Source: Siphonodentalium dalli
Taxonomy: Eukaryota > Mollusca > Scaphopoda > Gadilida > Siphonodentaliidae
Direction of reading: 5' to 3'
DNA: 64,000 nucleotides
Assembly: GCA_032622095.1 (NCBI GenBank)
Contig: CP136065.1
Span: 100,201,343-100,265,342 of the forward strand
Shown here: piece by piece, positions 1-64,000 of the stretch
Numbering within the stretch: position 1 is the stretch's first letter
How the letters are laid out: every line of letters starts with the position of its first letter
Translations under genes and position numbers: made by a program
Notes under the pieces: generated by a model
Told to the model about the DNA's origin: nothing
The model's database searches: none
Seen by the model: only the letters and a program-made list of their open reading frames with translations

Positions 1-2950
1 TAAATCTCTGACATATATATTATGCAAGCATGTCAAACCTCTCAGATTCATAACCTTTGAAGCTGGATATTTACATGTAAGCAAGAAATGAATTTCACCT
101 TCTACTATATTTGCATTCCAGTTGAGGCAACTGGTGTGTTCCAAAGTATCAATTTGTATCAAAACCGAATGTGCATTTTTTTCAGAAATTATGTCTTTAT
201 AGATCATCGGTTAAAGAGGCTTTCCTCGGTCGTGGTAGAGCAGAATTGGGGACTCCCCAAATTTCACTTCCGTACAGCAATATTGGGGCTACAGTGTGAT
301 TAAAAAGATGTAAACTAGTACTTATGCTGGGATTAAAATACAAGAAATCAGCCTATAGTCTGAACAATGCTTTCGAAGCACGCTCATATAGATCTTGCTG
401 AGCTGGGCCAAAGATACCAGACGCGGAGAATTCCAATCCTAGGTACTTATAACGCTGCACACATTCCACATCAAAACTGCCAATTTTAAAGTTATTCTTG
501 AGCAAACGCCCTGCTTTGCTGGATATAAGAACCTTTGTTTTGGTTACATTTATGTTTAGGCACCATTTCTCACAGTAAACTTGTAACAGGTCCAGATTGG
601 ATTGTAGATATGACGCGGTAGATGAGAAAAGTACATCATCAGCATATAAAAATACGGAATTGACTTTTTAGAAATACATTGTCCTTGAAGCTCTTGAAAA
701 TTTCAGGTACATCATTGATAAAAATCTTGAACAAATTAGGACTCAGAAAGTTCAATCATTGACGAACACCAATTTCTTGACTGAAGAAATCGGTTCTTTC
801 ATTACCAAATCGCACACAGGACTGAGACTTATTATACACATTGCTAATCAGATTGTAAAATACGGCACCGAGACCAATTTGAAGCAATTTGAGTCTGATG
901 CCTGTGTGTATAACAGTGTGAAAAGCTTTCTGATAGTCAACAAAGCAGGCATACAATTTACCATCCTTTTCATTACAATATTCATCCACAAGTCATTTAA
1001 TGACAAACATGTGGTCAGCTATTCGGGCCTTATTTGAAAATCCAATCTGACATTCATTAATTATTATGTGGTTAAGAAGGAAACAAAATAATCTTTTGTT
1101 CATAATAGAATTAAACAATTTACCAACAGCGCTAGTTATTGAAATTCCCCTGTAATTATTATGTTCACTGACAGATTTGCTGTTATGGATAGGAACAAAA
1201 TATCCATCGGAGAACAACTCTGGATATACTCCATTGCAGAGACATGCATTATATAAGTTATGTAAACAGGGCAAGAGAAAAAAATGACCCTGATATCAGC
1301 AAATTATTTGAAATTGAGTCTATACCTGCCGCCTTGTTTATCTTCAACCTTTTAATAGCATCACTGATTTCTTAAGAGGATAAACGAACATCCAGTTCAT
1401 TAAAACATATTGTTATTTCATAAGTTTGTAACTGGTTATCAAATTCAGTGATTCGTTCCGCATATGACACATTTGATTATCCCAGGTTCTTAAAGTGACC
1501 GAGCCACGTGTCGTGATCAATGGCATCAGTTAACTTCTTAACTTTACTTCGGAATTTATTTAACATTTGCCAGTATAATTTGTTTGGGGTTGTTTTCGTG
1601 AAGGGAATCAATTGTATCCATATGTGAAGCATAAGAGGCTTTCCGTTTAAATTTACGCAGCTTAGTGTATTGCCTACCTATATAATTTATAGTAGTGACC
1701 TCTCACAGACGGGTCTAAACTTAGAGTAAACTTTACCATAATTAATGAGTTGTTGTCTCCTTTTCCCAAGATCTCCATCAAACCAAGGCTTACTATTTTT
1801 CTTTCTCTTCCTTGATGGGTACTTCAAGGAAATCTTAGTGGCTTTAGTTAAACAGCCAATCAAATCTTCAGTAGCCTTATTAATTCCTACTGAATTTTTC
1901 AATTTTAATTCAGAAATTACTTTCAGTTGAGATTGCAGATTTGGAGTACTTAGCGCACTATGTAACAAATCACATGAATTGTCTAACCATAAGGGTGCAG
2001 AAGAAATTTTATTCGTGGGACTAGGGAAACTGTTACCTTTCGGGGCATACATAGCAGACAGTTTCCATTCTAATATGCAGTGGCAGTCAGACAAGGTTGG
2101 AGTGAAATCAGACACTTTAAATAGGATAAGCTCATTAAGTATGTCCCGTGATACAATAACATAGTCAATGACACTGGACCCAAGTGGGGTGTGACTAGTA
2201 AATTTACCAAAGGCGTCTCCAAATGTTCGCCCATTCAGAATACGGAGCTGATCCGAAATACATAGATCGATCAGATCTTTTCCACGTGCATCTAATTTAT
2301 TGTCCATACTCAGCAGAGAGTTCACATGCCCATCAGCCGAGTATGGGCAAGTAGATGTAATAAAGTTGACATGATCATTGTCAATAAAATCATTGGCATT
2401 TTAAACCCTTGCATTGAAATCACAACAGAGTGTAATATTCCCGAGTTACTTATATTTACACATCTTTTTCTCCAACTTGTCGCTTATGTCATCCTCAAGG
2501 GATTTTATATACTATGATGTTAGTGGGGGTAATACACCAAGCAAACAAATAAGTCTTTGGATAGAGAAAAACATGTTTTATCCAAATTTATCTATTTAAA
2601 TTCAGAATGCGAATTTGGGAGAATTTTGACATTCTTAGCAAGTTGTTCTTTAATGAGAATGCCTAGCCCGCCAAAGTATTTGTTGTTCTTTGACTTCTCT
2701 TTACTGAATGAAACATGAAAGATCCTATTATGTCGGGAATTGTATCTTGTCCGACATGGGTCTCGGTGAAGAGAACAATATCGTATGGAGATATCTCCTT
2801 CAGAAAGACTTTATCGGTTGTCTTATCATTTGCTTTGCTAGCAAGACCTCCAATGTTCCAACAACATAGTCTAATAAAGAAAGGTATACTTTTCCTATTA
2901 GCCACAATCTGCTTTGAGAATGACAATGGATCAATATAAGAAAGATACAA
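1..2950 (-). pseudogene. LINE ORF2 remnant (APE endonuclease + reverse transcriptase), open at window edge
   Basis: Read on the minus strand, this is a broken ORF2 of a non-LTR retrotransposon. From 2950 downward it shows the start of an APE-type endonuclease (CWNIGGLASK, then YDIVLFTETH). At 2325-1687 follows the C-terminal endonuclease part (DLIDLCISDQLRILNGR, SSVIDYVIVS, then SDCH in place of the usual SDH). Reverse transcriptase blocks follow: NNYRGISITSAVGKLF (within 1274-993), FVDYQKAF (within 989-756) and YADD at 646-635. A PILLYGSEIWG-like segment lies near 300-240. The frame is interrupted by stops and frame shifts, and the normally conserved AFD after FVDYQK reads AFH. It is a dead copy of CR1/L2/jockey type; the exact clade is not settled. 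The element continues past base 1. Confidence 0.88.
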
Positions 2951-3306
2951 AAAAAAAACTGAAGAGAAAATATAAACTATATAATAAACTTAAACAAAAA
3001 TAATCTCAGGTTTGTTTATCACACTTCTACAAGGAAATGTGACTCTGATAACCTTATATGTAATTTATATGTTTAACAATAAACTTAATACTAGTATTAT
3101 AAAGGTGTAATTAAACTATAAACATAACAAATGCTGCGGAATCACATTCACTGGGTATGATAGCTGTAAATTAAAGCCAATGCATGATGAACCCAAACGA
3201 GTCAGCCAGTATTTTTGTTTGTTTCCTTCAACTCAGCTAAACATGTCGAGTTAACACGCAGTCGTCTACCCACACAATCGTTTGTATGTTAGTCAGATAG
3301 AAAGCA

Positions 3307-5488
3307 GGGGCCTGTTTCATGAAGCAAGGTCATAAGATTATCTTAAGATGGACTTAATCTAAGATCTAAGGTGGATCTTATGATGTAACTTTTCCGTTTC
3401 AAGAACGCGTTTCACAAAACAAGATTAAGTCCTACTTAAGTAGTAAGTTAAGTTCCCGCTCATTTAGACTGGTTATCGACAATTTTCTACAGTCCGGAAC
3501 GAAAAAATGTGGTCTTGTGCAATCTTTATGTACGGCATTGAGAGGTTATCGAGAAAGAACCGAGTCCGAGTTGACATTATTGTGTGACAGGGATGCTGTA
3601 TAGCGACTGGGGTGGGTGGGCGAATCAGCGCATGTATCTTAGTGTCTATAGTCAATGCATGGCCTTATATTCGCATATGGATCTTAGACTTGTATGAGTT
3701 CCACGATGTGAATTCGAACATGAGTACATCGCAGGCTCTTAAAATGACGAGCTTTGCGTTTACTGACGAGTGGCGGTGTCAGAAATAAGACAATATAATT
3801 ATATATGGATCGATGCATGACTGCGACCATGCATTCACGCCGAGTTAATCAACTGAGAGCAATGATCAGGCGGCGATTTTTTTTATGTGAGCCGACATAA
3901 CTCGTATATTATCGACCACCGCTCTCTACGTGTAGCAATAATCAAAATAAATCGGCGATGTCATCAGGACACACATAGGTCATTTTTCGATTAAAAGGGA
4001 AATGAAAAATATTTGTTAGAGTAACTTTTTAATTATTTTTATGCAGATGTTTTATGCGGTTGTCATACCATGGATATATATATAAACTACGTTTTCGTTA
4101 GCACATTCGTATTAAGGGGTGTCATCGTTACGGGTGTGTATATCATATATACAGTATGCTGTACAACGGTGATCCCACCCCTGCAAAAAAACATGACAAA
4201 AATTTGGACAGCCTTGAAAATCACGACATACATGTATGGACATGGGCATAAACTCAATAAAAATAATATTCTCTATAGAAAATTGTCACTATTTCTAAAA
4301 CATATTTTGATAAAGAGCGTTTGTGTTACCTTTCCTATATGACATATCTGCTTTGTAAACAGCCGACGGAAATATGGAAAGAGGAAAGAATCAATACATT
4401 AATTGATCTCATTTTACCCCATCTCCCACACACATGGAATAAAACATAGAGGAGATTGTGAGCTTTGAGCTAGGCCATAATTCTTATCAAAAGTTTAATT
4501 CGTGGGTAAATACAATTTTATAATATATATTATCTATAGGTCACATACACAGCTGATAATTGACTATATCCTACATTCGACGAGGCTCGGGGTGGCTAGT
4601 TGGTCTCTGTGGGGGGGGGGGGGGGTACATCGTACAATTTCCAACTGCACCCGCCCCTTAATTGAACCGGGCCAAACTTCCATGTTCGCGAAATGCCATG
4701 TCCACCACACCCGTTGGATTTAAACTTTCCAATTGGTATCTCAAATATTCCAACAGTTCGAAATTTCTAACCTGACGCCCCTAAAGTTGGTGATTTTCGG
4801 TTGCTGCTGTTTGTCTAAAACAACACATTCCTTTACTAGTTAGAAATTCAAACAATTGAAACCTATATATAGTGTACGATTAATGTTCTTGTCAGGCATG
4901 AAATTTCCAATTGCTAAACATTTTGACCAAAGTGTGTGTGTGGTGGTGGGGGGGGGGGGGGGGGTAGACAAGACACAAACCCCATTCGCCACGTCACTGA
5001 TGATAAGTCTGTACTCTGAATTGTTTTTACCAAATTAACCCTATGGTTATACGGTGGGGGTGGGGTTGCCCGCCAAACTTTGGTTTTGGAATGTTTGAGG
5101 TACCAGTTGGAATATTTAAACCCAAAGAGAATTTGGTGTTGTTTAAGGGGGCGTAGTTGGACATTTCGAGGCGAACACCCCCCTCTCACTCTGTGGCCAC
5201 GACCCTGTATACCAGACGACGTATTGCCCACCCAGACAATGTACAGATATCTCCGTAATTGCAAAATAACATAGGCCGCCATACTTGTGATCGATATGCC
5301 ACTTATCACGTGGGTCTTAACTTTAAGATTATCTTATGACACCTCACAGCAGTCTTACAGTTAAGACCAAAGTTAAGACCATCTTAAGTTAAGACCTTGT
5401 TCGTGAAACGCACTTATGACTGAAGTTTGAACTTATGACCATCTTAAGTCCCAACTATGTCATAAGTTGCTTTCATGAAACAGGGCCC
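3307..5488. mobile_element. Inverted-repeat DNA element inserted in the LINE
   Basis: The ends are inverted copies: GGGGCCTGTTTCATGAAGCAA on the left, and the right end reads in reverse complement GGGCCCTGTTTCATGAAAG. The similarity continues inward over at least 100 bases (both sides carry GCGTTTCAC and many CTTAAG/CATAAG words). AGCA flanks both ends (3303-3306 and 5489-5492), a possible 4-bp target duplication. The 2.2-kb interior has no convincing transposase, so it is non-autonomous or decayed. It carries two long G-runs near 4611 and 4950. Superfamily unknown. Confidence 0.65.
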
Positions 5489-5825
5489 AGCACTCTAAGT
5501 TTCTAACTGTAGACTTAAGACCGGATTCTTTGAAAGAAGTCTGAAATCAAATTACTGTGCTCATAACTGACAACTTCTAATGTCATTGTATGATGCAAAT
5601 GTAGATTATTTTGGAATCATGTACTCTTTCACGATACCAGTATAAAGCAATATTTATCAGTAAAAAGTAATAATTTCCATAAAGACAGCCTACCTATAAT
5701 ATTATAATAGAAATACTGATACTGACAGACAAACTGAACATTCATCATGCATATAAAGCAATAATTTTAAGCTGTTGCCACAAATTGAAATATTGAAACA
5801 GAAACCGCGAAAGCCACACAATCAC

Positions 5826-6444
5826 TTATCGCAAACTATGGGCCATTATTATATTTTCTCCAAGAACCACGACCTCCTCTATCGCGGCCTCTCCCACGAC
5901 CCTGACGACACATGGATATAATCTTTTATTTTTCTCTGGATCCTCTGATATTCCGAGTGCACCATGGATTGCCTTTCTGATATTGGATGCAAGTAGATCC
6001 GAACTTTCTGGGGACAGGTGGCACCGATCATCCGGGTTCAGCATGTCAGGATTAGCTACACCTATAAATATAGCATATTGCTGTTATCAACTAATAGCAC
6101 TGAAGAGTTATCTTGTACTTCGTTCCGGAGAAGAGCATTGATAATACATACATTCATGTTATGCATCATGTTGTCATCCCTTGGTGTGGTTAGTGAGATT
6201 AATATATTCATGAACGGACACAGCTTATTACATTCCTGAACAATGTCCATCATCAGGGACACACATTTCTGTGGGGAGTGATCCTTCAGAGAGTTGGTGA
6301 ATGAGTGAAACACAACTAGGTCTGACTGAATTTTACCTGTTTGGATTTGGATTATATAGTCTCCACCAGAGTGTATGCGATAACTTTGTAGCATTTGATT
6401 TGATCAGAGATTTTAGATTCGTCCAACTTTGCAACGTTATGGTC
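5826..6444 (-). pseudogene. LINE ORF1 remnant, C-terminal half with SGNH/esterase-like domain
   Basis: Minus-strand reading frames at 6394-6062 and 6044-5826 join into one protein segment. It contains VVFHSFTNSL (SGNH block III position), ILISLTTPRDD, and DDRCHLSPESSDLLASNIRK, where D-x-x-H fits the catalytic block V. Esterase-like ORF1 proteins of this pattern are known from CR1/L2-type LINEs. A small break separates the two frames near 6050. The upstream part is cut off at 6444 by an inserted element and resumes at 8955. ORF1 sits at the correct side (5') of the ORF2 remnant at 2950-1 on the same strand, so both probably belong to one element. Confidence 0.72.
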
Positions 6445-6882
6445 GGATTCGTCATCTCAGGTTTAAACCTGGTTTACGTAAACCTCTAGGTTTAAACCGC
6501 CGTGAGTCAGCAATATCCGCGGTTTAAACCCGAGACCGCAGGTCTAAATGACGCATTCGTCATCTCTGGTTTAAACCTGGTCCAGCGAGACCAGTGGTTT
6601 AGCAGTAGTGTCTCTGTGTCGTCGAGATAATTAATCGTACTTTCCTAATGCGGACCGCCTCGTTTTATTGATTGTGAAAATCAATAGTTACGATAGCGAG
6701 CATATTTTGATTGGAAATGTATGATCGAGAACCACTCACACCTCTAAAGCGTGTGTGGATAAGTTTTTGTCAATTTCGATATTTTGTTTGCGTTTTATAA
6801 GCTTAAGCCGGCAACTAAACCATCTAATTCGGCGGTCCAGCTAAACCAGCTTTACCGATGCTAAACTTGAGATGACGAATCC

Positions 6883-8106
6883 GTCTTTTCTTCATCGCGG
6901 TTTAGAATTGTCAAACAATCAGACAAAGGGTGGAGCTGTAAATAATCTCGAGTGAGGGCGTGTCTAAGTGGCGACTGCCGACATCATGTCACAGATGATT
7001 CATTCGCAAGCGAGCTTTGCTCAGATATGGCAAGTTCATTCAATATGATATTTACAACTATCTTGTGTCTGTGTGTTTTTTTTTTGGCTTGTGGCAATCA
7101 ACGTTTTAATTTTGACACCACTACTCGTGACCAGATATGCTATATACATAGTTTGCAATCCGAAACTTACATTCCACCAGTTCAAAACCTGGGAACTTTT
7201 TGATTTTCCGCATGACGGGAAATTTATGACATTGAAAAAAGCACGAACACGCATGTAATATATTTCTTTATTAAAAGCTGTCCCTCTTCATGGTTGCCCA
7301 CTTCCAACAGTTCAGACGCCGCGTCTGGTGTGCACTCATAATCAAATAGACTTTACTTGACTGACCTCTTGGTGATTGACTCGATTATGAAGCCTTTATT
7401 CAGGGTCAGAGGGCATGCGGCCCCTTTGTACGATAGGCGCCTGCGACACATTTGGGCACATTTTGATCATTTGAACATTTTAATTAAAAAAAATAATAAT
7501 TAAATTTAAAACAAACAAATATGTAATTTAAATTTTGTTTCTTGTTAGATTCAACTCCTTACTCAATTTAACAAAACAATTTTTTTCATTTTTTTAAAAT
7601 CAAAATATTTTATTTTTAAATAAACATTTATAAAACCTAACGCCGTTATACCATACGAGTCACTGCACATAATTTGGTTGATATCCAGGTCCAGGGGTAT
7701 TGGGAGAACGGTTGCGAACAGACAGACGGGCAAACTTATAGAGAGCTCATATACCATTTAATATATACAGATATACATGCAAATACACTAAATTTTGTCT
7801 TTGCGGGTAAGCATCTTGCAGAAAATCTATCACAAACAAAGTGATAAACAGCGCGTGAAACTTGTGTTCAGACATGCCCTTTGTCAGATTGATTTAAACC
7901 CAGAATGAGATCGGATTAATGGTCAATGGGCGGTACTTGTTTCTCAATGGATAAATCCATTGAGCGTGCACGCATTCGCGATAATTTATGATGTGTCAAT
8001 AACGTTTATCTTTTGGTCCGATTGGTAAGAGGGTAGCTTGACTCCATAATCATATCACCGAATCGAGTTGTCAACTAGAGGTGTGACTGTCCCAATAGGA
8101 CTAAGG
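6883..8106. other. No gene seen; AT-rich filler inside the composite element
   Basis: Only short uninformative open frames occur. A very AT-rich run lies around 7480-7625. Nothing here resembles a known protein or RNA. Confidence 0.5.
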
Positions 8107-8838
8107 ATACCCCCCTGTTTTTAAAATACTAAGATGTTTCACATGTCAGTAAACATTTAGTTAAAATAATAAAATAACAGTTCCCATTGCAGGTGCACAA
8201 ACCTAACCGTAATCTTAAACCTATTGACCGAAAAATGTAGGAATAAAAGCTCGGACAAAATTATGCATTTTGCAAAAATGTTCTAAGTCGAAAAAGGGGA
8301 ATAACTCCACAAAAAAAGTCGGACAGACATCATAATCACAGGTTCTCATGGTACTAAATATCAGTGCCAAGATTAAAAAACATTGACCTAAAAATGTAGA
8401 AATAAAAGCTCGGACAAAATTAGGCATGTTGCAAGTCGAAAAAGGGGGATAACTCCACCAAAAAATGCCAGACAGACGTCATAATCGCAGGTGCACAGGT
8501 TACCATGGTACTAAATATCTGTGCGAAGTTAAAAAAAAATTGACCTAAAGATGTAGGAATAAAAGCTCGGACAAAATTTTACATGTTGCAAAAAAATTTC
8601 TAAGTTGAAAAAGGGGGAATAACTCCAGTCGGACAGGAGTCATAATCGCAGGTGCACAGGTTCCCATGGTGGTTGATGCCTGTGCCAAATTTCACGGAAA
8701 TTGATCAAAAAACGACCGAGAAAAACTCCGGACAAATTTGTGTCCACGGACGGACGACGACGACGGACGGACGACGGACGGACGACGGACAAGCTGACTC
8801 CAGTATACCCCCTAACTTAGTTGCGGGGGGGGGGGTAT
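8107..8838. repeat. C/G-ended element with three ~155-bp internal repeats
   Basis: It starts with ATACCCCCC and ends with a G-run followed by TAT, so the outer bases form a short inverted repeat. Inside, a unit containing TAGGAATAAAAGCTCGGACA and GATAACTCCACC-like words recurs near 8230, 8395 and 8550. Next to the right end is a GACGGACG-type simple repeat (8745-8790). It looks like a short interspersed or non-autonomous element nested in 6445-8954. It is non-coding. Confidence 0.5.
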
Positions 8839-8954
8839 AATTAGCTGGCAACTGAAACGACAAAAACGCCCACTTAGACCCGGTTTGGCTGGACCGCCAA
8901 TGTAGGTTTAAACCAGGTTTAAAGTCGGAGGTTTAAACCGGAGATGACGAATCC

Positions 8955-9431
8955 GGCCTATATGTTCCAATTATGGTGACTGTGGGTATGTTCGTTCCTT
9001 TTGACTCTGCTTGTTCGTTTTGTGATGACGGTCCAGATGATGTTACGGCAATCGAATTGGCAATATGAGTTTTGAGGGATATTATTTCTTCGTGAGAATG
9101 CTCCACTTTCCTTCTGAGTTCCTCATTCACTGTTTCAAGATACTTTAGGTCCGAATTCTTTGTCTCAAGTTGATCGCTGCTGAATTTTATTTCAGAACTA
9201 GTTGCAGATATCAGTGTGGTTAGTTCTTTCTGACAAGCTGTATCTGATTTATCTCATGCTACAGACAGCTCTTAAGTTGAGAGATATCAAGGGCAGAATT
9301 ACATTTCTCAATTTGAATTTTAGGGGTAAGTAAAAATTCTCTGTTTTTTTCTCAGCGGATTGTGATTCTGGATGCATGGCATGTGCTTCAATTTCTGGGT
9401 GGATGTGTTCCACGTTCACACCGTTGAGCAT
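8955..9431 (-). pseudogene. LINE ORF1 remnant, N-terminal coiled-coil part
   Basis: Minus-strand frames here give a charged, helix-prone stretch (MNEELRRKVEHSHEEIISLKT) ending in TVTIIGT. That ending resembles the hydrophobic strand that opens the SGNH domain in LINE ORF1 proteins. The sequence DHNVAKLDESK at 6444, on the far side of the inserted element, is a plausible continuation. A second frame (9431-9249) supplies a further N-terminal part with glutamate- and histidine-rich sequence. Frame breaks show decay. The ORF1 start is not certain. Confidence 0.55.
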
Positions 9432-10820
9432 GTCCTAGAACCCAAGATGGCGTCCAACATGGCCGACGTGTTACAAAAAAGTCAGTTTAGTCCGTTTTGT
9501 TGGAGACAATATATTATATACTGTAGGCAAATGTATACATTATTGGGATGCTATTACATTGTACTACATTTTTCAGGCAAAATTGGAACCCCAATAGCAA
9601 GATGGCTGCCAAATTGGTGACCTGAATTGGACATTAGACACATTTTCACTCACATCTTCTATATCCGTTTCTACTGTTTGGAGCTGACGGTACATTGTTG
9701 TTTGTTTTCCTATTATTGAAAACTAATTGTCCATTAAGTTTGAATCCACAGAAACGTGCCATCCCATTTCTTCCATATATATATATGGACATACATGTAC
9801 ATGAATTAATTCCATCGAATGCGCAACAAATGTACCATGCACATGCAGAGTACGTGTACCATCATCGGTTAGTATTTATAATAATAGCTTATAACCAAGG
9901 TGCGTGACCACCGACCTGACAGCTGATTAGAGACAATCAAACTGGCACGCTGACCAATATATACACAGGTGAAAAGCGGGCTGGTCTATCAGCGATTGCA
10001 CAATAATATTGTTCGAGTTAATTGTTGAAAGGAAATCACCCATGACGGCATGACCCCAGATAAACATCTAACTTAACCGCAGAGCGAATTAGAATCCATA
10101 CGACAATCAGGTGCTTGTACTAAATCATTTTTATCCAAAAGTTGAAAACCGTATAGCTGAGTATCCGGATAGCCGTAATTCTTATCCGGCGAAGTATAAA
10201 CACTCTATTGTTATCGCTGCCGGCTACAGCGAATGCGATCTTCGCCGGGTAATGTATAAACACCCCCTCAGTCCATTTCAATCCCTAAACAAATTTATTT
10301 TTATATAAGTTCGTGTTTCTAGCAATATCGCAATGTTTCAATGCACAGGGTATTATTACTTATATAATTCAATCTCATTGGTGCTTGGAATTATTGAACA
10401 TTTTAGATGGTGAATATAATCATTCATGGCAGCCGAAATGGTGACCGATGTATCGAAAGTGTTATTTGGTGACACACACCTGAACAATTTAGTAATAGCT
10501 AAAGTATCATGCAAGCCGTATACGACTGATACATTGTTTGTTTACAGGCTTCTTCATAGAAGCAATGCAGTTCGGGTCCCTGTTCAGGAATTAGATAATC
10601 AAATAGCTTAAATATTACAGAAATAAAAACAACTATTATGGTTAAAGTTCAACATAATCTGCCTGTGGGAATGGTATTAGTCGTGATATGGTATATCGAC
10701 TGAAACTACCACACACATACTCAACAGACAATTATTAATTTCTGGTAACATTCCAGTTTATGCCAAATATTTCGTAGAACGCCATACTGACTACCGAGTA
10801 ATGATATAGCTAGGTGGCTA
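9432..10820. other. Intergenic stretch without a recognisable gene
   Basis: I see no domain-bearing frame. Two AAGATGGC-containing words occur (near 9445 and 9600), and a repeated TCCGGCGAAGTATAAACAC-like word occurs near 10187. A 61-residue open frame at 10426-10611 has no recognisable family. Confidence 0.5.
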
Positions 10821-11830
10821 ATGATTGCTCATTTTGATCGTTTTCAGAACATTGAGATAGCACCCAACATGGTCATCCCATCATATCACCAACCCTCGTT
10901 GAAGAACCGGCCGAACTCATGTTTCATCCAATCCTTTTGTGAACCAATAAGAAATAATGGATTCAACTCTGGGGGTGGTATTGCAGTCTGTTTTGCAAAC
11001 CATATAGCATTTTTGAGTATACCGGAACTGGAATTCGATAACTCGGTCATTTGGTTGAGAATTTATACTAGCTACTTATTGTGCATATCTTACAGATCCG
11101 ATTAATTTTGCGATCCTGACTATTGGAAACTCTTAGATGTGAGTTTATCGACATTGCATTGGATCTTAACCAACCGCTAATACCACAGGATATTTCAACT
11201 CAAACGCAATCAACCCGGATCCAAAATAAATGCCATAACATATGCCTACCGTTTAAGAAACCTGACTGAGTTTCCCACTGGAGTAACAGAAACCACTAGT
11301 ACTCTCCTCGACCCAATTCAAGTCAATGAACATGTTGTATCTTACCATGTCCATGTTTTGGATCTCGATATATCAGACCACTATGCAGTATATGCATACG
11401 TCGCCGTTGAGTTTACAGTCCACAGGAGGCCTTTTACGGTGCTGTTTGGCAGTATCGAAATGCCGAGTTTTAACGGACTCGGTCAATGATTTTTGAACTG
11501 GATTGGAATAACATTCTGAAAAGCACTAAAGACATAAATTCGGCGAAAATATCTCACAATTATGAAAGAAACAGTTCCCAGAAGAAAGTTCTTATCCGAA
11601 AAAACGACAAGTGTTGGTTCAATTATGAACAAAGATCTGCCATCCGCAGTAGAAATCATTTATGCCGCATAGCCCTTAAATCAGGGAAACCGAAAGATTG
11701 GCTAGGTACAAAAAGAGTCGAAATTCTGTAAACAATATGAAAAAGTATGCAAAAGCTAAATGTGATCAAAATCTGGAGACTTCAATAAAGTCTGACCCAT
11801 CCGCAAAATAAAATGGCACATTGTCAAAGA
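10821..11830 (+). pseudogene. LINE endonuclease fragment, plus strand
   Basis: Plus-strand frames contain SGGGIAVCFAN followed by a hydrophobic strand, later DISDHYAVYAYV (the SDH motif closing APE endonuclease domains), and near 11486-11731 a post-endonuclease linker with CWFNYEQRSAIRSRNHLCRIALK. That order and the W..E.R..IR.R...R..A.K pattern are typical of non-LTR ORF2 proteins. Frame shifts and stops break it, and no reverse transcriptase follows. It is a 5'-region fragment unrelated in strand to the LINE at 1-9.4 kb. Confidence 0.72.
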
Positions 11831-12199
11831 GCTGAGTAATGCCCTAAATAATCGACTCGTTAACCACAGCAGAATGATGGGTAACTTTTCCGGATTTAGT
11901 CGGAAATATGGCTAGTTTAACGCATGCGTTTAGGTACGCACGGCGCTTACACCTTTCACTTGTGCGTTGAACTATCCGTTAACTGTCCGTTTAATGAAAG
12001 CGTTTGACACCCATGCAATGCATTTAGCTCCATTTGTTTATTCAAAATGGTTTCATCAAAAGATGTAACCTTGTTTGTAGAGTGAATATCCCAAGTTGTT
12101 GTAGACCGAGAAGACTTGGTCTACATACTAAACAGTAGAATAATCTAGTATAATATGACAAAAGACACTTCATAACGGCACCAACTGCATGTAATATGG

Positions 12200-12372
12200 T
12201 AAAGTAGCCAAGTACAGTTCCATTGTACCATGGTAAATATTACTTTATCATGGTAGTACAAACTGTAACGTTGTATAGTACCATATATAGTAGATATCAA
12301 TTTAACCGTGGTAGTTCCATACTACCATGGTTGTACCATGATACGGTAGAATTTCATGGTACATGTACCATA
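12200..12372. repeat. TAGTACCATGGTA palindromic repeats, copy A
   Basis: Irregular repeats of the palindrome ACCATGGT separated by AGTA-type spacers. It corresponds to the longer tract at 17690-18235 in copy B. Confidence 0.6.
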
Positions 12373-13367
12373 AATTCCTTCGGCATCTTCAACTTAGCAA
12401 AAACAGATGCCAACTTTCTGGGAAATAGCAAATAAAATGACATTTAAATGTCACTCGGAATTAGGGTCTATTCATATTTCACACGCGCGTGCGATTAATC
12501 GCCGCGTTTTTTTAAGGTGCGTGTTAACACAATGCAGATCTATTCGTGACCAATTACCTTCATCAAACAACCACGTCCCATTCGTGACCAATCATCTTCT
12601 GCAATCAACCTCGTCATCGATATTGCCGTTACAGAGAATTGCATGGTTCACTCGGCCAGCATATACTATCCGGGTACAGTCATTCTCATAACTGATGGGC
12701 GACAAAATAATAAATGAAGTACGGAGAGGAAATGGCTTGGAACGAAGTTTCCAACGTATATATAGCTGGCATCAGTGGTGAAACACTAGCATTACATTAA
12801 CATATATCCCCACTTGAATATTCATCTTCACCACTCCCTTGGAACCCGAAATTCCACAATGCGTGAATCTTTATTCACCCCACTCCCTTGCATGTGTTGA
12901 CATTTTTCTCTTGGGGTATTTTTGAAACCACTATGCTATTCACCCAATCCCCTTACATCTGTTGCCATTTTCCTATAACTGGTACCAAAACTGTCCAACT
13001 GTTGGAAGTATTAAGATCCTGCAGTCCATATGGTCGGAATATGTACAACTGATAGACAATTCAGCCGGGATTTTATTTTGGACAAATCGGATGAACCCAG
13101 AATCGTATTTGGCTCAAAGCGCGTTTGTGTGTATTCCTGCCAACCACAAGACAATTAATTTCCGCTTTTTCGACTGCAGATAACTCCGACTGGCCGGCAC
13201 TTTACAACTGAATCAACTGTTACTGATAGAACATTCACATAATAGGTCAAATATCTGGCCAAGACTGATTGGCGTGTGCCGTTTAGCATGTGCGATCACA
13301 GATGATAAGCCGCCAATGATGATCAAATTGAAATCAATCGCTCATGTGAACAGCGTCCTTGCGACAT

Positions 13368-13411
13368 AATTCGACCTTAAACGACGCGTGTGTGACTGTT
13401 AAGGTCGAATT
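13368..13411. repeat. 13-bp inverted repeat hairpin
   Basis: AATTCGACCTTAA is followed after 18 bases by TTAAGGTCGAATT, a perfect stem inside the Harbinger-like element. Confidence 0.7.
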
Positions 13412-13519
13412 CTCAGTCCCATCACTTATTATCATTTGTATTTATTTGACTCGTGGTGGTTCATCAATTCTGGTGCCACTCCGTCATTGTTGCCACATGC
13501 TATCTCGTTGAGCAATCGA

Positions 13520-13660
13520 TGATGGGGGGGGGGTAAATGGAAACAAAATGGTCGTACACAGGGTTGAAAATAACAATCCCGCCCAACCACGGGGCCACCA
13601 CCCTCCCTACATGCAAAACTAATTTTTTCCTCCAACACATTGGGGGGGGGGGGGGGGATC
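13520..13660. repeat. Two long G-runs
   Basis: Runs of about 10 and 15 G separated by about 110 bases, embedded in C-rich flanks (CCACCCCC). Similar runs recur near 4611, 4950, 8826, 35815, 36452 and 39057. Confidence 0.8.
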
Positions 13661-14999
13661 CCACCCCCTCTTTCCCATAATTTTTACTGGATATCATATG
13701 TTTAAAAGTACGGGCGGCGTTCGTTGCAGAAATATTCATATTTGTTCAAATCGCCATCAACAGAAGGAATATTAAAATAAATATAGTTTTGTTCATATGA
13801 CAAACATAATCAGCGCATAAATAGTATATTGTCGTCAAGACGTACGCTGGTGTACGTAAACAAGAGCCTGCTCGTGTTACAGAAGTTTTGCTTCTGTTTA
13901 CAAAATACAGCGCAATTATATTGGTTAATCACACACAAATGATATAAACGCTCTTTATTATTTCCATATAAGGAAAACAGTAACAAATAACGCTCTTTAT
14001 GTTTACCATATCAGGATCTAAACAAAAGCCAGGTTCTGTAATGTTTTTTGCTTTTGTTTACATAACAAAGGAAAAACATTTGACAATAACATTCTGTTTA
14101 TGCCATATTTCTGATTGGTATAAGAACATAGTCTGTCTATATTTTACTGTTATTTCTGTTTATGGCGGTTTTTGACGGAGGTGAATATTTTAACAACATA
14201 CCCACCGCCAACTCCGCCCGTATCTTTAAGTGTACCTGCTTTAAAAGAGTCCTATATAGAAAGACGATGTGTGTCAGACTCAGCTAACTATAAGTAAAAG
14301 TTTGAAAATTCTGATCGAACCACTTGAATCGTACACTTTTGATGAGTTTGAGTGATAGTAGCAATTATATACATAAAACTCCGGTTGCCTGCGTTGTGAT
14401 CGTACTATATTATGTTTTATGCGTATGTTGGAATCAAATATATTATTATTATTATTAAATATGCATATTCATTCCCATCTGCATGGAATTTAACCCCCTA
14501 TTTCTATGATAGACCTATAGTAAATATTTATCCAGCTAATTATAAATTGTTCCCCCAAATATGCTGCCATTGTGATGGCATGGCTCGTGGTACTCAACAT
14601 AACTGAGTGGACTTGATACCTCAGTTCAATCTAACCGAGGAAATTTAAGTTGATGTGTCAACATATATGTGGTCACCCCCTACCAAAAGTACTTTATCAC
14701 CCACTCACCCCAGTCATATGTATGATTTTTTTCGTAAGACCCCCCACCTCTATATTGGGGAGGAAAAAACTGCACTGGGAGGAAGGAATGCAATCGAACG
14801 CATGCGGACGTAGAGCCGCTCGACCTTAAAAACGCGGCGATTAATCGCCAGCGCGTGTGCAATATGAATAGACCCTTACCCACCAAGACGCAGAGCGGTG
14901 GCGCACGATTTACTGATTTAAAAAAAAGTAAAGTCGTCCGCTAAAATTAGCGGACGTCTTTTTACGCAGTTAAAGCTGCTTTCACATACATGCGTTTAA

Positions 15000-15230
15000 C
15001 GCATGCCTTTAGGTTACGCACGGCGCTTACACCTTTCACATAAGTGCGTTGGACTATCCGTTAACTGTCCGTTTAACGCATGCGTTTAGGTTACGCACGG
15101 CGCTTACACCTTTCACATAAGTGCGTTGGACTATCCGTTAACAGTCCGTTTAACGCATGCGTTTAGGTTACGCACGTCGCTTACACCTATCACATAAGTG
15201 CGTTGAACTATCCGCTAACTGTCCGTTTAA
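15000..15230. repeat. Three 77-bp tandem units near the end of copy B
   Basis: GGTTACGCACGGCGCTTACA recurs with starts 77 bases apart (the word TTACGCAC lies at 15014, 15091 and 15168). Each unit includes GTGCGTTGGACTATCCGTTA and a GCATGC palindrome. Confidence 0.85.
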
Positions 15231-17487
15231 GGGGATGGCAAAGTCTGTTTCATAAAAAATGTCTGGAAACGGGCTGACAAAATTGGTATTTTTCGCAGAA
15301 AAGCAGACATAAATAGATATAACAACATAGAGATAATATATAGAGCATACTAGCCGATGAGCCCGACGTTGTCCGGGCTATTCAAAAACCAAATTTCAAA
15401 TCGATAGCTTCACCCGTTTCCGAGATCTGGTCAAAAACCAAATTTCAAGTCGATAGCTCTACCCGTTTCCGAGATCTGGTCTGCGCATGCGCGAAGCTGG
15501 CGTCGCACGGGCTCGGCGACCCGATAAAATTCGTATCCGGGGCAAGATACATTCACATACCAAATTTCAAGTCGATAGCTCCACCCGTTTCCGAGATCTC
15601 GTCTGCGCATGCGCGAAGCTGGCGTCGCACGGGCTCGGCGACCCGATAAATTCGTATCCGGGGCAAGATACATTCACATACCAAATTTCAAGTCGATAGC
15701 TCCACCCGTTTCCGAGATCTCGTCTGCGCATGCGCGAATCTGACGTCGCACGGGCTCGGTGACCCGATAAAATTCTTATCCGGGGCAAGATACATTCACA
15801 TACCAAATTTCAAGTCGATAGCTCCACCCGTTTCCGAGATCTCGTCTGCGCATGCGCGAACCTGACGTCGCACGGGCTCGGTGACCCGATAAAATTCGTA
15901 TCCGGGGCAAGATACATTCACATACCAAATTTCAAGTCGATAGGTCCACCCGTTTCCGAGATCTCGTCTGCGCATGCGCGAAGCGGGCGCCGCACGGGCT
16001 CGCCAATACGAAAACGTTCACCGCCTGGTCAAACTACACTCACGTACCAAGTTTCGTCCCGATCGGTCGAGAATCGTAGATTTGTATTAATGACAGACAG
16101 ACAGACAGACAGACAAACAAACAGAGGTCTTCAAAATATATATGAGATATCGTTAAAGGAGGTGCCACGAATAAATGTGAGCTAAAACATTGTTTTGGCA
16201 TTCAAATGTGAAAAACTATAACTTCAACAGTATCATTAGGCAGCCCATTATGATAAGTGACATACCGTTAAGAGCCAAGGAGCTATGCTTTAGATTAATG
16301 TTCACTGTATCGTTTGAAAAACGTCCGCTAAAACGTGTCAGTTTTTCTTGGGAGCCAGTCGCCATATTTCTATTGTAAACACATGTTCATGATGTTGTTG
16401 TCATTTTTTAATTCGCGGCAGGTACATGAAAATCGACCAGAAAAGCAATTCGATCCTGCAATCGGGCAAGTTTATGATATGAAATCGATGCTTTCAGTTT
16501 ATTTAAGTTGTTGGAATTAATTTAGTTGCTTGATTACCCACGATTTATGAAGTTTTGTGCTGTACAGATGGAAATGTTGATATTTTATTTTTAGAATTAC
16601 CAGTCTACAGTCGAAAGCGAGATTACAAGATGTCGTATTATTACGCAAATCACATAAATAGAAAACTTACATGTTTCAGAATATTGTATTATTCTAAAAT
16701 CAAATAGCCTATATCAAAACATATTTATGAATAGGAAAGTACCGTATTCCGACGAAATATGTCATATTTTACGACGGACTCCTTGTGCGAGTTCACTTCC
16801 GGTCAATTCTATTTTGGTGCACTGAGATAAAAACATTGTGGAGAAAAATACGTTTAATAACATTTGAATGTAAATTAATCGAGAAATTGTCGGTTATCAG
16901 GTACAATCATATAGCTTATAACTCATATATATTGATGGGCATAATCAAAAGCTTGATCCCATGCGCGATTGTCTATACTGATCGATTTCCATTCGTAATC
17001 GTATTCTAGTATTGACGGATGGGTTTGTTTGTAATCATGGCCGCCCCGCCCCCATGGCTTGTGTATCGGCTATCGCAAAAATAATGTTAGGATATTATGG
17101 TCTCCCATACCAAGAAAAATAGTTCCTAAGAATGTAAACTATTTTCACAGGCAGGGTATTTGGGAAAGTTCTTGTTTTTCCTCAAAATGATGTCTCCTTG
17201 TCTCTAGCCAGATTCTTATATGACCATTTTGACTGTTCAGTGTGTACAAAAAGTTAACCATTGGAACTGGAGAAACGCCGTTTGGGGACATGATTTTTTG
17301 TCACTCTACCGCGAGTAAATTCTAACAGCTAAAATTTCTCTACTAATGACAAGATCTTTGTTTATTATTGATTATTATATGTGAAAAATATGAAGTTTAT
17401 CCATTCTATGGCCGGTGAGTAATTATTGATCATCTGGAGGTAGGGTGCAATCCGCGGTGGCCATCTTGACCAAACTTTACCATCCCC
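15231..17487. mobile_element. TTAA-flanked inverted-repeat element
   Basis: The ends are GGGGATGGCAAAGT and its near-inverse ACTTTACCATCCCC. TTAA lies on both sides (15227-15230, 17488-17491). Copy A at about 11990 preserves the unoccupied site (GTCCGTTTAATGAAAGCG), which confirms that this stretch is an insertion. TTAA targets are characteristic of piggyBac-type elements. No transposase is visible. A Helitron-like element is nested inside. Confidence 0.72.
15350..16147 (-). mobile_element. Helitron-like non-autonomous element, copy 1
   Basis: Read on the minus strand, it starts A|TCTCATATATATTTTGAAG and ends in a small hairpin (AGCCCGGAC..GTCGGGCT) followed by CATCGGCTAG|T. The TC start, the hairpin and the CTAG end between A and T are Helitron hallmarks. 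The interior has about four and a half tandem units of 121-122 bp (each with CGAGATCTCGTCTGCGCATG) and a GACA/AACA simple repeat. It has no Rep/helicase frame. The open frames across the units are by-products of the repeat. Confidence 0.7.
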
Positions 17488-17689
17488 TTAACGCAAGCGT
17501 TTGACACCCATGCAATGAATTTAGCTCCATTTGCTTGTTCAAAATGGATTCATCGAAAAATGTAACCTTGTTTGTAGAGTGAATATCCCAATCTGTTGTG
17601 GTCCGAGAAGACTTGGTCTACATATATAGTAGAATACTCTAGTCTAATATGACAAAAGCCACTTTACAACGGCATCAACTGTAAACTGT

Positions 17690-18235
17690 AACATTGTAGA
17701 GTACACTAGTACAGTTTCATGGAACCATGGTAGTACCAAATATCAATTTACCATGGTAGAACCATACAGGGTGGTATACCATACTACAATGGTAGTTGTC
17801 TGATCGTCATTTCCAAAATTAACTCTTATATGTTGTATAGTTATATATATATGTCATCTGTGTATTATGTCAATTATCTGGTTTGGAAATAAAAATATGT
17901 TTACACTAATGGTAGTACCATCTGTAACATGGTAGAGTTCCTTATTACAGTGCCATGGTATAGTACATGGTTTATATAAATTTAACGTGGCAGTACCATG
18001 GTAGTATACCGTGGCAGTTCCATACTACCGTAGTAGTATCATACTACCATGGTAGTATCATGGTGGAGTATACCATAGTAGAGTACCATGGTATCATGGT
18101 AGTATAACATGGTAAATATCGCTTATCGTATACCATTTTAGTACGCCACTACCATGGTAATAACACTGCAGTACCACGGTAGTACCATGATAGTACCACT
18201 GTGGTACCATTGTAGTACCAGGGTATAGTACAATT
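17690..18235. repeat. ACCATGGT palindrome tract, copy B
   Basis: About 550 bases of irregular TAGTACCATGGTAGTA-type repeats with many overlapping ACCATGGT palindromes, interrupted by one AT-rich spacer (17800-17910). Strong potential to form alternative hairpins. Confidence 0.75.
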
Positions 18236-18740
18236 GTGCTTTTTTTATGGGAGTCTTGATCTCGTCCCGTAAATTTGTACATTTCTGGGCATCGCGCAAT
18301 GCGTTCACGCACGATTTACTGATTTTTTAGTAAAGTCGTCGGCGAAAATCAGCGGACGTCTTTTCACGCAGTTATGTGAATGGTCCAGTGCTGACTCTGG
18401 GGTTTGAAACGCATTTATGTGAAAGCGGCTTTAGAGAATGGTCCATTGCTGACTGTTGCATCTTATGTCCGCCTAACGCGTCCGTTAAACGCGTGCGTTA
18501 AACGCATGCATGCATGTGAAAGAAGCTTTATTCCACTCATATTAGATGGCATATCGTCGATTAGATGCATGGTCACGCGCCAACACGTATTTTATATCCA
18601 GTTGAAATAACATGCCATGCATGCGTGTTGTACTATTAGTTTAACTGTTCTACATGCAGAGGCACTTATTAATTATTGCCGGACACATTAATTGCTCTGG
18701 ATAATACCTGCATGCACCAGGTATATATGAACCGCCTTGG

Positions 18741-18922
18741 ATGAAACCAGTCACCACGTTTGGAATGAGTCAAAACTTAATAAAGATGGAAGTGGAAGAT
18801 ATTATTGAGTTACTCGGGTTTGGAAGATTCCAGAAACGACTTATGTGGCTATCTTTACTGATATTTATTGGATGTTGCCACGCCTCCATGACGGTGTTTT
18901 TTCTTTACAGTCCGGAATACAG
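18741..18922 (+). CDS. SLC22-like gene, exon 1 (N-terminus and TM1)
   Basis: Encodes the cytosolic start and first membrane segment (LLIFIGCCHASMTVFFLY), ending TAC AG before GTTAAG. An in-frame TAA at 18702 precedes three candidate starts at 18741, 18765 and 18786. The third is the best guess: A at -3 and G at +4, and MEVEDIIELLGFGRFQ lines up with the usual SLC22 N-terminus. The split Arg61 codon joins the next exon as PEYRC, matching the family's PEHRC. In vertebrate SLC22 genes the loop is generally coded within exon 1, so the intron here would be extra. Confidence 0.88.
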
Positions 18923-20424
18923 GTTAAGTTTACACCATTCTTGATTTAATTACATACTGTTATAACTTTAAAAAAATAAACCATATATAGGCCTATGGTA
19001 ACTTTATTTTACAAGTCATATTCTAACTTAACGGCAGAAATTGGTTTAACAAATATCGTAACATACATATATGCAAGTTTGATTGTTATATTTTCTTTTT
19101 ATGGCGATACTGATTACCCACATAAATTACTTACTGTATCTTCAGCTTTAAGGAATAAGGGCACGTGTTCCAAAAACAATTCCTGATATTTCAAAACTAA
19201 TGGATTAATATATATGAAAAACTATATCTGGAATATTTTTATTATTTTTTTGTATTGATGTGGCACAAATTTTAAGAACCATAAATGCGCTGGAAATTAT
19301 AAGTCCACTTTCTTTACTTTTGGGACATGAAAAAATCTTTAAAATATCACAGGCTCCAGATAAAAAGAGCTGCAAAATAGAACTTTTTTCACAAGTTATG
19401 TTATATATCTTACATATCCATGGCATTATATCTTGGGATCTTGAAAGGGAACTTAATTGTTCTTGATTGAATAAACAACCACCGATGCACATCCAGCAAA
19501 CATATTTTTCTATATATATAAATTGTTATGTCATGGTTGTTGGTCAATGGACATTTGTATTGAGACGAGTTCGAGGTCATATGTCCATGGCCAAATTCCC
19601 AGCTGACCAGGTATATCTAATACTGCATGGTTGCCTATTCCAGTTCAATGGTACCTGCTTGAGCGCACGGACCAGCATGAGTATAAATATATATATTTAT
19701 TGGGCTGACAAATAAGTAGCTGATTTATTCTTCATTGTAATGTATGGGGGTATAATGTTATACCATGTAATAACAAAATTAGCACAATATTATGACACAA
19801 ATGAAGCTGCCGCTCACATATATAGCGCCAAGAAAATACGATATTAGTGATTGGCTTGTTTCGTGAAATGTCTCCTGATATTTATTCATATGACAAAGCT
19901 GATATGTGAAATTATAGAGATTCCCCTGGATATATATCATACTAGCCGATGAGCCCGACGTTGTCCGGGCTATTCAAAAACCAAATTTCAAGTCGATAGC
20001 TCCACCCGTTTCAAAAACCAAATTTCAAGTCGATAGCACCCGTTTCCGAGATCTCGTCTGCGCATGCGCGAAGCTGGCGTCGCACGGCTCGGCGATCCGA
20101 TAAAATTCGTATCCGGGGCAAGATACATTCACATAGCAACTTTCAAGTCGATAGCTCCACCCGTTTCCGAGATCTCGTCTGCGCATGCGAGAAGCTGGTG
20201 TCGCACGGGCTCGGCGACCCGATAAAATTCGTATCCGGGGCAAGATACATTCACATAGCAAATTTCAAGTCGATAGCTCCACCCGTTTCCGAGATCTCGT
20301 CTGCGCATCCGCGAAGCGGGCGCCGCACGGGCTCGCCAATACGACAACGTTCACCGCCTGGTCAAACTACACACACGTACCAAGTTTCGTCCCGATCGGT
20401 CGAGAATCGTAGATTTGTATTAAT

Positions 20425-20456
<32 letters not shown>

Positions 20457-23378
20457 AACATACAGACAGAGGTCTTCAAAATATATATGAGATAGATCCA
20501 GAGAAATTAATTATAGTAAATATCTCTCAGTTATTGTTTGGATTTATGAACAACACACGTCTAGACCCTAAGGTTTAAGAAAACGATATTAGAATTTTTC
20601 ATAAATATTCTGCCAGGATAACAACAATGAGAGACACCAAGTATACAAATAAAGAGCATGCACACATTGTAATAATGGCTAATCTGGCCGACGGGGTTGT
20701 TTACTTACTTCTGACACAGAATAATATCCTGAAAAAATGTTGTACTGAATTCACTGATATATTCGAATATACTACACTAGCTAAAATTAGGATTTTGGTA
20801 ATAGAGATATGAATTGACAAAACATGACAAGTTGATAAGTTACATCAAATAGAATGATCAATAACATATCAATGACAAATTATATTCTCTTGGAATTTGA
20901 ATACCCAGTTGAGTGCATGTACCTATTTTGTACACACCGATGGCCAGTTTTGCATCTCACAGCAAATTAATACTCATACTGAGCCACTGTCTTGGTAGCA
21001 TTATCAAAATTCAAATTGATCCACACACATGCGCCATGTGTGCACCCGACACTCAGGCATCATATGCATTTGAAGAAATTAGTTAATGTAACATTGGTGT
21101 TTCGGTATTGCAGAGGGTGCTATAATATTATATCATTAGCACTTAATCGAACAATCCAAATATCTGGATTAGTGAGTCTATTACATTATTTTTACAATTT
21201 GACATACACTTAATATACTGCTTCCACATTTTGTTCCATAGCGATACGGGGGCCAAACCCCACCGAGTCAGCGTTGTCATGAACCTATATACTGGCGACC
21301 ATGCTCTCTTACGTAACCACAAGACATTCCAAAAATTACCGGGGATGGTCGGTCGCGAACGATCCATAGGCTACATGATTACTCATCAGGTTTGGCAATG
21401 TGCCAAAACTTAATGTAATTCATATTACCTGTGGGTGAATTGAGAGATTAGCCATTCCAAAAATTCCGTTGAAGTTAAATAAATAATTGGAATAATTTAG
21501 AAATCTTAATTATTTATTTAAGTATGTCAATATGATTAATAAACGCCGGATTCAACATGGACATGGGTTTTGACTGCAATAAAAATTCAGCAAACTCCAT
21601 GCATATTCGGTGTTCAAGCAGATTACTGAATTTGTCTTGCTATTAAAATTGTATGGGCACATTGAAACACCGTGCATATGTCTGCTTCCATTATAAATGA
21701 GTGCATAAACAGTGTAATACAGTGCAACTACCCCTTTCCACCCACTCGCATCTATCCTTTCAGATGTGCGTTAACTCTCAATGCTAGCGACTCCTTCGAC
21801 GCTCGAGGTACTTTAATCCGAGACAACACCAGCGAGACAAGTCGAGATGATCAATGTGTGTTGCATGTCGCTGACGAGAACATTTCACCCGAAAATATTG
21901 GTAACATAACTAACAACGTCGAGAAATGTACGTCTTGGATTTATGACAGATCAGTGATGACGACCACGCTAGTTACCCAGGTATGAGTATCATGATTGTG
22001 TGCCACCATTGGCTCAGTCAGCAACGTCCGTATATAATCAGGCCAAAATTGCCGGCGAACACTCAAACACAAATTGGGTGGAATATAACTAAAGTTTAGT
22101 CAGACATTAACCCAGCGTTTAGTCACTGAATCCGACTAAACTTTGGGATATAGAGCTGTTAACTAATCTAGTTGGGTTAGAAAAAAACAGCCAAACATTG
22201 GGTTATGGTAACCCAACTTTGCAGCCAAACGTTGTATTAAATTAAACAAACGTTGGGTTTGAGGTATCTAAACATTGGTTTAGAGAAAACCTATTGTATA
22301 TACTTGTATTTCATCTAATTGGATGCGTTTTGACCACATAATCTGAAATTCTTGTCATCAATTAAGTTTCCCTTAAATAAGTCCAATCAATGGATTCATT
22401 TAGGACCTTAACGTCTGAATAGCGGAGAGATATTGAATTAAACCAGATTTCGAACCTAGTATGCAACACGAAATTCCGAAACGAGGTGTAACATATAATG
22501 TTTAAGGGAATAAATTAACAACCGAGACAAGAATAATTGTACCAAAGACACAAGCAACACTACAACTGTATAATTCAGAGTTTGAGTTTGATACCAATAA
22601 AGAGAAGAAAATATGACAAAGAGAGCTGACAGCGAGCAAATCTGTATCAAGGGGTACAACTAAAGCCCATTGATTAGTAACTAAACTAATCGAACCAACA
22701 ATTGAACCCAAGTTCTTGAATTTAACCCAATCAAAACCCAACTTTTGATAACCCAACAATTCTGACTGAACATTATTTTGGGTGAAGTTAGATAATTTCC
22801 CGACAACCGCGAATATATGATTCACTCAGCGGGCGATGACCCGATTCGTGTATCTGTAATAACAGGATTCTGAACAATATTCCCATCAAGATCTAATTTT
22901 TCCAAGTACATTTGAAATCGTTAACATATTTTTATAGTAGTTTTACAACTATAATAAACTATAGTAAACAACGGTTCGGCTTTGAATACAATGTAATTTC
23001 AATTATAAGCAAGCATACGATTGGTATGTAAACTTACCAGTTCATAAAACATGAACGAGTAGATCTATGCAACGTTCATGTAGACGTTTTCGATTCATTT
23101 TGGATCTGTTTTTTTTTTCCAGTTTGATTTAGTGTGCGACGATGCCATACAGATACCAACGGGGAGTACGATATACTTTGTTGGATTTTTGATTGGCTCC
23201 TTTCTTTGGGGAGTGTTGGCGGACAGGCAAGTTGTTCTCGGTTAATAGTATATCTTGGTGTTCATGTATATACGTTTGATTTTCTTCATGTTAAATGTCT
23301 GTAAATACTAATTATCCTTGTATTGTGTTCTTGTTCATTACATGTAAGCTCTCTGTATTACGGAGGAAATAAAGGTGT

Positions 23379-23428
<50 letters not shown>

Positions 23429-24423
23429 TATATATTTTGAAGACCTCTGTCTGTTTGTTTGTATGTTTGTCTGTATGTTTGTCTGTATGTTTGTCATTTA
23501 TACAAATCTACGATTCTCGACCGATCGGGACCAAACTTGGTACGTGTGTGTAGTTTGACCAGGCGGTGGACGTTGTCGTATTGGCGAGCCCGTGCGGCGC
23601 CCGCTTCGCGCATGCCCAGACGAGATCTCGGAAACGGGTGGAGCTATCGACTTGAAATTTGGTATGTGAATGTATCTTGCCCCGGATACGAATTTTATAT
23701 GGTCGCCGAGCCCGTGCGACGCCAGCTTCGCGCATGCGCAGACCATATCTCGGAAACGGGTGGAGCTATCGACTTGAAATTTGGTATGTGAATGTATCTT
23801 GCCCCGGATACGAATTTTATCGGGTCGCTGAGATCGTGCGACGCCTGCTTCGCGCATGCGCAGACCAGATCTCGGAAACGGGTAGAGCTATCGACTTGAA
23901 ATTTCGGGTTGGGTAGAGCTATCGACTTGAAATTTGGTTTTTGAATAGCCCGGACAACGTCGGGCTCATCGGCTAGTATATATATATTTTGAAGACCTCT
24001 GTCTGTTTGTCTGTCTGTTTGTCTGTTTGTTTGTTTGTCATTTATACAAATCTACGATTCTCGACCGATCGGGACGAAACTTGGTACGTGTGTGTAGTTT
24101 GACCAGGCGGTTGACGTTGTCGCATTGGCGAGCCCGTGTGGCGCCCGCTTCGCGCATGCGCAGACGAGATCTCGGAAACGGGTGGAGCTATCGACTTGAA
24201 ATTTGGTATGTGAATGTATCTTGCCCCGGATACGAATTTTATCGGGTCGCCGAGCCCGTGTGACGCAAGCTTCGCGCATGCGCAGACCATATCTCGGAAA
24301 CGGGTGGAGCTATCGACTTGAAATTTGGTTTTTGAATAGCCCGGACAACGTCGGGCTGGGTAGAGCTATAGACTTGAAATTTGGTTTTATGAATAGCCCG
24401 GACAACGTCGGGCTCAACGGCTA

Positions 24424-24461
<38 letters not shown>

Positions 24462-25734
24462 CTATATATAGCTATATATATATATATATATCTGTTATAT
24501 ATTTTGGAAGATCTGTTTGTTTGTTTGTTTGTGTGTGTGTAATCGATGAACTCGAAAACGGCCGACCCGATTTCGATGAAACTTGGTATGTGGGGGTATT
24601 TTCGGGTCAGGAGTAACATAGGCCTATTGATTTTCAGATCCGAGGTCAACTTTTCACGTGCCGAGGTCAAATCTGTTTTTACGCTGTGTTAAGGGACTTT
24701 CATTTGAGTTCGGTGCTTACAAATCGATTCGAAACAGCGCGAATAATAAAATGCCAGTCATAATAATGACACTGTGAGAATCTTTCGTGTTTCCTCTTTC
24801 CAACGATATATAATGCGTATGTATCCGTTTTAGTTATCTGCCTCAATTATCAAGAAGAAGTGGTACTATCTTCCATCAGGATAAAAACAATGCGTAACTT
24901 CTATGACGTCGTTAGAGGTCATAACGTTAGATCACGTTAACCCTTAACCTTTTCGCTGCTATGACGTCCGTAACTATTACGGACGTAAAAGTGCACGCCG
25001 TGTGCTATATGGTCCGTAGGTACTACGGACCTACTTCAGCACACTAGAAGTATGCCATTATACATAACTGGAACTCAGAGATTGGTGCATCGGAATAACT
25101 GTATCTCCAAGTTTCTAACAGTGTATGATGTTCCACGATTGTGAACGATAATAGCCTTTCAACCGAGTCAGTTTTATAGTTCTTGTGGTATTCCCGTTAT
25201 AGTTTCCCATTGGAAAATGGCAATAACGTCAACAGCCCAGCACACGACGTCATAACGTCATTTAGCAGCGAAGAGGTTAACCGGCCGATGCATTTGACTG
25301 TTTCAGACGTCTTGGCGATATCTCGGGCACCGATGGTAATTTATCTTTACGTTGAAACTTGATAATTAATGAGCGTGTGTGTATGAGGCGCGTTTATATA
25401 CTTGAGTGGAAATCAAATCGGGTTAAACTGGCGGATTTTTACGGACGAAATTTGATGCATATGGTATCTCGGTATCCGCTGGGCCGATTTCCCGGTATCC
25501 GCTGGGCCGATTTCCACCATTTTTGGGGTGTTGGTGTTTGACCCCACCTGACCTTCAAAATGGTCAATTCAAGGTCAAATCGGGTAAAACCGGATGGATT
25601 TCGACGGGTACTTTTGTCGGGTACTTTTGTTCGGGCACTGTGTTTTGGACGTGTCAAATCGTGACCCCACTTGACCTTGGCCTTCAAAATAGACAATTCA
25701 AGGTCAAACCCGGACGAAGTCGGGTCACCTTCTA

Positions 25735-25783
<49 letters not shown>

Positions 25784-28700
25784 TATATTAGACTCCTGAT
25801 ATCATGGAGATGATTATTTATAAGTTTAGTGCTGATCGGCGACTAAATTTTTTTTTATCAAATTTAGTGCCCAGCCCACACCATCTCTCACACAAACAGC
25901 ACCAATATAGCGTCTTTAAATCACACGATCTGATTCCTCATATCATGGATAAGAACGTGTATCAATTTGGTGGAAATTGGCGCTAAAATTATTGTGTATC
26001 AATTCTGGTGCTCCTCTCCTTTTGAGTGCACCCTGACTCGAATGAGGCCACTTTTAACAGTTTTAAGCCACACCATTAGACTCCTCATACCATGTGGAGG
26101 ATTTTGTATAAGTTTGGTAGCAATCGGTGACTAAACCAATTCTTATCAATGTTAGGGCCTACACCCCCCAACCTCACATCCAAACGGCACCAATTTGGCG
26201 TGTTTAAATAACACAATTAGATTCCTTGTATCATGGAGAAGAATGTGTATCAATTTTGTGGAAATCGGTGCTAAAATTATCTTTATCAATGTTCGTTCCC
26301 CTCTCCCTTTCAGTGCACCCCGACTCGAATGACGCCAATTTTGACAACTTTAAGCCACCCCATTAGACTCATCATACCGTGTGGATGATTTTGTATAAAT
26401 TTTTGTAAAAACATTGCGAGTATACAAATCGTATACAATTTAGGGCCCCCATATCTCTCAACCAAAACGGCACAAATTTAGCGTATCTAAACCAAACGAT
26501 TAGATTTCTCGTATCACGGAGAAAATATATCAATCTGGTGGAAATCGGCGCTCAACATATTGTTCATCTTTTTTGAGTTCCTCTCACCCTCTGTGCATCC
26601 TGACTCGAATGGCCCCACTTGTGACAGCTTGTGACATCCTTAAAAACACACTTAGACTCCTGATATCATGGGGATGATTATTGATAAGTTTGGTACTAAT
26701 CGGCGACTAAACCAATGTCGATCAAATTTAGTGCTAGCGAATCCTCATTTCTCACACAAACAACACCAACATGGCGTCTTTAAATCACACGATCAGACTC
26801 CTCGTATTATGGATAAGAATGCGTATCACTTTTGTGGAAATTGGCGCTAAACTTATTGCGTAAAACTTTTGGTGCCCCTCTGACTTTCCCTGACTCGAAT
26901 GACGCCACATTTGACAGATTTAAGCCACACCATTAGACTCCTCATACAATGGGGATGATAGGTATAAATGTGATGGCAATCGGCGACTAAACCAATTCAA
27001 ATTGAGTGCCCCTTCCACAATCTTTTATCCAAACGACAGCAATTTGGAGTCTTTAAAGGGGTACTGTACGCCACATGTTGTTGTTGGTTTCTATAGTCTC
27101 CGAGTCGGAGAATAAGGTAACAATTTTTCCATTATTTGAAAGTCTGTTGAGTACGAAGTCATGTTACGGATGACAAATTTACCGGAATGCAAAAATACAA
27201 ATTGTCGTTGTCGAGTAATTTTTGTAAAGTTTTCAACCAAATGAATCAAATAAAAGTTATATTATATGCATACTAGTCCCATATAATCATTTAAGTTATT
27301 GTATCGTCGCTAGTCAGTGAGTGGCTTGAGTGTTCTCCCCGTATCATCATAATATTTTAAGCAATCGTGTGTGCGATCGGTTTAAAAATCCAGTATCCCT
27401 CAATTACTATTTTTGATTACGGTAATTCGTAATTTAATTGACGCCATTTTATGGCTCCAGTCATAAATTCAATTTATATCAAATTATTAACTTTTAAATT
27501 ATTAAATTTTAAGATAGCCTATTAACCTGAGCGTTTACAGAATACATCTTCGACTCAAATTACTTATGTTTCTATATATTATCGATATTAGATCGTTGTT
27601 GTCACCGAAAATTTAATGAAAATGGCGTACTGTACCCCTTTAAATTGCACAATTAGATTCCTTTTATCATGGAGAAGAATATATATCAATTTGGTGGAAA
27701 TCGGCGCTTAAAATTAGTTTTATCAATATTGGCACCCCTCCCCCTTCCGTGCATCCCTGACGCGAATGGCGCCATGTTTGACATATTTAAACAACACCAT
27801 TAGATTCCTCATATCATGGCAATGATTATATAAAAGTTTCGTGGCAGTCTTACTATTAATGTACCCCCACTGAACATAAATTGACTTACATCAAAGTTAA
27901 GAACTTCCCTGCATGCTTGAGATGCAAGGTTTTCTTATTAGTTCAAATACTCAACTTATATCATGATCCCACACAGTACATGATTTCTGGCTCGTCTGAT
28001 TCTATCTAACAAACTTAAAACAGCCTGAAATTTGACAAGACACAACAACTTAGATATCAGAAAATTATGACGTAGGTCCGCGGCCCTCAAGTGTCAGATG
28101 AAATTAGTGTGCAGCTTGTATAAGCCTATAAGGATTGCTTTTCGTCTCCAATTGTACTTTGTGACAAGATAGCATCTATCACAAAGCAACTTGTATCGGT
28201 ATCCAAAAACTAAAATTCAATTAATTACTCAGACAGAACCGAAATAGGAAATGACGAGTCATTAAGTTTATGTAAGTGGCCCGGAAAGAAGAATTCAACT
28301 CAACCTTGTATACGTTGGTTCGAGTACATGTTATTCGGCAGTACATATTCAATTTTATTGGCTTCAATATGAAACACATGTAGGCGTTATCAACCACAGT
28401 TTTATTAGTACATATTCCACAAATTTAAGTGTTCGAATATAACCGGCAACAAGCCAAAAAGAGAAGGTGAAAGCCATACAATCCTCGATAAGAACATATT
28501 TTGGAATGTGCAAATATACTATGGCCAAATCACATGCATATTACTGTTTTGCATGGTAAGATACGAAAGTGTCTTCTACACAAAAGAGCGTATAGAGTGG
28601 TCGTATTTTTCGAGTTAATCACGTGGGAGATTTACAAGATTAATTGTATTTCAAAATAGTCGTCTTTATACAACGGATAACATGCCGTGCATTGTTGTGC

Positions 28701-31700
28701 AATTTTGTATTAAAATAGTATTTTGTATCGAAAATAAAAAACAACGAAATATACAATCGCGTTTATGGAGTTACAATTTAAATTTGTGTTGTAATTAATG
28801 AATATAACAATGCGCCCGTGGACTAATGCAGTTTTTAACGTTACCAGGGTAATTTGTTTTTCACAAATAAACCTGGTGAAACTGAAATAGAGTATAGATG
28901 CAAACAAAATCAATTAGCGCACAGTTGTCATGGACACACAGGGGTTAGGTTCTTCATGTTCAAATGTTTTTGATTTATTAACGCCACCGGTGTATTCTGT
29001 GCTTGAAAATATAATAACCACTGGTCCAATGGGGGAATAGGTCGATGTAAAAGCTGTAGTGGTACTCCTAATGGGTCGCTTTAAAAGCTGTAGTCTTACC
29101 CCGAATGCGGTATCAATAATGGTTATTTTGGGGTTTTTTGTTATAAGATATGCCAAAAAATAATATGTAAGTCCTATATTTGATTTTAGTTTACTTTATT
29201 TTACTTTAGTTTATTTAGTTTAGTAAAAAGGAAATAGTATTCAATTAACTGATAGCCTGAAAATAATTTATAACCCATTGGGAGCCCCTGGGGTATAGTG
29301 AAGTAAATTATGGGTAATTTTAATTGTAGTGCGCATGCCTGTTCAGTTGGAGTAATCGCGATCTTTTTATTTTCTGGTCATATACACAATGTGTTTGTAC
29401 CGATGCATGTATCGTGACTCGACTCGTTTTCGTGGTCATATAGGCCCTATATAACCTATGATCACGAAAACGAGCAGAGTCGCGAAATCTGATAGATTTC
29501 CCGGAATCGTACATTCACTTTCAATAGTATACATTCTCTGAATCTGCGGAATTCCCAGAATTGGACTTTCACTTTCAATAGGATTCTCCGAATTTGATAG
29601 AATTTTCACTTTCACTGTTCATTTTTACCACGCAAAGCGACCTTAGTCGACACAGATATATGACACACTGGCTGAGTCCATGACAAATAGTTTATGTAGC
29701 ATTGCTTCTTTCATTTAATTAAAGCTCACCTCGTTAAAACGCATGTTAATCGTATTTGTTTACAAATTGCATTTCAGTTTTGACAGACTATTTATTGAGG
29801 CAGAAGTGAGTTTGTTTGAAGTCAATGTTATCTCACTTGACCCCTGAACTGAAAATTTCCGTAACCGGTTCGTACAAAGATAATTGATAACGGCAATATT
29901 TTATAAATTATTTACCTTGTTTATGTCAAACGTTCTTTATTATTATACATAGATGTATGGCCAATTACTTATAGTATATTAGCCTGTGAATGAGCAAAAA
30001 AATTTGTGTCCTAAAACCAAACATATATCAGTATAATTATCAATTGCTTTATCGATAAAACCACGTGCGTCTTGTTTGGTTTAAGCATAGTTTATTTATC
30101 CACCAAATATATAATATACATAATATAAATTGAACGAGGGAATACACAAGGAATTAATATAATGTATATGGTAATATGTGATATATCTGGTAGAAAGGGA
30201 GAACGACAGTAAGCACAGGGCTTTTCAGGTGTCGTTCTCCCCATGGTAAATTGTGCTACTTTACCAGTGCATTTTTAACAAAAGCGAAAGTCTTCGAATA
30301 AATTCGAAGACGCTAGCGTTGTAAAATGTACTCGCAGAAGTTACCTTTCAGTGAAATATGTTATGAGATAATGGTCAAATGGTACAGATAAAATTTTCCC
30401 GAGTCAAATCGGTGTTTTATTCATAGAAATATGATGTTTTTTGACAAAAAAGAAACACACTTGATTTGACGTTCGGGAAAATTTGGTAGAAAAACGCATG
30501 ACATCGTCGGCGACGTCCGTGCGTTTTCAATAAAAAATAAACAGATATCCCCATTCTTCATTCATACCGAAATGGATTACCGAGATCTGTATCGGAGCTA
30601 TTTGGAGGATGGGATGCTGATGAGAGGTGTGTTTGGGGGTGAATTACAGATGATATGGAAGGCTTTGAGTTTAGCAGAAACGGGTACTGTAGATAACTTC
30701 TTTGATATCTACAGATACACCGTTATGCTGATGACGGACAACAGAGACCTGGTCTTTGGATTGCCACCACGGGGGTTCCGACACACCAGATTGCTGTGGA
30801 CGTCAAGATTGATGGTGCGACTCGCGGCTACATCACTACAGCGGTCTATCATAATCTTCTCAGGGCATAGAGTTTACGAATTCTTGCCGCTCTGGGGGAT
30901 ACAGACAGGCCAGCAGTGCAATTGTGCCATTTGGTTGCGACGTTCCCAAGACCACTTTCAGCTTTATTCAAACCCAAACACATCGTGCGGTTTCTTTTGA
31001 AACCATCAAAAACGGCCCTTTTCAGGGCCTCACAAATTTTTCAAAAGAAACGCTCTACTATTGCTACTGTACGATTTGTTCATTCTTCCTGAACTTGGAG
31101 ATAATGTTCACATAATTTCTTCAAACCAAAATCATTCATCATGAACTTGGAGAAAATGTTCACATAATTTATCAAAGAATACTTCCCTAACAATAAAAAA
31201 ACCCACTACCACCCTTCATATCTATAATACGATCATCATATAGCATAATAATACGGAGCGTATCTTTCGTGAATTTTTAAGTGGCCCTGAAATTCTTGCC
31301 ACTCTGGAGGATACAGACAGGCCAGCCGTGCAATTGTGCCATTTGGTTGCGACGTTCCCAAGACCACTTTCAGCTTTATTCAAACCCAAACACATCGTGC
31401 GGTTTCTTTTGAAACCATCCAAAACGGCCCTTTTCAGGGCCTCACAAATTTTTAAAAAGATACGCTCTACTATTGCTACTGTACGATTTGTTCATGCTTG
31501 CTGAACTTGGAGATAATGTTCACATAATTTCTCCAAACCAAAATCATTCATCATGAACTTGGAGTAAATGTTCACATAATTCATCAAAGAATACTTCCCT
31601 AACAATAACAAAAACACACTACCACCCTTCATATCTATAATACGATCATCATATAGCATAATAATACGGAGCGTATCTTTCGTGAATTTTTAGGTGGCCC

Positions 31701-34700
31701 TGAAATTGGTATGTCAATCGTGTGAGGTTTCAAGTTGATTGTACATTCAGCCTGTTTTTGTGTTAATTGATTTCGCAAATCCTTCATTTTCTGACAAATA
31801 TTCCGTAACAATTTTGTCTGTTCTTCCCATTGTGAACTGTTGATAACTTGGTATATAACAGGTTGAGTCATTTGTTGTGTTTTCGCCGGCGGTGTATAAA
31901 CTGGTTGTTGATCCGTTCGCGGATACACCATTGGTACCTGTTGCTGTTCTACCCTTGGTGTCACATTGCCTACATACAGTGGAGTCGACATTTGCGTTGT
32001 TGCAGGAACATGGTCGTACTGCACATCAATAGTCTTGAGAAATTCCGTTACTGGATCCATGTTTAAAAATAACGCTAACGTTACAATTTACGCATGTAAT
32101 AACGTTAATATCTTCGAAGATCAAATATATGGGATGCGCGGGCCCCATTGACGACATCATTGAGTTTTTCTACCAATTTTCACCGAACGTCAAATCAGGT
32201 GTGTTTCTTTGTTGTCAAACACATCATATTTCTATGAATAAAACACCGATTTGACTCGGGAAAATTTTATCTGTACCATTTGACCATTATCTCATAACAT
32301 ATTTCACTGAAAGGTAACTTCTACGAGTACATTTTACAACGCTAGCGTCTTCGAATTTATTCGAAGACTTTCGCTTTTGTTAAAAATGCACTGGTAATGT
32401 AGCACAATTTACCAATGCATCTATTTTTGCTCGGTATTATTCTAAGTTCAGTGTGAACAACGAAGGGGGACGCGCTTCGCTTACCACACTGCCATTAGAA
32501 TCCGAGAAAAAATCGATACATTAGTAAATTGTGCTCTTTTCTGTCAAAAACCCTTCGAAACGCCCACCTTACTCTTTGGAATCTAACACAACCTCTGGGC
32601 CGACCCTGGGCGGGCCACTCTGGCCCACCCTCGCTGCGGGTCACTCTGGCCCATGCCCGCCCCAGTAAAATTTCTGGCCCACCCCCTCGCTCGGAGTCAC
32701 TCTGGCCCATGGGTCAGAGTGCCCGCCCCCAATAACATTTCTGGCCCACCCACCTCGCTGCGGGCCACTCTGGTCCATGGGCCAGAGTGTCCCGCAGCGA
32801 GATGGGTGGGCCAGAAAAAATCCAAACCAAATCATGCGGGACACTCTGGCCAGAGGGGGTGGGCCAGAGTGCCCGCCAATACTACTTACATGTATTAGCG
32901 GAAGATGTTATTTGTGGCTATGGGCCAGAGTGTCCCGCAGGATTTGGTTTGGATTTTTTCTGGCCCACCCATCTCGCTGCGGGATACTCTGGCCCATGGG
33001 CCAGAGTGGCCCGCAGCGAGGGGGTGGGCCAGAAATTTTACTGGGGGCGGGCACTCTGGCCCATGGGCCAGAGTGACCCCGAGCGAGAGGGGTGGGCCAG
33101 AAATTTTACTGGGGGCGGGCACTCTGGCCCATGGGCCAGAGTGACCCGCAGCGAGGGGGTGGGCCAGGAGTGCCCGCCAATACTACTAGCATGCGATCGA
33201 GTGGTAATCAAGGATGGATTTCGACGATATTTGATACCTAAGGGTGGTTTTGTCCGGGGAGTATTTTGGGTGGGTCAAATCGTGACCCCGACCCGACCTT
33301 GACCTTCAAAATGGTAAATTCAAGGTCAAATCGGGTAAAACGTACGGATTTCGACGAAATTTGATACCTAGTGGTACTTTTCTCCGGGGAGTGTTTTGGA
33401 CGGGTCAAATCATGACCCCAACCTGACCAAGACTTTAAAAATAGTCAATTCAAGGTCAAATCGCAGATTGGAAACAGCTCGGACGAAGTCCGGCCTACCA
33501 GCTAGTGTAATAAAAAGCGAGGCAGCTTGAAGAATGTAATGTATAACACGAGAAACGGGAAAACTTCATATATGGAAGTATCCAAATTTCCCAGATGGAA
33601 TTTGAAAGCTAGTTTATATTATAATTATATTATAATTTATATTTATGGCTATTAATATGATCTTGGTGGCGTTACCATTTCTGACTATGGTTTTCTTGTT
33701 ACATCTGCCTCTCATCCGTTCATTCTCATTTCAGATTTGGCCGTCGCATTGGAACACTAGCTCCCACCATCGTCGTGCTCGTCGTCACGCTTGTGACACC
33801 CTTCATCCAATCATACTCCTTGTATCTCGTACTGCGTTTCTTGACAGGCATTACGTTTATCGGGACTTACATGAACTTGAATAGTATAGGTAAGCCACAT
33901 GATTATGTTCATATAGATAAGGCAAAGGGGATGACTTTTGACTCGCCCCATCGTAGACTTATAGGGAATAAAAATGCTGTCTGTTTATCGATGGAAAATG
34001 CAGTTTTACCGGCGACGCAAGGAGCCGGTAAACGGATATTTTTCATCAGAAAACCTACCGATAAACGTCCAAAAATCACACCAGACACCATGTGTGCCAG
34101 ATGTATATATCCCCGTTCTAATTCACACGGAACGAAAAATCATGCTATAGGCACGAGAACATGCGAACGAGTTGCTGAACTGGACATGGTTAACAGTTTA
34201 GAAACAGTCCATATCACTTACTCTTAAAATTGTGTCGGCTCAATTAAAATGAAGATATAGTTATGTGATATGTTTTTGCATGATGTAAAAAAAACTAAAT
34301 TATATTTGAATCCGTATTAAAATCACAACAAAAGCCCAGAAAGTTAAGACTGATCCAGTACACTCACTGCTTTATTAGTTCAAATATATATATTTGCTTT
34401 GATACAGAACAATGATTTTCTTTTCAAAACCAGGATGTGTTGTTTTTAAAGGAATATTATTCTGAAAAATGTTTAGTACTTTCTTTCAGTATACCAATAT
34501 AATATAATTAAAAAGTCCAAGTTGCCCAAATAATCTTGTATTTGATCACTAATTTTGTTTTTATAACGAAAAAAAATCAAATCCGAAGAATGCCGAAGAT
34601 CTTATGTTGTAGACGAGTCAAGTGATTGAAGTCACATGATCACCGGTCGGTGCGGTCACATGATATAACACGTGACAACGACGTAGCGATAGGGGAATTC

Positions 34701-37700
34701 CCGTTACTATCAAAACAAATCAACCTAACTATTGCCAGCGTTGTGCATATATTAGCGACATCGTCAATTACGCATAACAATATAGTATTATAAAAGCGTG
34801 CGCTTACGTCGATATAAACATTGGCCGTGGTTCGTTTGAACATCCATTTATGACACATTTCGAAGGAGGGATAACATATATAAATACATGTACATGTACG
34901 CGAACTTTCGATATACATGCTTTATATGCTCGTCAAAGTCATATCAATTTCCGTTTTAAAAAGTACTCACACATAAACGCTCTTTATTCGCACCATATTC
35001 AGCAATACGCTTAACGAGGAACGCTCTTTATTGCGTCATGGTGAAGGAAGTGGGAACACGTTTTAGAATAGTTGTCATCGTGAATATTGAATACATGTAA
35101 ATACATGTACACGAACTTTCGATAAACATGCTTTATATACACGTCAGAGTCATAGCTATTTCCGGTTTATTAAACGCTCTTCATTTGCATCATATTAGGA
35201 ATACGCTTGACAGGGAACGCTCTTTATTGAGTCATGGTGATATTCTTTACGGGAGTTGACATTTTTCTTGGGATGGCATTCTCGTCGGTGGTCGGTTTGT
35301 TTAATGTGGGTATTCACGTTGTGCTCAAAACACCTTTTTTCGAAGTGCACGGAATAAATTCGGGACCATTTGGTCGGCGACCACTTTAATATTTTCTGAT
35401 TTTTCGCAACGGGTTTCCCCACAGAAATCCCGCCAAATGTCACGTAAACGAACATCGTTTGGAAATGAATGTAGAATACTATAATTATACCCAAATTGAG
35501 TGCATGTCACTATACCGACCACAGCTGAAAACACTGCATTTATTTGGCATTGTCACGAATGAATGAACGAAAAATGATTGTGAATATACGGTCGGGACAC
35601 TCGGGGCATATATATGGAAAATTAAAAGAACACCGTGAACACGCACCCGAATAGAGTTCACATGTCGGCTCGCAGTAATATCACCACACTCACGAGTTCA
35701 TGTCGATTCCGCAATTTAGCCGATAGCCGACAACCGGTGAGGGTATTATCTATTTATTTCTCGCTTATTTATTACGCGATTGTTACGGGACTATTGGACC
35801 ATAGTTATTATAATGGGGGGGGGGGGGCTTTCCGATAATGTTTTGTTGTATTCATTAGGATAGCAATCATTTAAGGAACCGTGCAAAATTACTTTAATAG
35901 TAAATTAATACTATCTTTTCCTGCAAAATAAACCAATACTTGCACTAGATAATTGCTCCAACTTTTCTATGAATTCATAAATTTTAGGATGATGAGATTC
36001 TGAAAAGTTTGCCTTGACCACCAATATTGAAATTAGGCACCCCTGCGCTACCTACATATTCCGTATAACGTAATATCATTGCGACGAAAACTGTCCTCGA
36101 TGACTTATTATTTAACTTATTAATGCATATGTATCTTTCCTGCAAGTCCATCAATTTAGGTCCGCCATTCAGGTTTTCAATGAGATGTGAATCATCACGC
36201 GATGATCTTATTATATCACATGAAACCCCAATGATATCACTTTAAAAAGCCAGTATATACATATTCCCTTATCTTTCACTAGTTATGAACAAATGACAGC
36301 GTGTCTTTACATTGATTCTGGCGGATTAATAATATTTCGAAAAGCCGTCAACATCAAACAATGCAAAATGATTGCTTTGTTCAATAAAGTTAAATTCTTG
36401 TCCAACTTCGTTGCACTAGCGAAAATAGACACAAAAACAAAAAGGCAAATTGGGGGGGGGGGGCTATATTTTCTGTTGCTAGCCACAGAGCGGGCAATCC
36501 CGTCGAATACGGTTGTGAAGCGTCTAAGGAAATTACGCTGTAAATGTATGATTTTTGCAGCTTCTTATACTGAGTTTGATTTGTTAAAAAGGCATAAAGC
36601 TCTAGTTTTTCCCCCTGTGATATACAAGATCTTAAACTCGTTATGTTGGGATATAAGATTTATGAAACTCGTTTGATAAATTTGATTCACTATTCGGCTA
36701 CGACTCGTTGTGAATCAAATTTATCAAACTCGTTTCATAAAATCTTATATCCAACACAACGAGTTGGAGATATACAACATGGCAATGTCACTAAAGACTA
36801 GCTCTCTTCTCGCAGTTTTAGAGATGATGCCAAAGAAGAAACGTGTGATGTGCGTTATGTTGCTGGGAACTGCATTTGCAATCGGGTGTGTCTTGGGCGG
36901 CGTACTGGCTTATTTTATTCGTGACTGGAGATACCTACAGCTAGCTATCAGTCTACTGGGCCTTCCAATGTTGTCATTTATATGGTTAGCAACAAATAAA
37001 TAAAATCACTCTTCTCCTATAAATGTCATGATTCAGTAAATCTATCGCATGTTGAATAGATTCTAGACCAGCCACACGCAGGGGCGCGGCGACAAGTGAT
37101 TTGGGTGCGATATTTTGAGACAGTTAAAAATTCCATGCCTGCGTCAATCGTATATTTGCAAATTTAAACTTTCTATGACTGGATCTTCCTGAAAACCATG
37201 TGCCAAATTATATGCGAGTCTCCATGCATGTACATATAATGAAATTTGGAGAGTTTACGGCTTACGGAGTGTAGCAAGCGGGAGAACTCTATAAAAAAAA
37301 AATATCTCCTAATTAGGACTAGTATCTCCTAGTTAGGACTTATTATCTCCCAATTAGGACATTTTAGTCACGATGTCGTCATATTTCGCGTCATAAAACG
37401 ATGGAATTAGAAAAGCTAGCCACGAATGTGATCGCAAGTGAAAATCTGGCTACGTTTTTGTGATCGATTGAAAAAGCTGGCTACGAATGTGATCGGTGTC
37501 TTGGGATAATGAACCCACATGCAGTAGTTGGCCTACAACTTCAAATGTAAGCAACACACGCAAACATGCAGCTTGATCAAGTCGATGACACTCACCAATC
37601 TAAGTTTTAAATACAATCCTATGGGAGGACAAATTCACATTTAATAATGAATTGTGCTGAAGCGCAATTGAGTGCACTGAAGCGAAAATAATTGCGATTA

Positions 37701-40700
37701 AGCGCAAATACCACATAATGTGATTAAGCCCAAATAGGGCATTTACTCTTTTAAAAGCACAATGAATTGCGGTTAAGCGCAATTAATTGCGCCTAAGCGT
37801 AATTGTAACTGCTATATCTAACCTACCCATAAACTATTGGCATGACCTGGTGTATCACCTAGCAACACACGAGGAGGATTGTGCTAATTTTAACCTGTTT
37901 TAATTAGCCTGAGTACTCAATGGTCAACTGTGAGTATGTATACACCAATGATAATCCCTAATTACATATTTTTGCATTACTATGGTCATATAGCTTGCAT
38001 GTGGTGTCACTGTGTGAGGGCTTGCTTACCTATCATGGTTTACTTATTGACTTAAATGAAGGGAAACAACATATTTTCATATTATCAGCATCTCTGTCCA
38101 AAAAATTGATGTCTCGTTCCTGGAGCTTTGGTTCTCAGTCCTCGAGCTCTATTATATTATGTTTATTAAATCAGCATCTCTTGCACAGATCTATAGTATT
38201 TCGATGGTCATATAGCGCGAATGTGGTGTCACTGAGGGCTTGCTTCCCTCATATGGTGTGCCTGTATACTGGAAAATTGAAGAAAATCAACGTCGCCCCG
38301 ACTAATACAGAAGGTAATGCTATCGCGAGTAGCCCCAACTGATACAGAAGATAATATAATGCTATCACGAGTCGCCCCGACTAAAACAGAAGTTAATAAT
38401 ATCGCCAATTTGATAAAGAAGTTGGGCTAGCTCCCTACCCATCCAAACCAATGAAAACAAGAGGTGATGTGTCAATAGAAGTTTAGGTTAAGTTAAGGAT
38501 AAACCTGTTTACTCACCAGGGTGTTTAGTTAGATAGCGCAAATAACTGAGCTTAAGCGCAATTCATTATTAAATGTGAATCGGCCTCCCATTATACCAAC
38601 CACATACAATCGGACACATATTCTATTTAGTAACTAAAACTTTAGGGTGGGATCGATGCTATAAAAAATCCTCATCATTGAATTGAATTTCATGAATTGT
38701 TTGTGAAATATGTACCAAACTAAATTCCTGGAATTTTTTTTAATTAAAGCACTAAAAGTGACTTAAAGGTCCCAAATTTGCTATCAGGGCATTGGAATTT
38801 TCAATGTGTTTCGGTGGGGACACCCCCCCCCCTGATCACCACAAATTGAGAAGGGGAAACACCCTCCCATACCAACCTCCGGCTCAGGCCAACGGCATTT
38901 GGCATATAAACAGGTGTCCCCAAATTAGCCATGGATATGTTACTGTATGGTGTATACATACTCTATGCCGTGGATTAACTATATGGTACGCATACCTGGC
39001 CCTGTAACAGAACCTTGTCATATATATAATAAAATGACCGCGGCGGATTGGTGTTGGGGGGGGGGGCTAACCACCCGATAGGTCCTTTCCCTATAACACC
39101 GCATTTTAAGCCTTTAATTTAGAAAACAAGAAAAAAAAGCGTGAGAACGAACACAGCGACGCGACCGTCCGCCGAGCGATCCGGAGACCATAATGACTAT
39201 GACCGCGAAATGTATCTATGTTATCTCCTAATTAGGAGATAATACGTCTCCTAACTATGAGGTATTATCTCCTAATTAGGACTTATTGTCTCCTAATTAG
39301 GATACATTATCTCCTAATTAGGATATATTATCTCCTAATTAGGAGATATTAAGTCCTAATTAGGAGATAATAAGTCCTAGTTAGGAGATAATATCTCCTA
39401 ATTAGGAGATATTGTGTGCCAATTAGGAGATACTAAGTCCTACTTAGTATATAGTATCTCCTAATTAGGAGATACTAAGTCCTAATTAGGAGATAATAAT
39501 AAGTCCTATTATGAGATACTAAGTCCTTATAAATGATAATAAGTCCGATTTGGGAGATCCTAAGTCCTAATTAGGAGATATTTTCTCCTAATTAGGAGAT
39601 ACTAAGTCCTAATTAGGAGGTAATAATAAGTCCTATTAGGGATACTTAGTCCTCATTAGGAGATAATAAGTCCGAATTTGGAGATACTAAGTCCTAATTT
39701 GAAATACTAATTCCTAATTAGGTGACACTAAGTCCTCATTAGGAGATATTATCTCCTAATTATCTCCTAATTAACTAACACGCTTCCATAGCATTTAAAA
39801 TTTAATATATTATACCCCTAAATATATATATAGAAAGTTCATGTAATAACTACACCACCTTCAATTGCAGGCTTCTTCCAGAGTCTATACGCTGGCTCAC
39901 GGACAACAACAAGACTGAGAAAGCACACGAAATGCTCAGGATAATGGGCCAACAAAATGGCGTTGATGTGTCTAACATAACAATTACCACGAACGAACGC
40001 GTGACTCAGCGAGAGGGTGTACTCGATGCTTTAAAAGAACCCATACTCTTCATACGCCTGTCCATAATGGGGCTAAACTGGTAAGTTAACTCTAACCCTT
40101 ACATGACTGGAGCTTCCTGAAATTTTGTGAAAACCCTGTGCCAATGCATTCTCCTATATATGCGAGTCTCCCATAGAGAGCCTCCCGTATATAAGATAAT
40201 GCATTGGCCTATCTATATATAACAATATTTACCATGACCTTGTAAGCCATTTCATTCTCTTATATAATTATGCGAGGGTCCCTATGGGAGATCTTTAATG
40301 CTGCACCAGCGCAGGTCCCGTCGTGAAAGGTTAATGCTCAACCGATTGTCTACAGGGTCCGGAACATACGACATAATTTGCTCGAAAATGGCGCAAAAAT
40401 TATTCGCCGTTTTAGTTTATTCACCCATATACATAACACAACCAAAAAGATAGCAATGAGCTATATAACATGTTTGTCTATAGTCACTATGAATCCCGTT
40501 CCCATATATATATGACCGTTGAGAATATATGTGTTTGGTCACCAATTTTGTGATATTTCAACGCTGAAATCCCTTTAAAACTAATATTTTCTATGTCAGG
40601 TTTTGCAGCATTCGAGATTAGGAACATATTGGAAAAACCAATGTTAAAATCTCGCCGCCATTTTTGAGCAAAGTATGACGTGGGTTCTTGGCTCTGGTTT

Positions 40701-43700
40701 AGACAAACTGCATGGCCACGCTGGTCTGACCACTGTCATCGGTGTTTTGTCGGTCACATTTCATTCTGATTGATCTAGCCAATGTCCAAATGGACATGGA
40801 CAGTTAGGTTTATGAACATATTAGGAGAACGCATTGTAACCGAACAAAGTTTTTTTTAAATGCGAGATTTCCTCACATGCTGTATACGTGATGGCAGTGG
40901 TTATGTCAGCGTATCGAGTGGACTGCATGAACGCGATCATGCAGTTTGTGGTCTAACAGCGATTTTGACTGCGGAGAGGTGTTCTGAGTTGCAGCACTCG
41001 CCGTGAGAGCAATTGTTTTATTAGGGCAGAAGCTTGACGACTCCACCATTAAATGCACCTAAATTTAACCCTTTACCCAGCAGAACGGCCCTGTGCCAAT
41101 GCATTATCTTATATATGCGAGTCGACCATAGGTCGCCTCGCATATATAAGAGAAAGCATTGGCTTAACACATATTAAAAATGATAAAATTATCAAAGAAT
41201 GTAGAAAAAATGGTAAAAAGTGTAAAAAAAAGGATTTTTTTTTAGGCCAATGCATTCTCTTATATATGCGAGGCGACCTATGGTCGACTCGCATATTTAA
41301 GAGAATGCATTGGCACAGGGCATAACTGTAACCATCACAATGTGGTCAATGAACCGGTTCCAATTATATCCATATTTGTATGGTTTTATTGAGACAGACC
41401 GAAGATATTTTAGCTGTTGAAGCTTTATTTGGGCGTTTTTGGCCGTTTTGTTGGGTAAAGGGTTAATGCAAGTGTTTTCATCCGGACAGTCGAAGAAATT
41501 TTATCTATTCTACACATTGTGTTGATTATGACATCTAAACACAGGACGATATATTGTGGTACTTTCACAAGAAACATCACCGATGAAGGAAATATGTATT
41601 GTTTTCCACAATTCCAATTTAAAATAGAATAGAATGGTCTTGTATTTTTCCAAATTCAAAATTTCAAACTATGAGTAACGCGTTCACACACAAAAAAACT
41701 GTCAGATCAAGTTGCATCCATAATCAATGGAACGCAATCCGACAAACATTTATTCCTTATATTAATTTACGCTCAAATAGCAGATTAAAAGAGAACTTAG
41801 TGCCCATTTAAACGATATTTTGGTATAAACGCGTTAAGGGTCATATGCACGTTTTGCCAAACTTGAAAATTTCCTGGAATTTCAAAATTGATTTTATCGA
41901 CATCTGCCAGAATTTCTTGTGAAATTTGGTACAAGTTATTACTGTGACACAATATTTAAGAATCATTGACCCATTGGATATTATAACTTCATTTACTTTA
42001 CTTTTATGGAATGAAAAATATTTTTAAAACTTCACTGTTTTCAGGTACCAAGAACTTCTGTAAAATATATTTTTTTCTAAAGTGCAGTCCATATATCCAT
42101 GACATCATCCATGTATCTCAAGATCAGATCTTGAGATACATGGATGATGTCAGACATGATAGGAGACTGAATTATTCTTTATTTGTAAAATTTACTGATT
42201 ATTTTCATATAGAAAGGCAACTACCCATAAATAATTTTCTATATTTGAGAATTTTCATGTCATGCAATATTGGGCTGATATGAGTTGTGGGCCATGGGTT
42301 CATAACCAAGTTAAACCTGACCCCATATCTCTTAAAACTGTGGCCTAATTCAAGTTGATCAATCTAAAATCCATTGTTTTTGTTGTTCAGATTCTATACT
42401 GTGAAAATGATGATATGAGAAACTCAAGATTGTTTGCCAGATAGATCCAGAGAAATTCTTTGTTGAAAATCTCTTGCCATTTTAGCTGGATTTATGCAAA
42501 ACGTGCGTCTCCTCCTTAATTGTAAGTTGCTTGCATATACAATATGGACACAAGTCGAGGCCCGCCCGCGATGTCACATGCAGCCTGAGAACCAATGTCC
42601 TCAGGCTGCATTGAACTCCCGCAGCGCGAATGTATGTATATGAGTGTAAATGTTGATAAATTTGTTTTTGGCGTTTGCTATTTTCTGTTTGTAGGGCAAT
42701 ATCGTCGATGGTGTATTATGGACTCACATTTACGTCGGGTTCGATAGGCGGCAGCGTCTTCCTGAACTACGTCATATTTGCTCTCGTCGAATTACCAGCG
42801 AATATATTTTGCATTTTTCTGTTGGATGTCGTTGGGAGGAAGAAGCTGTATATTTCCATGGCAATGACAAGCGGCATCATGTGTTTCCTCGCTATATTTC
42901 CAACTCTTCACGATCCCGTAGGTACGGAGCCATTTTATCGAACGCCTCAGTTGTGTTGAGGCAGTGTGTGTGACTTTATGCAAACAACGTTCAGTAGGGG
43001 TCTCTGCTAACGGGGACCAAATTCATTCTGTTTCGTGATTTACGCCTTGAATTTGGTAGTAAACTAGAATATAGGCATTGGCTCTATGACGCTCCGATGC
43101 TCTGCTGTGTTCGCCATCTAATCGTGACGTAGCCTCACAGAATCAGTGCCCACTCAAGGAGTTAATCACGCACCCGACAGAATAAATCGGGTCTTCGTTG
43201 CCAGAGACTTAAATTTACTAAACGTTGATTAAATAAAGTCACACACACTTAGTACAATTCTGGCGTAACTTCCATCTTCGTGGCTTCTTATGATGGTAGC
43301 GCAGCTCAGTTTGCAATGTGCATGGCGAAACATTGTTTACCTTTGTCGGGTTTGAATGCTATTTTGAGAGATAATAGTACGACATTAGAGAAGGGTACCG
43401 ACCTACATGTATATCGACTTTCGTCGCTGGGTTTTCTCCCTTTTTATGTTATTAAAAGTGCCATTGGGTCCTTCTGATTTACTATGATGTTAGTGGGGCA
43501 AAATGATGCTGTTAAGAATAATATTAACCATAGACGCACACTCCACTAATCATGTCAAGTGTGCGTGGTTTGTTTGTAAGTCAAGGGTTATTTTTATACA
43601 GAAAATACGCGTGTATACTTCTCATTTATACACTGAGATTTAACAACATGTAATTTATCATTTTTATAAAATTAATTATTTTGTCTATATTTCAAAACTT

Positions 43701-44067
43701 AAAGCTTGTTTGTGTCATTTATTCGCTCGCGACCTGATATTAGGAACTAAAATGTCCCTTCGACTTCGTGCTTCGCCATTCTAGTTCCAAAGTCCAGTCA
43801 CTTGTTCGTTAACCCCGACAAAACGTTCGCACAAACAGGCTATAGTCACCAGGAAACATACTAATGGGCATATTCCTTTTAACAGGACTGCAAACCATGA
43901 CAGTAGCATTTTCAATGGTCGGTAAGATGGCAACGACAGCATCATTCGCTATACTATATATGTACACTCCAGAGCTGTTCCCTACGACAGTCCGTGCCTC
44001 GGCCTTAGGAGCAGCTTCATGTGTTGGTCGCTTGGGAAGTATGGTAGCACCATACGTTGCAGATTTG
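18741..44067 (+). CDS. SLC22-like: SLC22-family organic ion transporter, eight exons, 3' end missing
   Basis: Joining 18741-18922, 21764-21980, 23123-23226, 33735-33889, 36816-36984, 39871-40080, 42695-42921 and 43886-44067 gives 1446 bases and 482 codons, with matching phases at every junction and no stop. Family marks in order: GFGRFQ near the N-terminus; a large extracellular loop (about 61-133) with Cys62, Cys92, Cys116 and Cys138 and N-glycosylation sequons at 67, 82, 100 and 108; FDLVC; MFS motif GVLADRFGRR (163-172); AYFIRDWR (251-258); PESIRWL (279-285); GRKK (393-396); TPELFPTTVR (449-458). SLC22 proteins move organic cations, anions or zwitterions such as carnitine across the plasma membrane; the substrate here cannot be told. 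Family members are usually about 530-580 residues, so roughly the last two membrane segments and the tail are missing from the window. Confidence 0.93.
18923..21763 (+). other. Intron 1 (2.8 kb) with Helitron-like copy 2
   Basis: GTTAAG donor and TATCCTTTCAG acceptor. Apart from the Helitron-like element at 19942-20492 I see no gene or RNA. The small open frames are random. Confidence 0.8.
19942..20492 (-). mobile_element. Helitron-like non-autonomous element, copy 2
   Basis: Same ends as copy 1 (A|TCTCATATATATTTTGAAG start, hairpin, CATCGGCTAG|T end, on the minus strand) but with only about two 121-bp internal units. The simple repeat near 20426-20468 is GACA/AACA. Confidence 0.7.
21764..21980 (+). 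CDS. SLC22-like gene, exon 2 (extracellular loop)
   Basis: Acceptor CTTTCAG|ATG, donor CCCAG|GTATGA. Encodes residues 61-133: RCALTLNASD at the start and KCTSWIYDRS near the end, then LVTQ, which runs into FDLVC of exon 3. Three loop cysteines and four N-x-S/T sequons (67, 82, 100, 108) fit the glycosylated TM1-TM2 loop of the family. Confidence 0.9.
21981..23122 (+). other. Intron 2 (1.1 kb)
   Basis: GTATGA donor, T-rich tract and CCAG acceptor. Contains a degenerate repeat region rich in CCCAAC/GTTGGG (about 22065-22800). No coding evidence. Confidence 0.8.
22065..22800. repeat. Degenerate GTTGGGTT/AACCCAAC-rich repeat
   Basis: Words such as AACGTTGGGTT, AACCCAAC and ACTAAACT recur in both orientations (for example near 22196, 22218, 22250, 22725 and 22750). 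This suggests an old inverted-repeat element. The boundaries are not resolved. Confidence 0.4.
23123..23226 (+). CDS. SLC22-like gene, exon 3 (TM2), GC donor
   Basis: 104 bases coding FDLVCDDAIQ at the start and WGVLAD at the end, plus two bases of Arg168. The length equals the 104-bp exon I recall for this position in vertebrate SLC22 genes. The donor is CAG|GCAAGT at 23227: a GC rather than GT boundary. Only this site keeps the frame and restores ADRFGRR with exon 4. Confidence 0.9.
23380..23425. repeat. TA microsatellite
   Basis: Pure AT dinucleotide run directly before Helitron-like copy 3. Confidence 0.9.
23426..23976 (+). mobile_element. Helitron-like non-autonomous element, copy 3
   Basis: Plus-strand copy: A|TCATATATATTTTGAAGACC start, GTCTGTTTGTATGTTT simple repeat, about two 121-bp units, then the CCCGGACAACGTCGGG hairpin and GGCTAG|T end at 23976. 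It sits in the TA tract. Confidence 0.68.
23977..24424 (+). mobile_element. Helitron-like non-autonomous element, copy 4
   Basis: Immediately follows copy 3 in the same orientation. The start is lost in a TA run, about one 121-bp unit remains, and the end carries two successive hairpins (near 24339 and 24398) before GGCTAG|T. The doubled terminus suggests copying past one end signal to the next. Confidence 0.62.
24425..24490. repeat. TA-rich microsatellite
   Basis: TATA run with two AGC interruptions. Confidence 0.85.
24491..25735 (+). mobile_element. Second Helitron-like family, full-length candidate
   Basis: Starts A|TCTGTTATATATTTTGGAAG and ends with a CCCGGACGAAGTCGGG hairpin followed by TCACCTTCTAG|T. 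About 1.25 kb including a nested TTAA element (24948-25276). The last 350 bases contain repeated TCAAGGTCAAATCGGG and GGATTTCGACG words shared with 33190-33505. No helicase frame. Confidence 0.6.
24948..25276. mobile_element. piggyBac-like MITE (TTAA), 329 bp
   Basis: Termini CCTTTTCGCTGCT and inverted AGCAGCGAAGAGG, flanked by TTAA at 24944-24947 and 25277-25280. The interior carries hairpins GTCCGTAACTATTACGGAC and GGTCCGTAGGTACTACGGACC-like (split at its centre). Confidence 0.75.
25737..25782. repeat. TA microsatellite
   Basis: Pure TA run after the second-family Helitron-like end. Confidence 0.9.
25790..27862. repeat. ~285-bp tandem satellite, about five units plus remnants
   Basis: TTAGACTCCT(G/C)ATA starts recur near 25790, 26069, 26362, 26650 and 26933, and again (diverged) near 27800. 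Each unit has two related halves (ATCATGGAGA, then AAATCGGCGCTAAA), so the basic unit may be about 140 bp. The series is broken by the insertion at 27058-27638. Confidence 0.82.
27058..27638. mobile_element. Inverted-repeat element inserted into the satellite
   Basis: Ends GGGGTACTGTACGCCA and TGGCGTACTGTACCCC, a perfect 16-bp TIR, flanked by TTTAAA on each side (27052-27057, 27639-27644). Sister units of the satellite show the empty site (GTCTTTAAATCACAC). 581 bp, non-coding. Confidence 0.85.
27863..30197. other. Intron 3 stretch without a recognisable gene
   Basis: Low-complexity AT-rich sequence. Two minus-strand open frames (29156-28710) have no family resemblance and lie in locally duplicated sequence (AAAAGCTGTAGT twice, near 29048 and 29082). 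A hairpin at 29413-29484 is listed separately. Confidence 0.5.
29413..29484. repeat. Inverted repeat hairpin, ~27-bp arms
   Basis: CTCGTTTTCGTGGTCATA on the left is mirrored by TATGATCACGAAAACGAG on the right. The arms extend outward through GACTC/GAGTC with about three mismatches. Confidence 0.75.
30572..31000 (+). pseudogene. Left ORF of the long-TIR element, unknown function, frame-shifted
   Basis: Starts MDYRDLYRSYLEDGMLMRG about 70 bases inside the left TIR. After about residue 58 a neighbouring frame looks more protein-like (TGVPTHQIAVDVKIDGATRG, then after one stop LGDTDRPAVQLCHLVATFPR), so the original protein was probably longer and has been broken by a frame shift and a stop. Its 3' part was then duplicated by the 412-bp repeat. 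I recognise no family. Confidence 0.5.
30880..31705. repeat. 412-bp tandem duplication
   Basis: ACAGACAGGCC at 30901 recurs at 31313. The two units (about 30880-31291 and 31292-31705) are near identical through GAACTTGGAGATAATGTTCA and CGGAGCGTATCTTTCGTGAA. Confidence 0.9.
31635..32060 (-). CDS. Right ORF of the long-TIR element, Gln/Pro-rich plus coiled coil
   Basis: A 141-residue open frame beginning MDPVTEFLKTIDVQYDHVP about 100 bases inside the right TIR. Residues about 30-75 are Gln/Pro/Thr-rich (VEQQQVPMVYPRTDQQPVY), followed by a short charged helix (EEQTKLLRNICQKMKDLRNQ). The last 20 or so residues read through the duplicated segment and may not be original. No known domain. Intact frame, start position symmetrical with the left ORF. 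Could be a structural or regulatory protein of an uncharacterised element. Confidence 0.5.
   Translation of the reverse strand: MDPVTEFLKTIDVQYDHVPATTQMSTPLYVGNVTPRVEQQQVPMVYPRTDQQPVYTPPAKTQQMTQPVIYQVINSSQWEEQTKLLRNICQKMKDLRNQLTQKQAECTINLKPHTIDIPISGPPKNSRKIRSVLLCYMMIVL
32583..33185. repeat. GC-rich palindrome array
   Basis: At least six copies of the palindrome CTCTGGCCCATGGGCCAGAG or close variants (near 32645, 32700, 32768, 32987, 33053 and 33120) alternate with CCCGCAGCGAG, GGGTGGGCCAGAAATTTTAC and GGGGGCGGGCAC in both orientations. Most of the 600 bases can pair with neighbouring units. Open frames on both strands are by-products of the repeat and not genes. Confidence 0.88.
33190..33505 (+). 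mobile_element. 3' part of second-family Helitron-like element
   Basis: Two repeats of GGATTTCGACGAxATTTGATACC and TTCAAGGTCAAATCG, then a CGGACGAAGTCCG hairpin and CTACCAGCTAG|T, matching the end of 24491-25735. The 5' limit is unclear; the palindrome array may be part of the same element. Confidence 0.6.
33735..33889 (+). CDS. SLC22-like gene, exon 4 (MFS motif, TM3-TM4)
   Basis: Acceptor TTTCAG|A, donor ATAG|GTAAGC. 155 bases, the same length as I recall for the matching vertebrate SLC22 exon. Encodes FGRRIGTLAP at the start (completing the ADRFGRR loop between TM2 and TM3), then hydrophobic segments and LRFLTGITFIGTYMN. Confidence 0.93.
34885..35250. repeat. Diverged direct repeat with AACGCTCTTTATT motifs
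   Basis: CATGTACACGAACTTTCGAT-like sequence followed by ATGCTTTATAT, GTCA(A/G)AGTCATA and two AACGCTCTT(T/C)ATT words occurs twice (about 34885-35045 and 35095-35240). The same word is found in the Harbinger-like element at 13947 and 13989. Confidence 0.7.
35195..35534 (-). pseudogene. THAP-domain remnant, frame-shifted
   Basis: Minus-strand frame 35534-35325 gives VTCTQFGYNYSILHSFPNDV then LRDIWRDFCG, like the first half of a THAP zinc finger (C..., H-FP, W). The overlapping frame ending at 35195 gives LKWSPTKWSRIYSVHFEKRCFE, like its second half (W-x-P...S-x-I-C-S-x-HF). A frame shift around 35390-35430 separates them. The second-half cysteine is Tyr and the second N-terminal cysteine is missing, so zinc binding would be lost. 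THAP domains occur in P-element-type transposases and in host DNA-binding proteins; this is probably a transposon relic. Confidence 0.6.
35535..36634. other. Intron 4 stretch, no gene seen
   Basis: AT-rich, with G-runs at about 35815 and 36452. A 127-residue open frame at 36293-36676 crosses a G-run and part of the hairpin and shows no family features. Confidence 0.5.
36635..36765. repeat. Long hairpin 50 bp upstream of exon 5
   Basis: Arms 36635-36690 and 36710-36765 (56 bases, few mismatches: AACTCGTT...GATTCAC against GTGAATC...AACGAGTT) around a 19-base loop. It could be a MITE-like palindrome. In the pre-mRNA it would form a stable stem next to the exon 5 acceptor at 36815. Confidence 0.88.
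36816..36984 (+). CDS. SLC22-like gene, exon 5 (TM5-TM6)
   Basis: Acceptor CTCGCAG|TT, donor ATATG|GTTAGC. 169 bases, one codon shorter than the 172-bp vertebrate counterpart as I recall it. Encodes VLEMMPKKKR, a hydrophobic segment, AYFIRDWRYLQLAIS and a second segment, ending in the split Trp276. Confidence 0.92.
37290..37365. repeat. Short tract of the TCTCCTAATTAGGA repeat
   Basis: Three units of (A/T)TATCTCCTAATTAGGACT type, related to the larger tract at 39215-39775. Confidence 0.8.
37622..38590. mobile_element. Inverted-repeat element with GCGCAATT words
   Basis: The left end TGGGAGGACAAATTCACATT followed by TAATAATGAATTG is mirrored at the right end (CATTATTAAATGTGAAT then CGGCCTCCCA). 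The left subterminal region repeats TTAAGCGCAATTA. The interior holds a diverged duplication (ATGTGGTGTCACTG near 37999 and 38221). Target duplication not clear. Confidence 0.65.
39215..39775. repeat. CTCCTAATTAGGAG palindrome minisatellite
   Basis: About 25 irregular units of roughly 18-22 bases built on the palindrome CTCCTAATTAGGAG with (A)TATTATCT, ACTAAGT or AATAAGT spacers. It ends less than 100 bases before exon 6. Confidence 0.88.
39871..40080 (+). CDS. SLC22-like gene, exon 6 (cytosolic loop)
   Basis: Acceptor ATTGCAG|G, donor AACTG|GTAAGT. 210 bases coding LLPESIRWLTDNNKTEKAHE and on to ALKEPILFIRLSIMGLN. It carries the PES-x-RWL signature of the family's central loop. Vertebrate SLC22 genes usually split this region into two exons (about 127 and 101 bp as I recall); here it is one. 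Confidence 0.93.
40140..40208. repeat. GCCAATGC...GCATTGGC hairpin
   Basis: GCCAATGCATT and TATATATGCGAG pair with a diverged second arm ending GCATTGGC. Related to the two hairpins in 41069-41462. Confidence 0.75.
41069..41462. mobile_element. piggyBac-like MITE (TTAA) with two hairpins
   Basis: Ends CCCTTTACCCAGCAGAACGG and, inverted, CCCTTTACCCAACAAAACGG, flanked by TTAA at 41065-41068 and 41463-41466. Inside lie two ~72-bp hairpins (about 41096-41164 and 41251-41315, ends GCCAATGC and GCATTGGC) that are also mutual inverted copies. Confidence 0.85.
42100..42152. repeat. Perfect 26-bp-arm palindrome
   Basis: Arms 42100-42125 and 42127-42152 around a single central A: TGACATCATCCATG... 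mirrored by ...CATGGATGATGTCA, no mismatch. Confidence 0.95.
42695..42921 (+). CDS. SLC22-like gene, exon 7 (TM7-TM8)
   Basis: Acceptor TTTGTAG|G, donor CGTAG|GTACGG. A nearer GTAGGT would break the phase. 227 bases coding AISSMVYYGLTF, FLNYVIFALVELPANIF and LLDVVGRKKLYIS. ELPA and GR-K/R-K are typical of this half of SLC22 proteins. Confidence 0.92.
42922..43885 (+). other. Intron 7 (1.0 kb)
   Basis: GTACGG donor, TTTTAACAG acceptor. Contains a 285-bp inverted-repeat element. A 65-residue open frame at 43280-43477 shows no family features. Confidence 0.8.
42964..43248. mobile_element. Inverted-repeat MITE in intron 7
   Basis: GTGTGTGTGACTTTAT...AACGTT at the left is mirrored by AACGTT...ATAAAGTCACACACAC at the right (about 28 bases). 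Non-coding interior. Confidence 0.7.
43886..44067 (+). CDS. SLC22-like gene, exon 8 (TM9-TM10)
   Basis: Acceptor TTAACAG|GA, donor GATTTG|GTATGT. 182 bases coding MVGKMATTASFAILYMYTPE then LFPTTVRASALG and GRLGSMVAPYVADL. The TPELFPTTVR block is a hallmark of SLC22 and related sugar-transporter-type MFS proteins. The following exon, which should carry TM11-12 and an LPET-like motif, was not found before the minisatellite. Confidence 0.93.
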
Positions 44068-44173
44068 GTATGTTGGTATACTTTGCCGCATGTCTATTAA
44101 TACAGATGATCTGTCGCTCTCGCAACACATAAAGTATCAAGTCAGGCATAATTGTAATAGTGACTGCTTGTCA

Positions 44174-44345
44174 TCTATTCTATATATATAAAAGAGTAGG
44201 ACATGTCTGTCTGTCCGGATTTTTCTCCCAGACCCCTAGACAGATTTCAACGAAATTTGGTGTGGCGACTCGGGGTACCTTGGCGGATGTTATAACATCG
44301 TTTGTTTTCAAAAAATTAGAATTAAAACAAAAATGGGTTTCTTAA
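44174..44345 (+). mobile_element. Possible Helitron-like 5' end
   Basis: TCTATTCTATATATATAAAA then GTCTGTCTGTCCGGA and ATTTCAACGAAATTTGGTGTG resembles the 5' part of the other Helitron-like elements (TA-rich start, GTCT repeats, 'CGA-AATTTGGT'). No CTAG end nearby. Confidence 0.4.
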
Positions 44346-44689
44346 ATTGAGTTTTTCCAGCCGCAATATTCATTGCACATCCGAAGAAATTGCTGACCCA
44401 ACGAGGGCAACCATTGATTCGATACTTTCATACTTCTCGAAGAACTCGCTCACAATTTATACGTGCATGGTCGAAGGCAAGTTGCGTCCACGCGACCACA
44501 CATTTACCAGTTGTACAATTTATGGTTCGCAAAACCAATTTCTTGAAATTGGCTGTTTCCATCGTCTGGCAATTATATTGGATCACACATACATATTCTG
44601 TGATATGTAGCGTTGATAACATTGAAGGGACCCAAGGCCTTCGAAATGAGCTCATGTGACATAGTATACAGTTATTGTACAATGTTGTG

Positions 44690-45545
44690 TACAGTATGTG
44701 TTTTTCTTGTACGAGTCCAATATGACTTTTCACGACAACCTGGACGAGTACAAGAAAAACTCATACTGTACACAACATTGTATAATGACATTTTTATTAT
44801 CCATCTGTATACGTTTATCCAAATTTTGGGAATAAAACTTTTGTATTTATTTTTGGAATTTGTCGGCACTTAATTCTCTATAAAAGCCTTATTTTGATCA
44901 TCAGAAAGCATGATTTGGAACAGTAAACACGGAAGTGAAAAAAAACTCAATGCGGAAGTGAAATGTCTGCTAAATCCACCATTGTTGCGCGCGCATCACA
45001 ATTTCACCGATTCATTTGGCAATAGATTTAATTCGTGACGTCACAGAGTCCCGATAAAAAAGTCATGTTGCACTCTTGGGAGTCCAATATGACATTCGTG
45101 AGTCCAATATGATTTTTTCCCGGATTATCACGTGGCAAATTTTGTGTACAGTATGTGTTTTTCTTGTACGAGTCCAGGTTGTGGTGAAAAGTCATATTGG
45201 ACGAGACACGCCATTGTATAATGACATTTTTATTATCCATCTGTATGTTTATCCAAATTTTGGAAATAAAAGTTTTGTGGTTATTTTTGGTATTTGTCGG
45301 CACTTAATTCTCTATAAAAGCCTGTACCGTATATTGATCATCAGAAAGCATGATTTGGAAAAAGTAAACACGGAAGTCAGCGGAAGTGAGAACAAACTCA
45401 ATGCGGAAGTGAAACGTCTGCTAAAATCCATCAATGTTGCGCGCGCATCACAATTTCACCGATTCATTTCGCAATAGAGTTAAATCGTGACGTCACGGAG
45501 TCCAATATGAAAAGTCATATTGTACAGTCGGGAGTCCAATATGAC
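44690..45545. repeat. ~420-bp direct repeat with AGTCCAATATGAC motifs
   Basis: Two diverged units (about 44690-45085 and 45140-45545) share CAGTATGTGTTTTTCTTGTACGAGTCC-type sequence, CATTTTTATTATCCATCTGTAT, GTCGGCACTTAATTCTCTAT and TTGCGCGCGCATCACAATTTC. AGTCCAATATGA(C/T) recurs at least seven times in both orientations. Confidence 0.85.
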
Positions 45546-45646
45546 TTTCGGGAGTCCAATATGACTTTTTTCAGGACTATCACGTGGCGGCTTTTGCCCA
45601 ATCGGAAATTGTGTTAGTTAAGGGATGGATAATAAAATAAATTATA

Positions 45647-45754
45647 TTAGTCCAAGTCTTCTCGTTCAGAAAACAGCTAAGATATTGGGATGGCGTGATG
45701 CATTTCGCCATCCCAATATCTTAGCTGGATTTAGTACGAGAAGACTTGGACTAA
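45647..45754. repeat. Hairpin with two-part stem
   Basis: TTAGTCCAAGTCTTCTCGT and CAGCTAAGATATTGGGATGG are each mirrored on the right (45693-45754), with an 8-base internal bulge on both sides and a short loop. Probably a MITE-like palindrome. Confidence 0.9.
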
Positions 45755-47041
45755 AATTACATAAAAATCTGTAAATCAAATAATATCAAGAAGTACATGA
45801 CAATAGATTGACTTCATTATTAATAACTTTCCAGCAATGAAATTTCGCATGCCAAAACTATTGTTATGTTAACAGTATTGTTATTGTGGAATTGCCGATA
45901 AAAGTCGAAAATCACATTCAGATTGAAATATGTGAACTTGATGCACGATTGACCATGTTTGTTGACAAACCACTGTAACGGTTTTGATTACATAACAACG
46001 GTTTCAACACGTGACATGTCGTTACTGAAATACTATCAATAATCAATATAAGAATAAAGTTTATCTATTTACTAATGTTCTTCTCAGTGGTGGTGTTTAT
46101 AGAGACTTATATTATTTGCACATTTACCCACTTCGAGCGCCGTGTGTCCCTTTAATTGAGAATATATTTTAAACGTTGTTGGTCCGTGGTCCGTGGATAA
46201 TCACAACACAGACATGTTTACGGCGCTAACTATACCGCAGAATTTACAGATCACGATTTATAAATAAGAATAAAATAGAAAGATCAATTCGAATATTGAG
46301 TTATGTAAAAAGTTAAATATATAAGAATAAAATAGCAAAATGAAACTTAAAGATGGCCTATAGCTTCCTATAATAAGTGTTATATAGTTTGCTGTTTATA
46401 AAATAATAGATATGAATCGAAGACCCATGTATGGAAACGCTTTCATTATATTATAATTGATTTTATTTCGAATTTTCTGGTATAATACATGCCATCAATT
46501 TTTGGACATTTTACGGCTCGCAGATCATCGCAAGCGGGAGAAGTTTCGCTATCTGAGTTAGCATCAACGTCCTATCACGGTCTGTTCTAAAAATAGTATC
46601 CCAAAACTGTCCCAATTGATTATCTCATTATATAAGAAAAAGTCGATATAAAATAAATATTAATTGATAGAAGCGTTTCCGGACAGATATTTTCGACTCA
46701 TATTTATTATGTTATACCCTGAACCCTATATACAACGTATTTATATATGAAGAGATTATCCTTATTTAAAATATTGAATTAAACTGCCTGTGAAAGAATA
46801 AAATTGCAAGATACAAATTAAAATATTGAATTGAATGAAAAGATCAAATTAAGAGTTGGAATATTGATTTATATGTATAATGAATTATGACTATCTTGAC
46901 CCTCCATAGCATTAGTGTCGCACCATCAAACTATTGAGTTTTGTCGGAATCTTGCGGAATGATAGAAAACCATTTTTTCACAATAATTCACGAATTTTCA
47001 CCCCTGTTTAAGTGGTCCTTCTAATTTTCTCTGAAGTTGGT
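45755..47041. other. AT-rich stretch before the minisatellite
   Basis: No gene, exon or repeat that I recognise. Very AT-rich from 46250 to 46880. Confidence 0.5.
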
Positions 47042-50000
47042 GGGTCCTGCTTAATTGATATGATGGTCGTGTTTAATTGATATGATGGTCCTGCTTAATT
47101 GATATGATGGTCGTGTTTAATTGATATGATGGTCCTGCTTAATTGATATGATGGTCCTGTTTAATTGATATGATGGTCCTGTTTAATTGATATGATGGTC
47201 CTGTTTATTTGATAGGATGGTCCAGCTTAATTGATATGATGGTCCTGTTTAATTGATATGATGGTCCTGTTTAATTGATATGATGGTCCTGTTTAATTGA
47301 TATGATGGTCCTGTTTAATTGATATGGTGGTTCTGTTTAATTGATATGATGGTTCTGTTTAATTGGTAGGATGGTCCTGTTTAATTGATATGATGGTCCT
47401 GTTTAATTGATATGATGGTCCTGCTTAATTGATATGGTGGTTCTGTTTAATTGATATGATGGTCCTGTTTAATTGGTATGATGGTCCTGTTTAATTGATA
47501 TGATGGTCCTGTTTAATTGATATGATGGTCCTGCTTAATTGATATGATGGTCCTGTTTAATTGATATGATGGTCCTGTTTAATTGATATGATGGTTCTGT
47601 TTAATTGATATGATGGTCCAGCTTAATTGATATGATGGTTCTGTTTAATTGATATGATGGTTCTGTTTAATTGATATGATGGTCCTGCTTAATTGATATG
47701 ATGGTCCTGTTTAATTGATATGATGGTCCTGTTTAATTGATATGATGGTCCTGTTTAATTGATATGGTGGTCCTGCTTAATTGATATGATGGTCCAGCTT
47801 AATTGATATGATGGTCCTGTTTAATTGATATGATGGTCCAGCTTAATTGATATGATGGTCCTGTTTAATTGGTAGGATGGTCCTGTTTAATTGATATGAT
47901 GGTCCTGCTTAATTGATATGATGGTCCTGTTTAATTGATATGACGGTCCTGTTTAATTGATATGGTGGTCCTGCTTAATTGATATGATGGTTCTGCTTAA
48001 TTGATATGATGGTCCTGCTTAATTGATAAGATGGTCCTGCTTAATTGATATGATGGTCCTGTTTAATTGATATGATGGTCCTGTTTAATTGGTAGGATGG
48101 TCATGTTTAATTGATATGATGGTTCTGATTAATTGATATGATGGTCCTGTTTAATTGATATGGTGGTCCTGCTTAATTGATATGATGGTCCTGCTTAATT
48201 GATATGATGGTCCTGTTTAATTGATATGATGGTCCTGTTTAATTGATATGATGGTCCTGTTTAATTGGTAGGATGGTTCTGTTTAATTGATATGATGGTT
48301 CTGATTAATTGATATGATGGTCCTGTTTAATTGATATGGTGGTCCTGCTTAATTGATATGATGGTCCTGCTTAATTGATATGATGGTCCTGTTTAATTGA
48401 TATGATGGTCCTGTTTAATTGATATGATGGTCCTGTTTAATTGGTAGGATGGTCCTGTTTAATTGATATGGTGGTCCTGCTTAATTGATATGATGGTCCT
48501 GCTTAATTGATATGATGGTCCTGTTTAATTGATATGATGGTCCTGTTTAATTGATATGATGGTCCTGTTTAATTGGTAGGATGGTCCTGTTTAATTGATA
48601 TGATGGTTCTGCTTAATTGATATGATGGTCCTGCTTAATTGATATGATGGTCCTGTTTAATTGATATGATGGTCCTGTTTAATTGATATGATGGTCCAGC
48701 TTAATTGATATGATGGTGCTGTTTAATTGATATGATGGTCCTGCTTAATTGATATGATGGTCCTGTTTAATTGGTAGGATGGTCCTGTTTAATTGATATG
48801 ATGGTCCTGTTTAATTGATATGATGGTCCTGCTTAATTGATATGATGGTCCTGCTTAATTGATATGATGGTTCTGCTTAATTGATATGATGGTCCTGCTT
48901 AATTGATATGATGGTTCTGCTTAATTGATATGATGGTCCTGCTTAATTGATATGATGGTCCTGTTTAATTGGTAGGATGGTCCTGTTTAATTGATATGAT
49001 GGTCCTGTTTAATTGATATGATGGTCCTGTTTAATTGATATGGTGGTCCTGCTTAATTGATATGATGGTTCTGCTTAATTGATATGATGGTCCTGCTTAA
49101 TTGATAAGATGGTCCTGCTTAATTGATATGATGGTCCTGTTTAATTGATATGATGGTCCAGCTTAATTGATATGATGGTCCTGTTTAATTGATATGATGG
49201 TCCTGCTTAATTGATATGATGGTCCTGTTTAATTGGTAGGATGGTCCTGTTTAATTGATATGATCGTCCTGTTTAATTGATATGATGGTCCTGCTTAATT
49301 GATATGATGGTCCTGTTTAATTGGTAGGATGGTCCTGTTTAATTGATATGATGGTCCTGTTTAATTGATATGATGGTCCAGCTTAATTGATATGATGGTC
49401 CTGCTTAATTGATATGATGGTCCTGTTTAATTGATATGATGGTCCTGTTTAATTGGTAGGATGGTCCTGTTTAATTGATATGATGGTTCTGATTAATTGA
49501 TATGATGGTCCTGTTTAATTGATATGGTGGTCCTGCTTAATTGATATGATGGTCCTGCTTAATTGATATGATGGTCCTGCTTAATTGATATGATGGTCCT
49601 GCTTAATTGATATGGTGATCCTGCTTAATTGATAAGATGGTCCTGCTTAATTGATATGATGGTCCTCTTTAATTGATATGATGGTCCAGCTTAATTGATA
49701 TGATGGTCCTGTGTAATTGGTAGGATGGTCCTGTTTAATTGATATGATGGTCCAGCTTAATTGATATGATGGTCCTGTTTAATTGGTAGGATGGTCCTGT
49801 TTAATTGATATGATGGTCCAGCTTAATTGATATGATGGTCCTGTTTAATTGATATGATGGTCCAGCTTAATTGATATGATGGTCCTGTTTAATTGATGTG
49901 ATGGTTCTGATTAATTGATATGATGGTCCTGTTTAATTGATATGATGGTCCTGTTTAATTGGTAGGATGGTCCTGTTTAATTGATATGATGGTTCTGATT

Positions 50001-53000
50001 AATTGATATGATGGTCCAGCTTAATTGATATGATGGTCCTGTTTAATTGGTAGGATGGTCCTGTTTAATTGATATGATGGTCCAGCTTAATTGATATGAT
50101 GGTCCTGTTTAATTGATATGATGGTCCTGCTTAATTGATATGATGGTCCTGTTTAATTGATATGATGGTTCTGATTAATTGATATGATGGTCCAGCTTAA
50201 TTGATATGATGGTCCTGTTTAATTGGTAGGATGGTCCAGTTTAATTGATATGATGGTCCAGCTTAATTGATATGATGGTCCTGTTTAATTGATATGATGG
50301 TTCTGATTAATTGATATGATGGTCCTGTTTAATTGATATGATGGTCCTGTTTAATTGGTAGGATGGTTCTGTTTAATTGATATGATGGTTCTGATTAATT
50401 GATATGATGGTCCTGTTTAATTGATATGATGGTCCTGCTTAATTGATATGATGGTCCTGTTTAATTGATATGATGGTCCTGCTTAATTGATATGATGGTC
50501 CTGTTTAATTGATATGATGGTCCTGTTTAATTGATATGATGGTTCTGATTAATTGATATGATGGTCCTGTTTAATTGATATGATGGTTCTAATTAATTGA
50601 TATGATGGTCCTGTTTAATTGATATGATGGTTCTAATTAATTGATATGATGGTTCTGATTAATTGATATGATGGTCCTGTTTAATTGATATGATGGTTCT
50701 AATTAATTGATATGATGGTCCTGTTTAATTGATATGATGGTTCTGATTAATTGATATGATGGTCCTGTTTAATTGATATGATGGTCCTGTTTAATTGATA
50801 TGATGGTCCTGCTTAATTGATATGATGGTCCTGTTTAATTGATATGATGGTCCTGCTTAATTGATATGATGGTCCTGTTTAATTGATATGATGGTCCTGC
50901 TTAATTGATATGATGGTCCTGTTTAATTGATATGATGGTCCTGTTTAATTGATATGATGGTTCTGATTAATTGATATGATGGTCCTGTTTAATTGATATG
51001 ATGGTTCTGATTAATTGATATGATGGTCCTGTTTAATTGATATGATGGTTCTAATTAATTGATATGATGGTCCTGTTTAATTGATATGATGGTTCTAATT
51101 AATTGATATGATGGTTCTGATTAATTGATATGATGGTCCTGTTTAATTGATATGATGGTTCTAATTAATTGATATGATGGTCCTGTTTAATTGATATGAT
51201 GGTTCTGATTAATTGATATGATGGTCCTGTTTAATTGATATGATGGTCCTGTTTAATTGATATGATGGTCCTGTTTAATTGATATGATGGTCCTGTTTAA
51301 TTGATATGATGGTCCTGCTTAATTGATATGATGGTTCTGCTTAATTGATATGATGGTCCTGCTTAATTGATATGATGGTTCTGCTTAATTGATATGATGG
51401 TCCTGCTTAATTGATATGATGGTCCTGTTTAATTGGTAGGATGGTCCTGTTTAATTGATATGATAGTCCTGTTTAATTGATATGATGGTCCTGTTTAATT
51501 GATATGTTGGTCCTGCTTAATTGATATGATGGTTCTGCTTAATTGATATGATGGTCCTGCTTAATTGATAAGATGGTCCTGCTTAATTGATATGATGGTC
51601 CTGTTTAATTGATATGATGGTCCAGCTTAATTGATATGATGGTCCTGTTTAATTGATATGATGGTCCTGCTTAATTGATATGATGGTCCTGTTTAATTGG
51701 TAGGATGGTCCTGTTTAATTGATATGATCGTCCTGTTTAATTGATATGATGGTCCTGCTTAATTGATATGATGGTCCTGTTTAATTGGTAGGATGGTCCT
51801 GTTTAATTGATATGATGGTCCTGTTTAATTGATATGATGGTCCAGCTTAATTGATATGATGGTCCTGCTTAATTGATATGATGGTCCTGTTTAATTGATA
51901 TGATGGTCCTGTTTAATTGGTAGGATGGTCCTGTTTAATTGATATGATGGTTCTGATTAATTGATATGATGGTCCTGTTTAATTGATATGGTGGTCCTGC
52001 TTAATTGATATGATGGTCCTGCTTAATTGATATGATGGTCCTGCTTAATTGATATGATGGTCCTGCTTAATTGATATGGTGATCCTGCTTAATTGATAAG
52101 ATGGTCCTGCTTAATTGATATGATGGTCCTGTTTAATTGATATGATGGTCCAGCTTAATTGATATGATGGTCCTGTGTAATTGGTAGGATGGTCCTGTTT
52201 AATTGATATGATGGTCCAGCTTAATTGATATGATGGTCCTGTTTAATTGGTAGGATGGTCCTGTTTAATTGATATGATGGTCCAGCTTAATTGATATGAT
52301 GGTCCTGTTTAATTGATATGATGGTCCAGCTTAATTGATATGATGGTCCTGTTTAATTGATGTGATGGTTCTGATTAATTGATATGATGGTCCTGTTTAA
52401 TTGATATGATGGTCCTGTTTAATTGGTAGGATGGTCCTGTTTAATTGATATGATGGTTCTGATTAATTGATATGATGGTCCAGCTTAATTGATATGATGG
52501 TCCTGTTTAATTGGTAGGATGGTCCTGTTTAATTGATATGATGGTCCAGCTTAATTGATATGATGGTCCTGTTTAATTGATATGATGGTCCTGCTTAATT
52601 GATATGATGGTCCTGTTTAATTGATATGATGGTTCTGATTAATTGATATGATGGTCCAGCTTAATTGATATGATGGTCCTGTTTAATTGGTAGGATGGTC
52701 CAGTTTAATTGATATGATGGTCCAGCTTAATTGATATGATGGTCCTGTTTAATTGATATGATGGTTCTGATTAATTGATATGATGGTCCTGTTTAATTGA
52801 TATGATGGTTCTGTTTAATTGATATGATGGTCCTGTTTAATTGATATGATGGTTCTGATTAATTGATATGATGGTTCTGATTAATTGATATGATGGTTCT
52901 GATTAATTGATATGATGGTCCAGTTTAATTGATATGATGGTCCAGCTTAATTGATATGATGGTCCTGTTTAATTGATATGATGGTTCTGATTAATTGATA

Positions 53001-56000
53001 TGATGGTCCTGTTTAATTGATATGATGGTCCTGTTTAATTGGTAGGATGGTCCTGTTTAATTGATATGATGGTCCTGTTTAATTGATATGATGGTTCTGA
53101 TTAATTGATATGATGGTCCTGTTTAATTGATATGATGGTCCTGTTTAATTGATATGATGGTCCCGTTTAATTGATATGATGGTCCTGTTTAATTGATATG
53201 ATGGTTCTGTTTAATTGATATGATGGTTCTGATTAATTGATATGATGGTCCCGTTTAATTGATATGATGGTCCTGCTTAATTGATATGATGGTCCTGTTT
53301 AATTGATATGATGGTCCTGCTTAATTGATATGATGGTCCTGTTTAATTGATATGATGGTCCCGTTTAATTGATATGATGGTCCTGCTTAATTGATATGAT
53401 GGTCCTGTTTAATTGATATGATGGTCCTGCTTAATTGATATGATGGTCCTGTTTAATTGATATGATGGTCCTGTTTAATTGATATGATGGTCCTGCTTAA
53501 TTGATATGATGGTCCTGTTTAATTGATATGATGGTCCCGTTTAATTGATATGATGGTCCTGCTTAATTGATATGATGGTCCTGTTTAATTGATATGATGG
53601 TCCTGTTTAATTGATATGATGGTCCTGTTTAATTGATATGATGGTCCTGTTTAATTGATATGATGGTCCTGTTTAATTGATATGATGGTCCTGTTTAATT
53701 GATATGATGGTTCTGATTAATTGATATGATGGTTCTGTTTAATTGATATGATGGTCCTGTTTAATTGATATGATGGTCCTGTTTAATTGATATGATGGTC
53801 CTGTTTAATTGATATGATGGTTCTGCTTAATTGGTAGGATGGTCCTGTTTAATTGATATGATGGTTCTGATTAATTGATATGATGGTCCTGTTTAATTGA
53901 TATGATGGTCCTGCTTAATTGATATGATGGTCCTGTTTAATTGATATGATGGTCCTGTTTAATTGATATGATGGTTCTGATTAATTGATATGATGGTCCT
54001 GTTTAATTGATATGATGGTTCTAATTAATTGATATGATGGTCCTGTTTAATTGATATGATGGTTCTAATTAATTGATATGATGGTTCTGATTAATTGATA
54101 TGATGGTCCTGTTTAATTGATATGATGGTTCTAATTAATTGATATGATGGTCCTGTTTAATTGATATGATGGTTCTGATTAATTGATATGATGGTCCTGT
54201 TTAATTGATATGATGGTCCTGCTTAATTGATATGATGGTCCTGTTTAATTGATATGATGGTCCTGCTTAATTGATATGATGGTTCTGATTAATTGATATG
54301 ATGGTCCTGTTTAATTGATATGATGGTCCTGCTTAATTGATATGATGGTCCTGTTTAATTGATATGATGGTCCTGTTTAATTGATATGATGGTTCTGATT
54401 AATTGATATGATGGTCCTGTTTAATTGATATGATGGTTCTGATTAATTGATATGATGGTCCTGTTTAATTGATATGATGGTTCTAATTAATTGATATGAT
54501 GGTCCTGTTTAATTGATATGATGGTTCTAATTAATTGATATGATGGTTCTGATTAATTGATATGATGGTCCTGTTTAATTGATATGATGGTTCTAATTAA
54601 TTGATATGATGGTCCTGTTTAATTGATATGATGGTTCTGATTAATTGATATGATGGTCCTGTTTAATTGATATGATGGTCCTGTTTAATTGATATGATGG
54701 TCCTGTTTAATTGATATGATGGTCCTGTTTAATTGATATGATGGTCCTGCTTAATTGATATGATGGTTCTGCTTAATTGATATGATGGTCCTGCTTAATT
54801 GATATGATGGTTCTGCTTAATTGATATGATGGTCCTGCTTAATTGATATGATGGTCCTGTTTAATTGGTAGGATGGTCCTGTTTAATTGATATGATAGTC
54901 CTGTTTAATTGATATGATGGTCCTGTTTAATTGATATGTTGGTCCTGCTTAATTGATATGATGGTTCTGCTTAATTGATATGATGGTCCTGCTTAATTGA
55001 TAAGATGGTCCTGCTTAATTGATATGATGGTCCTGTTTAATTGATATGATGGTCCAGCTTAATTGATATGATGGTCCTGTTTAATTGATATGATGGTCCT
55101 GCTTAATTGATATGATGGTCCTGTTTAATTGGTAGGATGGTCCTGTTTAATTGATATGATCGTCCTGTTTAATTGATATGATGGTCCTGCTTAATTGATA
55201 TGATGGTCCTGTTTAATTGGTAGGATGGTCCTGTTTAATTGATATGATGGTCCTGTTTAATTGATATGATGGTCCAGCTTAATTGATATGATGGTCCTGC
55301 TTAATTGATATGATGGTCCTGTTTAATTGATATGATGGTCCTGTTTAATTGGTAGGATGGTCCTGTTTAATTGATATGATGGTTCTGATTAATTGATATG
55401 ATGGTCCTGTTTAATTGATATGGTGGTCCTGCTTAATTGATATGATGGTCCTGCTTAATTGATATGATGGTCCTGCTTAATTGATATGATGGTCCTGCTT
55501 AATTGATATGGTGATCCTGCTTAATTGATAAGATGGTCCTGCTTAATTGATATGATGGTCCTGTTTAATTGATATGATGGTCCAGCTTAATTGATATGAT
55601 GGTCCTGTGTAATTGGTAGGATGGTCCTGTTTAATTGATATGATGGTCCAGCTTAATTGATATGATGGTCCTGTTTAATTGGTAGGATGGTCCTGTTTAA
55701 TTGATATGATGGTCCAGCTTAATTGATATGATGGTCCTGTTTAATTGATATGATGGTCCAGCTTAATTGATATGATGGTCCTGTTTAATTGATGTGATGG
55801 TTCTGATTAATTGATATGATGGTCCTGTTTAATTGATATGATGGTCCTGTTTAATTGGTAGGATGGTCCTGTTTAATTGATATGATGGTTCTGATTAATT
55901 GATATGATGGTCCAGCTTAATTGATATGATGGTCCTGTTTAATTGGTAGGATGGTCCTGTTTAATTGATATGATGGTCCAGCTTAATTGATATGATGGTC

Positions 56001-59000
56001 CTGTTTAATTGATATGATGGTCCTGCTTAATTGATATGATGGTCCTGTTTAATTGATATGATGGTTCTGATTAATTGATATGATGGTCCAGCTTAATTGA
56101 TATGATGGTCCTGTTTAATTGGTAGGATGGTCCAGTTTAATTGATATGATGGTCCAGCTTAATTGATATGATGGTCCTGTTTAATTGATATGATGGTTCT
56201 GATTAATTGATATGATGGTCCTGTTTAATTGATATGATGGTTCTGTTTAATTGATATGATGGTCCTGTTTAATTGATATGATGGTTCTGATTAATTGATA
56301 TGATGGTTCTGATTAATTGATATGATGGTTCTGATTAATTGATATGATGGTCCAGTTTAATTGATATGATGGTCCAGCTTAATTGATATGATGGTCCTGT
56401 TTAATTGATATGATGGTTCTGATTAATTGATATGATGGTCCAGCTTAATTGATATGATGGTCCTGTTTAATTGATATGATGGTTCTAATTAATTGATATG
56501 ATGGTCCCGTTTAATTGATATGATGGTCCTGCTTAATTGATATGATGGTCCTGTTTAATTGATATGATGGTCCTGCTTAATTGATATGATGGTCCTGTTT
56601 AATTGATATGATGGTCCCGTTTAATTGATATGATGGTCCTGCTTAATTGATATGATGGTCCTGTTTAATTGATATGATGGTCCTGCTTAATTGATATGAT
56701 GGTCCTGTTTAATTGATATGATGGTCCTGTTTAATTGATATGATGGTCCTGCTTAATTGATATGATGGTCCTGTTTAATTGATATGATGGTCCCGTTTAA
56801 TTGATATGATGGTCCTGCTTAATTGATATGATGGTCCTGTTTAATTGATATGATGGTCCTGTTTAATTGATATGATGGTCCTGTTTAATTGATATGATGG
56901 TCCTGTTTAATTGATATGATGGTCCTGTTTAATTGATATGATGGTCCTGTTTAATTGATATGATGGTTCTGATTAATTGATATGATGGTTCTGTTTAATT
57001 GATATGATGGTCCTGTTTAATTGATATGATGGTCCTGTTTAATTGATATGATGGTCCTGTTTAATTGATATGATGGTTCTGCTTAATTGGTAGGATGGTC
57101 CTGTTTAATTGATATGATGGTCCTGTTTAATTGATATGATGGTTCTGCTTAATTGGTAGGATGGTCCTGTTTAATTGATATGATGGTTCTGATTAATTGA
57201 TATGATGGTCCTGTTTAATTGATATGATGGTCCTGTTTAATTGATATGATGGTCCTGTTTAATTGATATGATGGTCCCGTTTAATTGATATGATGGTCCT
57301 GCTTAATTGATATGATGGTCCTGTTTAATTGATATGATGGTCCTGCTTAATTGATATGATGGTCCTGTTTAATTGATATGATGGTCCTGTTTAACTGATA
57401 TGATGGTTCTGATTAATTGATATGATGGTCCTGTTTAATTGATATGATGGTCCTGTTTAATTGATATGATGGTCCTGCTTAATTGATATGATGGTCCTGT
57501 TTAATTGATATGATGGTCCTGTTTAATTGATATGATAGTCCTGTTTTATTGATATGATGGTCCTGTTTAATTGATATGATGGTCCTGTTTAATTGATAAG
57601 ATGGTCCTGTTTAATTGATATGATGGTCCTGTTTAATTGATATGATGGTCCTGTTTAATTGATATGATGGTCCTGATTAATTGATATGATGGTCCTGTTT
57701 AATTGATATGATGGTCCTGTTTAATTGATATGATGGTCCTGCTTAATTGATATGATGGTTCTGATTAATTGATATGATGGTCCTGTTTAATTGATATGAT
57801 GGTCCTGTTTAATTGATATGATGGTCCTGCTTAATTGATATGATGGTTCTGTTTAATTGATATGATGGTCCTGTTTAATTGATATGATGGTCCTGCTTAA
57901 TTGATATGATGGTCCTGTTTAATTGATATGATGGTCCTGCTTAATTGATATGATGGTTCTGTTTAGTTGGTAGGATGGTCCTGTTTAATTGATATGATGG
58001 TCCTGTTTCATTGATATGATGGTTCTGATTAATTGATATGATGGTCCTGTTTAATTGATATGATGGTCCTGTTTAATTGATATGATGGTCCTGCTTAATT
58101 GATATGATGGTTCTGTTTAATTGATATGATGGTCCTGTTTAATTGATATGATGGTCCTGCTTAATTGATATGATGGTCCTGTTTAATTGATATGATGGTC
58201 CTGCTTAATTGATATGATGGTTCTGTTTAATTGGTAGGATGGTCCTGTTTAATTGATATGATGGTTCTGATTAATTGATATGATGGTCCTGCTTAATTGA
58301 TATGATGGTTCTGTTTAATTGATATGATGGTCCTGTTTAATTGATATGATGGTCCTGTTTAATTGATATGATGGTTCTGATTAATTGATATGATGGTCCT
58401 GCTTAATTGATATGATGGTCCTGCTTAATTGATATGATGGTCCTGTTTAATTGATATGATGGTCCTGTTTAATTGATATGATGGTCCTGTTTAATTGATA
58501 TGATGGTTCTGATTAATTGATATGATGGTCCTGTTTAATTGATATGATGGTTCTGTTTAATTGATGTGATGGTCCTGTTTAATTGATATGATGGTTCTGA
58601 TTAATTGATATGATGGTCTTGTTTAATTGGTAGGATGGTCCTGTTTAATTGGTAGGATGGTCCTGTTTAATTGGTAGGATGGTCCTGTTTAATTGATATG
58701 ATGGTTCTGATTAATTGATATGATGGTCCTGTTTAATTGATATGATGGTTCTGATTAATTGATATGATGGTCCTGTTTAATTGATATGATGGTCCTGTTT
58801 AATTGATATGATGGTCCTGCTTAATTGATATGATGGTTCTGTTTAATTGATATGATGGTCCTGTTTAATTGGTAGGATGGTCCTGTTTAATTGATATGAT
58901 GGTTCTGATTAATTGATATGATGGTCCTGTTTAATTGATGTGATGGTCCTGTTTAATTGATATGATGGTTCTGATTAATTGATATGATGGTCCTGTTTAA

Positions 59001-62000
59001 TTGATATGATGGTCCTGTTTAATTGATATGATGGTTCTGATTAATTGATATGATGGTCCTGTTTAATTGATATGATGGTCCTGTTTAATTGATATGATGG
59101 TTCTGTTTAATTGATATGATGGTTCTGATTAATTGATATGATGGTTCTGCTTAATTGATAGGATGGTCCTGTTTAATTGGTAGGATGGTCCTGTTTAATT
59201 GATATGATGGTTCTGATTAATTGATATGATGGTCCTGTTTAATTGATAAGATGGTCCTGTTTAATTGATATGATGGTCCTGTTTAATTGATATGATGGTC
59301 CTGTTTAATTGATATGATGGTCCTGATTAATTGATATGATGGTCCTGTTTAATTGATATGATGGTCCTGCTTAATTGATATGATGGTTCTGATTAATTGA
59401 TATGATGGTCCTGTTTAATTGATATGATGGTCCTGCTTAATTGATATGATGGTTCTGATTAATTGATATGATGGTCCTGTTTAATTGATATGATGGTCCT
59501 GTTTAATTGATATGATGGTCCTGCTTAATTGATATGATGGTTCTGTTTAATTGATATGATGGTCCTGTTTAATTGATATGATGGTCCTGCTTAATTGATA
59601 TGATGGTCCTGTTTAATTGATATGATGGTCCTGCTTAATTGATATGATGGTTCTGTTTAGTTGGTAGGATGGTCCTGTTTAATTGATATGATGGTCCTGT
59701 TTAATTGATATGATGGTTCTGATTAATTGATATGATGGTCCTGTTTAATTGATATGATGGTCCTGTTTAATTGATATGATGGTCCTGCTTAATTGATATG
59801 ATGGTTCTGTTTAATTGATATGATGGTCCTGTTTAATTGATATGATGGTCCTGCTTAATTGATATGATGGTCCTGTTTAATTGATATGATGGTCCTGCTT
59901 AATTGATATGATGGTTCTGTTTAATTGGTAGGATGGTCCTGTTTAATTGATATGATGGTTCTGATTAATTGATATGATGGTCCTGCTTAATTGATATGAT
60001 GGTTCTGTTTAATTGATATGATGGTCCTGTTTAATTGATATGATGGTCCTGTTTAATTGATATGATGGTTCTGATTAATTGATATGATGGTCCTGCTTAA
60101 TTGATATGATGGTCCTGCTTAATTGATATGATGGTCCTGTTTAATTGATATGATGGTCCTGTTTAATTGATATGATGGTCCTGTTTAATTGATATGATGG
60201 TTCTGATTAATTGATATGATGGTCCTGTTTAATTGATATGATGGTTCTGTTTAATTGATGTGATGGTCCTGTTTAATTGATATGATGGTTCTGATTAATT
60301 GATATGATGGTCTTGTTTAATTGGTAGGATGGTCCTGTTTAATTGGTAGGATGGTCCTGTTTAATTGGTAGGATGGTCCTGTTTAATTGATATGATGGTT
60401 CTGATTAATTGATATGATGGTCCTGTTTAATTGATATGATGGTTCTGTTTAATTGATGTGATGGTCCTGTTTAATTGATATGATGGTTCTGATTAATTGA
60501 TATGATGGTCCTGTTTAATTGGTAGGATGGTCCTGTTTAATTGGTAGGATGGTCCTGTTTAATTGGTAGGATGGTCCTGTTTAATTGATATGATGGTTCT
60601 GATTAATTGATATGATGGTCCTGTTTAATTGATGTGATGGTCCTGTTTAATTGATATGATGGTTCTGATTAATTGATATGATGGTCCTGTTTAATTGATA
60701 TGATGGTCCTGTTTAATTGATATGATGGTTCTGATTAATTGATATGATGGTCCTGTTTAATTGATATGATGGTCCTGTTTAATTGATATGATGGTCCTGT
60801 TTAATTGATATGATGGTTCTGTTTAATTGATGTGATGGTCCTGTTTAATTGATATGATGGTTCTGATTAATTGATATGATGGTTCTGCTTAATTGATATG
60901 ATGGTTCTGCTTAATTGATATGATGGTTCTGCTTAATTGATAGGATGGTCCTGTTTAATTGGTAGGATGGTCCTGTTTAATTGATATGATGGTTCTGTTT
61001 AATTGATATGATGGTTCTGATTAATTGATATGATGGTTCTGCTTAATTGATAGGATGGTCCTGTTTAATTGGTAGGATGGTCCTGTTTAATTGATATGAT
61101 GGTTCTGATTAATTGATATGATGGTTCTGTTTAATTGGTAGGATGGTCCTGTTTAATTGATATGATGGTTCTGCTTAATTGATATGATGGTCCTGCTTAA
61201 TTGATATGATGGTCCTGTTTAATTGATATGATGGTTCTGATTAATTGATATGATGGTCCTGTTTAATTGATATGATGGTCCTGTTTAATTGGTAGGATGG
61301 TCCTGTTTAATTGATATGATGGTTCTGATTAATTGATATGATGGTCCTGTTTAATTGATATGATGGTCCTGCTTAATTGATATGATGGTTCTGATTAATT
61401 GATATGATGGTCCTGTTTAATTGATATGATGGTTCTGCTTAATTGATATGATGGTCCTGTTTAATTGATATGATGGTCCTGTTTAATTGATATGATGGTC
61501 CTGTTTAATTGATATGATGGTCCTGTTTAATTGATATGATGGTCCTGTTTAATTGATATGATGGTTCTGATTAATTGATATGATGGTCCTGCTTAATTGA
61601 TATGATGGTCCTGTTTAATTGGTAGGATGGTCCTGTTTAATTGGTAGGATGGTCCTGTTTAATTGGTAGGATGGTCCTGTTTAATTGATATGATGGTTCT
61701 GATTAATTGATATGATGGTCCTGTTTAATTGATATGATGGTTCTGTTTAATTGATGTGATGGTCCTGATTAATTGATATGATGGTCCTGTTTAATTGATA
61801 TGATGGTTCTGTTTAATTGATATGATGGTCCTGTTTAATTGATATGATGGTCCTGCTTAATTGATATGATGGTTCTGATTAATTGATATGATGGTTCTGA
61901 TTAATTGATATGATGGTTCTGTTTAATTGGTAGGATGGTCCTGTTTAATTGATATGATGGTTCTGTTTAATTGATATGATGGTTCTGTTTAATTGATATG

Positions 62001-64000
62001 ATGGTCCTGTTTAATTGATATGATGGTTCTGATTAATTGATATGATGGTCCTGTTTAATTGATATGATGGTCCTGTTTAATTGGTAGGATGGTCCTGTTT
62101 AATTGATATGATGGTTCTGATTAATTGATATGATGGTCCTGTTTAATTGATATGATGGTCCTGCTTAATTGATATGATGGTTCTGATTAATTGATATGAT
62201 GGTCCTGTTTAATTGATATGATGGTTCTGCTTAATTGATATGATGGTCCTGTTTAATTGATATGATGGTCCTGTTTAATTGATATGATGGTCCTGTTTAA
62301 TTGATATGATGGTCCTGTTTAATTGATATGATGGTCCTGTTTAATTGATATGATGGTTCTGATTAATTGATATGATGGTCCTGTTTAATTGATATGATGG
62401 TCCTGTTTAATTGATATGATGGTCCTGTTTAATTGATATGATGGTCCTGTTTAATTGATATGATGGTCCTGTTTAATTGATATGATGGTTCTGATTAATT
62501 GATATGATGGTTCTGATTAATTGATATGATGGTCCAGCTTAATTGATATGATGGTCCTGTTTAATTGGTAGGATATGGTCCTGTTTAATTGATATGATGG
62601 TCCAGCTTAATTGATATGATGGTCCTGATTAATTGATATGATGGTCCTGCTTAATTGGTAGGATGGTCCTGTTTAATTGATATGATGGTTCTGATTAATT
62701 GATATGATGGTCCTGCTTAATTGATATGATGGTCCTGTTTAATTGATATGATGGTTCTGATTAATTGATATGATGGTTCTGCTTAATTGGTAGGATGGTC
62801 CTGTTTAATTGATATGATGGTTCTGATTAATTGATATGATGGTTCTGCTTAATTGGTAGGATGGTCCAGTTTAATTGATATGATGGTCCAGCTTAATTGA
62901 TATGATGGTCCTGTTTAATTGATATGATGGTTCTGATTAATTGATATGATGGTCCTGTTTAATTGATATGATGGTCCTGTTTAATTGATATGATGGTTCT
63001 GCTTAATTGATATGATGGTCCTGTTTAATTGATATGATGGTCCTGTTTAATTGATATGATGGTTCTGCTTAATTGGTAGGATGGTCCTGTTTAATTGATA
63101 TGATGGTCCTGTTTAATTGATATGATGGTCCTGCTTTATTGATATGATGGTCCTGTTTAATTGATATGATGGTCCTGTTTAATTGATATGATGGTCCTGT
63201 TTAATTGATATGATGGTCCTGTTTAATTGATATGATGGTCCTGTTTAATTGATATGATGGTCCTGTTTAATTGGTAGGATGGTCCTGTTTAATTGATATG
63301 ATGGTCCTGTTTAATTGGTATGATGGTCCTGTTTAATTGGTAGGATGGTTCTGTTTAATTGATATGATGGTTCTGATTAATTGATATGATGGTCCTGCTT
63401 AATTGATATGATGGTCCTGTTTAATTGATATGATGGTCCTGTTTAATTGATATGATGGTCCTGTTTAATTGATATGGTGGTCCTGTTTAATTGATATGGT
63501 GGTCCTGTTTAATTGATGTGATGGTTCTGTTTAATTGATATGATGGTCCTGTTTAATTGATATGATGGTCCTGTTTAATTGATATGGTGGTCCTGTTTAA
63601 TTGATATGGTGGTCCTGTTTAATTGATGTGATGGTTCTGTTTAATTGATATGATGGTCCTGTTTAATTGATATGATGGTCCTGTTTAATTGATATGATGG
63701 TCCTGTTTAATTGATATGGTGGTCCTGTTTAATTGATGTGATGGTTCTGTTTAATTGATATGATGGTCCTGTTTAATTGATATGGTGGTCCTGTTTAATT
63801 GATGTGATGGTTCTGTTTAATTGATATGATGGTCCTGTTTAATTGATATGATGGTTCTGATTAATTGATGTGATGGTTCTGTTTAATTGATATGATGGTC
63901 CAGCTTAATTGATATGATGGTTCTGCTTAATTGGTATGATGGTCCTGTGTAATTGGTAGGATGGTCCTGTTTAATTGATATGATGGTCCAGCTTAATTGA
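47042..64000. repeat. 22-bp minisatellite, about 770 monomers, open at window edge
   Basis: Monomer core TTAATTGATATGATGG followed by a 6-base variable box (TCCTGT most often; also TCCTGC, TTCTGA, TTCTGT, TCCAGC, TTCTAA, TCCCGT). The core has its own variants GGTAGG, GATGTG, GATAAG and GATATGGTGG. The first core starts at 47051; the core at 62561 is exactly 705 x 22 bases later, and only one 2-bp insertion (near 62573) shifts the register before the end. Long-range copies are spaced by 77, 112 and 156 monomers. The unit is not a multiple of three and carries TAA and TGA, so it codes for nothing. It continues beyond 64000. Confidence 0.98.

What the first reader, a model, noticed from the sequence alone, without database searches (positions are those of the whole stretch)
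47042..64000. Minisatellite with near-perfect 22-bp register over 17 kb
Cores at 47051 and 62561 are exactly 705 monomers apart, and the whole stretch to 63971 contains only one net 2-bp insertion. Monomers differ by substitutions at a few fixed positions but hardly ever by length. Most minisatellites of this size gather indels, so either turnover is fast or length is selected or mechanistically fixed (22 bp is close to two helical turns).
Basis: partly seen in the sequence, partly recalled or inferred. Interest (0 to 1): 0.72.

Follow-up and report, generated by a model that had tools for sequence, protein, structure and literature searches.

The report
Minisatellite grown inside a transposon
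A 43-kb block of 22-bp repeats appears to be the overgrown arm of one small mobile DNA element, and it probably keeps its rhythm because it grows and shrinks by whole repeats, not because 22 bp is special.

Summary
47042-64000 is an uninterrupted 22-bp array (770 full monomers in the window) with one sub-monomer length change, a 2-bp insertion at 62573-62574. It runs on beyond the window to 42,700 bp, about 1,941 monomers, with three sub-monomer indels, two of them probably one event copied by duplication.

It lies inside a damaged copy of a palindromic non-autonomous DNA transposon of about 520 bp. Copies with both ends have perfect 5-bp target duplications, 12 of 12. Arms usually hold two tandem 28/29-bp units (16 of 22). 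At many fetched insertions these have grown into 29-bp arrays, up to about 204 units. Here the unit is 6-7 bp shorter and reached about 1,941 copies. Every genome match to an exact 22-bp tandem-pair pattern (1,126) lies in this array.

The register needs no selection. A 14.2-kb tandem duplication differs between its halves by one substitution and three whole-monomer gap events, with no sub-monomer indel.

New member of a known kind: transposon-born satellites such as Tetris.

The parts
46999..47041 (+). Outer end of a terminal inverted repeat of the host transposon copy (starts CACCCCTGTTTAAGTGGTCC), ending in the trace of a 29-bp-type unit (GTTGGTGGGTCC)
   Evidence: nhmmer with a model of 11 copies against 99 kb: model 450-518 at 47067-46999 (-), E 1.8e-10, and model 1-66 at 46999-47065 (+), E 9.6e-8; sequence
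47042..64000 (+). 22-bp tandem array, consensus GGTCCTGTTTAATTGATATGAT; window part of a 42,700-bp array that ends at G000:C5:100291083 (window-equivalent 89741)
   Evidence: TRF, monomer alignment, array end
49705..63940 (+). First half of a 14.2-kb tandem block duplication inside the array; the second half is window-equivalent 63941 to about 78264, almost wholly outside the window
   Evidence: Lag of 647 monomers with exact runs of 303 and 205 monomers; 645 of 647 monomers identical, 1 substitution, 3 whole-monomer gap events
62573..62574 (+). The only sub-monomer length change in the window part: inserted AT; a second one at window-equivalent 76897 is read as its copy
43459..43521 (.). Fragment of another copy of the same palindromic transposon family, about 3.5 kb left of the array
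   Evidence: nhmmer E 2.8e-9 (-) and 3.8e-7 (+)

Best explanation
The array is a runaway expansion of the sub-terminal tandem repeats of one copy of a palindromic (foldback-like), non-autonomous DNA transposon. Shown: the parent element is about 520 bp, self-complementary along its length in the four copies tested, ends in CACCCCTGG...CCAGGGGTG, makes 5-bp target duplications, and in most arms carries two 28/29-bp units. Shown: at many fetched insertions these units form longer 29-bp arrays. Shown: in the window copy a terminus stands just before the array, and the element's central body, inverted, stands just after it; the far terminus is a weaker match. Inferred: a 6-7-bp deletion shortened one unit to 22 bp. 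Inferred: unequal exchange or replication-based block duplication in register spread that unit to about 1,941 copies, with a 14.2-kb tandem duplication among the latest steps. Inferred: the register is kept because homology-driven gain and loss moves whole monomers and keeps overwriting older mutations, so few sub-monomer indels have accumulated. I found no sign of a function of the array itself, but tested none.
For: Element and mobility: of 14 fetched copies, 11 had both ends found and all 11 have perfect 5-bp target duplications; L042, L051 and L054 lacked a recognised end and were not counted. A 12th copy, L056, split by large inserts, has ATTAG on both sides. L045 and L047 share flanks, so these are 11 distinct sites. 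Four of the 11 elements were tested for self-complementarity and all four are palindromic end to end, 73-75%. A body search had 3,870 first-look candidates (a loose count), 40 scored, all 40 matching. The exact 35-base terminus occurs 224 + 251 times. Seed: units start at 16/17 and 44-46 in 16 of 22 arms. Link of arrays to element: 25 of 29 fetched loci with the 29-bp unit (L001, L014-L041) carry body or terminal sequence of the element; 0 of 29 in reversed-sequence controls. L002 and L003 overlap L001 and were left out; L001/L023 and L019/L020 are neighbours, so not all 29 are independent. Window copy: terminus at 46999 (E 1.8e-10) and inverted body at window-equivalent 89865-89745 (E 5.3e-16). 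Far terminus about 90097-90129: weak by model (E 0.012) but with TTAGCAGGACCACTT as in other copies' ends. Turnover: the 14.2-kb copies show 1 substitution, 3 whole-monomer gap events, 0 sub-monomer indels. Four further block pairs show 15 substitutions, 8 whole-monomer gap events, 0 sub-monomer indels; two of these pairs share one side.
Against: The window copy has no intact target duplication (ATTTT left, GTATT right, 3 of 5 equal), so its own transposition is inferred from its relatives. Its far terminus is a weak model match, separated from the body by a 212-bp palindrome that looks like a nested insertion. Four of 29 loci (L017, L020, L024, L035) showed no element sequence in the stretch fetched. 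Fewer indel types than in 29-bp arrays (p = 0.005 with all 19, 0.10 without two) could hide some extra constraint. Two of the three gap events between the 14.2-kb halves (one gain and one loss, a few monomers apart) could instead be one conversion tract. Raw reads were not available, so assembly error in a near-identical 14-kb duplication cannot be excluded.
Confidence: 0.87

Rival explanations
1. Monomer length is under selection or fixed by chromatin or helical phasing, so that length variants are removed.
For: Two sub-monomer indel types against 38 substitution types over 42.7 kb; fewer indel types than in 19 pooled relatives, p = 0.005.
Against: The same family lives as 29-bp arrays at many loci and as 28 bp at L040. 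Sister blocks differ by whole-monomer gains and losses, so array length is free to change. In the non-duplicated part only 24 substitution types are rare (3 copies or fewer; a 25th rare entry in the listing is the 1-bp deletion), so only a few indels are expected. The p value is 0.10 without the two most degraded arrays, and three short relatives have no indels at all.
Confidence: 0.06
2. The extreme regularity or the 14.2-kb duplication is an assembly or polishing artefact.
For: Two halves of 14.2 kb are almost identical, and such blocks are hard to assemble.
Against: No N in the array stretches beyond the window (L004, L005, L011, L012), and only A, C, G, T in the window monomers. Both flanks carry pieces of one transposon. 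The halves differ by a substitution and by whole monomers. Several other arrays of the same assembly keep many indels.
Confidence: 0.08
3. The array is a centromeric or otherwise chromosome-wide functional satellite.
For: Long, homogeneous, strand-skewed array in the interior of a 264-Mb contig.
Against: The exact tandem-pair pattern occurs nowhere else in the nine contigs; 43 kb at one place; it sits inside a dispersed mobile element.
Confidence: 0.02

Closest known systems
Tetris foldback transposon and its TIR-220 satellite, Drosophila virilis (PMC4079207; abstract, section 11 and part 1 of 2 of the Discussion read)
   Same: Non-autonomous foldback-like DNA transposon with tandem repeats inside its terminal inverted repeats; short arrays inside elements, long homogeneous arrays grown from them; unequal crossing-over proposed.
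   Different: Unit about 220 bp against 28/29 then 22 bp; target duplications 8-10 bp (Mutator suggested there) against 5 bp; longest array in that assembly 66 copies against about 1,941; here a shortened unit took over at one locus.
Galileo-type elements with extra transposase sites in tandem TIR repeats (only as described in PMC4079207)
   Same: Tandem units inside the terminal inverted repeats.
   Different: No transposase or binding site is known here; kinship with Galileo was not tested.
Cg_HINE non-autonomous Helentrons carrying satellite-like central repeats, Pacific oyster (PMC7492417; abstract and outline seen)
   Same: Mobile elements disperse short tandem arrays over a genome.
   Different: Helentrons lack target duplications and full-length inverted symmetry (recalled); this element has both.

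Membership tests
Miniature inverted-repeat / foldback-like non-autonomous DNA transposon (parent element) | Terminal inverted repeats | tested here: met
   Self-complementary over the full 517-523 bp in 4 of 4 copies tested (of 11), 73-75%
Miniature inverted-repeat / foldback-like non-autonomous DNA transposon (parent element) | Target site duplication of fixed length | tested here: met
   5 bp, perfect in 11 of 11 copies with both ends, out of 14 fetched, and in L056
Miniature inverted-repeat / foldback-like non-autonomous DNA transposon (parent element) | High copy number and no coding capacity | tested here: met
   Exact terminus 224 + 251 times; 3,870 first-look candidates, 40 scored; 490-527 bp in 11 copies; the 8.1-kb copy has no ORF of 120 aa or more
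Miniature inverted-repeat / foldback-like non-autonomous DNA transposon (window copy) | Intact target duplication at the window copy | tested here: not met
   ATTTT against GTATT, 3 of 5; read as decay
Transposon-born satellite or minisatellite (Tetris type) | Array lies inside an element whose normal copies carry the seed repeats | tested here: met
   Terminus before the array, inverted body after it; two seed units in 16 of 22 arms
Transib superfamily | 5-bp target duplication and termini CACWATG (recalled) | tested here: inconclusive
   5 bp met, but termini are CACCCCT; no transposase search was made
hAT superfamily (5-bp subgroup, recalled) | hAT transposase with matching termini | not tested
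   No autonomous partner was identified
Helentron/HINE | No target duplication, asymmetric ends (recalled) | tested here: not met
   Symmetric ends and 5-bp duplications

The most novel reading that the evidence does not exclude
The array units still carry the element's transposase-binding core, and the transposase, cutting or nicking at repeated sub-terminal sites, drives repair-based gain of whole units; loss of 6-7 bp between cores freed one copy from normal excision and let it run away to about 1,941 units.
Probability: 0.07. Interest if true: 0.6.

Novelty: new member of a known kind. Interest (0 to 1): 0.33.

Why it matters
It is a well-assembled series from seed to satellite within one genome: two units per arm in ordinary copies, from a few up to about 204 29-bp units at other insertions, and one shortened unit expanded to about 1,941. 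Sister blocks inside the array show recent change by whole monomers, which explains a near-perfect register without selection. The transposon family was not found in the paper library by four exact strings; repeat databases could not be searched.

Tried and rejected
Coding array: rejected by inspection. 22 is not a multiple of 3, and the consensus contains TAA and TGA on the + strand and TAA on the other.

Autonomous partner: one pair of facing exact termini 8.1 kb apart (C1:190489859-190497968, from the 100 places listed) was followed. It is an ordinary copy split by inserts with no ORF of 120 aa or more. A pair 17 kb apart in the same list was not followed. Superfamily left open.

Organism: not identified. 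Five of the eight ORFs of 130 aa or more in the window were scanned and gave no Pfam family.

A 22-bp unit with G at position 10, as in the relatives: 0 matches. A search meant to show the three stray single-unit matches found none of them, so their place is unknown.

Paper library: four exact strings of 17-23 letters, 0 papers; three keyword searches gave listings, and two of the listed papers were opened.

Limits of the indel comparison: L019/L020 are adjoining stretches and L001/L023 neighbours, so the 19 comparison arrays are not all independent. An unrelated 25-bp array in L018 was analysed (1 indel type, 3 substitution types) but left out of the Fisher test.

Full report
OBSERVATION. The window from 47042 to its end is one tandem array of 22 bp. 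There are 770 full monomers in the window, 41 distinct, and one sub-monomer length change, an inserted AT at 62573-62574. Fetching the chromosome beyond the window shows the array ending at G000:C5:100291083. The whole is 42,700 bp, 1,940.7 monomers, 1,983 substitutions from consensus of 38 types, and 3 sub-monomer indels.

WHERE ELSE IT OCCURS. An exact pattern for tandem pairs of the 22-bp unit has 1,126 matches in the 2.23-Gb assembly, all on one strand, and 1,126 in this array. A shorter single-unit pattern has 1,401 in the genome and 1,398 in the array; three are elsewhere and were not located. A DNA search with the array consensus listed instead arrays of a related 29-bp unit. An exact 29-bp pattern has 586 + 598 matches on the two strands (only the first 100 places are listed, all on C1). 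The 22-bp unit is this unit minus 6-7 bp, depending on whether the 28- or the 29-bp form is the parent; the last bases before the array, GTTGGTGGGTCC, still show the longer form.

WHAT IT SITS IN. Flanks of 29-bp arrays are similar to one another: a common terminus before the array and a common body after it. A search with the body of one copy had 3,870 first-look candidates, a loose count, of which 40 were scored and all 40 matched. Fourteen copies were fetched. In 11 both ends were recognised (490-527 bp), and all 11 have perfect 5-bp target duplications. Three (L042, L051, L054) lacked an end and were dropped from that count. A twelfth copy, split by large inserts, also has a perfect duplication. 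Two of the 12 (L045, L047) share flanks, leaving 11 sites. The element is one long palindrome (4 of 4 tested, 73-75%), and 16 of 22 arms show two units starting at 16/17 and 44-46. A profile of the 11 copies finds body or terminal sequence in 25 of 29 fetched loci with the 29-bp unit, and in 0 of 29 reversed controls; the four without are L017, L020, L024 and L035.

THE WINDOW COPY. The profile places a terminus at 46999, 43 bp before the array (E 1.8e-10), and the body, inverted, from window-equivalent 89745 to 89865, directly after it (E 5.3e-16). A 212-bp palindrome follows, then ATTAGCCAAACAACGC, which resembles the next stretch of body (my reading), and a weak match (E 0.012) to the other terminus, ending about 90129. 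No intact target duplication remains (3 of 5). So the array appears to have taken the place of most of one arm of an old copy.

WHY THE REGISTER IS KEPT. Read as a string of monomers, the array has strong self-similarity at a lag of 647 monomers, with exact runs of 303 and 205 monomers. Aligned, the two halves of this 14.2-kb tandem duplication have 645 of 647 monomers identical, one substitution, a one-monomer gain, a one-monomer loss and a four-monomer insertion, and no sub-monomer indel. The gain and the loss lie a few monomers apart and could be one conversion tract. A further four-monomer gap at the block's end comes from where I cut the second half. Four smaller block pairs give 15 substitutions, 8 whole-monomer gap events and no sub-monomer indel; two of these pairs share one side, so the counts are not fully independent. 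Together that is 11 whole-monomer gap events against 16 substitutions and no sub-monomer indel.

IS THERE STILL AN INDEL DEFICIT? Distinct indel to distinct substitution types: 2 to 38 here; 172 to 585 in 19 comparison arrays of the family (Fisher p = 0.005), 76 to 445 without the two most degraded (p = 0.10). Ratios of single arrays range from 0 to 0.9; three short ones have no indels. In the non-duplicated part of the window array 24 substitution types are rare (3 copies or fewer), against two indel types. At an ordinary ratio of about one indel per ten substitutions (recalled) that is about what one expects. I conclude that youth and homogenisation suffice, while a small extra constraint is not excluded.

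COMPARISON. The nearest described case I found is Tetris in Drosophila virilis, whose terminal repeats hold tandem units of about 220 bp that grew into satellite arrays of up to 66 copies (PMC4079207; abstract, section 11 and part 1 of the Discussion read). Oyster Helentrons that carry satellite-like repeats (PMC7492417, abstract and outline) are a looser parallel. Four exact strings of the element and monomers occur in no paper of the library; repeat databases were not available. Superfamily is open: 5-bp duplications and CAC termini recall Transib, but CACCCCT is not the recalled CACWATG.

VERDICT. Observation confirmed and extended. Interpretation: turnover supported, selection on 22 bp not supported though not excluded. 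Ordinary mechanism, unusually complete record.

Noticed in passing
43459-43521: A fragment of the same palindromic transposon family lies about 3.5 kb left of the array.
   Followed up: partly
39221-39762: A palindrome-rich 21-bp tandem array (TTATCTCCTAATTAGGAGATA, 25.7 copies, 76% matches).
   Followed up: no
15437-16002, 20019-20335, 23585-23904: Three places with the same 122-bp tandem unit (GCGCATGCGCGAAGCTGG within it), the third on the other strand, the first two followed by GACA repeats: possibly another mobile element with internal tandem repeats.
   Followed up: no
L016 (C5:27.2 Mb) and L019/L020 (C5:29.15 Mb): Array flanks at these places, 2 Mb apart, are 97% identical over about 1 kb on one side and 89% over about 0.8 kb on the other, so an array with its flanks seems to have been duplicated.
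   Followed up: no
L001 (C1:259.80 Mb): A 29-bp array whose unit shares the window array's TTTAATTGATAT core, so that core arose before the shortening, or more than once.
   Followed up: partly
window-equivalent 89865-90075 (C5:100291207-100291417): A 212-bp palindrome beside the array, apparently a second small transposon nested in the first; related sequence flanks the array at L017.
   Followed up: partly
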